Shown here: positions 1 through 64,000 of the stretch, one piece after another
Numbering within the stretch: position 1 is the stretch's first letter
How the letters are laid out: every line of letters begins with the position of its first letter
NCBI RefSeq assembly: GCF_900184265.1
Contig: NZ_FXXA01000002.1
Coordinates: forward strand, 434,001-498,000
DNA: 64,000 nucleotides
Source of the DNA: Eggerthella timonensis
GTDB taxonomy: Bacteria > Actinomycetota > Coriobacteriia > Coriobacteriales > Eggerthellaceae
Reading direction: 5' to 3'
Program-made: the position numbers and the translations under genes
The notes under the pieces: model-generated
Databases searched by the model: none
Told to the model about the DNA's origin: nothing
What the model saw: only the letters and a program-made list of their open reading frames with translations

Positions 1-263
<263 letters not shown>

Positions 264-392
264 TTACCTCAGTAAGTCGTTAGCAGTCGTTTTCTGTCTA
301 TGCGTCAAAGCACGCCCGCGGGCGCACTTTGTCGATGGAGGGCGACGGCTGCGGATGCGCTCCGCAAGCTCAAGCTCTCTTCGATGTTTCCG

Positions 393-421
393 ACTATATA
401 ATCTAAGTCTGTCGGTGTCAA
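393..421 (-). promoter_or_regulatory. dnaK promoter
   Basis: Read on the minus strand this is TTGACA, 17 bases, TATAGT: a perfect -35 and a 5/6 -10 box. It points at dnaK and implies a leader of about 150 bases. The 375-base gap between dnaK and the ferredoxin gene otherwise holds only the terminator at 545-577. Confidence 0.8.
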
Positions 422-544
422 GTTAGTTACCAATTTGTCATGTAAGTTTTGTTAACGAACCAAACTATAGCGATCTGCCTCAGTGCTCGCCGCCCCCACG
501 CCGCATCGTTACGCCGCTTCCATGCACTTGTTGCCCGAACGCAA

Positions 545-577
545 AGAACCCCCGCCTCCTGGGGAGGCGGGGGTTCT
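545..577 (-). terminator. Terminator after the ferredoxin gene
   Basis: A perfect 15-bp GC-rich stem (AGAACCCCCGCCTCC with its complement) closes a 3-base loop, followed on the minus strand by a short T tract. It lies about 35 bases after the ferredoxin stop codon. Confidence 0.85.
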
Positions 578-610
578 TGATGCGCTTGCTAAAGCGGTTG
601 AAGCAGGAGG

Positions 611-799
611 TTAGTCCTCGATGACCTCGGGGATCGCGCCCATGGGGCATTCCTCGACGCAGTCGCCGCACGCGATGCAAGCATCCTCGTTCACGACCTC
701 AGCGACGCCGCCGACAACTTCGAGCACTTCCTGCGGGCAGGCATCGACGCAGATGCCGCAACCGATGCACTCATCGGCTTCGATAACCGGGTGAGACAT
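611..799 (-). CDS. 2[4Fe-4S] ferredoxin
   Basis: This 62-residue protein has two classic C-x2-C-x2-C-x3-C-P clusters (Cys 11/14/17/21 and 41/44/47/51), so it should bind two [4Fe-4S] clusters and carry low-potential electrons in anaerobic metabolism. The start MSHPVIEADE is set by an AGGAG box 7 bases upstream; an in-frame ATG 21 bases earlier has no such box and would add residues foreign to the family. It has its own promoter and terminator, so it is probably monocistronic. Confidence 0.93.
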   Translation of the reverse strand: MSHPVIEADECIGCGICVDACPQEVLEVVGGVAEVVNEDACIACGDCVEECPMGAIPEVIED

Positions 800-871
800 A
801 GTTAACTCCTTCTCGTCCAAAGTATTCCGACGGGATGCGTCGGGTCACTTCCCCAAAAACTTTATGCCCGC

Positions 872-899
872 AAGATACCATTGTTGTCCGCAAATGCAA
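872..899 (-). promoter_or_regulatory. Candidate ferredoxin promoter
   Basis: On the minus strand TTGCAT, 16 bases, TATCTT, about 70 bases upstream of the ferredoxin start. Each box matches consensus at 4 of 6 bases. Confidence 0.45.
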
Positions 900-1044
900 G
901 AAGAAACGCCGAATTTCTCAGGGTGCGGCGGTAAATTCTCTATCGAGAGCGTGGCGGTTTCAGAGGCTCTCGAACAGCCGCTGCGCCCCTTTTCGCAGGT
1001 AAGCGCATGCTTCTCGCACCTCCTCCGCACCGTATGGAGAACTT

Positions 1045-2067
1045 CTAACAAATGCGCGGCAATTGCTCGCCGACGAGCATGTCGAGTATGCGCGTGCCGC
1101 CGAACGCCGTGCGCAGAAACACCTTGGAACCGCGCTCGGGACGGGCGGCCGACACCTCACCGATGACGGCCGCGTCAGTGCCGTATCGGTTCGCGCGCAT
1201 GGCGGCGAGCGCCGCGTCGGCTTCGTCGGCCGCCACCACGCACACCATCTTGCCCTCGTTCGCAACCTGCAGCACATCGTAGCCCAGCATGTCGCACGCG
1301 CCCTGCACGGCGGGCTTGACGGGGACGGCGTCCTCGTCCACGGTGATGTCGGTGCCCGACTGGGCCGCCAGTTCGTTGAGCGTGGACGCCAGGCCGCCGC
1401 GCGTGGGGTCGCGGAAGCAGCGCGTGTGCGGCGCCGCCTCCAGCACCGCGGCGATAAGGTGGTTGAGGGGTGCGGCGTCGCTTTCCAGGTCGGCCGAGAA
1501 ACTCAAGGATTCGCGGCAGCTCATGATAGTGATGCCGTGATCGCCCAACGTGCCGGTGACCAGCACCTTGTCGCCCGGCATGCACTGCGCGCCGCCCAGG
1601 TTGACGCCCTCGGGGATGGTGCCGACGCCGCTCGTGTTGATGTACACGCCGTCGCCGTGGCCGCGGTTCACCACCTTCGTGTCGCCGGTGACCAGGCGCA
1701 CGCCGGCCTCTTGTGCGCATTCGGCCATCGAAGCGCATATGCGCTTGAGGTTCTCGATGGGGAAGCCCTCTTCCAACACGAATCCGCAGCTGAGGTAACG
1801 CGGGACGGCACCGCTCGTGGCCACGTCGTTCACCGTGCCGCAGACGGCGAGGCGCCCGATGTCGCCGCCCGGGAAGAAGTGCGGCGTCACCACGAAGCTG
1901 TCGGTCGAGAACGCGAGGCGCTCGCCCGGGGCGGGCGCGGGCAGCACCGCCGCATCGTCTCCGCGCAGCAGCTCGTCGCCGGCGTAGGCGGCGAAGAACA
2001 CGTCGTCGATGATGCGCTTCATCATCGTGCCGCCGCTGCCGTGTCCCAGCATGACCGTGGTATCCAT
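1045..2067 (-). CDS. hypE: Hydrogenase maturation protein HypE (carbamoyl dehydratase)
   Basis: A 340-residue PurM/AIR-synthase-fold protein. HypE dehydrates the carbamoyl group that HypF places on its C-terminal cysteine, making the cyanide ligand of [NiFe]-hydrogenases. Visible signs are GHGSGGTMM near the N-terminus, the ATP-binding GDDAAVL, DPTRGGLAST in the second half, and the diagnostic end PRIC with the acceptor Cys340 as last residue. An AAGGAG box precedes the ATG. The gene follows nikR on the same strand with a parS site between, which suits a shared role in nickel-enzyme biogenesis. No other hyp genes are in view. Confidence 0.95.
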   Translation of the reverse strand: MDTTVMLGHGSGGTMMKRIIDDVFFAAYAGDELLRGDDAAVLPAPAPGERLAFSTDSFVVTPHFFPGGDIGRLAVCGTVNDVATSGAVPRYLSCGFVLEEGFPIENLKRICASMAECAQEAGVRLVTGDTKVVNRGHGDGVYINTSGVGTIPEGVNLGGAQCMPGDKVLVTGTLGDHGITIMSCRESLSFSADLESDAAPLNHLIAAVLEAAPHTRCFRDPTRGGLASTLNELAAQSGTDITVDEDAVPVKPAVQGACDMLGYDVLQVANEGKMVCVVAADEADAALAAMRANRYGTDAAVIGEVSAARPERGSKVFLRTAFGGTRILDMLVGEQLPRIC

Positions 2068-2096
2068 AACGCTCCTTGCCCTTCAATGAATTGATG

Positions 2097-2128
2097 CGAA
2101 CGAATGTTTCACGTGAAACATTCGTTCG
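2097..2128. other. parS site 1, within a 32-bp perfect palindrome
   Basis: The exact 16-bp ParB site TGTTTCACGTGAAACA is at 2105-2120, and dyad symmetry extends to 32 bp. It lies between nikR and hypE. The parS consensus is widely conserved in bacteria and usually clusters near oriC. Confidence 0.9.
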
Positions 2129-2170
2129 AACATGAGCGCCGGCCCTCTGCGGGCCGGCGGAATCTTCTAC

Positions 2171-2593
2171 CTATATATACTGCCCGGTCGTGGTGACGAC
2201 GAGGCGGCCGTTCTTCACGCCCTTCGTGCCCAGGATAAGATTCGCGATGTCCTGCACGAGGCCCGTCTCGCCGCGCAGCACGATGATCTCGAGGCAATGG
2301 TGCGCGTCGAGATGCACGTGCATGGACGAGATGATGGACTCGAAGTAGTCGTGCTGGATGGCGTGCAGCTTCTCCTGCAGATCGCTGGCGTGGTGATCGA
2401 ACACGATGGTGAGCGTGCCCACCACCTCCGTGCCCGGCGTGGCGCACTCGTCCTCGACCAGCGCGTCGCGCACGAGGTCGCGCACCACTTCGCTGCGATT
2501 CTTCGCCAGGCCACGACGCGCAACCAACTGGTCGAAGCGGACGAGCAGCTCCTCGGGCATGGCCACCGAGAAGCGCATGAGGTCGTTGCTCAT
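2171..2593 (-). CDS. nikR: NikR-family nickel-responsive regulator
   Basis: A 140-residue protein with an N-terminal ribbon-helix-helix (RFSVAMPEELLVRFDQLV) and a C-terminal ACT-like nickel domain. His81, His92, His94 and Cys100 reproduce the spacing of the high-affinity Ni(II) ligands of E. coli NikR (H76, H87, H89, C95). It should repress nickel uptake genes when nickel is plentiful. It lies 15 bases after the 84-residue gene upstream and is followed by hypE, consistent with control of nickel supply for hydrogenase. Confidence 0.93.
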   Translation of the reverse strand: MSNDLMRFSVAMPEELLVRFDQLVARRGLAKNRSEVVRDLVRDALVEDECATPGTEVVGTLTIVFDHHASDLQEKLHAIQHDYFESIISSMHVHLDAHHCLEIIVLRGETGLVQDIANLILGTKGVKNGRLVVTTTGQYI

Positions 2594-2608
2594 AAGCCGC
2601 CCGCGAGC

Positions 2609-2863
2609 CTACACGAGATTGACGGTGACGTTCGCCGACGCTTCGGCATCGTCCTCAAGCGCGTCCTTGGCTTCGTCGAGCAGGGCGCGCACGTCATCGA
2701 GCATGGCCTGCGCGGCATGCATCTTCTCGGAGACGGTGGCGAACCCGGCGTCGCCTGCCAGGTGCCCCAGGTTGTGAGCCCAACGGCGCTCCAGCTTGAT
2801 GTGGTCGTCGATCTGCTCGATCATCTGCTCGAATTGCCCCGTGTTGATTCCGTTCGTGCACAT
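2609..2863 (-). CDS. Small helical protein of unknown function, upstream of nikR
   Basis: An 84-residue, acidic, probably all-helical protein rich in Ala, Glu and Asp with several His and Met. There is no signal peptide or membrane segment. An AGGAG box precedes the ATG. It is the first gene of a likely three-gene unit with nikR and hypE, so a role in nickel or hydrogenase biology is possible, but I do not recognise a family. Confidence 0.7.
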   Translation of the reverse strand: MCTNGINTGQFEQMIEQIDDHIKLERRWAHNLGHLAGDAGFATVSEKMHAAQAMLDDVRALLDEAKDALEDDAEASANVTVNLV

Positions 2864-2992
2864 ACGCGCTCTCCTATCGTGATGCCGCCGCGACGCGCAT
2901 GCCGCAGCGAACGTTTCTTGCTATTATTACGGTTATACGGCGAACGCCTCTCGACCGCAAGGGATCGTGTGAAAAAATCTGCGAATGGTAAC

Positions 2993-3424
2993 ATGTACGA
3001 AGTTGCTCTCGACGAAACGTGGGAGCTGTTCGGCGAGCACCTTGATGGAGCGCGCTCGGCACTCGTATGCGTGGCGAGTTCGCGCGCCTTGAGCGAGCGC
3101 AGCCGCGTCGCGCTCGGCAATGCGATGGCATCGCTCGGCTACGGGCCGGCGGCATGCACGTTCGCCACGGTCGAAGGGTTGGACGACCAGGCGCTGTTCC
3201 TGCTGGTCGAAGGGCTGGACCCCCTCTGCCTGATCGCGACCGATCAAGCGGCGGCCCACGCGCTCGGACGCGCGCTGCGCTGCGACGTCCCCCTGGGAAA
3301 GCCCAGCCGTGCGTTCGGACGCAGCGCGGTTGCGTTCCGCGACTTCGACGGGATGCTCGACGACGGGCAGGACAAGCAGATCGCCTGGGCGCTGCTGAAG
3401 AAGCTGCCCCGTTTCGGCGAATGA
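2993..3424 (+). CDS. Conserved-looking protein of unknown function
   Basis: A 143-residue cytoplasmic protein beginning MYEVALDETWELFGEHL and ending with KQIAWALLKKLPRF. Codon use is typical of the neighbours. The start is uncertain: a GTG at 2969 in the same frame has an AGGG close upstream, while the ATG at 2993 has no clear box. It converges on the phosphohexomutase gene, with a bidirectional terminator between them. I cannot assign a family. Confidence 0.7.
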   Translation: MYEVALDETWELFGEHLDGARSALVCVASSRALSERSRVALGNAMASLGYGPAACTFATVEGLDDQALFLLVEGLDPLCLIATDQAAAHALGRALRCDVPLGKPSRAFGRSAVAFRDFDGMLDDGQDKQIAWALLKKLPRFGE

Positions 3425-3432
3425 GCTGAAAG

Positions 3433-3470
3433 GAAACGCCCCGGGAGCACGATTGCTCTCGGGGCGTTTC
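3433..3470. terminator. Bidirectional terminator, right arm shared with parS
   Basis: A 17-bp stem with one G-T pair (GAAACGCCCCGGGAGCA and its complement) closes a 4-base loop between convergent genes. The last bases of its right arm are the first bases of parS site 2. Confidence 0.8.
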
Positions 3471-3480
3471 ACGTGAAACA
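3465..3480. other. parS site 2 (one mismatch)
   Basis: CGTTTCACGTGAAACA differs from the consensus only in its first base. It overlaps the terminator hairpin, so ParB binding and terminator folding share sequence here. Confidence 0.85.
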
Positions 3481-3523
3481 CGCGCACGGGCGCGGGACGC
3501 GGAGGGGGTGCAGCGCGGCGGCC

Positions 3524-4936
3524 TTATGCGGTGACGACGCCCTCGGCGGCCTTCAACAAGTCGCGCACCTCGTCCATCGTCTCGGCCTCGGCGTAGATGC
3601 GCACGAGCGGCTCGGTGCCGGAGGGGCGCATCATGACCCACGCATCGCCTTCGAGGTAGAACTTCACGCCGTCGCGACGATCCACGTCCACCACCTTCTT
3701 GCCGCAAATCTCGGCAGGCGAGTAGCTCGGCACGATGTTCGAGCGGAAGTTCGCCATCTGCTCGTCGGTGATCTTCAGGCCCTGGCGCTCGAACTCCAGC
3801 TTGCCCACCTTCTCGAACATATCGTCCACCAGCTGGCCCAGGCTCATGCTGCGCTGCGCCATCGTCTCGCACAGCAGCAGCGCCATCAGCAGGCCGTCGC
3901 GCTCCATGACGTGGCTGGGGATGCCGATGCCGCCGGATTCCTCGCCGCCCAGCATGACGTCGCCCTTCTCCATCTCGGCGTAGATCCACTTGAAACCCAC
4001 CGGCGTGCTGGTCAGCTCGAGGCCGAGGCGCTTGCACTGGCGGGCGAGCATGGCCGATGCGGTGATGGTGGACACGACGCGGCCGGAAAGGCCCTTGTCC
4101 TCGGCGAGGTGCGAGGTGAGCAGCGTGATGATGCGGTGCGGGTTCGCGAAGTTGCCGTGCTCGTCCACCGCGCCGATGCGGTCGGCGTCGCCGTCGTTGA
4201 TGAAGCCCGCGTCGTAACCCAGCTCGGGAACCTTCGCGATGCAGCGGTCCACCCAAGGCGGAATGGGCTCGGGATGCAAACCGTCGAACGTGGGGTCTTC
4301 GGCGTTGTTGATCTCGCACACCTCTACGCCCAGATCGCGCAGCAGCGTTGCCAGGTAGATGCGGCCCGCGCCGTACAGCGGATCCACCACCACGCGCAGG
4401 TTGGCGCTGCGGATGGCTTCGGCATCCACACGCTCCTTGAGGGTGGCGAGGTACGGGGTCATGAGGTCGACCGTCTCGCACGTGCCGCGCGCCTCGGTGG
4501 GCTCGTCGGCGAAGGCGGCTTCCACGCGGTCGGTGAACTCCTTGCCCGCCGCACCGCCGTCGGACATGCGCAGCTTCACGCCCAGGTACTCGGCCGGGTT
4601 GTGGCTGCTGGTCAGCATGATGCCGCCCACCGCGTCGGCATCCTGGGCGACCGACCAGCACAGCGTGGGCGTGGGGCAGTAGTCCTGCGTGAGCTTGACG
4701 GCGAAGCCCTGCGACGCAGCGACCTCGGCCGCGAGCTGCGCGTAGGCGTGCGCGTCCTGGCGGCAGTCGTGGCCCACGATGAGGGTCCCGGGTGCGTCTT
4801 CCGCGCGCCCGGCCGCGAGGGCGTCTTCCTTGAACACGCGCGCCGCCGCGTCGATGACGCGCACGAGGTTGTCGTCGGTGAAATCCTCGCCGATGATGGC
4901 TCGCCAGCCATCCGTTCCGAAGTGTATTTCTGCCAC
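3524..4936 (-). CDS. Alpha-D-phosphohexomutase (phosphoglucomutase/phosphomannomutase)
   Basis: A 470-residue enzyme moving a phosphate between C1 and C6 of a hexose. All four family signatures are visible: catalytic TSSHNP (phosphoserine probably Ser111), metal-binding DGDADR, sugar-binding GEESGG, and the C-terminal phosphate-binding RPSGTEP. The N-terminus FGTDGWR is also typical. The enzyme supplies sugar-1-phosphates for cell-wall and glycan precursors. Whether it prefers glucose or mannose cannot be told from sequence alone. An AAGGAAG box precedes the start. Confidence 0.93.
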   Translation of the reverse strand: MAEIHFGTDGWRAIIGEDFTDDNLVRVIDAAARVFKEDALAAGRAEDAPGTLIVGHDCRQDAHAYAQLAAEVAASQGFAVKLTQDYCPTPTLCWSVAQDADAVGGIMLTSSHNPAEYLGVKLRMSDGGAAGKEFTDRVEAAFADEPTEARGTCETVDLMTPYLATLKERVDAEAIRSANLRVVVDPLYGAGRIYLATLLRDLGVEVCEINNAEDPTFDGLHPEPIPPWVDRCIAKVPELGYDAGFINDGDADRIGAVDEHGNFANPHRIITLLTSHLAEDKGLSGRVVSTITASAMLARQCKRLGLELTSTPVGFKWIYAEMEKGDVMLGGEESGGIGIPSHVMERDGLLMALLLCETMAQRSMSLGQLVDDMFEKVGKLEFERQGLKITDEQMANFRSNIVPSYSPAEICGKKVVDVDRRDGVKFYLEGDAWVMMRPSGTEPLVRIYAEAETMDEVRDLLKAAEGVVTA

Positions 4937-5027
4937 GGAGCTTCCTTTCTCAAAGCCTGATGCTCACCAGTATAGTCAATCGAACGGGCAAGGCGCGGTT
5001 TCGTCGCAAAATAGACAGGGGAACAAA

Positions 5028-5043
5028 TGTTTCACGTGAAACA
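5028..5043. other. parS site 3 (exact)
   Basis: TGTTTCACGTGAAACA sits about 90 bases upstream of the phosphohexomutase start. The remainder of the 497-base gap up to the LuxR gene is GC-rich, has no convincing gene, and ends in the AT-rich LuxR promoter region. Confidence 0.9.
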
Positions 5044-5340
5044 CTGCGAGCTCGGAGAGCGCGAGGGCGCTTCGGCGCGATACGGAGCGCGATCGGGCGA
5101 GGAGGCAGCGCGCCACGCGAAGAATGCGCGGTCGGGACGCCGCGCGGTCGGTGCGGCTCACGATGCGAAGGACGCGCGGTCGGGGAGCGAAGACGGTTCG
5201 GCTCGGGACACGGGGGGGGGCACGGGCTCCGAATGCAGCGCAGGCCGCGGGGGAGGCGGCCTGTGCATGGACGAGTGAAACGAGGAGAACCGTTGGAGTC
5301 GGTAGTTCCACGAGCCATACTGTACGACGATTATTATACT

Positions 5341-5378
5341 TTGTCAAGAATAATATATACGTTACGGGATAACCCCTG
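5341..5378 (+). promoter_or_regulatory. LuxR-gene upstream region sharing motifs with the flavoprotein promoter
   Basis: This AT-rich stretch about 60-90 bases before the regulator start contains GAATAATA (5348-5355) and ATAACCCCTG (5369-5378). Both words recur in the upstream region of the flavoprotein gene (9147-9154 and, inverted, 9174-9183). Shared words suggest a common operator, perhaps for the LuxR protein itself. The exact promoter boxes are unclear. Confidence 0.45.
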
Positions 5379-5433
5379 CGGGAAAACGTCTGCTATTCTG
5401 TGTTCGTTGGGGATGAGGGGCGGAAGAGGGATC

Positions 5434-6891
5434 ATGGGAAGCGCATTCAATCGCATTGACGACCGGCGGCGCTACGTTCGCCAATTCAAGGAGAGCCTCG
5501 CGAAGCACCCGTTCCTGTCCATCGGCTTCGGCCTGTACTGGATGCAAACGATCCTGTTGTTCCAAAGCCCGTACCTGTTCCTCGATCCCTCCCCGCTCGC
5601 CGAGAGCTTCCCCCTGCCGAAAGGCACCGTACTGCTGATAGCGAGCGTGATAACGTACCTGGTTTGGTGCCTGGGATACAAGCATGCCAACCGGTTCAGC
5701 GAGGCGCGCTGGTTTCCGTACGCACTGTGCACCGTGCTGATGTTGGGAGCCATGTTGTATTGCGCGTACCCGGCGCTCATGGACGATCACCACGACCTCG
5801 CCGTGGTCACCTACTTGGCCGCATCCATCCTCATCGGGTGCGGAACGGCGAACGTCAACCTCGAAACAAGCCGCGTGTTCGCCTGCATCGGCCCTCTGCA
5901 AGTGCTGTTCAACGGTATCGCGGCGCTGTTCATCGGCACGGTGGGGGCGCTTGCGCTGTCGCTGTTCCCCGGCAAAGTGGGCCAAGTGGTGCTCGTTCTC
6001 ATGCCGCTGCCTATGGTGGCCTGCATCTGGAAGAGCATCGCCCAGTTCCCGCGACGCGAGCTGTACGGACAAGGCATGCAGGTCAAAGTGCACCCGCCTA
6101 CCAAGTTCCTCGTGACATCGGCGTTCCAAGGTCTCGCGCTCGGTGTCATGCACAGCCTGTTGATCAACAACTTCGGCAGCTCGGCTCTCGTGGTGAGCAT
6201 GGGGTACTTCGCCGCCGTTGCCCTGCTGTTCTTCTGCGCCATCGCCGTGAAGAACAACTTCGACGTGCTGATCTACCGCATCGGCTTTCCGCTGATGGCG
6301 GCCGGCTTCTTCATCGTGGGCACGTTCGAGCCCGCGCTGCTGCCCGGCGCGCTGTCGCTTGATGCGGGCTACTGCTTCCAGTACCTCATGTCGTGCTCGT
6401 TGTGCGCTTATCTGACGAAAGGCTTGGGGCAGCCGCCCATTTGGATCATCGGCTCGGCTACGGCGTGCCTGCTGGCCGGCCAGTTCGTCGGCAGCCTGCT
6501 GGACGTGCTCATCGCCGACTGGAGCCTGCTGGCGGTGTTCGTGGCGTTCGTTCTGCTGTTGGCTGCGCTGTTCATGACGAGCAGTCGCAACATTCGCACC
6601 GGCTGGGGCGCGGTGAGCCCGGGCGAGAGCGGCGCGGTCGACAACGAAGAAGGCAATCTGGCCGTCGCCTGCCAGCTCATCGCCACTGAGCATCGCCTGT
6701 CGAAACGCGAGATAGAAGTGTTCGACCTCATCGTGAAAGGTTACAGCCGCAAGGCCATCGCGCGCGAGTTGAGCATGGCCGAGGAAACGGTGAAAACGCA
6801 CACGGGCCGCATCTACCAGAAGCTGCTCGTGCATTCCAAGCAGGAGCTTATCGAGCTGGCCGCCCAGCGCGCGGCGTCGCTCGAGCAGTAA
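5434..6891 (+). CDS. Membrane-embedded LuxR-family transcriptional regulator
   Basis: A 485-residue protein whose first ~410 residues are a run of hydrophobic helices (about 10-12 membrane segments, transporter-like). It ends with a LuxR/GerE helix-turn-helix (LSKREIEVFDLIVKGYSRKAIAREL, then AEETVKTHTGRIY). The ATG at 5434 follows GGAAGAGGG at good spacing. Eggerthellaceae carry many such proteins next to Tat-exported reductases, where they are thought to sense the substrate and switch on the reductase; the gene here converges on such a reductase. The ligand cannot be read from sequence. Confidence 0.9.
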   Translation: MGSAFNRIDDRRRYVRQFKESLAKHPFLSIGFGLYWMQTILLFQSPYLFLDPSPLAESFPLPKGTVLLIASVITYLVWCLGYKHANRFSEARWFPYALCTVLMLGAMLYCAYPALMDDHHDLAVVTYLAASILIGCGTANVNLETSRVFACIGPLQVLFNGIAALFIGTVGALALSLFPGKVGQVVLVLMPLPMVACIWKSIAQFPRRELYGQGMQVKVHPPTKFLVTSAFQGLALGVMHSLLINNFGSSALVVSMGYFAAVALLFFCAIAVKNNFDVLIYRIGFPLMAAGFFIVGTFEPALLPGALSLDAGYCFQYLMSCSLCAYLTKGLGQPPIWIIGSATACLLAGQFVGSLLDVLIADWSLLAVFVAFVLLLAALFMTSSRNIRTGWGAVSPGESGAVDNEEGNLAVACQLIATEHRLSKREIEVFDLIVKGYSRKAIARELSMAEETVKTHTGRIYQKLLVHSKQELIELAAQRAASLEQ

Positions 6892-6979
6892 TCCCCAAGC
6901 AGCGAAAAGCCCGCGCCCCGGGAGGGTGGAGCGCGGGCTGGTTGCTGCCCCGTCCGAACGGACGGCGCGCGGGAGGAGG

Positions 6980-8737
6980 CTATTCGTTCTCGGCGATGTA
7001 CTTGCCGGTGAGGTAGCCGAACGTCACGCAGGTCATACCGTAGTTCGCGCCCTCGATCATGAAGGTGTAGGTGCCGGCGAACACGTCGCCCACCATGGTG
7101 CCAACGTTGTACAGGCCGGGGATGGGCTGATCGTCAGCGTCGCACACCTGCATGTTCACGTTCGTGTTGAGGCCGCCCATGACGGTGAGGAACCCGAAGT
7201 TGTCGGTCATCTCGCCGTAGAAGGGACCCTCTTCGATGGGGTGGAGATGCTTCGCATCCTTGTGGAAGTCGTCGTCGGATCCCTTCGCGGCCAGCTCGTT
7301 GTAGCGTTTGACCGTCTCGACCGCCTCCTTCGGCAGCCCGAGCTTCTCCACGACCTCTTCGATGGTGTCGCCCTTGACGTAGTTCTTGTTTGCGCCCGTC
7401 GCGGCCTTGTCCCAGGAGGCAACCGCCGCCGCGACGGCTTCGTCGCCGGTCATCATGGAGTCGTTCGTCCAGTCGCCCGACACGGCCTCGTGCTTGGCAT
7501 AGCCGGCATCCCAAATGGCGTACGCTTTCTTCTCGGGAAGCATCATGATGTGCTGGCTGGCCAGCGGTCCGATGCAATTCTCGTTCATAAAGCGCTGGCC
7601 GTCCCGGTCCACCAGCAGACCCAGATGGTTCGTGTACAGGTTGCGCGGCCCCGGGCCCCAGTACGCGCCCATCGTGCAGTTCGGGAAGCTCTTCTGCCAC
7701 GCAGCGCCCACCCACAGGCCCATCTTCTGCCCCTGGCCCTTGTAGATGCCACCGTACTTGAAGCCCTGATCCCAGTCGGGATCCTTGTCGTACACGTCGT
7801 CGGCGACGTAGTCGGCCGTCTCGGGGCAGTAGCGTCGCATCATGTCGCGGTCGCCCGAGAAGTCGCCTGTAGCCAGCACGATGGCCTTCTTGCCCACGTA
7901 CTTCGCGTACGTGCCGTCCTCGCGCTTGCAGACGACCGCGGTCACACGGCCCGCGTTGCCGTCCTCGCGGATGAGCTGCTCGGCGATGTTCTTGTAGTAG
8001 ATCTTCCCGTTGAGATCCTCTTCGAGATGGCGGGCGAGCTCCCACACCAGCAAGGGCTGCATCTTGCCGGTAACAATCTCGAGGCCCTCTTCGGGAGGCG
8101 TCTGGCCGTTAAGGTCCCAGCCGACGGCGGCCGTGCGCTGCAGGTACAGGCTGTCCTCGTCGTCGGGCGTGCCGATCTCGATGGTGATGCCGTAACCGGC
8201 CTTCTCCATAAGATCGATGGTCCAGTTCATCGCCTCTTCAGAGTGGTTGTAATGCTGGTACCACTTGCGCTGGTCCACCTTGTGCGTCTGGCAGAAGATT
8301 TCCTTCTCGTACTGCTCGACGGGAACGCGCGGGTAGCCCTGCTCTTCGAACGCCTTGCAGTACACGGCGTTGTTCGAGCCGCCGCGGCACGTGGGCTTCG
8401 TCGAAGCCGACACGATGATGGTGTCCACGCCCGCTTCGGCGGCGCTGTTCGCGGTCATGAGGCCGGCGGTGCCGCAACCCACCACCACGAGGTCGGCTTC
8501 GATGGTTTCCTTGATGTCCGCCTCGGCGATGGGCTCGGGCGGAATCTCGAAGGCCCACTTGCGCTGGGCAGTGGCGGCCGTGTTGTACGACTCGCCGTCG
8601 GGCGCGCCGGCGCTGGCGGCTTCCGCATCCTTGTCGGCCTTGTTCGCGGGCGAGCAGGCGGCCAGCGTTGCCGCGCCCATGGCTCCGACGGCCGTGACCG
8701 CCGCTCCCTTCAGAAAGTTCCTGCGATCGAGTTCCAT
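6980..8737 (-). CDS. Tat-exported FAD-dependent reductase (fumarate/urocanate reductase family)
   Basis: A 585-residue protein. Residues 1-28 are a twin-arginine signal (MELDRRNFLKG) followed by a hydrophobic stretch and a lipobox-like LAAC, so it is probably exported and perhaps lipid-anchored. FAD binding starts at ADLVVVGCGTAG (~81-92), and FAD_binding_2 motifs run through the body. There is no haem-binding CxxCH domain, so electrons must come from a partner not encoded nearby. Related Eggerthella enzymes reduce dietary or host compounds as respiratory electron acceptors. The substrate is unknown. The start follows GGGAGCGAC and preserves the signal peptide. Confidence 0.9.
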   Translation of the reverse strand: MELDRRNFLKGAAVTAVGAMGAATLAACSPANKADKDAEAASAGAPDGESYNTAATAQRKWAFEIPPEPIAEADIKETIEADLVVVGCGTAGLMTANSAAEAGVDTIIVSASTKPTCRGGSNNAVYCKAFEEQGYPRVPVEQYEKEIFCQTHKVDQRKWYQHYNHSEEAMNWTIDLMEKAGYGITIEIGTPDDEDSLYLQRTAAVGWDLNGQTPPEEGLEIVTGKMQPLLVWELARHLEEDLNGKIYYKNIAEQLIREDGNAGRVTAVVCKREDGTYAKYVGKKAIVLATGDFSGDRDMMRRYCPETADYVADDVYDKDPDWDQGFKYGGIYKGQGQKMGLWVGAAWQKSFPNCTMGAYWGPGPRNLYTNHLGLLVDRDGQRFMNENCIGPLASQHIMMLPEKKAYAIWDAGYAKHEAVSGDWTNDSMMTGDEAVAAAVASWDKAATGANKNYVKGDTIEEVVEKLGLPKEAVETVKRYNELAAKGSDDDFHKDAKHLHPIEEGPFYGEMTDNFGFLTVMGGLNTNVNMQVCDADDQPIPGLYNVGTMVGDVFAGTYTFMIEGANYGMTCVTFGYLTGKYIAENE

Positions 8738-8918
8738 GATGTCGCTCCCTTCCGTGCGAAGATCGCGCCTCCCTCCGGCGCTCCCCCTCTCCGCAACGCC
8801 TCGCACCCTATCCCAGCGCAGCACCAACCCGCATCCCCCATCGAGGGGGCACCTGGGGAAACCCGCGATTGGCCCCTTTCGGGGGATAGGCTGCATCCCC
8901 TGGACGCGACGGAGCGGT

Positions 8919-8940
8919 GCATGTTTCACGTGAAACATGC
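8919..8940. other. parS site 4 (exact, in a 22-bp palindrome)
   Basis: The 16-bp consensus is at 8922-8937, about 185 bases upstream of the flavoprotein start. It is the fourth parS in 6.8 kb. Confidence 0.9.
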
Positions 8941-9030
8941 GGGCGTATAAGCGTGGTTTCGCCGCTTGCGTTCGCGCCCTCCGCGAACAGGAAAGGGCAC
9001 GCAGTCGATCCACCGCGAATGCGAAAGAAC

Positions 9031-9094
9031 GCGCAAACGACTTCCGAAGCACGAAGGGGGAGGCGCGAACGACTTCCGCAGCACGAAGGGGAGC
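9031..9094. repeat. 32-bp tandem duplication
   Basis: Two adjoining 32-base units share the core CGACTTCCG(A/C)AGCACGAAGG. They lie in the 656-base gap between the flavoprotein gene and galE, which also holds parS site 4 and a likely operator. No gene is apparent in the gap. Confidence 0.75.
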
Positions 9095-9122
9095 GAACGA
9101 ACGACCCGCTTGGACAAAATGG

Positions 9123-9183
9123 CGAGTATTCTTTATCCTCAATTTGGAATAATACTCGAAGCATCTTTTCTATCAGGGGTTAT
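9123..9183 (-). promoter_or_regulatory. Candidate operator/promoter region of the flavoprotein gene
   Basis: An inverted repeat CGAGTATT (9123-9130) / AATACTCG (9151-9158) flanks AT-rich sequence, and CAGGGGTTAT (9174-9183) is the complement of the word upstream of the LuxR gene. The region is the only AT-rich, promoter-like stretch upstream of the flavoprotein. No boxes are strong enough to name a start site. Confidence 0.45.
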
Positions 9184-9393
9184 GCAAACGCGGAATGTCC
9201 CATATGCAAATTCGGGTTAGAAATCTAGAGAAAACTCCCGTTTTTGTCCATGATCTTTTCAATCATATTTACCGAGCGGACATTCGCATCCGTAAGGGGC
9301 TCCCGCTGCCGGGCATGGTGCTTTTGACGAATTCACTCGCAGCAAGCGCTCCACCTGCTACCATGTCATCAAACAGTCCGGAGAGGAGCTTCA

Positions 9394-10545
9394 ATGGCGA
9401 ACAAAAGCTTGGCCAAAGACCATGCCGATATCTGCGTGCTCGTTACGGGCGGAGCCGGGTTCATCGGAAGCCACACCTGCGTCGAGCTGCTGGAACAGGG
9501 CTATCGCGTGGTCGTCGTGGACGACCTCAGCAACTCGAGCGAGCTCGCGCTCGATCGCGTACGGCAGATCACCGGCCTTGCCGCCGACGATGACCGCCTG
9601 ACCTTCTACGAGGCCAACATCCTCGATCGCGGGGCGCTCGATCGCATTTTCACCGAGAACGACGTGGACGCCATCATCCACTTCGCCGGCTTCAAAGCCG
9701 TGGGCGAAAGCGTGCAGAAGCCGCTCGAGTACTACTGGAACAACTTCGCCGGCACGCTGGCCTTGTGCGACGTGGCGCGCGACCACGACGTGAAGAACCT
9801 CGTGTTCTCGTCGAGCGCCACCGTGTACGGCGAGCCCGAGTTCATCCCCATCACCGAGGATTGCCCGAAGCACGACGCCACGAACCCCTACGGCTGGACG
9901 AAATCCATGCTCGAGCAGGTGCTCACCGACCTGTACGTGGGCGACAACGAGTGGAACGTCGTGCTGCTGCGCTACTTCAACCCCATCGGCGCGCACGAGA
10001 GCGGCCTGATCGGCGAAGATCCCAAGGGCATCCCCAACAACCTGCTGCCGTACGTTGCGCAGGTGGCCGTAGGCAAGCTGGAGAGCGTCGGCGTGTTCGG
10101 CGACGACTATCCCACGCACGACGGCACCGGCGTGCGCGATTACATCCACGTGGTGGACCTCGCACGCGGCCATGTGGCGGCGCTCGACTGGATGGGCGGC
10201 AAAGTTGGCACCGGCGAAGCGAAGACGGCAGGCACGATGGCCGGCGAGCCGGCCGCCGACGGCACGCGCCGCGGCGTGGGCATCTTCAACCTGGGAACCG
10301 GCACGGGCTCGAGCGTGCTCGACGTGGTGCACTCCTTCGAGCGCGCCTGCGGGCGAAAGCTGCCCTACGAGATCAAGCCACGCCGCGCGGGCGACGTGGC
10401 CGTGAACTACGCGGCCTGCGACAAGGCTCGCGACGAGCTGGGCTGGGTTGCGCAGTACGATCTCGACCGCATGTGCGTAGACGGTTGGCGCTGGCAATCT
10501 CAGAACCCGGACGGCTACGCCACGGCGGGAGAGGTTACGGCCTAG
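9394..10545 (+). CDS. galE: UDP-glucose 4-epimerase
   Basis: A 383-residue short-chain dehydrogenase-type enzyme interconverting UDP-glucose and UDP-galactose with bound NAD. It shows VTGGAGFIGSH (NAD-binding G-x2-G-x2-G), SSSATVYG, the catalytic YGWTK (Y-x3-K), RYFNPIGAH and GVRDYIHVVDLA. It is longer than the usual ~338 residues because of a ~12-residue N-terminal extension and a ~25-residue insertion before the GIFNLGTG segment. A GAGAGGAG box precedes the ATG. It converges on the diguanylate cyclase gene with a 4-base overlap. Confidence 0.94.
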   Translation: MANKSLAKDHADICVLVTGGAGFIGSHTCVELLEQGYRVVVVDDLSNSSELALDRVRQITGLAADDDRLTFYEANILDRGALDRIFTENDVDAIIHFAGFKAVGESVQKPLEYYWNNFAGTLALCDVARDHDVKNLVFSSSATVYGEPEFIPITEDCPKHDATNPYGWTKSMLEQVLTDLYVGDNEWNVVLLRYFNPIGAHESGLIGEDPKGIPNNLLPYVAQVAVGKLESVGVFGDDYPTHDGTGVRDYIHVVDLARGHVAALDWMGGKVGTGEAKTAGTMAGEPAADGTRRGVGIFNLGTGTGSSVLDVVHSFERACGRKLPYEIKPRRAGDVAVNYAACDKARDELGWVAQYDLDRMCVDGWRWQSQNPDGYATAGEVTA

Positions 10546-12392
10546 CCGCGTCCACCGTTCTTCTCGTCGTACATGGCCTGATCGGCCGCGTCGAACAGTT
10601 GTTGATAGGTGGCGCCGTCCTGCGGGTAGCGCGCCACCCCGACGCTCATGGCGATGGGCACGCCCAGCGAGCGCGAGGCTTCTGCGATCAGCGTTTCCAG
10701 AGCCTCGCGCTTCGCATCTATCACCGCATCGTCGTCGGCTCCCGCAAGGAACGCCACGAACTCGTCGCCGCCAACGCGTCCCACCGGATCGCGATGCCGG
10801 AACACGTCGAGCAGCGACCGCGCCACTCCTTCGAGCACGCGATCGCCCATGCTGTGGCCGTGCTCGTCGTTGATCTGCTTGAAGCGATCCATGTCGATGA
10901 CGAACAGCAATCCCTTGTCGGTGGCGGGCAACAGCGCAGCCATCTTCTCCTGGAACGTCACTTTGTTGAGCGTCTTGGTCAAACCGTCGATCTGCGATTT
11001 GCGCGTCAGCAATTCCTCGGTTTCACGCTGTTTCGTGATGTCGACGATCTTCCCTGCGGCCATGTAGGGCTGCGTTCCCTCGTACAGATAGCGGCACGTG
11101 AACGAGAACCAGCGGTACTCGCCGGAAAGAACCCGCGCGCGGCACGTGATGGTGCGCAACTCGTTCGGAGGCGCAGGCTGCTCGAACATCATATGCACGC
11201 GGTCGTAATCGTCTTCGAGGAAGTCGATGAGCGGAATGCCCTTGGCCAGATAGTCCTTCGCGGTCAACGAGCTGAGCGAGAACATCCCGCGCGCGTTCGG
11301 CGTGAGTTCCAAGGTGTCACGCGGATAGGAGTACTCGAACAGCACGGTATCGGAGAACTCGGCGAGCACTTCGTAGCGCTCGGCCGTGCGCCGTGCGCGA
11401 CGGCGGGCGCGACTGACGATCAGCGCAACCACAAGGCATGCTGCGGCGCTGATCACGATCAGAATTGCCGCGGTGATAACCGTTGATCGCAGGATACTTT
11501 CGGAATGCTCGGCCAGCGCGCTTTCCTGCGTGAAGTTGACGATGGTCCAGTCGTTCACATCGAGGCGGATGGACGTGAGGAACGTCATGAGTCCGTCACG
11601 TTTGCCTATGGCCACGGTTGCCACGTCGCGATCGTTCTCGATGGTCGAGCGAATATCGATAATCTGGTCTGCGGAAACACCCTTGCTGTCCAGAAGGTCG
11701 TACAGATTTTTGCCGTTGTCCTGCTCATAGCGTTCCGAAACTGAGACGACGGTGCCGTCGCCTTTGATCAGCAGGGTTCCCAGCAGCGTTACCTGCGAGC
11801 TCAGCTGGCTCGTTTCCAACAGCTTCTCGGCCTTCACGATGCTGCGCAGCGCGCCCACCACGCGCCCGTCGCGCTCGATCGGCTCGGCGATGCTGAAATA
11901 GTAGCCGTTCAAGCGGTTCGATTTACGCACATCGGACACCACGGTCTCGCCCGCCTTCAAACGATCAAGCGTATTGGCATCCCGCTCGTTGGGGTTGCTT
12001 TCAACACCCGCTTCGAGCGCTTCGATAGGCGCGTACGTGATCTGGAAGGATCCCTGCTCGTTCCACTCTTCCAGATACGACGTGAACGTGGAGCCCGTCA
12101 GATCGACGTCGGGAGACTCAGCAAGCACGCGCATCGTGGAGATAGTGGAGCTCACTTCGCCGATGAACGACTCGACTTCCACTTTTTGCGCGGCCGTGTA
12201 ATCGTTCATGCTGTCGCTTGCAAGTTCGTAGAACTCATCGCTCAGCGCGTTGGAATAGGCATGGAAGATCGCGTACACCACGAGGCCCACCACCGCGATG
12301 GAAACGAGCACGACGAGCACAGAGCGCAACGAGGCCGAGGAGCGAGCGTCCTGTCGTTCTTTCGTGTGTTCGTGATTGTGTGCGCCGCTCAT
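10542..12392 (-). CDS. Membrane-bound diguanylate cyclase with extracytoplasmic sensor and PAS domain
   Basis: 616 residues: a transmembrane helix near 24-46, a ~250-residue external Cache-like sensor, a second helix near 300-325, a PAS-type domain, and a C-terminal GGDEF domain with intact VGGDEF. RHRD five residues before GGDEF matches the RxxD inhibitory site, so product feedback is expected. It should make cyclic di-GMP from two GTP in response to an external ligand. There is no EAL domain. Confidence 0.9.
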   Translation of the reverse strand: MSGAHNHEHTKERQDARSSASLRSVLVVLVSIAVVGLVVYAIFHAYSNALSDEFYELASDSMNDYTAAQKVEVESFIGEVSSTISTMRVLAESPDVDLTGSTFTSYLEEWNEQGSFQITYAPIEALEAGVESNPNERDANTLDRLKAGETVVSDVRKSNRLNGYYFSIAEPIERDGRVVGALRSIVKAEKLLETSQLSSQVTLLGTLLIKGDGTVVSVSERYEQDNGKNLYDLLDSKGVSADQIIDIRSTIENDRDVATVAIGKRDGLMTFLTSIRLDVNDWTIVNFTQESALAEHSESILRSTVITAAILIVISAAACLVVALIVSRARRRARRTAERYEVLAEFSDTVLFEYSYPRDTLELTPNARGMFSLSSLTAKDYLAKGIPLIDFLEDDYDRVHMMFEQPAPPNELRTITCRARVLSGEYRWFSFTCRYLYEGTQPYMAAGKIVDITKQRETEELLTRKSQIDGLTKTLNKVTFQEKMAALLPATDKGLLFVIDMDRFKQINDEHGHSMGDRVLEGVARSLLDVFRHRDPVGRVGGDEFVAFLAGADDDAVIDAKREALETLIAEASRSLGVPIAMSVGVARYPQDGATYQQLFDAADQAMYDEKNGGRG

Positions 12393-12519
12393 GATTCGCT
12401 AGTATCCCCCAAGGCTCGGGAAAACTCAAGGAACGAACCGAAGGTTGACGGCATGGTTGCAGAGCCGTCGAAAAAGCGGCACCGACCGAAGTCGACGCCG
12501 CTCACGTTTCCCGTATGCG

Positions 12520-14106
12520 CTAGGCTGCCGAGGCCGTTCCATCGTACGTGCCCGGATCGGTGTAACCTGGATCGGAGGTTCCGCCGCCGCCCGTGGTGGT
12601 GCCTGCCGTACCTTCGTCGTATCCGCCGGCTCCAGCGTCGCCGGTTCCCCCGGTGTTGTCGGTGTACCCATTGTCGACGTAGCCTCCGTTGTACGATCCG
12701 TCGCCCGTCGTCGGATCGACGTAACCGGGATCGTAGTAGCCGGAAGTGTCCGCGCCCGTGCCGACGCCCGTGCCGTATCCTGAATTGTCGTACGTGCCCG
12801 TCGTTCCACCGCCGGTGCTGCCCGTGGATTCGGGGATGTCCACGTTGCCAGTCGAAACGACCGTGCTCGGATCCTCGCCCGCCTCGACCAGCTTCATCAT
12901 TTCCTTGGTGGCCACGGGATCGTTGATGACATAGGACACGTCGCCGATCATCGCGGTGGTCGAGGGCACCATCGCCGAGTAGATGGTGAGGTCGCCTTCG
13001 TCCTGGAATTGCTGGGCGAGCGCGACGATGTCGCCCACCGCCAAGTCGGTGGTAACGCACTGAGATGCCGCTTGGACGGCGCCCAGCAAGTCGGTGGCGT
13101 TCAGATCCAGCACCTTGTTGACGATGGCCATGATCAGCTTGCGCTGATTCGCCGTGCGCGTGAAGTCGCCATCGGCGTAGGCGCGGCTGCGCGCGAACAC
13201 GAGGGCCTCGTTGCCGTTGAGGTGCTGCTCGCCCTCCTCGATGATGACGCGCGGCCACTCGGGATGCGCCGACGTGCCGTCCGCATCGGGGTCGTCCACG
13301 CGCTCGCTGACTTCGACGTCCACGCCGCCCACGGCATCGACCAAATCCTTCAACTTGCCGAAGTTCACTTCGGCGTAATGCGAGATCTCGACGTTCAGCA
13401 GCTGGTTCGCCTCGCGAATGGCGCCCGCTGCCCCATCGTACGCGTAGGCGGCGTTGAACTTGTTCGTGCCGTACCCGTCGATCTCGATCTTCGTATCGCG
13501 AGGGATGGACACCATCGTCGCTTGGTTTTTCTCGGGGTCGATGCGCACCACGATGTTCGTGTCGGAGCGGTGCATGTCCTCGGTGCTGTCCTCGGCTTCG
13601 TCGGTGCCGATCAGCATCATGTAGAACGGCTCGGTGAACGTCATGTCCTTGTCGGCCTTGAGGGTGTCGTTGATGGCCATAATCTCTTCGTCGGACTTGT
13701 TTCCCTTGGTCAGCTGATCGTTGATGGAGTTCTTCCACAGAGCGAACGCAGATCCTCCGCCGACGGCCACCACGAGGACGGCGATGATCACGCCGAGTGC
13801 GATCTTCTTGCCGCGACCCGATTTCTTGCGAGCGGCGGAATAGTTCGGGTTGTTGCGCGAGTACTGGCTTGCCGCGGTCTGACGCTCGTATGCGCCGTTC
13901 GCGCCCGCACCCTGGCTGCCAGGGGTATACGCCGGCCGATACGAAGAACTATCGCCATAGGCGTCGCGAGAGAAAGCGGCCGCCTGATCGCGCGGGGCGA
14001 TGCGGCCCGATTGCGCGGCTCGTGCCGAACGCACGGCGCGCGCCGACTGGGGAGCTCGCGAAGAGCGCGCCTCTTTGCGGTTCGTTCGTGAGTTTCTTGA
14101 CGCCAT
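12520..14106 (-). CDS. LytR-CpsA-Psr family cell-wall ligase with Gly/Tyr/Thr-rich tail
   Basis: 528 residues: a cytoplasmic Arg/Ser-rich N-terminus, one membrane helix, then an external LCP domain (MMLIGTDEAED, RSDTNIVVRI, SIPRDTKIE, FARSRAYADGDFTRTANQ). LCP enzymes transfer undecaprenyl-phosphate-linked glycans to peptidoglycan or to glycoprotein. The last ~120 residues are low complexity, rich in Gly, Tyr, Asp, Pro and Thr, and probably thread the wall. The ATG at 14106 follows GGAGGAG; longer in-frame starts lack a box. Confidence 0.9.
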   Translation of the reverse strand: MASRNSRTNRKEARSSRAPQSARAVRSARAAQSGRIAPRDQAAAFSRDAYGDSSSYRPAYTPGSQGAGANGAYERQTAASQYSRNNPNYSAARKKSGRGKKIALGVIIAVLVVAVGGGSAFALWKNSINDQLTKGNKSDEEIMAINDTLKADKDMTFTEPFYMMLIGTDEAEDSTEDMHRSDTNIVVRIDPEKNQATMVSIPRDTKIEIDGYGTNKFNAAYAYDGAAGAIREANQLLNVEISHYAEVNFGKLKDLVDAVGGVDVEVSERVDDPDADGTSAHPEWPRVIIEEGEQHLNGNEALVFARSRAYADGDFTRTANQRKLIMAIVNKVLDLNATDLLGAVQAASQCVTTDLAVGDIVALAQQFQDEGDLTIYSAMVPSTTAMIGDVSYVINDPVATKEMMKLVEAGEDPSTVVSTGNVDIPESTGSTGGGTTGTYDNSGYGTGVGTGADTSGYYDPGYVDPTTGDGSYNGGYVDNGYTDNTGGTGDAGAGGYDEGTAGTTTGGGGTSDPGYTDPGTYDGTASAA

Positions 14107-14323
14107 ATGGTCTCCTCCGCTTACCATCCGGGAGCGATAGGAACCTGTCATTTTCCGAGATGGTACGCATAAATTCATCACGTATGGAACATATTGTAAC
14201 ATCGTTGACCGCTCACCATAAAAATGGCACGGGCTAGGTACAAAGCGCACATTTTCTAAAAATGAACCGAAACGTATTCAGGCGGTTACAGCCTTATCCG
14301 CGCGCGCCGGTACTCTAGAGAGC

Positions 14324-14665
14324 ATGCAAGCCGAGCGCGAACATAGTCCGGTCAATGATGACGAGCCTGATCAGAGCAGGTTCTCGCCCGTGCTGGGAGA
14401 GAACGTCAGGCGCATGCGCTCGTACAGCAACATCACCAAAACGCGCCTCGCGCTCATGGTGGAGATCGGGCGCCCGCTTCTCAACAAAATCGAGAACGGG
14501 ACGGCCGACATACGGCTGTCGGTCATCACGAAGCTGGCCGACTCCCTCGCCACGACGCCGGACTTCCTGCTGACGAAGCACAGCGACGAAGGCATTCGGG
14601 CCGAGATCGAGCACCGGAAAGCCAACGCGCCTGCCGCCGTCCCACGTCATGCGCGGCTTTACTGA
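14324..14665 (+). CDS. Small XRE-family transcriptional regulator
   Basis: A 113-residue protein with an XRE-type helix-turn-helix at about 25-85 (LGENVRRMRSYSNITKTRLA, then LLNKIENGTADIRLSVITKLADSL). No sensor domain is visible. Its 3' end overlaps the convergent VanZ-like gene by 7 bases. The target is unknown. Confidence 0.8.
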   Translation: MQAEREHSPVNDDEPDQSRFSPVLGENVRRMRSYSNITKTRLALMVEIGRPLLNKIENGTADIRLSVITKLADSLATTPDFLLTKHSDEGIRAEIEHRKANAPAAVPRHARLY

Positions 14666-15150
14666 GGACGAACGCCCCCGTCCGAACGCTTGCGCAGCAC
14701 CGCATACGCGATACCCGAACCCAGCGTGGCTCCTGCGGTGTCCACCATCCAGTCGACCGGATCGCACATGCGCTCGGGCACGAACAGCTGGTGGATTTCG
14801 TCGCTCACCCCGTACAAGCTCGCGCACGCGATGGCGATGAGGCACGCCCGACGCAACGGCATGTGGCAGCGCAACGCATTGGCCAGCAGTGCGCCGAACA
14901 CCGTGTACTCGCAGAAGTGCGCGATGGACGAGAGCACGTCCACGCCCGGCCCCAACAGCTGCGCCTGCACGGCCTGCATCGCCTGGTAGATGCTCGAGAA
15001 GATGCCGAGCCCCGTGTTGAGCCCCGTGCTCGTGTTCGATGACATGAAGAAGATGAAACACGCCCACGCCACCACGAGCGCCCAGCTGGCGGCAGCGAAC
15101 TTCTTCGACGGCTTCACGCGCTGCGTCCGATCCTCCACGCGACCCGCCAC
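14659..15150 (-). CDS. VanZ-like membrane protein
   Basis: A 163-residue protein with four hydrophobic segments and the VanZ pattern: KxxHFxEY-like AHFCEYTVFGALLANAL, then GVSDEIHQLFVPERMCDPVDWMVDTAGATLG. VanZ relatives are linked to low-level teicoplanin resistance, but most chromosomal copies have unknown roles. It starts with GTG immediately after the stop codon of the HAD phosphatase, so the two are co-transcribed and translationally coupled. Confidence 0.85.
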   Translation of the reverse strand: MAGRVEDRTQRVKPSKKFAAASWALVVAWACFIFFMSSNTSTGLNTGLGIFSSIYQAMQAVQAQLLGPGVDVLSSIAHFCEYTVFGALLANALRCHMPLRRACLIAIACASLYGVSDEIHQLFVPERMCDPVDWMVDTAGATLGSGIAYAVLRKRSDGGVRPQ

Positions 15151-15807
15151 CTAGCGCGCATCCACGAGCTGCAGCAGCTCGCGCGCGTCTTCGATGACAA
15201 GGTCGGCTCCCGCTTCGCGCAGAGCGTCCGCATGGTGGTAACCCCACGCCACGCCGACGGCGAACGTGCCGGCGTTGCGCGACACCGCCACATCTCCCGG
15301 CGAGTCTCCCACGTACGCCGTGCGATCCGGCACGGAGCCCAGCTCGGCGATGGAGCGCAGCAGCCCCGTGGGGTCCGGCTTGCGCGGAATGTCCGCGCGT
15401 TCGCCGTACTGCACGGCGAACAGGTTGGGGAGGTAAGCGTCGATCACGTCGTGTACGCCCTGGTCGAACTTGTTGGACAGCACGCCCAAGCCGATGCCGC
15501 GCCGTGAGAGCTCGGCGAGCGTTTCCTCCATGTGCGGGTAGGGCTTCGTCAGCTTGTTCCCGATGACGGGGTACAGCTCCATCCAACGGCGCATGGCAGC
15601 CTCGGCCTGCTCGGGAGTCGCGTCGGCCGGAACGGCCTGATACATGAGCGCGCGGGCGCCGTTGCCCACGAAGCTGTGAACCTCATCGGTTGTGCGACTG
15701 GGGAACCCCTGCTCGTTGAGGGCGGCGTTCGTCAACACCACCAAATCAGGCAGCGTATCGAGCAACGTGCCGTCGAGGTCGAACACCAGCGTATCGAACC
15801 GATCCAT
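15151..15807 (-). CDS. HAD-family phosphatase, phosphoglycolate phosphatase-like
   Basis: 218 residues with the HAD motifs: FDLDGTLLDT (nucleophile and acid Asp), GVLSNK, and the C-terminal YVGDSPGDVAVSRNAG. The helical cap lies between motifs I and II. Phosphoglycolate or a related small phosphate is the likely substrate, though HAD specificity is hard to predict. The ATG at 15807 follows GAGGTGATGAG. It is transcribed with the VanZ-like gene. Confidence 0.87.
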   Translation of the reverse strand: MDRFDTLVFDLDGTLLDTLPDLVVLTNAALNEQGFPSRTTDEVHSFVGNGARALMYQAVPADATPEQAEAAMRRWMELYPVIGNKLTKPYPHMEETLAELSRRGIGLGVLSNKFDQGVHDVIDAYLPNLFAVQYGERADIPRKPDPTGLLRSIAELGSVPDRTAYVGDSPGDVAVSRNAGTFAVGVAWGYHHADALREAGADLVIEDARELLQLVDAR

Positions 15808-15829
15808 CTCATCACCTCGCGATATGAAA

Positions 15830-15851
15830 AATCCAAGCCGAAGCTTGGATT
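15830..15851 (-). terminator. Terminator behind the tRNA-Gly 3' half
   Basis: AATCCAAGC, TTCG loop, GCTTGGATT and a T run on the minus strand: a textbook intrinsic terminator 9 bases after the encoded CCA. It indicates that the half tRNA next to it was once a complete transcribed gene. Confidence 0.85.
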
Positions 15852-15860
15852 GTAGGTTCA

Positions 15861-15907
15861 TGGAGCGGGTGACGGGACTCGAACCCGCGAATACAAGCTT
15901 GGGAAGC
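15861..15907 (-). pseudogene. 3' half of a tRNA-Gly(CCC): likely left junction of the ICE
   Basis: The minus strand reads from the anticodon loop (TTCCCAA) through a proper T arm (GCGGG-TTCGAGT-CCCGT) to the acceptor strand CACCCGC-TCCA. No GCGGGTG acceptor partner or D arm exists upstream, so the gene is split at the anticodon stem. Beyond 15907 the sequence drops in GC. It shares the 12-bp block AGCTTGGGAAGC (plus strand) with the intact tRNA at 16095-16169, although the two tRNAs differ elsewhere. I infer that the element's crossover lies in this block. Confidence 0.7.
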
Positions 15908-16055
15908 CACAACGCTGCTTGGTTCAGTGCTACCCAAATTTCCCGTCTGACCTCGCTTCTTACATTTACCGGTTTTCATTCTACCAAAAATACTGGACGA
16001 AATACTGGAAAACTCGGGGCGTTTTCAAATGGATCAATTCTTCGCCAATCAAACA

Positions 16056-16083
16056 CGAAAGTCGCCTTGACGGGCGACTTTCG
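16056..16083 (-). terminator. Terminator of tRNA-Gly(CCC)
   Basis: An 11-bp stem (CGAAAGTCGCC and complement) with a 6-base loop, 12 bases past the tRNA 3' end and followed by TGTTTGATT on the minus strand. Confidence 0.8.
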
Positions 16084-16094
16084 ATCAAAAGCTA

Positions 16095-16169
16095 TGGAGC
16101 GGGCGACGAGAATCGAACTCGCGTGTGCAGCTTGGGAAGCTGCCGTAATAACCATTATACGACGCCCGC
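16095..16169 (-). tRNA. tRNA-Gly (anticodon CCC), CCA encoded
   Basis: A full cloverleaf: acceptor GCGGGCG/CGCCCGC, anticodon arm GCAGC-TTCCCAA-GCTGC with anticodon CCC, T arm GCGAG-TTCGATT-CTCGT, discriminator T and encoded CCA. It sits between the half tRNA and the integrase gene. If the half tRNA marks the ICE end, this intact copy may be carried by the ICE and replace the split gene. Confidence 0.93.
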
Positions 16170-16239
16170 ATGGGAACGAATTATAACCTTACCTTGTCCT
16201 TTCTTGGAAGAACTTTGGCGAATATTCCATCTATATATG

Positions 16240-17616
16240 TTAGGCGGCCCGTCTCAGGTAGTTCATGTACCTCGTCCCGATGCCGAGCCCCGTGTTCGGC
16301 ACGTAGCCCGCATAGAGGTCCAGCGTGTAGGCCGAGCTCGCATGGCCCATGAGCACCGACACCGTCTTGATGTTCTCGCCGTTGGCGAGGTTCAAGGTGG
16401 CGAAGGTGTGGCGCAGGGCATAGGGCCGCACGCCCTCGAAGCCGACTTTCCTGGCGAACTCGTCCCAATTCCTCTTCCAGTTCTGATATGACCAGACCGT
16501 GATGCCGGGAGAGCAAAGGGGCATGTTCATGGTCGGCCTGAGGCCCATTTCCCGCATCAGCTTGGACTTCAGCTCTATCCACAGCTTCGCGACGTCCGCA
16601 GTGTAGGCGTCGACGGGGACCGAGCGCCGGGAGGCATCGGACTTGGGGTAGTCGATGATCTCCTTCCCGTCGCGGCTGACCACGCTCGTGATCTTGATGA
16701 CGGTCTCGTCCTCACCGAAGATGATGTTGCCCGTGCGCACCGCGAGCATCTCCTCCGGCCGCATCCCGGTGTTGAGGAGCAGCAGGAGGCTCAACTTCAA
16801 GAAGCCGACCGCCAGCAGCTCTACCTCGTGCAGGAAGCGCGCGGCGTCGTCGGCCATGAGTGGGTCGATGAGCGGCTTGCTCTTCTTGAACACGCGGGTG
16901 AGGAACTTCGCCTTGGCCACGTTCTTCGCGATGTCCTCTTTCTCCAGGGCGTAGTTCATGACCTCGCGCAGGAACTTGAGGATCTTCGCCTGCTTGTCCG
17001 GGCCCGCCACCCTAAGGGGCTTGAAGGGCTTAGCGAGTGACCCGTGCCTCTTGGCCCACTCGGCGGTCTTGCGGTTCTCCTCCCACGCCTTCTGGCGCTC
17101 GAGGGCCCACTTCTCCGACAGCTCGGGGACCTTGAGAAGGCAGTCCTCGATGTCGTCGGAGGTGACCTCGTTGATCGGGATGCTCCCGATGGTCGCGTTC
17201 ACGTACCTCGCGTTGGACGTCTCGTTCCTGATGGTTTCGGGAGATACCGAGCCGTTGCTGCGGATGGCGATGTAGCGCTCGATGTAGTCGCCGAGCGGCG
17301 TGGTGCAGAACTCCCCCTCACGCTGCCCGGCGTCCCGCCTCACCCATCCGCGCTCTTCCAGCCTTCTTTCGAGCTCTTCGTTCTTCTCGTCCTCGAACGC
17401 CCTCGCCTGCGCCTTGAGGTCGTCCTTCTTGTTGAGGGCGAACACGGTGCGCGTGAGCTTCCTCTTCCCGTCGAAGTAGGCCCGGTACTCTGCCGGCACC
17501 CTGATGGTGAGCTCGTAGGCGGTGGCCCTGGGGTCTTTGCGCCTGCGGCGCGGCAGCCCCTTCTTCTTGCGCGCCTCGTCCACGTTGTAGGGCTTGTCGC
17601 ATGCCAGCCTGCCCAA
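16240..17616 (-). CDS. int: ICE tyrosine recombinase (integrase)
   Basis: About 458 residues. The N-terminal third resembles the arm-binding region of Tn916-type integrases, followed by a SAM-like core-binding domain. The catalytic domain shows [10 protein letters not shown] (first Arg), ALRHTFATL (H-x-x-R) and [17 protein letters not shown] (His and nucleophile Tyr). It should integrate and excise the element at tRNA-Gly. I chose a TTG start at 17616 because GAGGAGG lies just upstream; a GTG at 17685 would overlap the excisionase gene. Integrase next to the tRNA is the usual ICE end layout. Confidence 0.92.
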
Positions 17617-17629
17617 GGCAATCGCCTCC

Positions 17630-17893
17630 TCATTCCGCGCGGCGATCTTTGTAGAGGTAGTTGAGAAGCGCCAGCTTCGGCACAAGCCAGCGAACCCCGA
17701 TGCGGCACCCCCGCATCTCGTCGCGGGCGAGCAGCTTGCGTATCTCCTGGCTCGTCGTGCCCGTGAACGCGGCCACCTGGTCTGGCGTCATCATGTAGGG
17801 GTAACCGTTGAGCATGAACAGGTAGAGCCCGTCGGGGTCGGCCGCTACGAGCCGGTCTTCGTCAACTTCCACCTCGCCGCAGTTTCCGTCCAT
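17630..17893 (-). CDS. xis: Excisionase / small helix-turn-helix protein
   Basis: 87 residues starting MDGNCGEVEVDEDRL, with a MerR-like winged helix (MTPDQVAAFTGTTSQEIRKLLARDEMRGCRIGVRWLVPKLALLNYL) of the kind found in Tn916-type Xis proteins and helix_turn_helix_17 domains. It lies 13 bases upstream of the integrase start. A strong AAAGGAGG box decides the start. It probably directs excision by bending the attachment site. Confidence 0.8.
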   Translation of the reverse strand: MDGNCGEVEVDEDRLVAADPDGLYLFMLNGYPYMMTPDQVAAFTGTTSQEIRKLLARDEMRGCRIGVRWLVPKLALLNYLYKDRRAE

Positions 17894-18376
17894 CCCCGCC
17901 TCCTTTCCTTCAATGGCCGGCGGCGATGGCTTCATCGCCGCCAATGATGGGGTGCAGAGTCCGTTCGCTCAACGATGCGACGCCGTTCGCGCGCACGGTT
18001 GAAGCAGCGGCGGGCTTCTGCTTTCAAGCGATCCTTTCCTTTTTCAAGGTGCGCGCGGCACGCGTTTCGCCGGTTTCGGCAACGTGCGCGCGTCGCGGAT
18101 GCGGCAACCCTAGCGCCTTCGGGAGCCTCGCAGGCGGAACGGCATCGTTTCGGGGCAAGACGTCCCCGAAACGGGAACGCGGCGCGGTCGGGCGAAGGCG
18201 CTCACGTCCGGCGCGGATCCCCTGCCGTCCCTGCTTGTTCCCATATCGGGGACAAATGTCCCTGATCTAACACGAAACGACACCAGGCCCCCGTCAATAA
18301 GTTAGCTTTGGGGTAATCGAAACCCTTTATGCGGACAGGAGGGCCGGCTGCCCTTGCCGGCGGCGGCGACAGAGGC
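17894..18376. other. Intergenic control region between xis and the conjugation genes
   Basis: This 483-base divergent gap has no convincing gene. It holds a 10-bp inverted repeat (GGCGGCGATG at 17919-17928 with CATCGCCGCC at 17933-17942) in the xis leader and a short dyad GGGAC-AAAT-GTCCC at 18249-18262 upstream of the XRE gene, a possible repressor site. I could not place promoters with confidence. Confidence 0.5.
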
Positions 18377-18613
18377 ATGGAACACGCGAAGCTCGTGGTC
18401 GTGAGGATGGAGGAGGCGCGGGAGCTGCGCGGCATCAGCGTGGCCGAGCTCGCGCGCCGGGCCTCCATCGACCGCAAGCGGCTGTGGTACATCCTCGACG
18501 GCCAGCGCCAGATGAGGGCCGACGAGTTCGTGCGGCTCTGCGTCGTGCTCAATCTCGGCTTGGGGAACTTCCTCACATCCGAGATGGCGCGGGAGCTCAC
18601 GAGGCGTCGATAG
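18377..18613 (+). CDS. Small XRE-family regulator at the head of the conjugation genes
   Basis: 78 residues, almost entirely one helix-turn-helix (MEEARELRGISVAELARRAS, then KRLWYILDGQRQMRADEFVRLCVVL). It is a paralogue of the XRE proteins at 32.6 and 35.3 kb, sharing the SVAELARR...DRKRLWY core. It is first in the plus-strand conjugation cluster and so a candidate repressor of transfer. An in-frame ATG at 18329 would add 16 residues of low-quality sequence. Confidence 0.82.
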   Translation: MEHAKLVVVRMEEARELRGISVAELARRASIDRKRLWYILDGQRQMRADEFVRLCVVLNLGLGNFLTSEMARELTRRR

Positions 18614-18673
18614 GCCTTCGGCGGCGGATCCGGCGCGAAGGAGTTTGGCCCAGACGAAAGGAGAGCAGCTGCC

Positions 18674-19381
18674 ATGGCGAGCGACTACGGCGACGAGGCC
18701 GGAGAGAAGATGCTGGACAACTTCACCCGCTTCGGCGAGCGCATGGGGGAGCGGGCGATGTACGACCGGGCGAGCCGGATGCAGCGCGCGTTCCAGAACG
18801 CGACGCGCTCGGCCCGGGAGGCGGGCGGAGGAAACTCCGCCTTGCCCGCCCGGGAGGTGTCGCCCGAATGGGCGAAGCTCGACATGGCGGAGTTCCAGGG
18901 GATCGAGGACTACGACGGGATCAAGGACATCATCGAGGGCAGGCTCGGCGCCCACGGCGTCGAGTCGACGTGGTTCCCCGACCCCCAGACGGGCAAGGAG
19001 TACCTGCTCTTCCGCATCGCCGACGCCCGCGAGGTGTGGCAGTCCTTCGGCGAGCTGGCGAAGGAGACCGATGCGGCCAAGGAGAAGGCCGCCGAGGCGA
19101 TCAGGCAGCGGGTGGAGGGGCGAGGCGAGAACCTTGAGGCCTCCGGCATCGAGGCGCGCCGGCCGGCCGAGGCGGAGCGCGGATCCTCTGCGAAGCCGGG
19201 CCCCGCCCACGCGAAGACCGTCTGGCAGAAGTACGGCGTGCCGGTGCTGCGCGACTACCGGCCCCTCGAGAAGAGGGCCGCGCACGCCCGCGCGGCGTCG
19301 GCCGCGCTCGAAGCCGAGAGGTCCGCCACCGCGCGCAGCGCGGAGCGCGGGCCGCGCTTCCAGGAGGTGCGGTCGAAATGA
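18674..19381 (+). CDS. PcfB-like (DUF3801-type) conjugation protein
   Basis: A 235-residue, charged, soluble protein whose middle (EYLLFRIADAREVWQSFGELAKE) and position directly before a VirD4/PcfC gene match the PcfB/DUF3801 group of Gram-positive conjugative elements. PcfB-type proteins help the relaxosome contact the coupling protein. It overlaps virD4 by 4 bases. The assignment rests on pattern and context. Confidence 0.65.
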   Translation: MASDYGDEAGEKMLDNFTRFGERMGERAMYDRASRMQRAFQNATRSAREAGGGNSALPAREVSPEWAKLDMAEFQGIEDYDGIKDIIEGRLGAHGVESTWFPDPQTGKEYLLFRIADAREVWQSFGELAKETDAAKEKAAEAIRQRVEGRGENLEASGIEARRPAEAERGSSAKPGPAHAKTVWQKYGVPVLRDYRPLEKRAAHARAASAALEAERSATARSAERGPRFQEVRSK

Positions 19382-21246
19382 GGCCGGCGCGAGTCGTCGC
19401 GACGGCGGTCCTCTCGGCGCTGGCCTTCGCCCTGGCGGACGCCTACGTCGGCTGCCTACTGTCGCTTCCCGGCAACCCCGCTTGGAACCTCTCCGCCGCC
19501 CTCCGCGGCCTTCCCGCCTATCTCGCTGGCCACGGCCCCCTCTCGCTCGATGCTGCCGCGCTCGCGACGGGGCTCGTGGCCGCCTGCGCCCCCTGGCTCG
19601 CATGGGCCTGGTCGCTCACCCATGGGCGGGCCCAGCGCCAGGGGGAGGAGCACGGCAGCGCGCGCTGGGGCACCGTGCGCGAGGGCCGCAGGTTCATGGA
19701 CCTCAAGGACCCCGACAACAACGTCGTCCTCACCGAGCGATTCGGCATGGCCATGAGCCGCCCCGACCACGACCGGCGCTACGAGCGCAACCGCAACGTG
19801 CTGGTGGTGGGCGGCTCCGGCGCTGGCAAGACGCGCGGGTTCTTCGAGCCCAACGTCATGCAGATGTCGGCCAACTACCTGGTGACCGACCCCAAGGGCG
19901 AGTCGCTCCCCCGTCTCGGGAGCATGCTGGAGGCGGCCGGGTACGAGATCCTCTCGTTCAACACGGTGGACTTCTCGAAGTCGCTGCACTACAACCCGCT
20001 CGCCTACGTCGAGGACGAGGCGGACATCCTGGAGTTCGTCGCCTGCCTCATCGACAACACATCCGGCGACAAGGAGCACGCGGGCGACCCCTTCTGGGAG
20101 AACGCCGAGAGGCTGCTCTACGTGGCCCTCATCGGCTACCTGGTGCGTCACTGCCCGCCCGCCGACCGGTCGCTCTCGGGGCTGGTCACGCTGCTCTCGC
20201 TCGCCAAGGCCAAGGAGGCCGACGAGGACTACAGAAGCCCGCTCGACCTCCTGTTCGAGGAGGTCGAGACGGGCCTGCGATACGTCGCGGCCGAAGGCGA
20301 GGCCCCGTTCGACCCCGGGCGCCGCGCTTCGTACGCCCCCGGCGCGGGCCGCTGGGTCAAGGTGGCCGAGCCCATCGCGATCGACGCGGACTTCTGCCTG
20401 CTGCATTACAAGATGTTCAAGGACGCGGCCGGCAAGACCTTGAAGTCCATCCTCGTCTCGTGCAACACGCGCATGGAGCCCTTCGCGATACCCCAGGTGC
20501 GCGAGCTCGTGCGCTTCGACGAGATGGAGCTCGACCGCCTGGGAGACGAGGGCGAGCGGCGCGCCGTGTTCGCGATCATGTCGGACACCTCGTCGCTGTA
20601 CTCGTTCCTCTTCGCCATCATGATGTGGCAGGCCATGAACATCCTGTGCAAGCGGGCGCTCTTGCGCTACGGCGGCGCGCTTCCCACCCCCGTGATGCTG
20701 CTCATGGACGAGTTCGCCAACATCGGCAAGCTCCCCGACGTGGAGAAGATGGTCGCCGTGGTGCGCAGCCGCAACATCTCGATGGCCTTCGGCCTGCAAT
20801 CCCTCTCCCAGCTCAAAAGCGCCTACAAGGACGACGCGGCGACCATCGTCGACTGCTGCGACACGACGCTGTTCTTGGGCGGCAAGTCCACCGACACGGT
20901 GAAGGAGATCGCGGAGTCGGTGGGCAAGGAGACGGTGACCACCGTCACGTGGAACGAGAGCCGGGGAGCCCAGGCATCCTCGACCCGCAACTGGAACACC
21001 GTCGAGCGCGACCTCATCCAGCCCGCCGAGGTGGCGAAGCTGCCCCGCGACGAGGCGATCGTCCTCATCGCGGGAGCGAGCCCTTTGCGCGACAGGAAGT
21101 ACGACGTGTCGCGGCACCCGAGGTGGCGCTCCGTCTACCCCGGCCATCCGGGGGCGGATTACGAGAGCCCCTTCGACTTCGGGGAGTACGCGGAGAAGGC
21201 GCGGGCGGAGAAGGAACGAGGAGAAGGAGAACGCGCGGAATGCTAG
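19378..21246 (+). CDS. Type IV coupling protein, VirD4/TraG family
   Basis: 622 residues: two membrane helices in the first ~80, Walker A GGSGAGKT (145-152), VTDPKGES, Walker B LLMDEFANIGK, and VRSRNISMAFGLQSLSQLK typical of TraG/PcfC. This ATPase recruits the relaxase-DNA complex to the secretion channel. It overlaps its neighbours on both sides. Confidence 0.93.
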   Translation: MRPARVVATAVLSALAFALADAYVGCLLSLPGNPAWNLSAALRGLPAYLAGHGPLSLDAAALATGLVAACAPWLAWAWSLTHGRAQRQGEEHGSARWGTVREGRRFMDLKDPDNNVVLTERFGMAMSRPDHDRRYERNRNVLVVGGSGAGKTRGFFEPNVMQMSANYLVTDPKGESLPRLGSMLEAAGYEILSFNTVDFSKSLHYNPLAYVEDEADILEFVACLIDNTSGDKEHAGDPFWENAERLLYVALIGYLVRHCPPADRSLSGLVTLLSLAKAKEADEDYRSPLDLLFEEVETGLRYVAAEGEAPFDPGRRASYAPGAGRWVKVAEPIAIDADFCLLHYKMFKDAAGKTLKSILVSCNTRMEPFAIPQVRELVRFDEMELDRLGDEGERRAVFAIMSDTSSLYSFLFAIMMWQAMNILCKRALLRYGGALPTPVMLLMDEFANIGKLPDVEKMVAVVRSRNISMAFGLQSLSQLKSAYKDDAATIVDCCDTTLFLGGKSTDTVKEIAESVGKETVTTVTWNESRGAQASSTRNWNTVERDLIQPAEVAKLPRDEAIVLIAGASPLRDRKYDVSRHPRWRSVYPGHPGADYESPFDFGEYAEKARAEKERGEGERAEC

Positions 21247-21455
21247 CCAACATCATCAACCTGGTCTCGGGATGCGTGACCTTCCTGGGCGGCTTCCTGA
21301 TCGTATGGGGAGCGGTGTCGCTCGGCCTCGCGATACGCGAGCAGCAGGGAGGCGCGTCCATAGCGAGCGCCATCTCGACCATCGCGGGCGGGGCGATCAT
21401 CGTCGCCGCGGCCGTGTACTTCGGCATGCTCGACACGTCCTGGCTCCCGGCCTAG
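21240..21455 (+). CDS. Small two-helix membrane protein, VirB2/Maff2-like
   Basis: 71 residues with two hydrophobic helices (NIINLVSGCVTFLGGFLIVW and ASAISTIAGGAIIVAAAVYF) separated by a short polar turn, the shape of VirB2/Maff2 subunits. It starts inside the end of virD4 and precedes prgI, the usual place for this subunit in Gram-positive conjugation systems. Confidence 0.75.
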   Translation: MLANIINLVSGCVTFLGGFLIVWGAVSLGLAIREQQGGASIASAISTIAGGAIIVAAAVYFGMLDTSWLPA

Positions 21456-21464
21456 GGGGCGCCC

Positions 21465-21875
21465 ATGCTGAGCGTATCGGTCCACAAGGACATCGGGGAG
21501 TACATCGAGAAGGTGGTGGGGAAGCTCTCGGCCCGCACGCTCGCCTGCACCGCCGGAGGCCTCGCCTCGTCGGTCGCGGCGGCGGCCGTGTCCAACCTCG
21601 TTTTCGGCGTGCCCGTGGACGCGGCGACGCTGCCCGTCATGGCGGCCTCCATGCCGTTCTGGCTCATGGGGTTCTGGAGGCCCAAGGGCCTTCCCGCCGA
21701 GAAGTTCCTGCCGCTTCTGGCCGACCACCTGCTCGAGGACGGGGTGCTCGTCTACGCGACGGGATCGCGCCCCGGCTCGTCGGCGGGGCCCGTGGCGTGC
21801 CCGAAGGTCGACGGGCGCGCGCGGCGCGCCGCCAGGAGGAAGGGGGCCGAGCGCCGTGGGCCGGAAAGCATCTGA
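21465..21875 (+). CDS. PrgI-family membrane protein (VirB3-like)
   Basis: 136 residues. The N-terminal half has the PrgI layout: VHKDIGEYIEKVVGKLSAR, a pair of membrane helices, then PKGLPAEKFLPLLADHLL. PrgI proteins are small inner-membrane components that often precede VirB4. The last 20 bases overlap virB4. Confidence 0.82.
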   Translation: MLSVSVHKDIGEYIEKVVGKLSARTLACTAGGLASSVAAAAVSNLVFGVPVDAATLPVMAASMPFWLMGFWRPKGLPAEKFLPLLADHLLEDGVLVYATGSRPGSSAGPVACPKVDGRARRAARRKGAERRGPESI

Positions 21876-24354
21876 CAAGGGCGGCAAGGGCGAGGCCCGC
21901 GCGCGGGCGGCCAGGCCGAAGTCTCTCGAGCGGCGCGTGGCCGAGCAGGAGCGCGAGCTCACCGGCCAGATGGCGCGCAAGCGCAAGCGCCGCCGGGCGG
22001 CGCGGGACGTCTACGCCGCCATCGGCTACGACCTCATGTACGAGGACGGCATAGCCCAGGTGGAGGAAGGGCTCTTCAGCCAGACGATCTCGTTCGAGGA
22101 CATCAGCTACCAGTCCGCGCGCGAGGAGAGCCAGCAGGCGATCTTCTCCGGCTGGTGCCAGCTCTTCGACTACTTCGGGGCCGAGAGCTGCGTGCAGCTC
22201 TCGGCCGTGAACCGGCCCGTCCCCGCCTCCGAGATCGGGCGCAAGTCGTTCTTCGCCACGGACGACCCGGACACGGCCGCCTACGCGGCGGAGTACAACC
22301 GGATACTCAACGACAAGATGCGCGAGGGCGTGTCCAACCTCGTGCGCGAGCGCTACCTCACGTTCTCCGTCGGCGCGCCGAGCGTGGACGCGGCCGTCCC
22401 CAAGCTCGCCCGCATGAGGGGCGACGCCGAGCGCACGCTCGCCAAGATGAGGAGCGCGTCGCGCGTGCTCTCGGGAGAGGAGCGCCTCGAGGCGATCCAC
22501 GGCCTCCTGCGCCCGGGCAAGCCCTTCATGTTCGACTGGGGGGCGGTGGGCGCCAAGACCGGCCTCACGTCGAAGGACCTCGTATGCCCCTCGTCGCTCG
22601 ACTTCAAGCCCGAGGGCAGCGCGACGTGCTTCAAGTCCGAAGGCGCGTGGTGCCAGGTGCTCTCGCTCAACCGCTTCGGCAGCGAGCTCACCGACCGATG
22701 CCTCGCCGACGTCATCGACCTGCCCATCCCGCTGGCCGTCTCCATCCACGTGCAGGCCATGGACAAGTCGAAGGCGGTGGCGTACGTGAAGAAGCGCATC
22801 GCCTGGATGGACAAGGAGATCATCGACGAGCAGATGAGCGCCGTTAAGAAGGGCTACGACTTCCAGATCCTCCCGAGCGAGCTCAAGTACTCGAAGGAGG
22901 AGGCGGAGGACCTGCTCGACCACCTGCAGAACAAGAACCAGCGGCTCTACGTCTACACGGGGCTCGCCTACACCTACGCGCCGACGCGCGAGGAGCTCGA
23001 CGACCGGGTGATGCAGATCGTGGCGACCGCGCGGCGGAACTCCATCGAGGCGGACGCGCTCGACTACCGCCAGCGCGAGGGCCTGAACTCGATCCTGCCG
23101 CTCGGGCACAACCACGTGGAGGTGTCCCGCATGATGACGACCGCGCAGGTCGCCATCCAGATGCCCTTCGCCACCCAGGAGCTCGCGCACGAGGGAGGGG
23201 GCTACTACGGGCAGAACAAGCAGTCGTCCAACCTCGTGCTCTGCAACCGCAAGCGCCTCGCGAGCCCCATGGGGTTCGTCGCCGGCAAGCCCGGATCCGG
23301 CAAGTCGTTCTCCGTGAAGCGCGAGATCGAGAACACGATACTCGCCTACCCGCAGGACGAGATCGTCATCCTCGACCCGGCCGGCGAGTACTCGCCGGTG
23401 GTGGAGGCCAACGGCGGCGAGTCCATCCGCTTCGCGCCCGACTCGGGGACGCACCTGAACCCCTTCGACCTCTCCGACGTGGCGCACCAGTCCTCGGCGA
23501 GCCAGACTGCGTTCAAGATCGACGCCTTCCTCGCGCTGTCTTCGGCCGCCATGGCGGAGGGGTCCCAGGGGCTCCCCGAGGCGGACAAGTCCATCATCAG
23601 CCGCTGCGTGGAGCTCGCCTACGCCGAGTGCGCCGGCGAGGGCCGCCTGCCCCTGCTCGGGGACTTCCACCGCATCCTGGCGGGCCAGCCCGAGCCCGAG
23701 GCGCGCGACATCGCGCTGCGCTACGAGCGCTACGTCAAGGGCGCGCTGTCGTTCTTCAACCACCCCTCGAACGTCTCCTTCGAGAGGCGCGTCACCAACA
23801 TCGACTTCAAGGACCTCTCGGAGAACATGCGCGCGTTCGGCATCATCGCGGTGCTCGAGTGCGTGCGCAACCGCATGTACTACAACTTCGAGCGGGGCGT
23901 GACCACCTGGCTCTACATCGACGAGGTGCAGTCGCTGTTCGGGCACCCCTCCATCATCGCGTACTTCTCCAAGTTCTGGGCGGAGGGCCGCAAGTTCAAC
24001 CTCGTGTGCACCGGCATCACGCAGAACAGCGTCTACATGCTGGAGCACGACGAGGCGCGCAACATGGTGCTCAACTCCGACTTCATCCTGCTGCACAAGC
24101 AGTCGCCGCTCGACCGCAAGGCATGGGCCGACCTCCTGGACATGAGCGCGCAGGAGGCCTCCTACATCGACGAGTCCGTGCGCGCCGGCGAGGGCCTGCT
24201 CATCGCCGGAGGCGCGCGCGTGCCCCTGAAGGACGACTTCCCCAAGGGCGCGCTCTACGACCTGTTCAACACCAAGCCCGAGGAGATAGCCGCGAAGAAG
24301 CGCGAGAGCGAGTTCGCGGAGCGGGCGAAGCGGCGCGAAGGCGGGAGGCCGTGA
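21856..24354 (+). CDS. VirB4/TraE-type conjugation ATPase
   Basis: 832 residues from a GTG. Walker A GKPGSGKS at 477-484 and Walker B WLYIDEVQ (Asp689, Glu690) place it in the VirB4 family, which powers channel assembly and substrate movement. The N-terminal half is the membrane-contact domain. The sequence is intact through the ATPase motifs. Confidence 0.94.
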   Translation: MGRKASDKGGKGEARARAARPKSLERRVAEQERELTGQMARKRKRRRAARDVYAAIGYDLMYEDGIAQVEEGLFSQTISFEDISYQSAREESQQAIFSGWCQLFDYFGAESCVQLSAVNRPVPASEIGRKSFFATDDPDTAAYAAEYNRILNDKMREGVSNLVRERYLTFSVGAPSVDAAVPKLARMRGDAERTLAKMRSASRVLSGEERLEAIHGLLRPGKPFMFDWGAVGAKTGLTSKDLVCPSSLDFKPEGSATCFKSEGAWCQVLSLNRFGSELTDRCLADVIDLPIPLAVSIHVQAMDKSKAVAYVKKRIAWMDKEIIDEQMSAVKKGYDFQILPSELKYSKEEAEDLLDHLQNKNQRLYVYTGLAYTYAPTREELDDRVMQIVATARRNSIEADALDYRQREGLNSILPLGHNHVEVSRMMTTAQVAIQMPFATQELAHEGGGYYGQNKQSSNLVLCNRKRLASPMGFVAGKPGSGKSFSVKREIENTILAYPQDEIVILDPAGEYSPVVEANGGESIRFAPDSGTHLNPFDLSDVAHQSSASQTAFKIDAFLALSSAAMAEGSQGLPEADKSIISRCVELAYAECAGEGRLPLLGDFHRILAGQPEPEARDIALRYERYVKGALSFFNHPSNVSFERRVTNIDFKDLSENMRAFGIIAVLECVRNRMYYNFERGVTTWLYIDEVQSLFGHPSIIAYFSKFWAEGRKFNLVCTGITQNSVYMLEHDEARNMVLNSDFILLHKQSPLDRKAWADLLDMSAQEASYIDESVRAGEGLLIAGGARVPLKDDFPKGALYDLFNTKPEEIAAKKRESEFAERAKRREGGRP

Positions 24355-24758
24355 CGGAGCCCGACGGGAAGAGAGCCGCGGTCGCCAGGAGCGCGGACGA
24401 CCCCGCCGCGAGGGCGGGCGCGGCGGACGCCGCCGACGTCGCGCGCGTCGGGCGGACGGACGCGGCGAGCGCCGGGCTCGTGCGCAGCGGCGAGCGCCGG
24501 GCCTGCGCGGGCCGGGACCCCGAAAAAGCCGGCGCGAGGGCGCGGCGCCCGTCGCAGCGGGCCGGCAACCCGGCGGGGGGCGGCGTCGGAGAAGGCGCGG
24601 AGCCGCCCGGCGCCGAGGGGCCGGCCGCCCAAGGCCGCCTGAACCTGCGGGCCGCCGTCGCGGACGCGGCGGTGCGGGAGGCCGACGAGAGCGACGAGCT
24701 CGAGGGGACGGAGGGCCTGCACCGCACGGGACGGGCCGCGGCCCGTCCCGTGCGGTGC
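24351..24758 (+). pseudogene. 5' part of the NlpC/P60 gene, out of frame with the rest
   Basis: A GTG overlapping the virB4 stop (GTGA) opens ~135 codons with coding-like composition (Ala/Arg/Glu-rich, ending ADESDELEGTEGLHRTGRAAA). After ~24740 this frame turns into Arg/Pro repeats while the next frame becomes the NlpC/P60 protein. The switch coincides with a 40-bp palindrome. It is either a real frameshift mutation, a sequencing artefact, or a recoding site. Confidence 0.55.
24719..24758. repeat. 40-bp perfect palindrome
   Basis: Two 20-base halves (GCACCGCACGGGACGGGCCG and its exact complement) abut with no spacer. It lies exactly where the reading frame of the cell-wall hydrolase gene changes. 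Confidence 0.95.
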
Positions 24759-26116
24759 GAGCCGCATGGCGGGCCGAGGGCGGGGCGTCCCCGGAGGCGC
24801 TCGCCGGACCGCCGCGGGCCGCGAGGGTTCCTCGGGAGGCCGAGGGCGGGGCCGCCCGCGCGGCGCGAGCCGCATGGCGGGCCGAGGGCGGGGCGTCCCC
24901 GGAGGCGATCGCCGGACCGCCGCGCCGACATGCGGCGCGCGCCTCCGCGAGCGGAAGGCGCCCGAAGGCCGGAAAGGACGGGGGCGACGCGAGGCGCATC
25001 CAATCGAGGCGAACGTGGCTCAAGGCCAGGGCGGCGCAGGAGCGCGCGGCGGAGCCCGCCGCGAAGGGCGCGGCCGCGGCCGCCCGGAAGGGCGCGGCGC
25101 GGGCGGCCGCCTCGGCGGCGGCGTCGGCGGCGGGCCCCCTCGGCGGCGTGCTCGCGGGAGCCCTCTGCTTCGTGCTGGCGGCGCTCGCGGCCTCCCAGAT
25201 CGCCAGCGCCCTGTTCTGCTTCTGGTCGGACGAGGCGTCGAAGGCGTCGCTCGAGGGCCTGCCTCCCTACATCACCTACGAGATGGTGGAGGCGGCGCTC
25301 GAGTGCCAGGAGGAGTACGGCCACCCGGCGGGATGCACGCTCGCCCAGATCGTCTGCGAGAGCGGCCAAGGCGACCGCCTCTCCGCCCTCGCCGAGCGCG
25401 ACAAGAACCTCTTCGGCATCAAGTGGGCGCCGTCGTTCCTCGGCTGCCCCGAGGTGGCGGGCAAGAGCTCGTGGGCGACGAGCGAGGAGTACGGCGGCGA
25501 GACGGTGGGCGTCATGGCCGACTTCACCGTGTTCAAGGGGCACCGGGAGTGCGTCGTGTTCCGCAGCCGCGTCCTGCTCGCGAACGCGCGCTATTCGGAG
25601 AACGCCCTCATCCGGGAGGCGATCGCCGCCCGCGACTCGGACAAGATGGCCGAAGGGCTCAAGGACGCGGGCTACGCCACCTCCTCGGGATACGTCGACT
25701 CCCTGAAGGCCGCCATGGACGCCTACGGCCTGCGGCGCTTCGACGGCATGAGCCTGGCCGACCTCGAGAGCGGCGCCGCCCATGGGGACGCCATCGTGGC
25801 GGCCGCGGAGAGCCAGCTCGGCGTGCCCTACGTCTGGGGAGGCTCGACGCCGGGGGTCGGCCTGGACTGTTCCGGCCTCACCCAGTACTGCTACGCGCAG
25901 GTGGGCATATCCATCCCCCGCTACTCCGAGGACCAGGCGAGCGCGGGGCGGCGCGTGCCGCTGTCGGAGGCCGAGCCGGGCGACATCCTCTGGAGGCCCG
26001 GGCACGTCGCCATCTACGCGGGCGGCGACGAGTACATCCACGAGCCCCAGACCGGGGACGTGTGCAGGCGCGCGAGCGGGATCGCGTACTTCACGTGCGC
26101 CGTCCGCTACCGATGA
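24755..26116 (+). CDS. Membrane-anchored cell-wall hydrolase: glucosaminidase-like plus NlpC/P60
   Basis: The 453-residue frame contains an Ala/Arg-rich start, one membrane helix (~130-155), a glucosaminidase/lysozyme-type domain (YEMVEAALECQEEYGHPAGC, KNLFGIKWAP), and a C-terminal NlpC/P60 peptidase with catalytic Cys in GLDCSGLTQY and His in GHVAIYAGG. In Gram-positive type IV systems this protein (VirB1/Orf14-like) opens peptidoglycan for the channel. The GTG at 24755 is only the first start codon in this frame; the true N-terminus probably lies in the frame beginning at 24351, so the gene seems frameshifted. Confidence 0.85.
   Translation: MRAAWRAEGGASPEALAGPPRAARVPREAEGGAARAARAAWRAEGGASPEAIAGPPRRHAARASASGRRPKAGKDGGDARRIQSRRTWLKARAAQERAAEPAAKGAAAAARKGAARAAASAAASAAGPLGGVLAGALCFVLAALAASQIASALFCFWSDEASKASLEGLPPYITYEMVEAALECQEEYGHPAGCTLAQIVCESGQGDRLSALAERDKNLFGIKWAPSFLGCPEVAGKSSWATSEEYGGETVGVMADFTVFKGHRECVVFRSRVLLANARYSENALIREAIAARDSDKMAEGLKDAGYATSSGYVDSLKAAMDAYGLRRFDGMSLADLESGAAHGDAIVAAAESQLGVPYVWGGSTPGVGLDCSGLTQYCYAQVGISIPRYSEDQASAGRRVPLSEAEPGDILWRPGHVAIYAGGDEYIHEPQTGDVCRRASGIAYFTCAVRYR
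24757..24924. repeat. 60-bp direct repeat, two copies 108 bases apart
   Basis: Copies at 24757-24816 and 24865-24924 differ at one base. The 108-base period equals 36 codons, so the downstream frame is kept. They encode the repeated AWRAEGGASPEA(L/I)AGPP in the N-terminal part of the hydrolase. Confidence 0.92.
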
Positions 26117-26130
26117 GACGAGGAGAGGAC

Positions 26131-26904
26131 ATGCAGAAGAAGAACAAGGTCATGCTCGCCGCGGCGATAGGCATGGTGGCCATCGTGGTGGCGAGCACGG
26201 CGGTGCGCTGCTCGGTCGCCCGCACGGCGGCCGAGGATGCCGCGCGGGAGCAGGCGAGCGAGGCCCCCGTCGAGCAGCCCGCCGAGCCGGGCGGCGCCGA
26301 AAACCCTTCAGACCCGGAAGAACGGGAAGGCGAGGCCGGCCTCGAGGAGGGAATCCTCGCAGACCTGCAGGGCAACGTCTGGCAGGCGCCGGGCGACCCG
26401 CGGAAGACCGTGGCGTTCCGCGCCGGATCGTTCGTCGAATCGGACGGCTCGTCGGCGAAGCTCGCCGCGTTCGACGTCGTCGGCGCCGGCGAGGCGGACG
26501 GGCAGCGCTACCTCGACGTGCGGATCGTGCGCGACGGCAGCCCCGCCGCCCAGGCGACGACCATCGTCCTGGAAGGGGCCGACGGCTCCCTCGAGGTCGC
26601 CTCCGACGGGTTCGCCGCCGAGGGGCGCTACGTCCAAGGCAAGGCCGCCGGAGAGCCCGTGGACGTCGCGGGCGTCCGCGAGCCCTACGCAACGCTCGTC
26701 GACGGGAAGTCCGAGGACCTCGGCAAGGCGATCACCGCATGGTGCGCCGCGCACGCCCCCTCGGCGACCCGGGCCGACTTCGACGGCGAGGTGTACCTCG
26801 ACGTCGAAGTCGGCCGCGTGAGCGCCACCTTCCACCTCGACGACGCCGCGCGCACGATCGTAACGGCGGTCTACGAGGGCGGCGCGTTCAGCGTCCAGGG
26901 CTAG
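26131..26904 (+). CDS. Membrane-anchored accessory protein of the conjugation cluster
   Basis: 257 residues with one N-terminal membrane helix (MLAAAIGMVAIVVASTAV), an acidic Pro/Glu linker, and an external domain ending in a region rich in beta-forming residues. The ATG follows GGAGAGG. It lies between the NlpC/P60 and virB6 genes, where Tn916-type elements carry small external subunits, but I see no recognisable domain. Confidence 0.7.
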   Translation: MQKKNKVMLAAAIGMVAIVVASTAVRCSVARTAAEDAAREQASEAPVEQPAEPGGAENPSDPEEREGEAGLEEGILADLQGNVWQAPGDPRKTVAFRAGSFVESDGSSAKLAAFDVVGAGEADGQRYLDVRIVRDGSPAAQATTIVLEGADGSLEVASDGFAAEGRYVQGKAAGEPVDVAGVREPYATLVDGKSEDLGKAITAWCAAHAPSATRADFDGEVYLDVEVGRVSATFHLDDAARTIVTAVYEGGAFSVQG

Positions 26905-26912
26905 GGGCCGGC

Positions 26913-27914
26913 ATGACGACCAGCTTCCGCAAGGCCCTTGCCGAGGACGGGTTCGCGATCGCCTTCTCGGCGACGACGCTCCTGTGCGCGCTCCTGTTCG
27001 CCGCGCCCGCGCCCGCGTCCGCGGACATCGCCGGCGACATCAACGCCTGGCTCTGCGGGATCCTTCGCGACACGTGCAACTGGATCTTCGCGGGCCAGAC
27101 GGACATGCTGAGGTCCATCGGCGCCGACGGCGTGCTCTCCGCAGGCTTCGAGCAGATGCTCGGCAGCGCGGGCGACGTCACCATGTACGACGTCGTGCAC
27201 GGCGTCTGGCAGGCGGCCATCCTTCCCATCGGATGCGGGATGCTCTCGTTCGTGTTCACCGTGCAGCTCATCAAGGTGTCGCAGAGGATGGACGGCAACG
27301 CGAGCATGCCCGGCGTGAAGGAGGTCGTGTTCATGCTCGTGTTCTTCGCCGTGTTCCTGTTCCTCGTCCAGAACAGCTTCGACCTCATGCAGGCCGTCTA
27401 CGAGGTGGTCAAGCTCGCCATCGACCGCGTTGCCGGCCTGTTCGGCGGCGGCGCGCCCCTGGACCTCTCCGAGGTGTCCATCGCCACGACCGACGACGAC
27501 GTGGCGGCGCTGCTCGCCATGCTGGTGGTCGCGCTCGCGAGCTGGCTCGTGGTGATCGTCGCCTACGTGGTGGCGCTCGTGGTCAGCTGGGCGCGCGCCA
27601 TCCAGATCTACGTCATGGCCGCGTTCAGCCCCATCCCCTTCGCGCTCATGTCGCTCGACGAGACGCGCCAGATGGGGGTCGGCTACCTGAAGAGCTTCGC
27701 CGCCGTGTGCCTCGCGGGCGTCATCATCCTGGTGCTCCTGGTGTCGTTCCCCATCGTGCTCGGGGGCCTCGACGCGGCGAGCGCCGGCGTGCCGGTGGTG
27801 GACTCCATCGTGGGAGGGCTGTCCTATGCGCTCCAGTACCTCGCCATGTGCGTGCTCCTCATCCTCTCGCTCGTGAAGAGCGGGTCGTGGGCGCGCGAGG
27901 TCATGGGCGGGTGA
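26913..27914 (+). CDS. VirB6/TrbL-like polytopic channel protein
   Basis: 333 residues with a signal-like first helix ending ASADIAGDINAW, then about six membrane segments, with the VirB6-style motif SWARAIQIYVMAAFSPIPFALMSL. It should form part of the inner-membrane channel for DNA. It is the last recognisable core gene of the plus-strand conjugation set. Confidence 0.85.
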   Translation: MTTSFRKALAEDGFAIAFSATTLLCALLFAAPAPASADIAGDINAWLCGILRDTCNWIFAGQTDMLRSIGADGVLSAGFEQMLGSAGDVTMYDVVHGVWQAAILPIGCGMLSFVFTVQLIKVSQRMDGNASMPGVKEVVFMLVFFAVFLFLVQNSFDLMQAVYEVVKLAIDRVAGLFGGGAPLDLSEVSIATTDDDVAALLAMLVVALASWLVVIVAYVVALVVSWARAIQIYVMAAFSPIPFALMSLDETRQMGVGYLKSFAAVCLAGVIILVLLVSFPIVLGGLDAASAGVPVVDSIVGGLSYALQYLAMCVLLILSLVKSGSWAREVMGG

Positions 27915-28017
27915 CGGGCGTGGGCGGCAGGGCGCGCGGCCCGTGACGGCGAACGCGCGAAACGGTTGCGCCCCCCGGAGGGCGGGCGCGGTGGAAAGCG
28001 AAGAGAAGGAGAGGCCC

Positions 28018-28515
28018 ATGGCCGAAGAGCAGAGGAAGAACGTCTACATCTCGCTGCACGAGGCGTTCGTGAAGGAAGGCATCAAGTACACCGACAAGAG
28101 GACCGGCGAGGAGAAGTCGTTCAACGTCGCGCGCATCCCCTCGGGCACGCTCGTCGACGGGAAGGACGTGGGAGGCTACGAGTTCAGCCCCCTGTTCGTG
28201 AACCCCTCGAGGTTCAGGGGCGAGCATTGGCGCGACATACCGCTTCTGGCCGACCGCGAGGTTCGCCTGCAGAAGTCGGTGCTCGACGCGGAGGGCAAGC
28301 CCGTCCTCGGCGAGGACGGCAAGCGCCAGAAGGACACGCTCGCCGTCGCCCCCGCGCAGCTCAAGGAGGCGCTCTCCGAGGCGCGCAAGCGCTACGCGGA
28401 GGAGCACGCCAAGGACGACCGCGGCCTGACCGAGCGCGCGGAGGCGGCGAGGGACGCCGCGGGCGACATGGAGAGGGACGGCGGCGGGCGCCCTTTAGGG
28501 CGTGAGGCGCGATGA
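28018..28515 (+). CDS. Soluble ICE protein of unknown function
   Basis: 165 residues starting MAEEQRKNVYISLHEAFVKE. The first ~70 residues look folded (SFNVARIPSGTLVDGKDVGG, EFSPLFVNPSRF) and the last ~70 are charged and helical. AAGGAGAGG precedes the ATG. It overlaps the following surface-protein gene by 4 bases, which suggests coupling. I do not recognise the family. Confidence 0.72.
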   Translation: MAEEQRKNVYISLHEAFVKEGIKYTDKRTGEEKSFNVARIPSGTLVDGKDVGGYEFSPLFVNPSRFRGEHWRDIPLLADREVRLQKSVLDAEGKPVLGEDGKRQKDTLAVAPAQLKEALSEARKRYAEEHAKDDRGLTERAEAARDAAGDMERDGGGRPLGREAR

Positions 28516-31500
28516 GCGGGGCGGTTGCGGGGACGGCGTCCAAGGGAACGGGCGCCGGCAAGGCCGTGCGCGTCCTCCTCGCCGCAGCGCTCGCCCTGGG
28601 GGCGATGCTGCCCGCGCTCGGGCTTCCCGGCAAGGCGGACGCCGCGCAGGGCGCGGCGCTCTCGGTCGGGGCGGACATCCTCTACGATTCCTACCACACC
28701 ACCTGGTTCGAGGTGGACGGCCAGACCGCCTGGTGCGCCAACCCCTCGAAGTATACGCCCGAGGCCGGATCCTACGCTAAGCAGACGCTCTCCGCGCCGA
28801 GCGGGCGCACGGCGGAGCTCGCCGCCGACATCTGGTTCTCCTACGGCTCGCCCGGCTTCGACGCGTCGCTGTGGCCAAGCGCATGGTACGACGGCGGAGC
28901 CATGAGCGCCGACCGCTACATGGCGCTCGCGCACATCCTCATGGCGGACACCTACGCGAGCGACGGGGACTACGCGCTGTTCGGCTGCTCGGAGGGCTTC
29001 AGGGAGTGGGTGCGTTGGAACGTGATCGGCTTCGGCCGCGACGGGAGCCTCGTGAACGACGGGGCGACGGGCAGGATCGCCGCCCGGGCGGGCGAGGTCC
29101 CCTCGTCGTTCGAGCCGTTCATGCTCCGCACGGGCTCCTCCACCCAGGTGATCCTCTCGTTCACCTACAGCACCACGGTCAAGGTGGCGAAGACGGCTTC
29201 CGAGAGCTGGGCGGCCGGCGATCCCGACTATTCGTACGCGGGGGCGGTGTACGGGGTATACTCCTCCCGGGCCGACGCGGAAGCCGACCGAGGCCGGGTG
29301 GCCGAGATCGTCACCGACGCGGCCGGCGCGGGAGAGTCCGGCAGCCTCGGGGCCACGCGCGAGACGTTCTATGCGAAGGAGGTGAGGCCTTCCCCGGGCT
29401 ACGCGCTCGACCCGAACGTCTACGAGGCGTCGCCGGCCAACGGCTACGCCTTCTCCTCGACGGAGCCGCCCGTCACGGCGAAGCTCGTCCTTGTGAAGTT
29501 CGACGAGGAGACGGGCAAGGGGCAGGCCCAAGGCGACGCCACGCTCGACGGCGCGCTGTACCAGGCGAGCTACGAGCGCGGAGGCGCCACGGAAACCGTG
29601 CAAGGGCGCACGCAGGGCGCGACCGTCGTGTTCGAGGGCATCCCCCTGGGCGACGTCGAGGTTCGCGAGCTCGATGCCTCCGGCGGCTACCTGCTCGACC
29701 GCGAACCCCACCGCCTGCGCGTGACGGCGGACATGGCCGAGGGCGGCGAGGCCGTCGTCGAGATCGCTCCTGCGGGCGAGTTCGGCGAGGCCGTGCAGCG
29801 CGGCGGCCTCATGGTGGGCAAGGGCGACGCGGAGCGCTACGACCACGAGGACGGGACCTATTGGAACTACGCCCAGGGCGACGCCACCTTCGAGGGGGCG
29901 GAGTTCACGGTGTACAACCGATCCGCCGCGGCCGTCTGGCACGACGCGAACGGCGACGGCGCGTTCCAGGAATCCGAGGCGTTCGAGCCCGGCGAGGCCG
30001 TCATGACCGTGGCGACCGAGTACGACGCCTCCCTCGACGCCTGGACGGCGACGACGGGCGTGCGGGCGCTTCCCTTCGGCACCTACGAGGTCGTGGAGAC
30101 GAAGGCGCCCGAGGGCTACACGGGCGAGGGCATCGTGAGCCATGTGGTCGAGATCCGCGAGGACGGCCAGTTCGACCAGCTCGTGTACGGCGACGGCATG
30201 CTCAACGAGGTGGCGCGCGGCGGCGTTCAGGTGCAGAAGGACGACCTCGAGCTTTCCGCGAGCGAGGCGCTGGGGGGCGCCGGGCATTCGAGCATCGGCG
30301 ACGAGGGCTGCCTCGGCAGCTCGCTCGCGGGCATCGGGTTCACCGTCGTCAACGCCTCCGAGCACGGCGTCATGGTGGGCGGCACGTACTTCCCCACGGG
30401 AAGCGTCGTCGCCGAGATCGAGACAGCTTGGAACCCGGAAGCGCGGGCCTACACCGCCCAGACGGCCTCCGACACGCTGCCTTTCGGCACCTACACCATC
30501 GCGGAGACGTCCACCAACGACAGCTACCTGCTCACCGACGGCGAGCCCCGCACCTTCGTGGTGCGGGAGGGCGGCAGGGTGGTCAAGGCCGACCGCGAGG
30601 GCGGCGCGCTCCTGTGGCGAGACCAGGTTGTGCGCCACGACATGCACCTGCAGAAGAAGGGGTCTATCGGTGGCGGGAAGCTCGCGTTCGTGCCCTTCCT
30701 CATCACCAACTCCACCACGGGAGAAGCTCATGTTGCCGTGACCGACCGCAACGGCATGCTCAGCACCTCAAGCGACTGGCGCAGCCGCGAGGGCGTGGTC
30801 AACGCCAACGATGAGCTTCTGGGCGAAGACTACATCGACACTGCGGACATCGTGGAGGAGTCGGGGATCTGGTTCGGGCTGGGCGAGGACGGCACCATGG
30901 CCGAGCCCGACGACCGGCTGGGCGCGCTCCCCTACGGGGAGTACGCGATCGAGGAGATGCGCTGCGAGGCCAACGAGGGCTACGAGCTGTGGTCGGACAC
31001 CTTCAACGTGAGCCGCGACACGACCGCCACGGGCCTCGACATCGACCTGGGCACCGTGGACGACCAGCCCCTGCCGAAGCTGGCGACCGAGGCCGCCGAC
31101 AAGGCGGACGGCGACCATGTGCTCGCGCCCGAGGGCGCCGTCAATGTGGTGGACAAGGTTGCCTACGCGAATCTCGTGCCCGGCAAGGCCTACACCGTGC
31201 GCGGCACGCTCATGGACAAGGCGACGGGCGAGCCCCTGGAGTCGGGCGGCGAGCCCGTGACGTCCGAGAGGGAGTTCTCGCCCATCGCGCCTTCCGGCAC
31301 GGTGGAGGTGGAGTTCGCCTTCGACGCGTCGGCTCTGGCAGGGCGCGAGATCGTGGCGTTCGAGAGCCTCGTGCTCGAGGGCGTCGAGGTCGCGGCGCAC
31401 GCCGACATCTACGACGAGGGGCAGACCGTGAGGGTGGAGGAGGCGCCCGAGATCGGCACCGTCGCCACCGATGCCGCCGACGGCGACCACGAGGCCTCGG

Positions 31501-32387
31501 CCGACTCGACCGTGCGCATCGAGGACCAGGTGATATACCGCGGCATCGTCCCCGGCGAAAGCTACACCGCCAAGGGCGTCCTCATGGACGCCGCGACGGG
31601 CGAGCCCGTCCTCGTGAACGGAGAGCGCGTCGAAGGCGAGGCGGAGTTCGTGCCGCAAGAGCCTTCCGGGCACGTCACGGTCGCCTTCGAGTTCGACGGC
31701 AGCGCCCTTCGGGGGCACGACGTCGTGGCGTTCGAGGCCCTGTACCGGGACGGCGAGAAGGTGTGCGAGCACGCCGACATATCCGACAAGGGGCAGACGG
31801 TTCGCCTGGGCGAGCCGGAGCCCGAGATAGGGACCACGGCCGCCGACGCCGACGACGGCGACCACGAGGCCGCGGCGGACGAGGAGGTGGCCATCGTCGA
31901 CGAGGTGCGCTACGAGAACCTGGAGCCGGGCCGCGAGTACGTTCTCACTGGCATCCTCGTCGACAAGGCCGAGGCGAAGCCCCTGGAGAAGGACGGCAAG
32001 ATCCTCGAGTCCGTCGTGAGGTTCGTCCCCGAGGAGCCGGACGGCTCTGTCGAGGTGAAGTTCTCCTTCGACGGCTCCCTGCTGGCGGGGCGCACGGTCG
32101 TGGCCTTCGAGAGCCTGTCGCTGGACGGCGAGGAGGTGGCGGTCCATGCGGACATCGACGACATGGGCCAGAGCGTGCTCCTCGTCGAACCGCCCCGCGA
32201 GGAGCCTCCCGCCGAGAACCCGCCGAGCCCCGGCATGCCCCAGACCGGGGACACGGCGACGTGGATCCCGCTCGCGTGCCTCGCCGGGGCGGCCGCCTGC
32301 GCCGTCGCGGTCGGCGCGCTGGGGTGTCGCAGGCAGCGGAAGGACGAGAAGGACGGTGCTCCCGTCGAAGAGGGAGAGGAGGTATAG
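28512..32387 (+). CDS. Thioester/VaFE-repeat surface protein, sortase-anchored
   Basis: 1291 residues: a signal peptide (~20-45), an N-terminal TQXA-type thioester domain (AWCANPSK), several CnaB/SpaA-like domains rich in isopeptide-type repeats (FGTYEVVETKAPEGY, FGTYTIAETSTNDSY), three VaFE repeats between about 857 and 1215 (YANLVPGKAYTVRGTLMDKA, YRGIVPGESYTAKGVLMDAA and YENLEPGREYVLTGILVDKA), a sorting signal MPQTG near 1240, a membrane helix and a charged tail. Thioester domains bind covalently to host or cell surfaces, so this is probably the element's mating or host adhesin. It is translationally coupled to the gene before it. Confidence 0.9.
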   Translation: MSGAVAGTASKGTGAGKAVRVLLAAALALGAMLPALGLPGKADAAQGAALSVGADILYDSYHTTWFEVDGQTAWCANPSKYTPEAGSYAKQTLSAPSGRTAELAADIWFSYGSPGFDASLWPSAWYDGGAMSADRYMALAHILMADTYASDGDYALFGCSEGFREWVRWNVIGFGRDGSLVNDGATGRIAARAGEVPSSFEPFMLRTGSSTQVILSFTYSTTVKVAKTASESWAAGDPDYSYAGAVYGVYSSRADAEADRGRVAEIVTDAAGAGESGSLGATRETFYAKEVRPSPGYALDPNVYEASPANGYAFSSTEPPVTAKLVLVKFDEETGKGQAQGDATLDGALYQASYERGGATETVQGRTQGATVVFEGIPLGDVEVRELDASGGYLLDREPHRLRVTADMAEGGEAVVEIAPAGEFGEAVQRGGLMVGKGDAERYDHEDGTYWNYAQGDATFEGAEFTVYNRSAAAVWHDANGDGAFQESEAFEPGEAVMTVATEYDASLDAWTATTGVRALPFGTYEVVETKAPEGYTGEGIVSHVVEIREDGQFDQLVYGDGMLNEVARGGVQVQKDDLELSASEALGGAGHSSIGDEGCLGSSLAGIGFTVVNASEHGVMVGGTYFPTGSVVAEIETAWNPEARAYTAQTASDTLPFGTYTIAETSTNDSYLLTDGEPRTFVVREGGRVVKADREGGALLWRDQVVRHDMHLQKKGSIGGGKLAFVPFLITNSTTGEAHVAVTDRNGMLSTSSDWRSREGVVNANDELLGEDYIDTADIVEESGIWFGLGEDGTMAEPDDRLGALPYGEYAIEEMRCEANEGYELWSDTFNVSRDTTATGLDIDLGTVDDQPLPKLATEAADKADGDHVLAPEGAVNVVDKVAYANLVPGKAYTVRGTLMDKATGEPLESGGEPVTSEREFSPIAPSGTVEVEFAFDASALAGREIVAFESLVLEGVEVAAHADIYDEGQTVRVEEAPEIGTVATDAADGDHEASADSTVRIEDQVIYRGIVPGESYTAKGVLMDAATGEPVLVNGERVEGEAEFVPQEPSGHVTVAFEFDGSALRGHDVVAFEALYRDGEKVCEHADISDKGQTVRLGEPEPEIGTTAADADDGDHEAAADEEVAIVDEVRYENLEPGREYVLTGILVDKAEAKPLEKDGKILESVVRFVPEEPDGSVEVKFSFDGSLLAGRTVVAFESLSLDGEEVAVHADIDDMGQSVLLVEPPREEPPAENPPSPGMPQTGDTATWIPLACLAGAAACAVAVGALGCRRQRKDEKDGAPVEEGEEV

Positions 32388-32388
32388 C

Positions 32389-32493
32389 ATGGGCCTCGTC
32401 CTGTTCGCCGCAGGGTTCGCCATGGGAGCCTGCGCCCTCACCGGCTACGCCTGCGTGAAGGTCGGAGCGGATGCCGAGCGGGCTTTGGGCTAG
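32389..32493 (+). CDS. 34-residue membrane peptide
   Basis: MGLVLFAAGFAMGACALTGY begins a 34-residue peptide with one hydrophobic helix and a short charged end. A GGAGAGGAGG box spans the end of the surface-protein gene, and the ATG is 1 base past its stop codon. Spacing and box suggest it is translated. Function unknown. Confidence 0.6.
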   Translation: MGLVLFAAGFAMGACALTGYACVKVGADAERALG

Positions 32494-32526
32494 CGGCGCG
32501 CTATCAAACGCCCGCTCTCCACCGGT

Positions 32527-32740
32527 AGCTCCCTCGCGCGATGCAAGGGAGCTACCCCCTTCTCTTGCCCTTCGTGGCGGCCGCTATCCCCTCTACCATG
32601 TCCTTCGTCACGAAGCTGCACGGATCCAGCCTGAGGGCGACGCAGAGCTTCAGGAATTCGTCCACCCGCATCTCGCGCTGGCCGTTCAGCACGTACCACA
32701 GGCGCTTGCGGTCCGAGCCGATGCGCCTCGCGAGCTCGGC
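32527..32740. repeat. 214-bp direct repeat, left copy
   Basis: Matches 35242-35455 over the same length with only scattered substitutions. It covers a hairpin terminator and most of an XRE gene. In the hairpin, the left copy reads AGCTCCCT/AGGGAGCT where the right reads AGCGCCCT/AGGGCGCT, so base changes are compensated. Confidence 0.92.
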
Positions 32741-32833
32741 GACGCTCATGCCTCGCTCAAGACGCACTTCGCTCATCGATTTGGCAGCGTTCATCATAAG
32801 AGACCCAGCCTCTGACATCCGCAGAGCCTTCAT
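32552..32833 (-). CDS. XRE-family regulator, copy 1
   Basis: 93 residues with the helix-turn-helix RGMSVAELARRIGSDRKRLW and the tail VEGIAAATKGKRRG. It is nearly identical to the protein at 35267-35539 over 60 residues and diverges in its N-terminus. The start is uncertain: several in-frame ATGs lie at the 5' end (first, 14th and 20th residues). It follows a hairpin terminator on its 3' side. Confidence 0.78.
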   Translation of the reverse strand: MKALRMSEAGSLMMNAAKSMSEVRLERGMSVAELARRIGSDRKRLWYVLNGQREMRVDEFLKLCVALRLDPCSFVTKDMVEGIAAATKGKRRG

Positions 32834-32912
32834 GGGTGTCGGTTAAGGAGGTGTTATGGGGCGCACTTTCCAATCCGGCGGCGCCGAAGTATACGAAGCC
32901 GCCGTCCGGCGC

Positions 32913-33662
32913 TCACTCCTCGATTCCCCTTTTGCGACGGAAAACGACAAGCGCGGCGAGAAAGAGCGCGGCGCACCAGACTATGGTTGCAGTCGCCCCT
33001 CCCGCAGTAGCGATCAAGGAAGCATCGTAGTAGGTCGCAGGATCGAGGAACGCCATGGCAACACGATATGCGAAGCTGCCAGGAAGAAGGAACCCCCATT
33101 CAGACCCGATGAAGAAGCACGATACGAAGCCGTACATGACACCCGCCGCGCTTACCCCCACCGAGCTGCGCGATACGATTGCGACCAGGAATCCAGCGCA
33201 CGTGCACACCATGATAATGGAGAGCGCTTCCGCCATGAAGCCAGGGGCGAAAGAGCACCAAACAGCAAGCCCCTCTTGAAGACCGTGCGGCGATGCAAAA
33301 GCACAGAGCGCGCCGAGGAGCACCAGCTCGATCACCGCCATCGCAAAAGAAATCGTTGCGCAGATTGCCATTTTCGACAAGAGAAGCCGGCTCTTCGGTA
33401 TTCCGTAGCTGATCCAGCTCAGATAGGTTTTATCCCGCCACTCGCGGCAAAGCAGCGATCCTGCAAGTATGAATACGGCCATGGGGTAAAACATGGCAAA
33501 CTGGTTGTTGACGAAGAAGAGCACGTCGGCCGCATCGCTTTTCCCGCCGATGACGGCACCCGCCGTGCCCGTCAACACGGGCAGGAGCGCCAGAACGAGC
33601 AGGAATGCCATGGACCGGTCTTTCTTGAGCTTTGCGAACTCGTTGCGTATGAGGCGCATCAT
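32913..33662 (-). CDS. ABC-2 type transporter permease
   Basis: 249 residues with six hydrophobic segments and the N-terminal pattern IRNEFAKLKKDRSMAFLLVLA typical of the MutE/MutG and BcrB-type permeases. Base composition is visibly less GC-rich than the conjugation genes. It overlaps the ATPase gene by 4 bases. With the ATPase it may export or resist an antimicrobial peptide, but the substrate is unknown. Confidence 0.87.
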   Translation of the reverse strand: MMRLIRNEFAKLKKDRSMAFLLVLALLPVLTGTAGAVIGGKSDAADVLFFVNNQFAMFYPMAVFILAGSLLCREWRDKTYLSWISYGIPKSRLLLSKMAICATISFAMAVIELVLLGALCAFASPHGLQEGLAVWCSFAPGFMAEALSIIMVCTCAGFLVAIVSRSSVGVSAAGVMYGFVSCFFIGSEWGFLLPGSFAYRVAMAFLDPATYYDASLIATAGGATATIVWCAALFLAALVVFRRKRGIEE

Positions 33663-34351
33663 CGTACTCCCTTCTCCGCAGTATCGCTGAACACATGCTC
33701 GTAAAGAGACTCCAGCGCAGATGCGTCCTTGAGGTCCGGGGATACGGCGGCAATCTTGCCTTCTCGCACGAACACAAGCTCGTCAGCTACAGCTGCCACT
33801 TCGTGCAAGTTATGACTGGACACAAGGATGCATCTGCCTGGTTGGCGCAACCGCCCTTGAAGAAGACCCCTCACCTCTTTAATTCCCATGGGGTCAAGCC
33901 CGTTGGTTGGCTCGTCGAGCAGAAGGTAACGCGGAGAGCCGAGACACGCCCGCGCAATCCCCAGTCGCTGGCGCATCCCCAGGGACATCTTCTTGACTTG
34001 GAGGTCGCGAGCTTGGGATAAGCCAACTTCGGCAAGGGCATCTTCGATGCCGGAGTTGCCGATGCCTCTGTATCGAGCATGGACAACCATGTTCTCATGC
34101 GCGGTCAATCGGGGGTAGAACGCTGGGTACTCGATAAGACTGCCGAACTCGTTTGGATGAGCCGGCCGGCCGTTGGAGAGCACCTCTCCGCTGTTGTCGG
34201 CCAACCCGATCATCGTCTTGAGCATGGTTGTCTTGCCGGCACCGTTAGGGCCGAGAATCCCGTATACATTGCCATCTTCAAAATCGAACGTCATGTTAGA
34301 AAGAAGCCTCTTGCCTTTTACGGCAAGGCTCACGTTTCGCAATGAGAGCAT
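33659..34351 (-). CDS. ABC transporter ATPase
   Basis: 230 residues with Walker A GPNGAGKT, a signature segment SLGMRQRLGIA and Walker B LLLDEPTNGLDP, and the switch His in SSHNLHE. It resembles the bacitracin/lantibiotic immunity group (BcrA, LanF). The ATG at 34351 follows AGGAGCTCATT. It partners the ABC-2 permease encoded next. Confidence 0.9.
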   Translation of the reverse strand: MLSLRNVSLAVKGKRLLSNMTFDFEDGNVYGILGPNGAGKTTMLKTMIGLADNSGEVLSNGRPAHPNEFGSLIEYPAFYPRLTAHENMVVHARYRGIGNSGIEDALAEVGLSQARDLQVKKMSLGMRQRLGIARACLGSPRYLLLDEPTNGLDPMGIKEVRGLLQGRLRQPGRCILVSSHNLHEVAAVADELVFVREGKIAAVSPDLKDASALESLYEHVFSDTAEKGVR

Positions 34352-34482
34352 AATGAGCTCCTGTCTTCGCATTGCCGCATCAAGCTCCCTTAAAACGCAC
34401 GGGGCTAGAGGCGCAGCAATGCGCATCGTTGTATTCGTTGTTTGAGGGAATGAGCTTCCGCCCGACTCGGGTGGATTGCGGC

Positions 34483-34857
34483 CTAGCTTGCGAAGAAGAT
34501 GCCGTAGACCGTTATACCAGCCAAAAACACCAGTACAGCTGCGCCGAGGCCGAGAAGCAGTCGGATGTACTTCCGCATGGTTGCTTTGCCTCCTTCCACG
34601 TCGGAGTAGATAGACGAAATTTGCTTCTCCGACTCGTTGAGGGAGCGCACGTCGCGCACGTCAAGGCCGCGCACCAGCTCGTCGAGGGTCACCTCGAAGT
34701 AGTCCGCAAGCAGCACGAGGCGCTGGAAATCAGGATAGGATTGGCCGGACTCCCACTTCGAGACAGTCTGGCGCGACACGCCCAACTCGTATCCGAGCTC
34801 TTCCTGGGAAAGCCCCTTTTGCTTCCTCAGAGATATAAGCCTCTCATCGAACTTCAT
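34483..34857 (-). CDS. XRE regulator with C-terminal membrane helix, upstream of the ABC genes
   Basis: 124 residues: an XRE helix-turn-helix (QKGLSQEELGYELGVSRQTV, SKWESGQSYPDFQRLVLLAD), a linker, and one membrane helix (LLLGLGAAVLVFLAGITVYG). Such membrane-tethered XRE proteins commonly precede small ABC operons. It lies 130 bases upstream of the ATPase gene and probably controls it. Confidence 0.87.
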   Translation of the reverse strand: MKFDERLISLRKQKGLSQEELGYELGVSRQTVSKWESGQSYPDFQRLVLLADYFEVTLDELVRGLDVRDVRSLNESEKQISSIYSDVEGGKATMRKYIRLLLGLGAAVLVFLAGITVYGIFFAS

Positions 34858-35241
34858 ACGTAGGTCCTTTCTTTCGATGTCAGTATGAACGCTCTTCGAT
34901 TTAAGGGGAAGGGGGCCGTTTCATCTACCAATCATGGTTGGAAATCCGTCAACTTGGGCTGACATCGAGGGGTTTTCGCCAATCGATGACTCCCGTTTTC
35001 GAGATCACCGGCCTTTCCGAACATGCGACGAGTCGCTGTCTGCCTCCGTCCGAGCAATAGCCAAGCGAGCCACGAAGGACGCTCTGCGCCACTTCCATAA
35101 TTCGCTGCTGGTCATTTCTTCAGCGTAAGATTCTCGGATTCATCCCTAAAGCTCTGCAGGTCGCCAGAACTCATCCGTTTGCGTCGGGCATACTGTGAGC
35201 CAATGCGCCTGCGTTTTTCGGCAAACTGCGTTGAGACCAGC
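34858..35241. other. Intergenic region, no gene seen
   Basis: This 384-base, lower-GC stretch separates the regulator of the ABC genes from the right 214-bp repeat. Short open frames here lack ribosome binding sites and family signatures. I see nothing I can name. Confidence 0.5.
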
Positions 35242-35455
35242 AGCGCCCTCGCGCGATGCGAGGGCGCTACCCCTTTCTCTTGCCCTTCGTGGCGGCCGCT
35301 ATCCCCTCGACCATGTCCTTCGTCACGAAGCTGCACGGATCCAGCCTGAGGGCGACGCAGAGCTTCAGGAACTCGTCCACCCGCATCTCGCGCTGGCCGT
35401 TCAGAACGTACCACAGGCGCTTGCGATCCGAGCCGATGCGCCTCGCGAGCTCGGC
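35242..35455. repeat. 214-bp direct repeat, right copy
   Basis: Same length and orientation as 32527-32740, 2715 bases away. The pair brackets the ABC transporter module. Confidence 0.92.
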
Positions 35456-35539
35456 CGTGCTGATGCCGCGCTCCTGCACCGCGTTTCTCAGAATCGATGC
35501 TATGTCACCGGAATTGCGCAAGAATACGTCTTCGGACAC
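35267..35539 (-). CDS. XRE-family regulator, copy 2
   Basis: About 90 residues from a GTG that follows GAAAGAAGG. The helix-turn-helix RGISTAELARRIGSDRKRLW and tail VEGIAAATKGKRKG match copy 1 closely, while the first ~30 residues (SEDVFLRNSGDIASILRNAV) differ. Divergent N-termini with near-identical bodies point to duplication followed by separate upstream sequence. Confidence 0.78.
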   Translation of the reverse strand: MSEDVFLRNSGDIASILRNAVQERGISTAELARRIGSDRKRLWYVLNGQREMRVDEFLKLCVALRLDPCSFVTKDMVEGIAAATKGKRKG

Positions 35540-35754
35540 CCTTCTTTCGCCGCCAGGCAAATCGTGCCGAACCGCGGGAATCGGACCGCGGCCGCCGTGA
35601 TTCCCGCATTTCCATCTGAAGCGCTTCGCGCATGACGAGCAGTCGGACAGCCCGTCTTTGCCGCCTCGTCGCGCGGGAGCCCGGTCGCGAGGGCTCCCGA
35701 AAACGTCGGGTGCGCTCGCAAGCTTCTTGACGGACCGCCTCGTCCGGGCGACGC

Positions 35755-36621
35755 TCACTGCCGGCTTCCTTCCCCGAACCCAGCCGCAGGAACCGTCCAG
35801 TGCGGCGCGAAGCGCGCCACCCAGTGGCCGAACGCGCGGAACACGACCATCTGCATGCAGGCGGAGAGGAGCATGACCGCGTAGGCGATCAGGGCGCCGA
35901 TCAGGAAGAACGCCCCCACCCCGAGGAGGACGGCGGGGGCGGCCATCTCCGACCCCGCGCCCGCGAAGCCCGCCGCCGCGAACATCGGCATGAGCGCCAG
36001 GAGCGCGATCGGCACGGCCAGCACCGAGACCGCGGCCGACGAGATCAGCGACGGCGCCCACCAGGCGAGCATGGCTTGCCCCATGCCCGCCCGGAAGCGC
36101 GCCCATATCTCCGAGAAGTCGAACGCGGCCCCGAAGCGGCCGGTCAGGCCGATGCGCAGGAAGGCGGCGTACAGGAGCGGGTACAGCACCACCATGGCCG
36201 CGAGGGCCAGCAGGCCGAGGATCGGCACGAGGGCGACCAGCCCCACGACCGCGCCCGCGATGAAGCACATCGCGAGGACGTAGAAGCCGAGCGCGAACGA
36301 GCCGTCCCTGAACGTCCCCTGAGGGAGCGCCTCGCGCCGTCCGCGCGCCGCGTCGCATCCCCACAGGAGCAGGTACCCGACGGCGAAGAAGTTCAGCACC
36401 GGCACCATCATGACGAGCGCGAGCAGCGCCGCCTTGCCGAACCAGCCTTTCGAAGCGCGCACGTCGGCCCATGCCATCGACAGGACGCTCGGGACCGGCG
36501 GCTGGGCCGGCCGAGGGGCCGGCGGAGGGCAGGGAGCCTGTCCGGCGTATCCCGGAGGGGGAGGCGGCGGGCAGCCCCGAGGCCCTCCGCCGACGTTCGG
36601 GTCGTTCTCGTTCTCAGTCAT
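35755..36621 (-). CDS. DUF4013-like polytopic membrane protein
   Basis: 288 residues: a Pro/Gly-rich cytoplasmic N-terminus (runs of Pro around 19-45), then six to seven membrane segments with GYLLLWGCDAARGRREALPQ, resembling DUF4013 proteins. AGGAAAGGACGAGAG precedes the ATG. It overlaps the preceding gene by 4 bases and is the last gene of the long minus-strand cluster. Function unknown. Confidence 0.75.
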   Translation of the reverse strand: MTENENDPNVGGGPRGCPPPPPPGYAGQAPCPPPAPRPAQPPVPSVLSMAWADVRASKGWFGKAALLALVMMVPVLNFFAVGYLLLWGCDAARGRREALPQGTFRDGSFALGFYVLAMCFIAGAVVGLVALVPILGLLALAAMVVLYPLLYAAFLRIGLTGRFGAAFDFSEIWARFRAGMGQAMLAWWAPSLISSAAVSVLAVPIALLALMPMFAAAGFAGAGSEMAAPAVLLGVGAFFLIGALIAYAVMLLSACMQMVVFRAFGHWVARFAPHWTVPAAGFGEGSRQ

Positions 36622-36893
36622 CTCTCGTCCTTTCCTCGGCGCCCGTCGGCGCCCTCGATTCTGTTCCGGTCCAGCGCCTCGGCCAAGGCTCGCCTCGCGG
36701 ACTCGCAGTCGCCGCGCGCGACGTAGCCCGGGCACAGGTAGGCGCCCGCCTCGTTCCATTCGTCGATCCCGAAGGCCTCGGCGTCGTCGATCCTCCTGAT
36801 CGCGCTGGCGCAGAGGCCGGGAGCGGCCCGCAGGCTCGAGACGAACGTCGGCGAGGTCCTCAGCACCAGGTAGTCGAGCAGCCCTATCTCCAC
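36618..36893 (-). CDS. Small soluble protein of unknown function
   Basis: 91 residues, mostly helical, with DEWNEAGAYLCPGYVARGDC. The start lies 4 bases after the LysR-like gene and the end overlaps the DUF4013-like gene by 4 bases, so the three are translated in relay. No family recognised. Confidence 0.65.
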   Translation of the reverse strand: MEIGLLDYLVLRTSPTFVSSLRAAPGLCASAIRRIDDAEAFGIDEWNEAGAYLCPGYVARGDCESARRALAEALDRNRIEGADGRRGKDER

Positions 36894-36897
36894 GGCG

Positions 36898-37128
36898 CTA
36901 TCCCTCCCCTCCAGCTTCCCGGTCGAGCCCGGCGCGGACCTCCTGGCCGAGCGGGGTGGGGACGACGCCCCACGGCGCCCTGACGAACAGGTCCCCGCCG
37001 AGCTCTCCCTCGAGGTCGCGAACGCGCCGGAGGGCCCCCTGGTACGGGATGCCGAGGCATCTCGCCGCGGCGGCGATGGATCCCTTCTCGTATGCGGCCG
37101 CGAACACGGCCATGCGCTTGTCGCGCAT
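36898..37128 (-). CDS. LysR-type helix-turn-helix protein lacking an effector domain
   Basis: 76 residues that match only the DNA-binding part of LysR regulators (MAVFAAAYEKGSIAAAARCL, RVRDLEGELGGDLFVRAPWG, TPLGQEV). A full LysR protein is ~300 residues, so there is no ligand domain. GAGGAGGGGGAG precedes the ATG, and packing with neighbours suggests a real short gene and not a remnant. A second such protein is at 41677-41964. Confidence 0.75.
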   Translation of the reverse strand: MRDKRMAVFAAAYEKGSIAAAARCLGIPYQGALRRVRDLEGELGGDLFVRAPWGVVPTPLGQEVRAGLDREAGGEG

Positions 37129-37157
37129 CTCCCCCTCCTCCCCGAGGGCCCGCCGGC

Positions 37158-38201
37158 TTACGCGGCCAGCTCCTGCTCCTCGTCGATGATGCCCTCCAGC
37201 TCGCTGGAGAGCGCCTCGGTGTTGGCCAAGAGCTCGTCTATCGTGTAGGCCCCTTCGAAGACGGCCTGCTTGGCGTAGTGGTACTGGTCGTAGACGACGA
37301 TCTCGACGTCCGACTCCGCGTCCCCGAGCTCCCAGCCGACGAACACCGGCACGGTCTCGCCGGGCGCGATGGACTCGTAGTTGAACACGTCCGCGCCCCT
37401 CAGGTAGGCGGAGTAGAGCTCCCGGCCGCCCTGGGACGCGGTCGCGCCGAGGGCGTCGGAGAACGAGACCGTCTCGTCCGACTCGTTCGTGAAATCCCCC
37501 ACGAGGACGACCACCGGGGCCTCCGAGTACTCGTCGAGGCCCACGACCGCCGTGTCCACCTCGAACACGTACTTGGACGAGACGTCCGCCCCGCCGGCGA
37601 TGATCACGTCGTCGGGGTCCGCGGCCGAGCCGCCTGCAGATCCGCCAGACGGACCCGCTTCGGGGCCTCCCCCGGTCGAAGGCCCCTGCGTCGCGGCCGG
37701 GGGCTCCGCCAGCGGGTCGGGACCCTCGTGGATCCCCGCGACCGAGACCGCCCACGCGCCCATGGCGATCGCCGCCGCCCAGACCAAGGTCCACAAGGCG
37801 CCCAAGCCGATGCCGACGAAGCCGCACACCCGGCCCGCCTTGGCGCGCCCGGCCCTCGGATCGACCCCGCCGTCCTCGCCGAGCAGCTTCCGGTACGACC
37901 CCGCGACCAGGACGGCGGCTGCGCCCAGGGCGATGCCGAGCAGGGGGGCGGCGCACAGCACGATGGCCGCAATGCCCAGGGCGAGCGCGGCGGTCGCCTT
38001 CCCCGCGCCCGGCAGGGGCGCGGGCGGGGCGGCGGGAAAGGGCGGAGGAGCCGTCGCAGGCTGCCCGACAGGTGGCGGCGGGGCCGTCCCCCGTCGGGCT
38101 TCGGATTCTGCGAGGGGCCCGGGAACCCAGCCTTCCTCCTGGGCGCCACCGACCGAGGCCGGGACGTCGCCGCCGCCCGCCGTCGTCTCTCTGTCTTCCA
38201 T
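37158..38201 (-). CDS. Membrane protein with DUF5067-like external domain
   Basis: 347 residues: a Pro/Ala-rich cytoplasmic start, three hydrophobic segments resembling DUF4190, a Gly/Ser/Pro linker, and a C-terminal beta-rich domain (VVVLVGDFTNESDETVSFSD, ELYSAYLRGADVFNYES) like DUF5067. GGAGCGAATC precedes the ATG at 38201. DUF5067 proteins are secreted, immunoglobulin-like and of unknown role. Confidence 0.75.
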   Translation of the reverse strand: MEDRETTAGGGDVPASVGGAQEEGWVPGPLAESEARRGTAPPPPVGQPATAPPPFPAAPPAPLPGAGKATAALALGIAAIVLCAAPLLGIALGAAAVLVAGSYRKLLGEDGGVDPRAGRAKAGRVCGFVGIGLGALWTLVWAAAIAMGAWAVSVAGIHEGPDPLAEPPAATQGPSTGGGPEAGPSGGSAGGSAADPDDVIIAGGADVSSKYVFEVDTAVVGLDEYSEAPVVVLVGDFTNESDETVSFSDALGATASQGGRELYSAYLRGADVFNYESIAPGETVPVFVGWELGDAESDVEIVVYDQYHYAKQAVFEGAYTIDELLANTEALSSELEGIIDEEQELAA

Positions 38202-38276
38202 GATTCGCTCCGATCCGCCGCTTCGCAGCGGCATTGCCATGAGGCCCTCCCCGCGTCTCGCCTCGGGAGGGATTCG

Positions 38277-39512
38277 TCACTCGTCGTCCGCTGCGCCTCC
38301 CGGCCCCCGCCGGCCGAGCGCCGAGGACGCCGCGAGCGCGGCCGCGGCCGCTGCGACCGCGGACAGGGCCGTCGGAAGGGCCGGGGAGTCGCCCGTGGCG
38401 GCGAGCCGCTTGCCCGTCCCTCCCGCAACCGCCTTTACGCTATCCGGCCCGCCGTCCGGTCCCGAGGGCGCGCCGGCGGCCGGGACGTCGTCGCCCGCAG
38501 GCGCCTCCGTCCATTGCGCGACGAGCTCGAGCGACGCGACGGAGTCGTTCCCCGCGAGCGATTCGACCGAGTCGTCGGGCGCCACCGGCCTGCCCTGCCA
38601 GGCCCAGCCCGCGAAGGCGAAGCCCTCCCTCGTCGGATCGGCGCCCGAAACGGGCAGGATCCCCTTGTCGGAGAACCCGACGACCCGGCCGGCCGCGGTC
38701 GCGGCGCCGTCCAGGGCACCGCCGGCCAGGTCGTAGGACACCGCGTACTCCCTCGCCTCCCATACGGCTTCGAAGTCCAGGTCGGCCCGCTCCATCCACA
38801 GCGTCGGCTCGTACCACGCGGGCGGGCCGGAGGCGGGGCCGTCCATGTCGCGCCAGCCGACCAGCAGGTGACCCGGCCGGGAGACGGCGGGCGGCTCGCC
38901 GCGCTCGTCCAGGTAGTGCCGCTCGTACACGGCGACGACCTCGCTGCCCGAGCCCCTGTCGGCGTGGAACGAGATCGTGTAGACGGGCGCCGGGGCGTAC
39001 TCGTAGCGGAAGGCGAGCGGGAACGCCACCGGCTCGCCCAGCCTCATCTTGAGGTTGAAGGCGTCTCCTCCGATCTCGGTCTGCCGGAAATGCAGGGCGG
39101 TCGCCCCGAGATCGAAGTCCCATGCCAGCAGGGAGGGCTTGCCCTCATCCTCGTCGTAGCGCGCGACCTCGGCGAAGCCCCCGGCGCCGTCGGAGACGGT
39201 CACGCGCAGAAACGCGCAGTCCCGATGCGCGGGCACGCCCGACACGCTCAGCCAGGAGGGCTCCGCCGTCGAGCCGACCGTCACCGAGGCGCGCGGCGGG
39301 TCGTCCCTCGTCGCCTGCGGTATGTTCGACGACGTCGGTTGGTCCGGGTGCGTGATCCTCACGCACCCGTTCTCGGCCTCCACGCTCGCCGTCCCGGACG
39401 GATCGGCCCACGCCGCGCCCCGGGGCGCCAGCGCTCCCGCGCAGGCCGAGGCCAGCGCGGCCGCCCCCAGGGCCGCGAACGACCTCCTGCTCATGCTCGC
39501 ATCCTTCTGCAT
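38277..39512 (-). CDS. Secreted surface protein with Listeria-Bacteroides-type repeats and LAATG anchor
   Basis: 411 residues: a twin-arginine-like signal (MSRRSFAALG...ASACAGALAPRGAAWA), a beta-rich domain, two Flg_new/InlB-B-type repeats (YTISFHADRGSG...LLVGWRDMDG and YAVSYDLAGGALDG...FAFAGWAWQG), a linker, LAATGD, a membrane helix and a charged end. LAATG is an unusual sortase signal but the layout is typical of wall-anchored proteins. Confidence 0.8.
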   Translation of the reverse strand: MQKDASMSRRSFAALGAAALASACAGALAPRGAAWADPSGTASVEAENGCVRITHPDQPTSSNIPQATRDDPPRASVTVGSTAEPSWLSVSGVPAHRDCAFLRVTVSDGAGGFAEVARYDEDEGKPSLLAWDFDLGATALHFRQTEIGGDAFNLKMRLGEPVAFPLAFRYEYAPAPVYTISFHADRGSGSEVVAVYERHYLDERGEPPAVSRPGHLLVGWRDMDGPASGPPAWYEPTLWMERADLDFEAVWEAREYAVSYDLAGGALDGAATAAGRVVGFSDKGILPVSGADPTREGFAFAGWAWQGRPVAPDDSVESLAGNDSVASLELVAQWTEAPAGDDVPAAGAPSGPDGGPDSVKAVAGGTGKRLAATGDSPALPTALSAVAAAAAALAASSALGRRGPGGAADDE

Positions 39513-39554
39513 CGATCTTCCTCTCTCCCGCGGAACGCCTCGTCGCCCGGACCG

Positions 39555-40142
39555 CTACATCCCGAACATCTGCATGAGCGCGGCCTCGAATCCCGCGCCC
39601 GGCTCCCACGTGCTCCCGTTCAGCGCGTAGGGCAGGGTTATGGTCGTCGTCTCCAAGGGCGCCTCGGCCATCGCCTCCATGAGCAGCTTGCCCACCGTCG
39701 ACTCGTCGGCCCCTTCGGCAGGCGCGCTCTCCGCATAGTCCTCGACCTTGGCGTTGAACGCCTCGCCGACGGCCGCGAGCGACTTGCACGTGGTCTCGAC
39801 CTCGACGGTCGCGGCGGAGCCGGACACCTGCACCTCTCCCACTTGGTAGTCGAAGCCCTCGAGCAGCGCCCGGGCGAGCCCCTCGCCGTCGACGCCGTAC
39901 TGCTCGAGGCCGGCCGAGCCCGCGGCCATGCCCTCCATGACGTCGTCCCACGCCCCGCCCTCCATGGCCTTGATCTCGGAGAGCTCGGACTCCACGCCGC
40001 TGCGGATCAGCTCCTCCGGCGGCTGGCCGCAGCCGGAAAGCCCGGCCCCCAAGGCGACCGCCGTCGCGAGAGCCAGGGCGGCGAGAGCCGCCCTGCCCAG
40101 GATCGTTCCGTTGGTTGGGTTCTCATTCTTCACGTCTTCCAT
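39555..40142 (-). CDS. Secreted lipoprotein, paralogue of the next
   Basis: 195 residues with a lipobox GLSGC after a hydrophobic signal. The mature part has a pattern shared with 40165-40758 (DGEGLARALLEGFDYQVGEV against DAAEFCRELLAGLSFEVRGA; EAPLETTTITLPY against EAPLETVAAELPF; SWEPAQGY-like end). The pair are tandem paralogues of unknown function. Confidence 0.78.
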   Translation of the reverse strand: MEDVKNENPTNGTILGRAALAALALATAVALGAGLSGCGQPPEELIRSGVESELSEIKAMEGGAWDDVMEGMAAGSAGLEQYGVDGEGLARALLEGFDYQVGEVQVSGSAATVEVETTCKSLAAVGEAFNAKVEDYAESAPAEGADESTVGKLLMEAMAEAPLETTTITLPYALNGSTWEPGAGFEAALMQMFGM

Positions 40143-40164
40143 TTCCTCGCCTTTCTCGATCGTC

Positions 40165-40758
40165 TCAACTTGTTCGTTCGTTCCGCCCGCCGGGCGCCGC
40201 CAGGACGCGCGACAGCTCCTCCCCGTACCCTTGCGCCGGCTCCCACGAGCCGCCCTCCAGCTCGAAGGGGAGCTCCGCGGCCACCGTCTCCAGGGGGGCC
40301 TCCCTCACCGCCTCCAGGATCAGCTCGCCCGTGCGCTCGGCGGCCTCCTCGGGCGTGTCCGAGAGGAAGGCGCCGCTCCCCCGGTACTCGGCGAACGCGG
40401 CGGCGAAGGAGAGGAGGGCGCCGTCCGTCGACTTGCGGGTCACGTCGACGCGGACCGTCGCCCTCGCGCCGTCCACGTCCGCCCCGCGGACCTCGAAGGA
40501 CAGGCCCGCGAGCAGCTCCCGGCAGAACTCGGCCGCGTCCACCCCGTAGCGCTCCGTGCCCGCCCGTGCGGAGAGCGCCGCCGCGGCGGCGTCGAAGGCC
40601 GGGCCGTCGAGCCTCGCGGCCTCCTCGAGCTCGGCCGCCGCGCGCTGCTCGACCGTGCGCTCGGAGGCGCCGGCCGGCGCGCAGCCGGCGAGGCAGGCGA
40701 GCGCGATCGCGCATGCGAGGAGGGCGCCGGCCGCGCGGCGGCATGCGGGGCGGGCCAT
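40165..40758 (-). CDS. Secreted lipoprotein, paralogue of 39555-40142
   Basis: 197 residues with a lipoprotein signal (LACAIALACLAGC). The mature domain mirrors its downstream neighbour in order and motifs. It begins 2 bases after the stop of the preceding DUF5067-like lipoprotein gene. Function unknown. Confidence 0.78.
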   Translation of the reverse strand: MARPACRRAAGALLACAIALACLAGCAPAGASERTVEQRAAAELEEAARLDGPAFDAAAAALSARAGTERYGVDAAEFCRELLAGLSFEVRGADVDGARATVRVDVTRKSTDGALLSFAAAFAEYRGSGAFLSDTPEEAAERTGELILEAVREAPLETVAAELPFELEGGSWEPAQGYGEELSRVLAAPGGRNERTS

Positions 40759-40760
40759 CC

Positions 40761-41660
40761 CTACGCCTTCGCGCCGGCGTCTGCGGCCGGGGCCTTCGCA
40801 GAGCCTGCCAGCTCGATGGTCTTCTCGAGCACCGTGCGCTGGTCGTAGCTCTCCCAGTCGACGACCTTGAGCTCCACCGGCGAGGCGGCGTCGAGCAGCT
40901 CCCAGACGGCCTGCACCTCGACGCTGGCGCCCTTCTTCACCTTGGCCGTCCTGTTCCCGTCCCTCTTCTCGTCGTAGGAGGGATGCCGGTAGGGCAGGTG
41001 GCCCTGCTTGAGCCCCACGTCGTTCTGGTACAGCTGCACGTCGGCCGCGCTGCCGAACGACCGCGCCTCGTCGGCGTTGTTCGTGAACGTGAAGTCCACC
41101 ACCACGAGGTCCTTGCCCTCGCCGTCGTCGGCGACCGTCGCGCCGCCCACCTCGAGGTCGAAGCCCGCCTCGGACTCCACCTTCTCGATCCGGGAGAGAT
41201 TGAGCGTCTCCCGGTAGAGCTCGACGGTCGACTTGCCGTCGACCGTCGCGGGCGCGACGACGACCTCGGCGGGGCCGTCGCCCCTGAGCTCGAAGGCGAC
41301 CTGGCCTCGCCCCTCTTCTCCAGGAGCCAGGTTGCCGCCCATCGTCGGCAGCGCTCCGGGCACCTCGGAGGACAGGTAGCCTTGGGCCAGTGCGGCGCCG
41401 CCCTGCGATGCGGTCGCGCAGGAATAGCCCGCGTAGTCGGCGGGCACGCTCTCGGCGCCGTTGTTCTTGACGACAAGGTCGAGCACGAGCATCCTCTTGC
41501 CGTCGCGGCCCCCCGTCGTCCACGCGCGCTCGACGCGCACGTCGAACTCCGGGCCCGCGCCTCCCGCCGCGCAGCCCGAGAGGGCCGCCGGCGCGGCGAT
41601 CGCGGACGCGAGTGCCAGGGCGGCGAACGACCGCCGCGTCATCGCTCTTTCTCTTGCCAT
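40761..41660 (-). CDS. Lipoprotein with two DUF5067-like domains
   Basis: 299 residues: twin-arginine start (MTRRSFAALALASAIAAPAA), lipobox LSGC, then two beta-rich repeats, each with a conserved VVDFTFTNNADEARSFG-type core and a residue pattern like the external domain at 37158-38201. Probably exposed on the membrane. Function unknown. Confidence 0.78.
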   Translation of the reverse strand: MARERAMTRRSFAALALASAIAAPAALSGCAAGGAGPEFDVRVERAWTTGGRDGKRMLVLDLVVKNNGAESVPADYAGYSCATASQGGAALAQGYLSSEVPGALPTMGGNLAPGEEGRGQVAFELRGDGPAEVVVAPATVDGKSTVELYRETLNLSRIEKVESEAGFDLEVGGATVADDGEGKDLVVVDFTFTNNADEARSFGSAADVQLYQNDVGLKQGHLPYRHPSYDEKRDGNRTAKVKKGASVEVQAVWELLDAASPVELKVVDWESYDQRTVLEKTIELAGSAKAPAADAGAKA

Positions 41661-41676
41661 GCGGTGCTTCCTTTCA

Positions 41677-41964
41677 CTAGTCGGCGCGGGGCCTCGGTTC
41701 CGGCCCGCGCAGCGAGGAGCCGAACGACTCGCACAGCTCGAACGCCTTGAGCGCCATCCTCGCATACGGCAGGAGGGCCCACGCCGCATCGGTGGGGGCG
41801 ACGCCCCTGCCGCTCCGGTCGAAGAGCGGCCGGCCCAGTTCCCTCTCGAGGTCGCCCACGGCCTTCGAGACGTTCTGCACCGACATTCTGTTGCGCTTCG
41901 CGGCGCCCGAGAGGCTCCCCTCGTCGCACGCGTCGGCGAACAGCCTCAGCTGCCTTATCTTCAC
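41677..41964 (-). CDS. LysR-type helix-turn-helix protein, short form
   Basis: 95 residues covering a LysR DNA-binding domain (MKIRQLRLFADACDEGSLSG, MSVQNVSKAVGDLERELGRP, LFDRSGRGVAPTDA) and no effector domain. GGAGGAAGG precedes the ATG. With 36898-37128 it gives two effector-less LysR proteins in one cluster. Confidence 0.8.
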   Translation of the reverse strand: MKIRQLRLFADACDEGSLSGAAKRNRMSVQNVSKAVGDLERELGRPLFDRSGRGVAPTDAAWALLPYARMALKAFELCESFGSSLRGPEPRPRAD

Positions 41965-42027
41965 CGGCCTTCCTCCTTGTCTGCCAAGCGCCGGGGCGCC
42001 GTTTCCGCGGCGCCTCCGGCGGATCCG

Positions 42028-42291
42028 CTACAAGTACGCCCCGTAGGTCGCCATGACGCCCGCGAACACGACGGCGTAGAACGCGATCCACGCCACCAAG
42101 CCGATGGCCATGCCCACCACCGAGCTCACGATGGCCGACTTCTTGACCGCCGGCGCCTTGTCCTTGTTGACGAGCCAGGCGACGAGCACGCCGATGAGCA
42201 TGAGGAAGAAGCCGAGCGCTCCGTAGCCGAACTTCGCCCCTCCCGAAAGGGAGGGCATCTCCACTTGGTACTGCATAGGTTCGTTCTCCAT
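42028..42291 (-). CDS. Small two-helix membrane protein
   Basis: 87 residues with two membrane helices (YGALGFFLMLIGVLVAWLVN and SSVVGMAIGLVAWIAFYAVV). The first helix with its G-F-x-x-P-like entry resembles zinc-ribbon/TM2-type small proteins but no zinc site is present. Start set by AAGGAGAA upstream of MENEPMQYQVEM. Confidence 0.75.
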   Translation of the reverse strand: MENEPMQYQVEMPSLSGGAKFGYGALGFFLMLIGVLVAWLVNKDKAPAVKKSAIVSSVVGMAIGLVAWIAFYAVVFAGVMATYGAYL

Positions 42292-42344
42292 TTGGTTCTT
42301 CTCCTTAGTTTCGTTTTTCCGATCAGTTCTCTGCGCGCCGGCGC

Positions 42345-42656
42345 CTAGGCGAGGATCGAGGCCGTCCAGGACAGCAGCCTCGATGCCGCGATCGCTGCGA
42401 GCACGAAGGCGTTCATGATGCAGCCGATCGCCGCTGCGCCGGCGGCTTCGTGCGCGGCCCCGACCGACCTGGATCGGCCGACGAGCCACGAAGCGAGCAC
42501 GCCTGCCGCGGACAGGGCCAGCCCGAGCGCGAAGAACGCGGCCCTGGCGGCCGCCGGCATGCGCGCGGGCGCCGCCGCGGGGGCGGGCGTTTCGCGCTCG
42601 GGCGCCTCGGCCTCCTCGGGTTCCAGCTCGACGAGCAGCCTCGACTCGTTCTCCAC
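42345..42656 (-). CDS. Small two-helix membrane protein, relative of the next
   Basis: 103 residues from a GTG after GGAGGAGGAG. An acidic N-terminus is followed by two hydrophobic helices with GVLASWLVGRSR, similar to GVLVAWLVNKDK of its neighbour, suggesting a diverged duplicate. Function unknown. Confidence 0.7.
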   Translation of the reverse strand: MENESRLLVELEPEEAEAPERETPAPAAAPARMPAAARAAFFALGLALSAAGVLASWLVGRSRSVGAAHEAAGAAAIGCIMNAFVLAAIAASRLLSWTASILA

Positions 42657-42700
42657 GTCTCCTCCTCCTTCGAGGGCTCCGGGGCGGGCCCGGTCCCCGG

Positions 42701-42859
42701 CTATTTGCCGTCCGGAACGGCCCCGATGCGGCAGATGGTCGAGCCGCACACGGGGCAGGAGCCCTTCGCTATGGCCTTCCCGTTGCTCGTCTTCCCCATC
42801 TTCGGTTCGAGCATCTGCCTCTTCTGCTTGCACTTCATGCAGTACGCTTCAATCGACAT
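42701..42859 (-). CDS. Zinc-ribbon protein, DUF5679-like
   Basis: 52 residues with two CxxC pairs (YCMKCKQ and CPVCGS) forming a likely zinc ribbon. Resembles DUF5679. It overlaps the winged-helix gene upstream by 25 bases. Confidence 0.78.
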   Translation of the reverse strand: MSIEAYCMKCKQKRQMLEPKMGKTSNGKAIAKGSCPVCGSTICRIGAVPDGK

Positions 42860-43197
42860 GATCCGCGCTCCTTTTCTCCATGGTCGTCTTCCCGCCCGCC
42901 TTCGCCCGAGGGAGGCTCGTCCCCGACGAGGACGAGCCAGTTCCTGCCCTTCGCGGTGATGCGGTACGCGTTCTCCTGCTGGCCGCCGTTCGGAAGGAAC
43001 CGCGGCCGCACGGCTATCATCCCCTCGTCCTTCAGGGCCCTGAGGCTGCACCTCGCGCGGCACTCGGTGATGCCGAGCGCCGCGCTCAAGGCCGACAGGG
43101 ACAGGGGAATCGGCCGGTCGGCCGCGCCCGCGTCCCTCAACCGCCCGAGCACCCGGGCCTTCCTCTCCTCGAGCTCTCGCGCCGCCGTTCTCGCCAT
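42835..43197 (-). CDS. Winged-helix DNA-binding protein
   Basis: 120 residues with a MarR/GntR-like winged helix (LSLSALSAALGITECRARCS, LRALKDEGMIAVRPRFLPNG, YRITAKGRNWLVL). It lies 39 bases after the second sortase gene and precedes the group of small genes. A local regulator is likely. Confidence 0.75.
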   Translation of the reverse strand: MARTAARELEERKARVLGRLRDAGAADRPIPLSLSALSAALGITECRARCSLRALKDEGMIAVRPRFLPNGGQQENAYRITAKGRNWLVLVGDEPPSGEGGREDDHGEKERGSCRLKRTA

Positions 43198-43236
43198 CGC
43201 TTCTCCTTTGCGTCTTCTCGTCGTCCGGCCGCTTCC

Positions 43237-43992
43237 TCAGCGCCGCCTCTCGCAGTACACGAGGTAGCGCTGCGCGTTGGTCGGGAAGGGGTGGCAGGTG
43301 AGCAGGGTCACGAGATCGCGCCCGGGCTGGATGAGGACGGCTTCGCGGTCCCCCGGGTCGATCACCCTTATCTCGGACACCCGGTATTCGAGCTTGCCGA
43401 ACGGGTTGGCCACCTCCACCTCGTCCCCCACCTCCAACGACTCTATATCGCGGAACATGGCCGCGGTGGCCATGCCCCGGTGCCCGGCTATGACGGCGTT
43501 CGTGCTCTCGCCGCCGATTGGCGCGGACGTCTCGCCGAGCAGCGCCGCCCCCCGCGCCATGTTCTCCTCGCTCGCCCCCAGGTACACGGGCACGCGCAGG
43601 CCCATCTTCGGCACCTCCAGGTACCCGATCATGTCCTCGTCGAAGCCGTAGGCCGCGAGGTCGACGGCCGGCTGCTCGTAGGAGAACGGGTCCTTGAGGC
43701 CCGCCTGCCCTTCCTCGAATATGCGCCCGTTGTAGGCCTCGAGGTCGGCCAGCAGCCGGTCCAGGTCCTTGCCCGACGCCGACTTCCCCGCAGCAGCCGC
43801 GCCGCCGTACTCGACGTCGTAGCGGCCCACGGCCTGCTCGGCATCGGCCCGGTAGAGCGCCTGCATGGCGAACGGGTAACCGATCGCGCCCGCGCCCGCC
43901 GCGATCAGGAGCGCCGCGAGCGCGATCGACGCCTTCCGCGGGGGGCGGGGGCTCGGCCGGCGTCCGGCCGCCTTCCGCGTCCTGCTATCCAA
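43237..43992 (-). CDS. Class C sortase 2
   Basis: About 251 residues from a TTG overlapping the previous sortase. It has an N-terminal membrane helix, a lid DPF (LKDPFSYEQP), catalytic His in AGHRG, catalytic Cys in TLLTC and Arg in NAQRYLVY. Class C sortases with a DP(F/W) lid polymerise pilin subunits. It ends without the C-terminal helix found in sortase 1. Confidence 0.88.
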   Translation of the reverse strand: MDSRTRKAAGRRPSPRPPRKASIALAALLIAAGAGAIGYPFAMQALYRADAEQAVGRYDVEYGGAAAAGKSASGKDLDRLLADLEAYNGRIFEEGQAGLKDPFSYEQPAVDLAAYGFDEDMIGYLEVPKMGLRVPVYLGASEENMARGAALLGETSAPIGGESTNAVIAGHRGMATAAMFRDIESLEVGDEVEVANPFGKLEYRVSEIRVIDPGDREAVLIQPGRDLVTLLTCHPFPTNAQRYLVYCERRR

Positions 43993-44905
43993 CCCGGCCC
44001 CTCCCGCTCCTCCACAGCGCCGCCGTGGCGGCGGCCCAGCCCGCGAGCAGCAGGAGCGTCCACCACGGGAAGGGGTTGCCGTACGCCTGGTCGGCGACGG
44101 TCCCCTCGGCCTCGTAGGGAACACGGGTCCCGCGCACCAGCAAGCGGTGCGAGTTGATGCCGTAGGGGGTGCAGGTGACGAGCGTCACGTGATCCTCGCC
44201 CTCGGCGCGCGCGAGCCCCGCCGTGTCGGAGGGCTCCACCACCGAGATGCGGTCCACCTCGTAGGCCAGCGTCCGCCCGTACACGCGCACGAAGAAGCGG
44301 TCGCCCTCGACCAGCTCGTCGAGGTCGGTGAACAGCCTCGCCTCCGGCAGCCCCGTGTGGGCCGACAGCACGCTGTGGGCGCCCTCGCCGCCGATGGGCA
44401 GCGACGTCTGGGGCAGGTGCCCGACGCCGAGCCGGAGGGCCCGCTCGCTCGTCCCATGGTAGACGGGCAGCTCCACGCCGATGGACGGGATGGACAGGTA
44501 GCCCATGATCCCGTCGTACACGTCGAGGATGCGAGGGTACTCCTCCGCGAGCGACCCCGACCCGTTCTCGGGCGGCGCGGCGCCCCCGTCCGAGAACGGG
44601 TCGGCGGGCGTCGCAGCGGCGAGCCCCTCGTTGTAGGCCTGCGCGAGCGCGAGCTGGTCCTCCTGCTCCTGCGAGGGGGCCTCCTCGACCGCCTGCAGGT
44701 ACGTGCGGACGCTCGCCTGCTGGCCCTCCCGCGCCTGCCACTCCGCGAGCGAGGGGTAGGCGAGGAGCGCCGCCCCCGCGAGCAGCAAAAGCGAGACGGC
44801 GAGGTCGGCCAGGCGGCGCCCCGAGGGGCGCCGCCCGGCCCGGGCGCCCGCGCCCTGCGGGCCCGGCCGGACTGCGTTCGTTGCCTGTTTGGCCGGTCGC
44901 CTCAC
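43985..44905 (-). CDS. Class C sortase 1
   Basis: 306 residues from a GTG: N-terminal helix (~35-50), lid DPF (TPADPFSDGG), catalytic His in SAHTG, Cys in TLVTC, Arg in NSHRLLVRG, and a C-terminal helix, the full class C layout. It lies 18 bases after the pilin gene. With two sortases present, one may build the shaft and the other attach the tip or anchor. Confidence 0.92.
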   Translation of the reverse strand: MRRPAKQATNAVRPGPQGAGARAGRRPSGRRLADLAVSLLLLAGAALLAYPSLAEWQAREGQQASVRTYLQAVEEAPSQEQEDQLALAQAYNEGLAAATPADPFSDGGAAPPENGSGSLAEEYPRILDVYDGIMGYLSIPSIGVELPVYHGTSERALRLGVGHLPQTSLPIGGEGAHSVLSAHTGLPEARLFTDLDELVEGDRFFVRVYGRTLAYEVDRISVVEPSDTAGLARAEGEDHVTLVTCTPYGINSHRLLVRGTRVPYEAEGTVADQAYGNPFPWWTLLLLAGWAAATAALWRSGRGRVG

Positions 44906-44923
44906 GGACGCGCCCCCTCCGGC

Positions 44924-46348
44924 CTACGCGGCGTCGCGCTTGCGGGAGCGCGCAACCAGGTAGAGGCCGCCGCCGATGAGCAGGATGCCCGCCGCGGCGA
45001 ACGGGATCACGCCCATGCCGCCGGTGATGGGCAGCAGGAAGGCGTCCTCGCCCTTCATGGTGTTGGAGATGGTCTTAAGCACGTCATAGGATCCAGTGCC
45101 CGCATCCTTCTCCACCGTGAACTCGGTGTAGGTGCCGTCTGCCGGGGCCTCGTAGCCGGCGGGCGCCTTGACCTCCTTCAGGTAGTACGTGCCCTCGGCG
45201 AGGTCCGCGTAGGCGATCTTGCCGTTGGCGTCGGACGTCTGGGTGCCGAACGCGGCGACCTTCACGTAGCTGCCGTCGGCGGCCTTGGTGTAGAGCTCGA
45301 ACTGCGCGCCGGCGAGGGCGGCGTTGTCCTTCTTGTCGACCTTGGTGAGGTCGAGGTCGCCGAAGCCGATCTCGGGATCGATCGGCGGGTTCGGGCCGGG
45401 GCCGTCGGGGTCGACGGGGTTGGTGCCCGAGTCGCCGCTCACCGTGGCGCCGAGGGAGTTCGTGTAGTCGACGTGCGCCTGGTTCGGGATCGGGTTGCCG
45501 TCGATGGTGACGATCTTCGTCTGGAACTTCACCCAGATGGAGTCGCCCGCGGCGACGGCCATGCCGTTGAGCGCGGCCGCGTCGATGGTCCAGGTGACCT
45601 TCGCGCCCGCTATCGCCTCGGTGAAGGCGACCGGGGTTGCTGCGGCCTGCGTGGCGCCCACGCCGACGGTCGCGGAGTTCGCCACGTAGGCGAGGCGGGC
45701 GTCGATCGTGTCGCTGACGACGAGCTTCTTGCCCGTTGCGTAGTCCTCGGGCACGCCCACCTTCACGTACCAGTCGACCGTGTCGCCCACCTGGGCGCCG
45801 GGCTCGACATGCCCGCCCTTGTCGACGGGCGGGGCGCCCTCGACGGTGTTCTTGGGGTACACGTGCACCGTGCTCGCCAGCGTGCCGTTGATGTTCATGG
45901 GCAGGCGCACCAGGAACGGCGCGGCCTTCGTCGCGACCGCGGCGTTGTCGGTCTCCTCCACGTAGTACAGGCCCTCGTCGAGGCCGGTGAAGCTCGCCGT
46001 GCCGTTGGCGGCCGTCGTCTCGGTGCCGGCCGGGGCCGCGCCGGCGCCGAGGTAGGTGCCCTTGTCGGCGGCGACCTTCTCGGCCGTGATGTCGACGTCG
46101 GCCTCGTGGCCGGCGACGACCTTGTACGCCTTGAACTCGACGTTCTCGAGCGGCTGGGCCCCCGTCGGGGGCGTGATCTCCGTGCCGTCGCCGGCGGTGC
46201 CGCCGGTCCAGCTCGTGTCCTGGTACTTGTGCACCTCGATGCCGAACGTGCCGGCGCCGAACGCGGCCGCCGGCAGCATCAGGCAGGTCATGGCCGCAGC
46301 GAGCGCGAATGCCGCCGCCCGCTTCGGGAGCGATGATGATCTCATCAT
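44924..46348 (-). CDS. Major pilin, SpaA/FimA family
   Basis: 474 residues: a signal peptide ending AAFGA, CnaB-type domains, a pilin motif VYPKN with the likely crosslinking Lys166, a D2 isopeptide fimbrial domain, an E-box YYLKEVKAPAGY, sorting signal LPITG, membrane helix and RSRKR tail. The shaft is formed when sortase C links LPITG of one subunit to the YPKN lysine of the next. GGAGAGG precedes the ATG at 46348. A GC-rich hairpin (46390-46417) lies in its leader. Confidence 0.94.
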   Translation of the reverse strand: MMRSSSLPKRAAAFALAAAMTCLMLPAAAFGAGTFGIEVHKYQDTSWTGGTAGDGTEITPPTGAQPLENVEFKAYKVVAGHEADVDITAEKVAADKGTYLGAGAAPAGTETTAANGTASFTGLDEGLYYVEETDNAAVATKAAPFLVRLPMNINGTLASTVHVYPKNTVEGAPPVDKGGHVEPGAQVGDTVDWYVKVGVPEDYATGKKLVVSDTIDARLAYVANSATVGVGATQAAATPVAFTEAIAGAKVTWTIDAAALNGMAVAAGDSIWVKFQTKIVTIDGNPIPNQAHVDYTNSLGATVSGDSGTNPVDPDGPGPNPPIDPEIGFGDLDLTKVDKKDNAALAGAQFELYTKAADGSYVKVAAFGTQTSDANGKIAYADLAEGTYYLKEVKAPAGYEAPADGTYTEFTVEKDAGTGSYDVLKTISNTMKGEDAFLLPITGGMGVIPFAAAGILLIGGGLYLVARSRKRDAA

Positions 46349-46487
46349 GCGATCCTCTCCTTCGTATAGTCGTTCCGTCTCTCGTTCTTGCCTGCGGCGC
46401 CTTCGGGGGCCGCAGGCCTTCAATGTGATCGCCGGGTCGTCAACCTCCTCGACGGGCACCACCTCCTTCAAGGCGCTTAGGCGCGGC

Positions 46488-49400
46488 CTAGCGGCGACGG
46501 GGGAGGTGGTTGCGGCGCAGGTGCAACGCGAGCGCCGCTCCCGCCATCATCGCGAGCCCAGCGAGCGCGAAGGGCACCGTGCCCGGCCCGCCCGTCACCG
46601 GCAACACCGTCGGGTCGGAGATGGGGCCGGTCGCGGAGTAGCCCGCGTTCACGTGCGAGACGTCGACCTTGCTGAGCGTCACCGACGCCTCGCCGGTCGC
46701 AGGATCGAATTTGGATGCGCTAGGATCGCCGGGCGCGCCCATTTCTACGAGCTCGTAGCGCGAGGAGGGGGCCTGAGCCGTCAGCGCGTAGTCGCCATGG
46801 CTCGGGACCGCCAGGCTGTACTTGCCGTCCGCGCCCGTCGTGGCGGACAGGACGGCGCCCGTCACCGCGTTGGCGGTGGAGACCGAGACCCCAGCCAAGG
46901 GGGAGCGGTCGGCCTCGGGGGCCGCCGGCTCCGCCGCGGCGGCTGCAGGCTCCTGCGACCAGGCGTAGCCCGTGACGAGGAAGTCGACGAGCGCGAAGGA
47001 GTTTTTCGCACCGTACGCGCCCTCTCCGCGGTACCAGTCGGTCGCGTCGCCGAGCTTGAAGTTGTAGTAGATACCGGAGTACGCCATTTTATCGCCCGTC
47101 TCCGCCTTACGGTCGCTCGTGTAATGGACGACAGGGAAGCGCTTCTCGCGCGCCGCCATCTCGGGGATCGCGATGCGAATCATGGTGACCTGCGACCAAT
47201 CGGATATGGCGGACTCATCGACGTAGGTGCCCTCCGCGCCCCCGGTCAGGTCGAAGGACGGCGTGTCGTCGATGCAATACGTGACCACGGCGTCGTCGCC
47301 CGCGTCCGTGACCGGGCCGGTCAGGTTCTGCGAGTAGTCCGACGGCGCGGTCTCCTTGACGCCGAGGTTTCCGTCCTCCTGCTCCTGGTACCGGGCGGAC
47401 AGCCCGGCCTTCGGCACGGGCACGTACGCGATCCAGTCCTTGGTGGCGCTGTCGACGTGCGACACCAGCGACAGCTGCTGCCCGAAGTCGCTATCGTCGT
47501 GCCCTTCGACGTCGGAGCCGAGGGCCGCGTCTGCCGTCGCGAGCGCGCTCGCGCCCACCTCCACCAGCTCGAGCACGTTCTGCTTCGCGGACATGGATGC
47601 CATGTAGAGCGGCGTTCCGACGGGAAGGCCCAAGTCGCCCGCCGCGTCCGTCGTGGTGTTTTCCAGCACGACGGGCACGAAGCCCTCGTCTGGCGCCCCG
47701 GTGCTCGCGTTGAAGTCAGCCCAGATCTGAACGACCGGCACCTTCCCCGAGCCGGGGTTCGCCATCGGCTTGACGCGCAAGTCGAAGGAGTACTCGAACG
47801 CTAACGGCGCAGAGTAATTGGCTTGCGAGTAGAACGTGTAGTCTGGTATTTCCACCTTCAGCACAATATCGCCGTCCGCAGTGAAGTAAGTTGTCGCCAC
47901 TGCGTCTTGGCCCACCACCCGCATCGAGGCTGCCTCATATGCGAAATCCTTGTCGATTTTGAAGTAATACGTGGGCGACTGCACTTTGTAAGCACCGGCA
48001 TACTCCACAGAAGCGCTCAAGTAGCCCGAGTACGTGAAGGTGTCTCCTTGGTAGACGCTTGAGGATTTGGTCGAGCCAGAAGCTGCGAATCCCATGATCT
48101 TCGCCGTTGCCTTGTTGTAGAACGAGGCGCTTTCGCCGGCCCTGTCGTACGAAGTCGAGTTGGCTGCCGAAAACATCGCCTTCACCGGGTAGCTGGTCGG
48201 CTCGTCGGGGAAAGGCTCGTCGGGGTTCACGAAGCTCCACGAACGGTCCGACATGAGGAGCTCGACGGTCACCGCGGATTGAGGATCGAACTGCTTGCTG
48301 TCGTTCATGGGCACGAACTTAAGAGAAGTCAGGTACTCCCCTTCTTGCAGACCAAGATCGATATTGTCGCGATAAGGCTCGGACAAGCGGGGAGCAGGAT
48401 CCAAGTTGGTCGTGTACTGAACGACATGGGACTGGGTAAGAAAGCCCCCGCTCACCCGCACTTTGCTTACAAGCGCCAGGACGCGCGGATCGGTGCCGGA
48501 GAGATCGACCTCCATTCCCTGGTAGAGAAGTCGCTTGCTATCGGCGTTTTTGGCGAATTTGATTCGTGCGATCGGGATATTGTTTACATGGCCGCTACCA
48601 GAAACCGGGTAGTCATCTGGGCAGTACGTGAACCACGACATGTCCTCGACCGATAGTATTTGCTGGTCGACCGCCTTGTAGAAGCGCGTGCTAAAGGCAT
48701 AGGTTCTATTGTTTGAACCCGGGGCAGTCCAAGTAAAACTCGTATAGACGGTTTTCCCATCCAGATCCGTTTCCGGAGCAGAGGGGAGGCTTCCGGGCAC
48801 AACAGCTTGAGAGTTCAGGGAAATGCTGTCGGCAAGGTTTCTGCCGTCGAGCGTTTCGAAGCTAAAAGACAACGCTGTCAGGTATTCCCCTTCTGGAACG
48901 TAATCCTTCATAGAGACGGTAAGACCCCAAGGGTTGCTAAGACCTGCATCGGATGCCTTTACCGTGCCCGTCGTGCCTGCGTTGGTGGAGTACTCGACAA
49001 CGGCCTCTTTCAACCTGGAGGTAAAGGTCAACCGATCCACCACACCCAAGATAGCCGGATCGTCGATCGTCACCTTGAGATCTTCGTATGTCTTTGTATA
49101 ACCGGAGCCGAGAAACCTAAGGTCTCCGATGCTTTGCGACGACAACCCGATCCCAACGTCAAACACCGAGCTCCGGATGGCCAGATCGTCTTTTGGAGCT
49201 GCGATCTTCAAGGAGAAGTTGCCCGTTGACGATGGGACGGATTCCGTTAGGGAGGTGAGCGAGTAGTTGCAGTACACCGTTTTGTCGGGTACGGCGGTCC
49301 CGTCCGGATACACTGAGCGAACGTCCATGGCGAAGCCCCAGGCCGTAGGCAGGGAGTTGCCATTCCCGAAGACGGGGCCGCGGTATTTTGCCTGGACAAC

Positions 49401-50954
49401 CCATTCGTCATTGGGGTCCAGACTCGGAACTGCATCCGCCTTGATGCTGTTCCCTTTGTTCGTCACGTACGTCCAAGCGCCGCCGTACGCATCCGACGCC
49501 GCCTCTTTCAGTACCACTTCGACGGGGAAGTCGATGACCGCCTCGGCCTGCTTGATCGCGATGTTGGGATATGCCTGGGTAAACGTGAGTCCCATGGTGC
49601 CGGAGATGCCCGTCTCCCCCGCCATCACTTCCTGTTTCCATGGACGAGAAAAAGAGAACGCACGTTGCGCAGCAGCCGGAACCGAAGTATCCAACGTTAG
49701 CTTTTTGTCAAAGCTCCACGTTGCGCCAGCGTCGGGCACCGACGATTGGAAGCCCATGTCGGACGATGACGAATACAGCTCCTCCGAGAACATGGCGCCT
49801 GTGGACAACGGCTTCAGGGAGAACTCCATTTTCAGAACCGCCGAGCTGTCTTTGCCATACGCGTGGTCGAACATGAAGTAACCGCTGCCGGAGCTCGTAT
49901 TCGGTCGATAATAGTAGTACTCGCTATCCGAGGTGACGGGCTCAGCCCCGGTTACACTCGCCATCCCGAGAACATCTCCTTCCGCAGAGACGAGAGAGCG
50001 GGGCACGGCGATTCTGAAATCTGCATCATGGGCGGTATAGGCCCTCTTCGTGACGGTCAAGGAGTAGGAGACCATAGGACGACTCGATGTCGACACGTCG
50101 CCCCAAGACTTGGCGGCATTGTCTATGGCGAAGGAGTATTCGGCCGGGGCGAACTTGGCGGTCTTGAAGTCGAGGTAAGAAGAGCCGACCGGCTCCGCGC
50201 CGCCGGCGTTCGTATACGAGTCCAGGGCGAATCGCTGCACCACGTCGGCGGCGCTCGCCATATCGTAGATCGCCTCTGCGTTCTGCAAGACCACGATGTC
50301 GAATGCCACGTCCACCGAAACGTCGTCGCGCAGCTTGACCGTGAGGGTTTTCGAATCCTTGCTTTTCTCTATCGTGCCGGACTCGAGGGACGTCGGCGCC
50401 GTGGTTATGCTGAAGCCGTCGGGGGTCTTCACCGTGAACCACCTGCCGGACTGGCTGGGGTCGGGGCGGTAGAGGACCGAGAGCCTGATGTCCGTTTGCC
50501 CGGCAAGACCCGGGAGGAAGTTCTCCGGGTCTACTCCGGCGTCGATGCTCGATTGGGCGAGCCTGACCTCTGTGTCGCCGAGCGCCAGGGTCGAGGCGCT
50601 CTCCATGGCGTCCGCGCTCCCCGATTCGGTGCCTGGCTGGGCACTCGACTCGGCAACCGGCGCGTCTGATTCGCCCGGACCCTCGATATTCAACGAAGGC
50701 TGATCCGGCGTCGGAGAATCAGCCTCCGACTCAACAGGCTGGGAGGTCTCGGCTCCTTCCGAAGAACCGTCTTGCGCGGCGCGCGCGCCCTCTGCGTTTT
50801 CCGCAGTTGTTGCAGCGGGGGAGTCCGCTGCGTACGATAACTGCACGGGAGCGGCGAGCGCAAGGGCGAGCAGGACGGCGAGCGCAGATCTGGCCGCCAT
50901 GCTCGGCGAAGGCCGCTTCCTCCTTTCGCTAATCGTTACTGGCCCCATAGCCAC
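46488..50954 (-). CDS. Giant LPXTG surface adhesin, probable pilus tip
   Basis: 1488 residues: signal peptide (~18-43), acidic Ser/Glu/Pro-rich stretch (~44-115), a very long beta-rich body with no domain I can name, a CnaB-like domain near the end (GAVLSATTGADGKYSLAVPS), sorting signal LPVTG, helix and RRNHLPRRR tail. GC content falls noticeably in the central part (about 47.8-50 kb), so this body may have been acquired separately. Position before the major pilin and sortases suggests the tip adhesin. It starts inside the end of the Rrf2-like gene. Confidence 0.9.
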   Translation of the reverse strand: MAMGPVTISERRKRPSPSMAARSALAVLLALALAAPVQLSYAADSPAATTAENAEGARAAQDGSSEGAETSQPVESEADSPTPDQPSLNIEGPGESDAPVAESSAQPGTESGSADAMESASTLALGDTEVRLAQSSIDAGVDPENFLPGLAGQTDIRLSVLYRPDPSQSGRWFTVKTPDGFSITTAPTSLESGTIEKSKDSKTLTVKLRDDVSVDVAFDIVVLQNAEAIYDMASAADVVQRFALDSYTNAGGAEPVGSSYLDFKTAKFAPAEYSFAIDNAAKSWGDVSTSSRPMVSYSLTVTKRAYTAHDADFRIAVPRSLVSAEGDVLGMASVTGAEPVTSDSEYYYYRPNTSSGSGYFMFDHAYGKDSSAVLKMEFSLKPLSTGAMFSEELYSSSSDMGFQSSVPDAGATWSFDKKLTLDTSVPAAAQRAFSFSRPWKQEVMAGETGISGTMGLTFTQAYPNIAIKQAEAVIDFPVEVVLKEAASDAYGGAWTYVTNKGNSIKADAVPSLDPNDEWVVQAKYRGPVFGNGNSLPTAWGFAMDVRSVYPDGTAVPDKTVYCNYSLTSLTESVPSSTGNFSLKIAAPKDDLAIRSSVFDVGIGLSSQSIGDLRFLGSGYTKTYEDLKVTIDDPAILGVVDRLTFTSRLKEAVVEYSTNAGTTGTVKASDAGLSNPWGLTVSMKDYVPEGEYLTALSFSFETLDGRNLADSISLNSQAVVPGSLPSAPETDLDGKTVYTSFTWTAPGSNNRTYAFSTRFYKAVDQQILSVEDMSWFTYCPDDYPVSGSGHVNNIPIARIKFAKNADSKRLLYQGMEVDLSGTDPRVLALVSKVRVSGGFLTQSHVVQYTTNLDPAPRLSEPYRDNIDLGLQEGEYLTSLKFVPMNDSKQFDPQSAVTVELLMSDRSWSFVNPDEPFPDEPTSYPVKAMFSAANSTSYDRAGESASFYNKATAKIMGFAASGSTKSSSVYQGDTFTYSGYLSASVEYAGAYKVQSPTYYFKIDKDFAYEAASMRVVGQDAVATTYFTADGDIVLKVEIPDYTFYSQANYSAPLAFEYSFDLRVKPMANPGSGKVPVVQIWADFNASTGAPDEGFVPVVLENTTTDAAGDLGLPVGTPLYMASMSAKQNVLELVEVGASALATADAALGSDVEGHDDSDFGQQLSLVSHVDSATKDWIAYVPVPKAGLSARYQEQEDGNLGVKETAPSDYSQNLTGPVTDAGDDAVVTYCIDDTPSFDLTGGAEGTYVDESAISDWSQVTMIRIAIPEMAAREKRFPVVHYTSDRKAETGDKMAYSGIYYNFKLGDATDWYRGEGAYGAKNSFALVDFLVTGYAWSQEPAAAAAEPAAPEADRSPLAGVSVSTANAVTGAVLSATTGADGKYSLAVPSHGDYALTAQAPSSRYELVEMGAPGDPSASKFDPATGEASVTLSKVDVSHVNAGYSATGPISDPTVLPVTGGPGTVPFALAGLAMMAGAALALHLRRNHLPRRR

Positions 50955-51486
50955 TCTCCTTTCCTTTCGACGGTCCTAGTGTGTTCGTAACGCAGGCATC
51001 GCGCGAGCCGAGCATTGCGGCGGGCACGGAAAAGTCGTCAGAGGCAGTCGGGCCGTCCCGGCCGAGCATCAGCCGCTCAAGCGTCGCCTCTCGAAGGATT
51101 TCGTCCATGCGAAGGTCGACGAGGGCCAGGGCCCGCACGGCGGAATCGAGCCTTTCGGCTCCTCGCCTGGAGACGGGGTCCGAAACGAGCTTCCGGCGAG
51201 AAGGAGGGTCTTCGGGGCGGACGCAGGCGACGGCGTCTCTGCGCCCTTCCATGGCTGTCACGATGTCGAAAAGGGAGGCGTTTTCGGCCGATCCCGGCAA
51301 GCAGTAGCCTCCCGCATGCCCTCGAATCGAGTCGATCAGGCCGGCTTGGCGGAGCTTGGAAGCTGCTTGCGCGACGGAAGCCGCAGGTATTCCCGTGAAG
51401 GCGGCTATGTCCTTGGCGCTGCGCATGCCGCCGTAGGAAGCGAGGCATAGGGCGATGAGCACTGCGTGCTCGGTTGTCGTCTTCAT
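50929..51486 (-). CDS. Rrf2-family transcriptional regulator, first gene of the pilus cluster
   Basis: 185 residues with the Rrf2 winged helix (TTTEHAVLIALCLASYGGMR, DIAAFTGIPAASVAQAASKL, QAGLIDSIRGHAGGYCLPGS) and FDIVTAMEG. The three-cysteine iron-sulfur site of IscR is absent, so it may sense something else or nothing. It begins 22 bases from the left inversion site and overlaps the adhesin gene by 26 bases. Any promoter for it should therefore lie in the invertible segment. Confidence 0.87.
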   Translation of the reverse strand: MKTTTEHAVLIALCLASYGGMRSAKDIAAFTGIPAASVAQAASKLRQAGLIDSIRGHAGGYCLPGSAENASLFDIVTAMEGRRDAVACVRPEDPPSRRKLVSDPVSRRGAERLDSAVRALALVDLRMDEILREATLERLMLGRDGPTASDDFSVPAAMLGSRDACVTNTLGPSKGKESGYGASND

Positions 51487-51508
51487 AGCGCTGCCCCGGT
51501 CTTCCCCG

Positions 51509-51540
51509 GGCTGCTACATAATGTCGATTATGTAGCAGCC
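51509..51540. repeat. Left inversion site
   Basis: Arms GGCTGCTACATAAT and ATTATGTAGCAGCC flank the centre GTCG. The same 32 bases occur at the right site with the centre CGAC, which is the reverse complement, so the two sites are in inverted orientation. Confidence 0.88.
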
Positions 51541-51849
51541 GGAATGGGTGCGAAACGCCTCGGCGTTAAGAGCGTGCCGTTTCGAGGTTTGGGCAAAGGC
51601 ATTTTTGCGCAGAGTTGCCCACCTCGATCGCCGAAGGCGAAGCAGCGATGGCCCCGTTTAGAGCCGGGGTCTAGTTGGCGTGCCCGAAGGCGGGAATTCA
51701 CGCGTTGCCGGGCGCGCCTGTAAGGCTCCCGTTGAAAAAACGTTTTCTATTTGTCTAATCTTTTGTTATGATGCCGGTAGCTTATATTTCGCCAAGGGCG
51801 CTCCATGGCGAAAAGACATGCGAAATTCGAGCGGGCTGCTACATAATCG
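51524..51849. mobile_element. Candidate invertible promoter segment (phase switch)
   Basis: About 325 bases between the centres of two oppositely oriented recombination sites. No convincing gene lies inside. The only strong promoter points to the right, into the 3' end of the recombinase gene on the wrong strand. After inversion its -10 box would fall near 51617 on the minus strand and drive the Rrf2-adhesin-pilin-sortase genes with a leader of ~120 bases. The copy seen here is therefore the OFF orientation. This is inferred from sequence, with no read evidence of inversion. Confidence 0.75.
51732..51759 (+). promoter_or_regulatory. Promoter inside the invertible segment
   Basis: TTGAAA, 16 bases, TCTAAT: 5/6 matches in both boxes, within an AT-rich stretch in an otherwise GC-rich region. 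It faces away from the pilus genes in this copy. Confidence 0.72.
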
Positions 51850-51871
51850 ACATTATGTAGCAGCCCGCTCG
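51828..51871. repeat. Right inversion site (44-bp near-palindrome)
   Basis: 20-bp arms (CGAGCGGGCTGCTACATAAT and complement) flank the centre CGAC. The inner 32 bases equal the left site in reverse complement. It ends 4 bases before the recombinase stop codon. Confidence 0.9.
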
Positions 51872-51875
51872 TTCG

Positions 51876-52730
51876 TCAGGCCACAAGGCCCAGATGGGCC
51901 AGCTGCTGCCGGCACTCCCTCCCGGACGTCATGGTGTATATCTTGGTGGTGGCGAGGCTCGAGTGCCCGAGCACGTCGCTCAGGGCGCTGATGTCCTTGT
52001 GGGCCGAGTAGAACGTGCGGGCGAACAGGTGGCGCAGGTTGTGCGGGTAGACCTTCGCGGCGTCGACGCCGGCCGCCTCTCCGAGCGACTTCATCCTCTT
52101 CCACACGTAGGTGCGGTGCAGCGCGACGCCGTTTTTCGAGCGGAACAGCGCGCCGGAGCGGATGCCCTCCCGCTCGGCCAGGGCCTCGAGTCCCGATTTC
52201 AGCTCCTCGGGTATCCACGCGATGCGGACCTTGCCCTTCATGTTGATGCTCACGAAGCCGTCGGCCAGCGCCTCCGCCGTCACGAACTTCAGCTCGCCGA
52301 CCCGCATGCCGGTGGAGCACAGCGTCTCGAGCATGAGCTTCGCCTTGCCGTCGCCCTGCTCTTCTGCGGCCGCGAGGAGCTCGAGGTAGTCGTCCCTCGT
52401 GAGCTCCTCGCCGGTGCCGAGGTACGTGCGCCTCTGGATCCTCAGCTGCTTGATGGAGAGCTCGGGCTTGCCGAGGAACTTGAAGAAGCTGTTGGCGGCG
52501 GCGATCATGGAGTTGACGCTCGCCGGGGCGTAGCGCTCCACGAGGTCGGACTTGTACATGAGCGCCGACTTCTTGCTGAGGCTCGGCACGGGGGACGAGG
52601 ACACGAACTCGAGCAAGCGCCGCACGTCGCGGGTGTACTTGCTGACGGTGTTGGGCGCCAGCTCGCGCTCGACGAGCCAGTCGCGGTACCTGCCCAGCAG
52701 GACGTTTTGGAACAACCGCGGGATTAGCAT
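51876..52730 (-). CDS. Tyrosine recombinase, probable DNA invertase of the pilus switch
   Basis: 284 residues, XerC/D-like size. A SAM-like core-binding domain (~10-95) precedes the catalytic domain with Arg143 (STGMRVGEL), His230 and Arg233 (PHNLRHLF), His256 (LGHSS) and nucleophile Tyr265 (TTKIYTM): all complete. There is no arm-binding domain as in the ICE integrase. GGAGGTCGCCC precedes the ATG at 52730. Placement beside the paired sites indicates that it inverts the segment. Confidence 0.9.
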   Translation of the reverse strand: MLIPRLFQNVLLGRYRDWLVERELAPNTVSKYTRDVRRLLEFVSSSPVPSLSKKSALMYKSDLVERYAPASVNSMIAAANSFFKFLGKPELSIKQLRIQRRTYLGTGEELTRDDYLELLAAAEEQGDGKAKLMLETLCSTGMRVGELKFVTAEALADGFVSINMKGKVRIAWIPEELKSGLEALAEREGIRSGALFRSKNGVALHRTYVWKRMKSLGEAAGVDAAKVYPHNLRHLFARTFYSAHKDISALSDVLGHSSLATTKIYTMTSGRECRQQLAHLGLVA

Positions 52731-53059
52731 GGGCGACCTCCTTCTGTCGGTTTTTCGCGGCACCTGGGAGGCTACATCTTCGAGGACTTCGGGCCCCGTC
52801 GCGCGACGCGGGGTCTTATCTTTCGCTACCGGAACTCCACCGTTCGGTTACCGTGTCGGCCAGCGGCCTTGCGCCGACCCTCACGTGCACTTTAGCTCAC
52901 GATCGGATTTGGCCGAACCTTTATATTCTTGTTAAATGTCGGGGACGGCTCGGCGGTGTTTACCGTGCGGCCCGCTGACTGGCGATCCCTTTTGGCTGCG
53001 CCGGTGCTGGGCGAGGCGACTTTCTCTCGCATTTGGGCGCTGTTCGCAGGATGGCGGAG
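52731..53059. other. Intergenic region upstream of the recombinase gene
   Basis: 329 bases with no convincing gene. An AT-rich stretch near 52910-52940 may contain the recombinase promoter, but I cannot fit both boxes well. Confidence 0.45.
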
Positions 53060-53581
53060 CTAAACTTCAGGATCGCGCCTCTGCCCTTGGAGGAAGGGGA
53101 CGAGCGAGGAGGGGAGCCCGCAGGCGTTTGCCGACGCCTCTACCGAGTCGCCGTCCTCTCCGAAAGAGCCCCGCATGAGGAAATCGAAGGCCGCCGCAGC
53201 CCGCGGCACGTACTCCTCGGCAACGTCGTACGCCCACGAGAGGGCTGCCGCATCGACAAGCTCGCCGGCTATCTTGACGAGCACCATCTCCCCGTCCACG
53301 GTCAGGCGGTTGAGCTTCGGGATGTCGTTTTCGTCGGCGATCAGGAAGCTCCAGCCGTCGCGCCTGCGGGCGACGGGGAGCCCCGTCGGGCCGGGCTCCT
53401 CTTTGTATGCCGGGGCCGCCTCGTAGTAGTAGGACCGCAGCCACAGGCTCTCGCCGTTCACGTCGGCAAGGTCGAGCGTGTAGTTGGTCAGCAGGTTCCC
53501 GGGCTGGGGGACGCCGTCCACCAGGTGGTCGGTGTCGAACACGTCGATGCGGCCGCCCGCGTAGTACGCCTTGAGGATCAT
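53060..53581 (-). CDS. Conserved-looking protein downstream of the relaxase
   Basis: 173 residues starting MILKAYYAGGRIDVFDTDHL, with beta-rich segments (ESLWLRSYYYEAAP, RDGWSFLIADENDIPKLNRL) and a helical end. It overlaps the relaxase stop by 4 bases (ATGA), so it is co-translated with it. I do not know the family; a role in mobilisation is suggested only by position. Confidence 0.72.
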   Translation of the reverse strand: MILKAYYAGGRIDVFDTDHLVDGVPQPGNLLTNYTLDLADVNGESLWLRSYYYEAAPAYKEEPGPTGLPVARRRDGWSFLIADENDIPKLNRLTVDGEMVLVKIAGELVDAAALSWAYDVAEEYVPRAAAAFDFLMRGSFGEDGDSVEASANACGLPSSLVPFLQGQRRDPEV

Positions 53582-54816
53582 CTTCCCTTCTCCTCCGTCC
53601 TGCCTTGCCGTTGCCTGGAGGCCTGCGGCAGGTCGGAGCGGGAGCCCCGCCCGGCCTCTGCGCTTCCTCCGCCGCCCCGGGCGCCCCTCGCGCTCGCCGG
53701 CTTGCGGGGGCGGGCCTCGGGCCTCCGCTCCGGGAGGATGCCCGCCGCCCTCGCGTAGCCGGCGATCGCGGCGGCGTCCCGCAAGCCCGCGGACGGGTTC
53801 CGTGCGGCGAACGCGTCGAGGTCGGCGAGGCTCGTCGCCCTCGATGCCTCGATGAGTGCGACCGTATCCGACAGCAGGCCCAGCTCCTCGAGGTTGCCCA
53901 CCTCGACCGCGCGCCGGGCGATGTCGGCCGCCTTGCGCCCGCCCTCGCCGGAAAGCCCGCCCATCCCTCCCGCGCGCAGCATCGGCTCGAGCCGCTCGCG
54001 ACCGTAGGACAGCCCGAGCCGCTCCCCGCTCACGCGGCGCGTCGGGTGCTCCGCGAGCGCGTAGACCCAGTCGCGGCGCGGGGCCTTCGGCGAGTTGTCG
54101 GAGACGGTCACGCCCAGGGAGGCCAGGATGCCCCTGAACTCTTCCTCGCTGCGCGCCGCGGCCCGCGCGACGCGCACGCGGGCGCGGATGTCGGCCGTCC
54201 AGGAGTAGTCGCCCCGCCCGAGGATCTCCTTCTCGGCCCGGCGGGCGTATTCGCCGCGGTACGTCGCGGGCCGGGCGCGCGGGCTGCGCCTCTCCGCGCG
54301 GGCGGCGACGCCCTCTGGCTCGGGCGGCTTGAGGGCGCGAAGCCCCCTCTCCTCGGCCATCCTCTGGAGCGACGCGGCGAGCGCCTTCGGGTCGGGGTCC
54401 TGCAGGCGCCGGCCCGTCTCCAGGTTCGTGTTGTTCACCACCACGTGCGCGTGCGGGATGCCGTTCTGGTTGTCGTCGTGGTAGACGACGGCCACCTCGT
54501 GGTCGGCGAAGTGCTCGGACGCCCACGCGGCGGCGAGCTCGCGGAGGGCCTCGAGCGAGATGCCGTCCCTCGGGTCGGGCGACACCACGTAGTGCTTGTA
54601 GGTGCGCACGCGCTTCCCACGCCAGGGAAGGTCGTTGCCGAAGGCGCGGCGCGTGGAGTCCATGGCCCGCGCCCAGTCGAGGGGCCGGCCGGGCTGCTCC
54701 GGGCCGGGAGCGTCGATGTTTATGAGGTCGGTCGCGAGCGCGCGGTTCTTCTTGGTGAGGTAGCGGAAGATGCCGCGGGCGGAGGTGTGGCCGGAGATGG
54801 TCTTGAGCATCGGCAC
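53578..54816 (-). CDS. Relaxase (MobA/VirD2, MOBP-like)
   Basis: 412 residues. The N-terminal ~150 form a relaxase domain with a likely nucleophile Tyr19 (IFRYLTKKN) and a metal-binding triad His113, His122 and His124 (VYHDDNQNGIPHAHVVVNN). It nicks oriT and pilots the strand through the VirD4/VirB4 channel. The C-terminal half is charged and Arg-rich. It lies directly after the MobC-like gene. Confidence 0.92.
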   Translation of the reverse strand: MPMLKTISGHTSARGIFRYLTKKNRALATDLINIDAPGPEQPGRPLDWARAMDSTRRAFGNDLPWRGKRVRTYKHYVVSPDPRDGISLEALRELAAAWASEHFADHEVAVVYHDDNQNGIPHAHVVVNNTNLETGRRLQDPDPKALAASLQRMAEERGLRALKPPEPEGVAARAERRSPRARPATYRGEYARRAEKEILGRGDYSWTADIRARVRVARAAARSEEEFRGILASLGVTVSDNSPKAPRRDWVYALAEHPTRRVSGERLGLSYGRERLEPMLRAGGMGGLSGEGGRKAADIARRAVEVGNLEELGLLSDTVALIEASRATSLADLDAFAARNPSAGLRDAAAIAGYARAAGILPERRPEARPRKPASARGARGGGGSAEAGRGSRSDLPQASRQRQGRTEEKGR

Positions 54817-54822
54817 GGCGGA

Positions 54823-55233
54823 TCACCGCCCGAGGAACGCGAGCGCCGATTCCAGGAGCGCCGACGTCTCCTCGCGCAGCGCCGAGACGCCCGGCTGCAT
54901 GGCCTCCAGCTTGAGGCGCGCCCGCTCCAGCTCCTCGAGGACGTCGGCGGCGTCCATGTCGTTCGCGCGCAGGTAGTAGGCGATGGCGTTGAGCGCGTGC
55001 ACGGCCTGGTTGTAGTGGTGTCCCCATCGGCGCATCTCGCGCGCGAGCTTCGCGGCGGTCGCGCGGTCAACCACGACGAGGCGCGGGCCGTCCTCGATCG
55101 CGTCGGCGGGCAGCTGCAGCAGGCAGCGGACGAGGTCCGAGAGCGTCATGCCGAGCGAGGACGCGAGCGCCTTGGCGCGGGCCGTCTCGCCTTCCGACGC
55201 CCTCACGTGGATCTGCTTGGGGTGCCTCTCCAA
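54823..55233 (-). CDS. MobC-like relaxosome accessory protein
   Basis: About 136 residues with a ribbon-helix-helix start (KQIHVRASEGETARAKALAS, GMTLSDLVRCLLQLP) and WGHHYNQAVHALNAIAYYLR, the typical bacterial MobC/plasmid mobilisation core (G-x-N-x-N-Q-like). It ends 6 bases before the relaxase start. The start is uncertain; I use a TTG at 55233 that removes a poor 74-residue extension. Confidence 0.85.
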   Translation of the reverse strand: MERHPKQIHVRASEGETARAKALASSLGMTLSDLVRCLLQLPADAIEDGPRLVVVDRATAAKLAREMRRWGHHYNQAVHALNAIAYYLRANDMDAADVLEELERARLKLEAMQPGVSALREETSALLESALAFLGR

Positions 55234-55433
55234 GGTCGGCGCTGCCTTTCGCTCTCGCGGGTTCCCGCTTCTCCAGGGGCGCGGGGCATCCCCCGCCGAA
55301 GCATAGCCGAGCGCGAAGCGAGGCGTGCGATCCCAGGGCCGGAACGGGGACGCCCGTCCCCGTTCCGATGACGACGGCCCGGCCCGCCCGGGCGGGCCGC
55401 CCGCCGGGGCCTGCCCCGAGCGGCTGCGAAGAT

Positions 55434-55462
55434 CTATTCCGTGGACTGTGTACACGGAATAG
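55434..55462. other. Inverted repeat upstream of mobC: candidate oriT feature
   Basis: Perfect 10-bp arms CTATTCCGTG and CACGGAATAG separated by 9 bases, in the 299-base gap between mobC and gajA. Inverted repeats next to the nick site beside mobC/relaxase genes are typical of oriT, but the nick site cannot be placed. It could also be a terminator or operator. Confidence 0.5.
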
Positions 55463-55471
55463 GCCTCTTGC

Positions 55472-55499
55472 TTGGCTTGGGATCAAGTCGGACTATAAT
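55472..55499 (+). promoter_or_regulatory. gajA promoter
   Basis: TTGGCT, 16 bases, TATAAT (perfect -10), 34 bases upstream of the gajA start. Confidence 0.65.
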
Positions 55500-55532
55500 T
55501 AGCCACACCATAAGGTTTTGAGAGAAGGCGCC

Positions 55533-57158
55533 ATGATAAAGAGGGTATTGGTACGCGGGTTCCGCATTCTCCGCTACTTCGAGTGGAAACCAAAGGCTGG
55601 TGTCAACATCATCGTTGGCGACAACGCTTCTGGAAAGTCAACGATTCTAGATGCCATCGAGTTGGCGATGCGCTGTCGATTAGGCGGATCAAAGGCCGTT
55701 GAGTCGCTTGACCCTCATTGGTTCAACAAAGACGATGTAGACGACTTTTACGACTCCATGAGAAAAGGAGATGGAACCGTCAAACCTCCTGCGATACTCA
55801 TAGAGCTCTATTTTGAGAAAGACCGTGGCGATATCGCCCATCTTCAGGGTGCAAACAACTCCCTAGAAGAAGATGCGCCGGGAATCGCTCTATCGATCAC
55901 CGTCGACGACGACCTGCGTGAAGAGTTCTACTCGGTTGCACGTCAAGACGAACGCAAGGAACATCTTCTGCCAGTCGAGTACTACTCCGTCTCGTGGCGA
56001 TCGTTCAGAGGAGCACCTTTGGCAAAAACGCCCGATTCGGTGGCATGCTTTCGCGTCGATGCAAATCCGGCTCGTTCAGCGTATGTCGTAGATTATTACG
56101 CAAGGAACACCGTAGATGCCCACATTCTTGACGAGGAGCAGCGCAAAATTGCACGTATGTACCGCGATCTTAAGCAAAGCATCGATGAGGAGGTTTTGAG
56201 CGGCATCGTCGAAGATGACGACGAGGGGATAATCGAAGGGATAAGCTTTCAAATGGACCAGTCTTCACGTTCGGACTGGCGTAATTCCGTGACGATACAA
56301 AAGGAAGGGCTACCTCTATCGCTAGCTGGTCGAGGCGTGCAGGTCGAGGCGAGAACGAGGCTTGCCCTCAAAAAGGCAGCATCGAAGAAAGTGCTGCTCA
56401 TGGAGGAGCCTGAGAATCATTTGTCGCATACCAGTTTGACAAGGCTCATGGGGCTGATAGAGTCCCACCTGTCTGGCCGACAGCTCTTCGTCACAACCCA
56501 TAATGCATTTGTCCTCAATAGACTAGGCCTCGATAAGTTAGCGCTTCTTTCCCAAGGTTGCTCGCCGCGTTGCATCGAAGACCTGAGCGACGATACCGTC
56601 GCCTACTTTCGCAAACAAAGCGGCGTCGATACTCTCAGAATAGTACTTGGAAAAAAGATCGTTCTAGTCGAGGGCCCCTCCGACGAAATGATATTCAACT
56701 GGGCTTACGAGATGAAGCATTCGAGCGATCCCCAGAGCAGCGGCATCGACGTTATCTCCTATGGTGTTCGAGGCAAGAGGGCATTGGAGTTAGCCAGCGC
56801 TTTGAACAAGGGACCCGTTGCTGTTTTGAGGGACAACGACGGCAAGCCGCCGGAAAAGTGGAAGAACGATGCCAAACCGTACTTGAACGATCGCAGGCGC
56901 ATGTTCGTTGGCGAAAACATCGACCTTAAGTCCCTTGAGCCGCAGATGGTCGCAGCGAACGAACGCAACCTGGCAGCATTTGCAAAACTAGTGGGGTTCG
57001 ATGGCGTTCCGAATTCTTCTGAAATTGTCGATTACATGAAAGACCATAAGACAGACTGGGCTTGGGCCTTTGTTTCGTGCAGCTCGCCCGAAAAAGACAA
57101 TATGGTTGCTCCAGAATATATCGCAGCCGCCGTGGAATTCATCAGCCAAGATGAATAA
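55533..57158 (+). CDS. gajA: Gabija-like defence protein GajA: AAA ATPase/TOPRIM (OLD-family) endonuclease
   Basis: 541 residues: SMC-like Walker A GDNASGKST (29-37), ABC-type signature PLSLAGRGVQ, Walker B VLLMEEPENHL, switch TTHNAF, then a C-terminal TOPRIM domain with Glu380 (LVEGPSDE) and Asp434/Asp436 (RDND). This is the OLD-family layout of GajA, which cleaves invading DNA when nucleotides are depleted. ATG 55533 follows GAGAGAAGG. GC content is lower than in the conjugation genes, a sign of separate acquisition. It overlaps gajB by 8 bases. Confidence 0.87.
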   Translation: MIKRVLVRGFRILRYFEWKPKAGVNIIVGDNASGKSTILDAIELAMRCRLGGSKAVESLDPHWFNKDDVDDFYDSMRKGDGTVKPPAILIELYFEKDRGDIAHLQGANNSLEEDAPGIALSITVDDDLREEFYSVARQDERKEHLLPVEYYSVSWRSFRGAPLAKTPDSVACFRVDANPARSAYVVDYYARNTVDAHILDEEQRKIARMYRDLKQSIDEEVLSGIVEDDDEGIIEGISFQMDQSSRSDWRNSVTIQKEGLPLSLAGRGVQVEARTRLALKKAASKKVLLMEEPENHLSHTSLTRLMGLIESHLSGRQLFVTTHNAFVLNRLGLDKLALLSQGCSPRCIEDLSDDTVAYFRKQSGVDTLRIVLGKKIVLVEGPSDEMIFNWAYEMKHSSDPQSSGIDVISYGVRGKRALELASALNKGPVAVLRDNDGKPPEKWKNDAKPYLNDRRRMFVGENIDLKSLEPQMVAANERNLAAFAKLVGFDGVPNSSEIVDYMKDHKTDWAWAFVSCSSPEKDNMVAPEYIAAAVEFISQDE

Positions 57159-58260
57159 GGTTCTGGTCGCTGTCGCTGGCGCAGGTAAGACGCGAAGAAT
57201 TGCAGAGGAAATCTCCTCGAGCTGCAACCGGAAGCGAATCCTCGTCCTTACATACACGGAAAGAAACCAGCTTGAAGACGCAAACCGAATCGCAATGGCC
57301 AGTGGCCGCACGAACGAACATCCCTGCGTTATGGGGTGGATGGCCTTTCTCCTCAACCAGATAGTCCGACCATATCTGCCACTTCTATTCCCCGATGCAC
57401 AGTTGCGTGGGCTGGGCGTTAGCCCTCAGACCTTTCAATACCTCGGGGGCGCTGATCGCTATTTCAACAAAGAAGGGGATGCGTATCCGGGAACTTTAGC
57501 GAAGCTCGCAGTTGAAGTCATAAAAGCAGCAAGGCAAGCACCACTCCGGAGGCTTGAGTTGCTTTATGATTTGATATACATCGACGAAGCGCAAGACCTG
57601 AGAGGAAACGATCTCGAGATTGTGAAAATGCTATTCAAGTCACGAATCGAGACGACGGTCGTGCTTGATCCAAGGCAGTCGGTCATCGCAACGTCGAAGC
57701 ACGACACCAAGCACAAGCCTTATAGGGGCATCAAGGCTCTTGGATTCTACAAACGGAAAGAGATGGAAAAGCTTTGCACTATAGAGAACCTGAATGAGAC
57801 TCATCGATTCGTTCCCGAGATAGCGCGGTTGTCCGATGCCATAATCAGGGAGATTGCCGCCTTCCCGGAAACAATATCCCATGTGGAATGCAAAGAAGAA
57901 CATAGCGGTGTATTCGTGATCCCAAAGGACGTTGTCGAAGAGTACGCTTCACAATACGGTGCGACCGTTTTGCGCTGGAATAAGATGAGCGGCGTTTTTC
58001 AGGGGTCAACTGTCGCCAATTTCGGAGAATGCAAGGGAATGCAGTGCGATCACGTTGTTGTGGTTGCCACCAATACTATCAACGATTTTTTGCTCAAGGG
58101 CAAGGTTCTCGCTGAGGAAAGCGCCTGCAAGTTTTACGTTGCTGTCACGAGGGCGCGATTCAGCGTGGCCCTAGCTGTCGACGACCCTGCAAAGGTAATC
58201 GCTACCGTAAATGAGAGGCATGCGTTCCCGGACGTGCTTTTTCAAATTTGGAGTCCGTAG
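57151..58260 (+). CDS. gajB: Gabija-like defence protein GajB: UvrD/PcrA-type helicase, short form
   Basis: 369 residues with Walker A AGAGKT (9-14), Walker B LIYIDEAQDL, a motif like HRFVPEIARLSD, CKGMQCDHVVVVA and the late motif FYVAVTRARFSVAL, i.e. a superfamily 1A helicase. GajB activates when phage DNA ends appear and partners GajA. Described GajB proteins are ~490 residues, so this one is shorter, lacking part of the accessory domains though keeping the ATPase motifs. It is translationally coupled to gajA. Confidence 0.82.
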   Translation: MNKVLVAVAGAGKTRRIAEEISSSCNRKRILVLTYTERNQLEDANRIAMASGRTNEHPCVMGWMAFLLNQIVRPYLPLLFPDAQLRGLGVSPQTFQYLGGADRYFNKEGDAYPGTLAKLAVEVIKAARQAPLRRLELLYDLIYIDEAQDLRGNDLEIVKMLFKSRIETTVVLDPRQSVIATSKHDTKHKPYRGIKALGFYKRKEMEKLCTIENLNETHRFVPEIARLSDAIIREIAAFPETISHVECKEEHSGVFVIPKDVVEEYASQYGATVLRWNKMSGVFQGSTVANFGECKGMQCDHVVVVATNTINDFLLKGKVLAEESACKFYVAVTRARFSVALAVDDPAKVIATVNERHAFPDVLFQIWSP

Positions 58261-58268
58261 ATGCATAA

Positions 58269-58292
58269 GCCCTCCGGCCGGGGCCGGAGGGC
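58269..58292. terminator. Terminator hairpin between gajB and the YraN-like gene
   Basis: 11-bp arms GCCCTCCGGCC / GGCCGGAGGGC between convergent genes. No T run follows on the plus strand, so efficiency is uncertain. Confidence 0.55.
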
Positions 58293-58316
58293 GCGCCCCT
58301 CGCGGGGCCGGGAGGT

Positions 58317-58694
58317 CTAGGCGGCCTCCGTGAGGGTGCGTTGGGGGATGTCGGCGTACATCGAGTTGATGTGATGGCGGATCATGGCGCGGCCGGTTCC
58401 GACGATCGCCATGTCGATGTCGTCGAACCGGATGGGTGCGTCGGCCACGTCGTGCTCGGCCAGGTAGGCCAGGGCGACCCGTTCCCGGCCCCAGCGGTCC
58501 AGGGCGCCGCGCCCCTCGGCGGGGAACCCGCCGGGCCGGACGCTCACCCTCGCGAACACGAGCGCGGCGCCGTCCCGGGCCACGATGTCCGCCGTGCCGG
58601 CCTCGCTTTTCCAGCCCGTCTCGAGGACGTCGTAGCCTCGATGCGAGAGAAAGCGGCTTGCGGCTTGCGTGGCGCTCGTCTTGACCTCTTCCAT
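58317..58694 (-). CDS. YraN/UPF0102-like nuclease-fold protein
   Basis: 125 residues matching the small UPF0102 fold: YDVLETGWKSEAGTADIVARDG then ALVFARVSVR and a helical end. The family has a restriction-endonuclease-like fold; the usual E-x-K is FARVSV here, so the catalytic Glu and Lys are replaced and the protein may bind DNA without cutting. GGAGGTCAACC precedes the ATG. A structured leader lies upstream. Confidence 0.7.
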   Translation of the reverse strand: MEEVKTSATQAASRFLSHRGYDVLETGWKSEAGTADIVARDGAALVFARVSVRPGGFPAEGRGALDRWGRERVALAYLAEHDVADAPIRFDDIDMAIVGTGRAMIRHHINSMYADIPQRTLTEAA

Positions 58695-58760
58695 GGTTGA
58701 CCTCCTAAGTCGTTCGGCCGGCCCCTTCGGCCCGCCTCGTGGCCCGGATGCCGCCGGGGT

Positions 58761-58893
58761 CCGCGCGGGCGCGCAAGGGGGGAAGCGAAACCCGGAGGGC
58801 ACCGAGTTTCCGCGAGGCGTCGGCGAGGTTTTCTTCTCGCGGAAAGTTTTCGCGGCCCTTGCGCGCCCGCGCGGTTCTCGGCGAGGATGCGGG
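58761..58893 (-). promoter_or_regulatory. Structured leader element, copy A
   Basis: A perfect 19-bp outer stem (58761-58779 with 58856-58874) encloses GCGAAA/TTTCGC and an inner 10-bp stem TTTCCGCGAG/CTCGCGGAAA. It lies 67 bases before the YraN-like start. The same arrangement occurs in copies B and C with compensating changes. The rest of the 315-base gap holds a second GC-rich hairpin and the ribosome binding site. Confidence 0.72.
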
Positions 58894-59010
58894 CTTCGAG
58901 GCGGGAAGGGACGGCCGGTTCGGGAGAGGACGCGCGGAGAAGAGCGGCGAAGAGAAAGCCCGCCGGCCGAACAGGGGCCGACGGGCTCGCTTGCGGGAGT
59001 CGGCAGGGCC

Positions 59011-59679
59011 TCACGCCCTCGGCTTGATGCGGGCCGTGGCGCCGCGCACGTAGTTGTTGGGGTTCCAGCTGAAGTCTCCGTCGTGGTCGTACCAGGCCAC
59101 GTAGGGCAAGTCCGGGTAGGTGACGCCCTTCCTGCCGTCCGGCAAGTCGACCCACACGACGATGCGGTTCCCGTCAGGCTGCCCGAAGCCCACGACGGGG
59201 AACGCCTCCCACTTATCGCGCACACTGTCGCGCAGCCACACCTCGTCGCCCAGCCGCAGCTCGCCCACGGGAACCTCCACCGAGTCCAGGAACCCGCCGA
59301 GCCGCAACCGCTCCGGCATGGCCTCGTCGAAGGCGCGCAGCATCTCGTCGAAGTCGTACACCAGCTGCTCCTCGCAGCCGGCGCTCTCGTGGATGCGGTC
59401 GACGATCTTCCAGCCCTCGATGACGTAGATGCCGTTGTCGCCGGGGTCCATGCGCCTGTCGGTGGTGTACCTGCCCAGGCCGAGCGAGAGCGATCCCCCG
59501 AAGAAGTTTCCCATCACCTGGCACAGGCGCGCCCAGCCGTAGTCGTCCTCGCTCGGCGGGCAATAGCCTTGCAGCTCGCAGTACCTGAGCAGCGGGCCCA
59601 CGGTGTCGCGCCCCCCGTTCCAGTGCAGGTAGAGCCCGAACTTGCGCTCGCGCGTGGTGATGACGGCCTGATTTCCCAT
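59011..59679 (-). CDS. ICE protein of unknown function with structured leader
   Basis: 222 residues starting MGNQAVITTRERKFGLYLHW, rich in Trp, Tyr and Gly (GGRDTVGPLLRYCELQGYCP, NGIYVIEGWKIVDRIHESAG), likely soluble. AGGAGATCGTC precedes the ATG. Similar Trp-rich soluble proteins occur among antirestriction-type ICE genes, but I see no diagnostic motif. It carries copy B of the leader. Confidence 0.72.
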   Translation of the reverse strand: MGNQAVITTRERKFGLYLHWNGGRDTVGPLLRYCELQGYCPPSEDDYGWARLCQVMGNFFGGSLSLGLGRYTTDRRMDPGDNGIYVIEGWKIVDRIHESAGCEEQLVYDFDEMLRAFDEAMPERLRLGGFLDSVEVPVGELRLGDEVWLRDSVRDKWEAFPVVGFGQPDGNRIVVWVDLPDGRKGVTYPDLPYVAWYDHDGDFSWNPNNYVRGATARIKPRA

Positions 59680-59740
59680 GACGATCTCCTGTCGTTTCGC
59701 GGCGCCCCTCCTTTTCCGGGGCGCCTCCTTGGGGATGCGT

Positions 59741-59880
59741 CCGCCCGGGGTCGTGTCGGGGAGCAAGGGGAGAAGCGAAAACCGCAGGCCTGAGCTTCCG
59801 GTCGCCTTAGTGGTTTTCCAGCGGAAGGTTTTTCGCGTCCCTTGCGCCCCGGCGCGGTTCCGGGCAGCATGCGCCCGAGG
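59741..59880 (-). promoter_or_regulatory. Structured leader element, copy B
   Basis: Outer stem GCAAGGG/CCCTTGC (59763-59769 with 59839-59845), extended on the far side of one mismatch by CGGGG/CCCCG. The inner stems are GCGAAAA/TTTTCGC and CTTCCG/CGGAAG. A second perfect hairpin (GGCGCCCC/GGGGCGCC) lies between it and the start codon. Overall similarity to copies A and C is clear, but B is the most diverged. Confidence 0.65.
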
Positions 59881-60016
59881 TGGTGGCCGGGGAAAGGAGG
59901 GGCCGAGCTGGGAGGAGCGCCGGGGAGGGCGGGCTTCGCCTTGCGCCCGAGAAGCCGCGTCGCCGTCGGGGAAGGAGGCCGCCCGCAGGCCGGGGCGGCC
60001 TCCCGGCAGGGAGCGG

Positions 60017-61324
60017 TCAGGCCGCCATCGCCACGGGCTCGATCACCTCGTCGGCGTCGAACGGCGGCTCGTCGTCATCGGGGCCTTCGGGCCAGGCCTC
60101 CTCGGCAACGTCCTCTCCCTCGCCCTCCTCGGCGAGGAACCCGCGCAGGCGCTCCATGAGCTCGCGCTCGTCGGGCGTGTCCTCGAAGCCCGCCGCGGCC
60201 AGCACGTCGTCGTGGAAGGACGTGAACGAGAGCAGGTCGTCCAAGTCGTAGGCCCACGGCTCGTAGCCCTCCCTCAGGACGTGGCCCGAAAGGCACGGCA
60301 CGCATTCCGGCACGGTGCGCATCAGGACGAACTGGTCGAGCGCCTTGCCCCTCGGCTCCCTGAAGCCGGCCCAGGCGTCGTCCGGCTCGCACTCGTAGCG
60401 CGCCTCGAACGCCTCGTGCGCCCACTGGCGCAGCTTCGCATGGCCCTTGCCGGGGAACTTCGGCCAGGCCGTCTTCACGAACTCCAGGACGTGGTCCTGG
60501 TAGGCGTCCATGACCGCCGCGCGCTTCATGAACGCCTCCTCGGCGGCGACGTCCTCGGCGCTCGGCTCGTGCACGTGCTCCGCGTCGTCGCAGTAGTAGC
60601 TTGCGCGAGCCTCCCCGAAGTAGGTCGCGCTCACCACCGCGACCATCCCGTCATGCCCGCACTCGCCGTCGCACCAGTGCATGCCCTCGGCGTCGGAACG
60701 CTCCACTACGCGCACGCCCTCGGCTGCGAGCCTCTCCGCGAGCTCCTTCTTGCTCGCGCGGCCGCGCGCCTTGCGGCAGACCTCCATGCGCTCCCAGTAG
60801 CTCTTCTTCGAGAACACCGCCACCACGTCGTCCTCGGTCAGTACGTCGTCGTACTCGCCGATGAGCGCCACCGCGTCGAAGTCCAGATTCACGGCGTCCA
60901 CCGGCACCAGCTTCGAGCCGCGCACGTAGGCCTCGGCCTTTTCCTCGTCGATGTCGGCGCTCACGGCGGCGTCGGCCACCGGCACGCCCAGCGCGAGCAT
61001 CGTCTGGACGCCCTGGCCGCGCTCGGCCTCGGTGAGCTCCTTGCGGTGGTTGTTCTCGGCGTTGAGCACTTGCGCGATGCGCGCGTCGTCCCAGCCGTCC
61101 ATCACGTAGGCGTCGGCCTCTTCGAGTTCGAGCTTCCTCATGGCCGCCGTCCGGCGGTGCCCCGCGACCAGCTGGTAGGCGTCGCCGTCGGCAACCACGA
61201 TGAGCGGCGTGATCTGCCCGTTCACCTCGATGCTGCGGGCGAGCCCCGAGACGTCGCCCAGGTCCTTGCGGTTCTGGTGCTTGCTCTCGATGCACTGGGC
61301 GAGCGGGATCTTCGTCGTCTCCAT
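60017..61324 (-). CDS. ParB/Sulfiredoxin-domain protein of the ICE
   Basis: 435 residues. The N-terminal ~110 are a ParB nuclease/CTPase-type domain (GLARSIEVNGQITPLIVVADG, YQLVAGHRRTAAM, NAENNHRKELTEAERGQGVQ). The remainder is unlike chromosomal ParB and contains a Cys/His-rich insertion (HWCDGECGHDG). It may maintain the excised element or control its genes. GGAGGTCAGAAAG precedes the ATG. It carries leader copy C. Confidence 0.85.
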   Translation of the reverse strand: METTKIPLAQCIESKHQNRKDLGDVSGLARSIEVNGQITPLIVVADGDAYQLVAGHRRTAAMRKLELEEADAYVMDGWDDARIAQVLNAENNHRKELTEAERGQGVQTMLALGVPVADAAVSADIDEEKAEAYVRGSKLVPVDAVNLDFDAVALIGEYDDVLTEDDVVAVFSKKSYWERMEVCRKARGRASKKELAERLAAEGVRVVERSDAEGMHWCDGECGHDGMVAVVSATYFGEARASYYCDDAEHVHEPSAEDVAAEEAFMKRAAVMDAYQDHVLEFVKTAWPKFPGKGHAKLRQWAHEAFEARYECEPDDAWAGFREPRGKALDQFVLMRTVPECVPCLSGHVLREGYEPWAYDLDDLLSFTSFHDDVLAAAGFEDTPDERELMERLRGFLAEEGEGEDVAEEAWPEGPDDDEPPFDADEVIEPVAMAA

Positions 61325-61382
61325 CTTTCTGACCTCCTGTTCGTTTCGCCCCGCCCCCTCTGGGCGGGCCTTGCGGCCCGTG

Positions 61383-61531
61383 CTCCGGCCGGGGTTCGGG
61401 AGGCGCGCAAGGGAGGAAGCGAAACCCGCCAGGGCGCAGAGTTTCCGGGAGGGCATGGATGCGGCTGCATCCTGCCGGAAAGTTTTCGCGGCCCTTGCGC
61501 GCGGCCCGGTTCCCGGCCGAGCATGCGGGCT
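61383..61531 (-). promoter_or_regulatory. Structured leader element, copy C
   Basis: Outer stem GCGCGCAAGGG/CCCTTGCGCGC (61403-61413 with 61492-61502), middle stem GCGAAA/TTTCGC and inner stem TTTCCGG/CCGGAAA. Base changes in the inner stem relative to copy A are compensated. A conserved stretch (CGGTTC-CGGC-GCATGCGGGC type) follows in A and C. The remaining bases to 61831 hold no gene I can support. Confidence 0.7.
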
Positions 61532-61831
61532 CCAAGGACGCCGGGGGCGGGGCGAGGAGGAGGTCGGGGAGGCGGCGAGAAGGGCGCCCGTTCGCAGGCG
61601 CGTCGCACGCTTGCCTTGGAACCGCTGCGTGGGCTAGAGTCGGATCGGTGGCATCGAGGGAGGCGAGGACTGTCATGAGGAAGTCCAGAAACAGGAGCCG
61701 GCGTTGTCGACCACGCCGCTCGCGAAAACGCCGCTTAGATGGGAATACGGAGCTGATGTCTTTGCGCGTCCTCTACGCTATGAGCAGGGTCACAATCGGT
61801 CTATGACGGTTGAGCCCCAATGCAAATGAGA

Positions 61832-61869
61832 ATGTCAAAAGTAGTACAAATACGCTATACTTTTGACAT
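61832..61869 (+). promoter_or_regulatory. abiE promoter/operator
   Basis: Perfect 12-bp arms ATGTCAAAAGTA and TACTTTTGACAT separated by 14 bases, overlapping a -10 TATACT (61856-61861) and ending on the abiEi start codon. AbiEi-type antitoxins repress their own promoter by binding such repeats. The start codon is only ~7 bases after the -10 box, so the mRNA may be leaderless. Confidence 0.75.
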
Positions 61870-62395
61870 GGCGAAGATTGACGAAATATACGATGCGGTG
61901 GACGACTTCGGGCTCATCACCTCTGCCGAAGCGAGGGATCTTGGCGTGTCGAATGCGGAATTGACCCAGCTGGCTCGGAGGGGAAAGCTCCAGCGCGTTG
62001 CCCGAGGCGTCTACAGGATGCCAGTTTGGCCCTACCAGGAAGCATCCCCTTACGCCATCGCCGTGAAGTCCGCCGGTCCAGACGCGTACCTCTACGGGGA
62101 GTCGGTCGTGGCGCTTCTGGGTCTCGCCCCCATCGATCCAGGGCGCATGTGGGTCGCATCTCCCAGCAGAGTGAGAAGGCGCCTCGGCGAGGGCGTGCAG
62201 GTAATCGGGCGTCGACCGAGGGAGCAGGTCGTGCGCTACGAAGGCGTGCCATCCCAGCCCGCGGCCGATGCCGTCAAAGAGGCTGCCGGGACGATGGGAC
62301 CTTTCCGCGCCCGACAGGCGGCCGAAGAGGCCGCGCGCCTGGGGTACCTGACGCAAGGCGAGAAGGAGAGGCTCGTGGAGGAGCTTGAGGCATGA
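61868..62395 (+). CDS. abiEi: AbiEi-type antitoxin/transcriptional regulator
   Basis: 175 residues with an N-terminal winged helix (IDEIYDAVDDFGLITSAEAR, GVSNAELTQLARRGKLQRVA, RGVYRMP) and a C-terminal domain typical of AbiEi type IV antitoxins (YLYGESVVALLGLAPIDPGR). It should repress the pair and neutralise AbiEii. The start at 61868 is supported by the operator layout. It overlaps abiEii by 4 bases. Confidence 0.88.
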   Translation: MAKIDEIYDAVDDFGLITSAEARDLGVSNAELTQLARRGKLQRVARGVYRMPVWPYQEASPYAIAVKSAGPDAYLYGESVVALLGLAPIDPGRMWVASPSRVRRRLGEGVQVIGRRPREQVVRYEGVPSQPAADAVKEAAGTMGPFRARQAAEEAARLGYLTQGEKERLVEELEA

Positions 62396-63219
62396 AGAAG
62401 AAGCCGAGCAGCATGCGACATTTGGACGACGCCATCCGGAGGGCGTGCGGCGGATCGCCCGAGGAGTACGTGAGGATGCGCACCCTCGTGGCGAACGTCG
62501 TCGTCTCGCAGATGCTCCCGGACGGCGTGGTGAAAGGGGGAAGCGCCCTCAAGATGCGCTTCGGCAACGCGGCGACCAGGTTCACCACCGATCTTGACAC
62601 CGCCACGGCGACCGATCCGGGGGTTTATGCCGAGAAGCTCGCAGCGACGCTCGCGAAAGGCTGGGAGGGATTCACCGGCCGCGTCATGCCGCGCGATCCG
62701 GCGCATCCCCAAGGAGTCCCGCAGGAATACGTGATGAGGCCCTTTGACGTGAAGCTGTCGTACAACGGCAAGCCCTGGTGCACGGTGCCCTTGGAAGTCG
62801 GGTACAACGAGATCGGGGACGCCGAGGCTGCCGACTGGGTAGAGACGGAGGACGCTGCCGGCGCGCTTGTCGAGATGGGCTTTCCCGCACCCGGCAAGGT
62901 GCCGCTCATGCCGCTCGTCCACCAGGTCGCGCAGAAGATCCACGCTGTCACGGGCGGAGGCGACCGCGTCCGCGACCTGGTGGACCTCCAGCTTATCTCG
63001 GCCAACGCCGAGCTCGACCTGGCCGAAATCCGGCGGACGTGCGCGAGGCTGTTCGCCTACCGCAAGGCGCAAACGTGGCCCCCCGTCGTGGCAAAGGGCG
63101 AAGGCTGGGACGCGTTGTACGCGGCGCAAGCGGCGGACCTTCCCGTCAAGCCGGGCATCGACGAGGCGGTGGCTTGGGCGAACGATCTAATCGAGAGAAT
63201 AGAAAGCGCGGGGCGCTAG
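62392..63219 (+). CDS. abiEii: AbiEii nucleotidyltransferase toxin
   Basis: 275 residues with a DNA-polymerase-beta-like NTase motif: GGS at 49-51 (VKGGSALKMRFG) and TTDLD at 65-69 with metal ligands Asp67 and Asp69, followed by a region like KIHAVTGGGDRVRDLVDLQL. AbiEii proteins modify tRNA or other targets and cause abortive infection or growth arrest. With abiEi it is a type IV toxin-antitoxin pair carried as ICE cargo. Confidence 0.9.
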   Translation: MKKKPSSMRHLDDAIRRACGGSPEEYVRMRTLVANVVVSQMLPDGVVKGGSALKMRFGNAATRFTTDLDTATATDPGVYAEKLAATLAKGWEGFTGRVMPRDPAHPQGVPQEYVMRPFDVKLSYNGKPWCTVPLEVGYNEIGDAEAADWVETEDAAGALVEMGFPAPGKVPLMPLVHQVAQKIHAVTGGGDRVRDLVDLQLISANAELDLAEIRRTCARLFAYRKAQTWPPVVAKGEGWDALYAAQAADLPVKPGIDEAVAWANDLIERIESAGR

Positions 63220-63240
63220 CCTTTTCATTTTCAAGCGGAT

Positions 63241-63270
63241 CTTCGGAACTCTTCGGAACTCTTCGGAACA
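63241..63270. repeat. 10-bp tandem repeat, three copies
   Basis: CTTCGGAACT, CTTCGGAACT, CTTCGGAACA immediately after abiEii. Short iterons of this kind can bind replication or partition proteins, but three copies alone prove nothing. Confidence 0.8.
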
Positions 63271-63311
63271 ACGAATCGCCAGCAAGTTATCAGCGCAAAA
63301 GATGCGTTGAT

Positions 63312-64000
63312 TCAATTCGACTTGCAGTTCAGCCGCTCTAACATCCCTTCCATCGAGGTGATCATCCAATCGATATGGACTTTTTTCATCTTGGAGGCTG
63401 GGGTTATATTGCGTATGAGTTCAACGGATTTCTGAAGCCATTCCTCAGTTCCCTCGAATCGTCTTATGGAAAGCATTCTCTCTTCGAGCCCTTGAAGGAA
63501 GACCCTGAGGGCAACCAAGGAACCGACGCTGCTGGACTTCACGCAGGCGACAAACAGATCTTCAGGGAAGAGCCTGAAATCAAAGTGGTCGCTGCGCAAG
63601 CGCTCTTCCATGAACTCGGCGAGATCCGATCCGGAATCGGGCGAAGACACATCTATCGACTTTTTCATCTCGTCAGAGGCGCAAGCGTCGTATCGATCGA
63701 AGGTGTCTTTTTTCAAGGCACGCACAGCTTCGACTCCTTTGCCCCCTCCCTCGAAGAACGCGCAGCTCCATGAAAAGTCATCTGAGCTGATCAGGCGATA
63801 TGATTCCATGATATTTGACGAAAGAATCTCATCCGCAAAACGTATGGCATCGTTCCAAGTGTCCTCGTCGACAAACCCCCAAGACTCGAGCAGAGACAGC
63901 GCACATAGGCTTTTGGGGATGTTCGATACCCCCAGTTGTCTGAATTCGAGAGCTTCGAGAATGGAGCCTTTGGCTTTTTCCGCATCGTCATCGTCTATGC
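63312..64000 (-). CDS. Protein of unknown function, 5' end beyond the window
   Basis: An open frame of at least 229 codons ending at 63312. Translation continues upstream of the first internal Met (63809) without a stop (…SILEALEFRQLGVSNIPKSL, CALSLLESWGFVDEDTWNDA), so the start lies past 64000. The protein is helical and Ser/Glu-rich with lower GC content than the conjugation genes. No family recognised; placement next to abiE suggests cargo. Confidence 0.7.
   Translation of the reverse strand, partial: IDDDDAEKAKGSILEALEFRQLGVSNIPKSLCALSLLESWGFVDEDTWNDAIRFADEILSSNIMESYRLISSDDFSWSCAFFEGGGKGVEAVRALKKDTFDRYDACASDEMKKSIDVSSPDSGSDLAEFMEERLRSDHFDFRLFPEDLFVACVKSSSVGSLVALRVFLQGLEERMLSIRRFEGTEEWLQKSVELIRNITPASKMKKVHIDWMITSMEGMLERLNCKSN

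Follow-up and report, generated by a model that had tools for sequence, protein, structure and literature searches.

A candidate invertible promoter switch beside a sortase-pilus operon in Eggerthella timonensis, and the relatives of its recombinase

The window analyzed here is a 64,000-nt stretch of the Eggerthella timonensis genome (contig NZ_FXXA01000002.1, positions 434,001 to 498,000 of the forward strand), and the window genome is labeled G000 in the comparisons below. Around 51.5 kb, a set of pilus genes gives way to two opposed palindromes and a tyrosine recombinase gene. The features are listed in window coordinates.

43985–44905, minus strand: class C (pilin) sortase (NF033745, 258.1 bits against a cut-off of 160)
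44924–46348, minus strand: SpaH/EbpB-family LPXTG major pilin (NF033902, 235.7 bits against a cut-off of 95)
46488–50954, minus strand: large proposed adhesin, 1488 aa
50929–51486, minus strand: Rrf2-family regulator, first gene of the proposed switched operon
51501–52783, no strand: switch cassette common to the window and genome G085 (1.28 kb, about 98% identical, sharp edges)
51507–51540, plus strand: left putative recombination site, 34 bp, arms GGCTGCTACATAAT / ATTATGTAGCAGCC, centre GTCG
51541–51833, no strand: proposed invertible segment, 293 nt, no credible gene
51732–51772, plus strand: embedded promoter (motif match), TTGAAA-16-TCTAAT, pointing right, away from the pilus operon
51834–51867, minus strand: right putative recombination site, 34 bp, centre CGAC, exact reverse complement of the left
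51876–52730, minus strand: tyrosine recombinase, the proposed invertase, 284 aa (PF00589, E=5.5e-23; SAM-like N-domain)

The window holds an LPXTG pilin with isopeptide domains together with a class C sortase, the combination by which we recognized a SpaA-type pilus. None of the Cna-B/SdrD-like and pilin-anchor matches of the adhesin candidate reaches its curated cut-off. The Rrf2 gene begins with an ATG at 51486, which is 20 nt from the left 34-bp site and, as an earlier note on this DNA had counted, 22 nt beyond the 32-bp form of that site. We infer that the Rrf2 gene is part of the switched operon; the main output of the switch is likely the pilus operon, and pili would then be its phenotype.

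The earlier note had described two inverted 32-bp sites enclosing about 0.3 kb with no gene. These were recovered at 51509–51540 (GTCG) and 51834–51865 (CGAC), and the exact identity was found to extend to 34 bp: a repeat search returned the pair, flanking bases included, as 100% complementary inverted copies separated by 293 nt, in which there is no credible gene. Opposed sites thus enclose a segment, the arrangement expected of an inverton. Each site is itself a palindrome with 14-bp arms, and the 4-bp centre is its sole asymmetry; it is therefore the centres, GTCG and CGAC, that define the sites as opposed. The palindrome around the right site extends over 51828–51871. Allowing up to 3 mismatches, these two are the only copies in the 3.9-Mb genome, in which the reversed site pattern, used as a control, had 0 matches. 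The exact pattern had 0 matches in the viral contigs, and a search among plasmids found no near-identical DNA. Both sites also fold as strong RNA hairpins (-25.5 and -44.8 kcal/mol, z -6.0 and -7.9).

A complete tyrosine recombinase does abut the right site, as had been proposed: its stop codon lies 8 nt away, the protein matches PF00589, and the residues R, K, HxxR, H and Y, which we take to be the tyrosine recombinase catalytic motif, are all present and are invariant in A1. By profile, its closest solved relatives are XerD, a XerC-like protein and XerA, and the window genome has five PF00589 matches in all. We expect from the sequence that this enzyme would act on the two 34-bp sites. The wider window supports the integrative and conjugative element (ICE) setting that had been suggested, with two further features near its left part.

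16095–16169, strand not given: tRNA-Gly, beside the tyrosine integrase
16240–17685, minus strand: separate tyrosine integrase, likely the ICE integrase, adjoining tRNA-Gly

An integrase beside a tRNA gene, a type IV secretion ATPase (CD1110-family VirB4), a coupling protein and a relaxase (PF03432) are all present, and matches to TrbL and MobP1 fell below their cut-offs. Since the separate integrase adjoins tRNA-Gly, the switch recombinase is probably distinct from the integrase of the element. In the 59.4 kb to the right of the window, a search for a repeat of the tRNA-Gly region returned only a 13-nt match (E=0.67); on this side the element may end further out, or its end may differ. Separately, an 18-nt repeat joins 16279–16296 and 15001–15018.

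The promoter inside the segment was evaluated with a position weight matrix (PWM), and the motif scores below depend on the frequencies chosen for it. TTGAAA-16-TCTAAT had the best score in the 293-nt segment (11.2, p=0.02 over 200 shuffles), and the best score toward the operon was 6.6 (p=0.45), at shuffle level. The claim that the promoter faces away and that this assembly is OFF agrees with these scores. The description of it as one clear promoter holds in part: it is the best PWM match, yet it is weaker and more ambiguous than had been stated, because an extended -10, TGTTATGAT, at 51764–51772 overlaps it and fits equally well, and a stricter consensus scanner listed neither. The statement that the operon has no other evident promoter was too strong. 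The consensus scanner reported two 9-of-12 minus-strand matches (0.2 expected by chance), both of which take the site arm CATAAT as their -10, and one of them, at 51554–51527, would point at Rrf2 in the present orientation. Read-through from the promoter of the recombinase may also occur; the strong hairpin after the recombinase stop counts against it. As the best PWM site points away and the scanner matches are weak, OFF with a possible leak is the best reading of the present assembly. The embedded promoter would be the active one, and after a flip, transcription from it would begin about 109 or 122 nt before the Rrf2 ATG.

Recombinase relatives at E<=1e-40 were observed in 8 of the 138 genomes of the bacterial family, the window genome included, and the site pattern in 2 of the 138. 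The second of these two, G085, belongs to another genus and is the only near-identical relative: it has a recombinase of about 99% identity, counterparts of both sites, and a 293-nt segment that matches at 97% and is oriented as in the window, so that both genomes would be OFF. The site centres of G085 have changed together, to GCCG and CGGC. Promoter motif p values are 0.02 in the window genome and 0.01 in G085, two values that are not independent. In a base-by-base alignment, the sites and segment are 97.5% identical (352/361) and the recombinase gene 98.4% (838/852), with 14 codon differences, of which 10 are synonymous and 4 non-synonymous. The flanks are far less alike: identity falls to 78.5% across the 186 nt of Rrf2 next to the block and to 76% on the upstream side of the recombinase, and the Rrf2 proteins are 62% identical. 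With about 98% inside and 76–79% outside, the unit looks like a portable cassette. Near-identity begins within a few bases of the outer edge of the left site, an edge that protein constraint alone would leave unaccounted for; exchange of the unit between pilus loci would explain it. Further along the locus, identity to G085 is 94.9% over 35794–42703 and 82.5% over 42705–47786, the adhesin gene has no DNA match over 150 bp to G085, and the relaxase block at 52880–58958 is absent at the corresponding place in G085.

Using a five-row profile, we identified family members at E<=1e-60 in 16 of the 395 genomes of the order. The comparison set of 23 loci comprises 15 of these 16 genomes (G068, with a 157-residue match only, was left out), 2 viral-contig loci, 5 plasmid loci (the first 5 of 302 records) and 1 phage-collection locus (the first 1 of 130 records); the loci are not all independent, as G000 and G085 belong together, as do G065, G054 and G052. 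Several carry two labels (V055 is L055, V054 is L054, SebH25 is L069, PhageH1 is L070, SubdH22 is L066, MonoH23 is L067, SubdH24 is L068, and PfaecH21 is L065). An opposed pair, defined as scoring at least 17, lying at least 100 nt apart and standing at the 3' end of the recombinase gene, was observed at 16 of the 23 loci, the window among them. The pair in G117 is doubtful, given that its repeat recurs several times along the contig; leaving it out gives a more conservative 15 of 23. In the same frame, 0 of 30 control PF00589 loci had such a pair, and the best control score was 14; these controls were the loci of the best PF00589 matches in 21 genomes, mostly Xer-like by our judgement, and two of the 30 were shorter than 700 nt. 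The threshold was missed at 7 of the 23 (G323, G237, G044, G074, V055, SebH25 and PhageH1), of which V055 has a 15-bp pair and three sites.

The core ACATAAT-NNNN-ATTATGT was found in at least 2 copies at 10 of the 23 loci (up to 1 mismatch, counted blind to the centre, in the same frame), namely G000, G085, G065, G054, G052, G325, L054, L066, L067 and L068. In 10 of these 10, which are not all independent, the centres are exact reverse complements. Genome-wide, the core pattern was present in 9 of 395 genomes, against 4 of 395 for the reversed control; G176, G177 and G210, all outside the 16 recombinase-positive genomes, have a single core match and no second copy. Four other loci (G301, G221, G344 and G197) have arms of the CAACGGAA type. 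In the recombinase tree, the rows with these arms fall outside a 19-row group (support 88/98, not starred) that holds all ten rows with the ACATAAT core. G117 and G323, which lie inside the group, also carry GGAAT-type palindromes and break the pattern, so the idea that site-arm type follows the recombinase tree was only partly true and was set aside. One outgroup row, L004, had evidently been trimmed at the wrong place (branch near 10), and the rooting of the tree is for that reason not trustworthy. A scan of genome contigs, from which records near the window genome were possibly excluded, returned one distant relative, L015, at 27% identity.

A comparison of orientation in related genomes, which the earlier note had proposed as a check, gave a mixed outcome: promoter motifs face both ways across the switch family, and G085 is in the same OFF state as the window. 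One shared block, CTTGCAAA...GTGCATAAT, points toward the operon in both G054 and G052, and G065 has it in the inverted orientation. In G054 and G052, it carries TTGCAA-17-CATAAT toward the operon, predicting ON, and G065 would be OFF. Segment alignments scored 29 inverted and 15 in the same orientation for G054 with G065 (best of 200 shuffles 27), and 51 in the same orientation and 19 inverted for G052 with G054 (best shuffle 26). For G052 with G065, inversion was weakly favored at 22 vs 18, below the best shuffle of 26, and G065 has promoter-like matches in both directions (10.3 and 10.7). The segment of the window genome scored at shuffle level in both directions against G065, G054, G052 and G325, so the orientation assigned to the window rests on its own promoter motif. 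Elsewhere, the best-scoring motif (p<=0.025) is directed toward the recombinase in G344, G117, V055, L066 and L067; in L068 it is directed toward the operon, and another, at p=0.05, runs the opposite way. A weaker motif faces the adhesin-pilin operon in G325 (p=0.04), and no PWM motif at p<0.05 was found in either direction in G301, G221, L054 or L065. The orientation diversity read from these motifs is between species and is not proof of switching within one.

The genes that these candidate switches face are often of surface type. At the G325 locus, from another family, the recombinase and opposed sites face a fibro-slime LPXTG protein, a SpaH/EbpB pilin and a class C sortase (275.4 bits against a cut-off of 160). 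The first gene behind the switch encodes a VWA-LPXTG protein in G301, a VWA protein with a sub-threshold pilus-ancillary match in G221, a Cna-B/FctA protein in G344, an annotated S-layer protein in L065, a Wzz-type chain-length protein in L068, and a diguanylate cyclase response regulator behind the V055 copy. The first ORFs of L054, L058 and L067 had no match above a curated cut-off, and the first gene of L066 (1402 aa) had no family match. In G074, where no pair was detected, a SpaH/EbpB-type and a fibro-slime protein follow the recombinase locus.

In three loci, a c-di-GMP-I riboswitch (RF01051, gathering score 35) starts at the edge of the second site: G065 at 58.1 bits, G054 at 47.0 and G052 at 45.1. 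It is the sole RF01051 match of its genome among the candidates scored, which were 150 of 184 in G065, 150 of 166 in G054 and 150 of 151 in G052. The riboswitch is followed by a signal peptidase I gene (above cut-off for TIGR02228 and below it for the SipW model) and then by small secreted proteins that are SipW-dependent/TasA-like by inspection, one with a sub-threshold camelysin match. No RF01051 match was found in the window, nor in its genome among 150 of 189 candidates scored, and the two matches in G085 lie away from the switch.

Based on these observations, we consider it highly probable that the 51.5–52.8 kb stretch is a self-contained invertible promoter switch module, as judged from sequence comparison. 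The earlier proposal of an invertible promoter under the adjacent recombinase gains support from the opposed pairs of the family (16 or 15 of 23, against none in the 30 controls), the promoter motifs in both directions, the joint centre change in G085 and the like-built pilus locus of G325. The recombinase would exchange strands between the opposed 34-bp sites, thereby inverting the 293 bp. In the present orientation, the promoter would face the recombinase gene from its 3' side, leaving the Rrf2-adhesin-pilin-sortase operon without its main promoter (OFF). In the inverted state, transcription would begin about 109–122 nt ahead of the Rrf2 start codon, and the pilus operon would be expressed (ON).

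Three other explanations were weighed. A former switch that is now locked OFF, or an operon that is constitutive from the weak promoter overlapping the left site, is improbable: the shared OFF orientation of the window and G085 and the minus-strand match at that site would fit it, but neither the sites nor the recombinase gene is disrupted, most codon differences between this recombinase and the G085 one are synonymous (10, against 4 non-synonymous), and the sites are exact inverse copies within each genome despite centres that differ between genomes. A still smaller chance is given to the palindromes being similar regulatory hairpins or terminators, at the recombinase end and in the Rrf2 leader, with no inversion at all. 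Both do fold strongly, and the right one follows the recombinase stop codon by 8 nt; however, this hairpin (-44.8 kcal/mol) is without a T-run, and terminators need not be exact inverse copies that include an asymmetric centre, still less change both centres together, as in G085. The recurrence of opposed pairs with the recombinase family and not with control recombinases, and the occurrence of a common promoter block in both orientations, also argue against hairpins. Least probable of all is that the recombinase is the integrase of the mobile element, with the sites being a resolution site or what is left of attachment sites, since, for all its Xer-like profile and its place among mobile-element genes, a separate integrase abuts tRNA-Gly at 16240–17685, inverted sites predict inversion rather than excision, and the pairs of relatives precede surface-protein genes or, in G065, G054 and G052, directly precede the riboswitch and signal-peptidase operon.

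Tyrosine-recombinase invertible promoters are known from gut bacteria, among them the Bacteroides Mpi-type and Clostridioides difficile RecV switches, and the proposed switch belongs to this known class. At the flagellar and cmr loci of C. difficile, such switches are combined with c-di-GMP control. The window resembles known invertons in its short opposed repeats, promoter-sized segment, nearby recombinase and downstream surface genes, and differs in that its recombinase goes with a single switch, located at the 3' end of the recombinase gene. It also differs from C. difficile in having no riboswitch and an Rrf2 gene first. In G065, G054 and G052 the arrangement resembles that of C. difficile, in that a surface structure would be governed by an invertible element and by c-di-GMP in series; the target differs, being signal peptidase I and, by inspection, SipW/TasA-like proteins. 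Two reports (PMC6837544, PMC9286219) concern this combination in C. difficile. In the hCom2 inverton catalogue, Actinobacteriota invertons have a median of 14 per genome, and Clostridia inverton group 139 is linked to tyrosine recombinase group 35 (PMC11892184); the main text has no mention of Eggerthella, Collinsella, Gordonibacter, pilus or pili.

Two comparisons come closer in lineage. The sortase pili of Bifidobacterium breve are reported to have an ON/OFF switch by replication slippage (PMC9187656), so phase-variable sortase-dependent pili in a gut actinobacterium would be common to both, whereas the mechanism proposed for the window is site-specific inversion. In Eggerthella lenta, megabase capsule inversions use a 16-bp repeat with no adjacent recombinase (PMC13174815), and the Rin shufflon of prophages shuffles phage receptor-binding genes (PMC8778435). 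Both are DNA-inversion phase variation in what we take to be the same bacterial class, and, unlike the window, neither is a short promoter switch. In the literature searched, we found no description of the present switch and, in line with the earlier note, no account of a sortase-pilus inverton in this class, nor any of a c-di-GMP riboswitch in Eggerthella; the supplements of inverton catalogues may list some of these loci.

The cassette-like sharing and the riboswitch-coupled relatives are the more interesting parts of the finding. We lean, by a small measure, toward a portable cassette that spreads between surface-fibre operons and between genera, with its family in Coriobacteriia-type genomes and Clostridia and with some copies in series with their genome's only c-di-GMP-I riboswitch; sites, promoter and recombinase would move between loci as a unit. 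If this is true, chance inversion would determine whether a cell with such a copy is able to respond to c-di-GMP by way of that riboswitch at all. The copies coupled to a riboswitch also open the matter of c-di-GMP targets in these bacteria to direct test. The recombinase-plus-sites module appears to be reused before pili, signal-peptidase/fibre, S-layer and capsule-type genes, and a cassette of one enzyme and one switch could serve as an inversion tool. For Eggerthella timonensis, the locus offers a testable candidate for on/off control of pili, on a seemingly mobile element, in a gut lineage for which our searches turned up few described switches.

Among relatives of the switch recombinase, three loci carry the switch ahead of a riboswitch and a signal peptidase operon, and at each of them the riboswitch abuts the second inversion site, starting at that site's edge with the operon downstream:

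L017:8703-8796, c-di-GMP-I riboswitch
L018:9230-9323, c-di-GMP-I riboswitch
L019:8991-9083, c-di-GMP-I riboswitch

These were the only c-di-GMP-I riboswitches detected, one per genome, with 150 of 184, 166 and 151 candidates scored in the three. None was found in the window genome (150 of 189 candidates scored), despite the presence of a GGDEF diguanylate cyclase at 10542-12392 of the window. This cyclase gene lies to the left of the tRNA-Gly. At the viral-contig locus L055, the gene faced by the switch is a diguanylate cyclase response regulator.

Two relatives were observed to have three sites rather than two, and more than one rearrangement is therefore possible in each:

L055:6043-6320, three-site switch
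L068:6823-7124, three-site switch

In genome G197 (L058:2511-2546), the first site (2511-2536) is read through by the recombinase frame, which ends just within the segment, so that inversion could alter the C-terminus of the enzyme. In genome G068 (L053), a recombinase of the switch family is represented only by its N-terminal 157 residues or so, possibly a decayed copy.

Further genes of the window were also recorded:

28512-32387, second large surface protein of the element, behind its conjugation genes; the domains are of the thioester, T-Q ester-bond and SpaA types
55518-58260, Gabija-like defence pair (GajA profile, E=1.2e-138; GajB profile, E=3e-88), near the relaxase
61820-63219, AbiEi/AbiEii toxin-antitoxin-type pair

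The block containing the Gabija-like pair is missing from the corresponding position in G085, a relative in another genus. Finally, in the Monoglobus record, a divergent Rrf2 regulator gene lies immediately upstream of the recombinase (L067:5232-5642), an arrangement reminiscent of the Rrf2 gene that adjoins the switch in the window.
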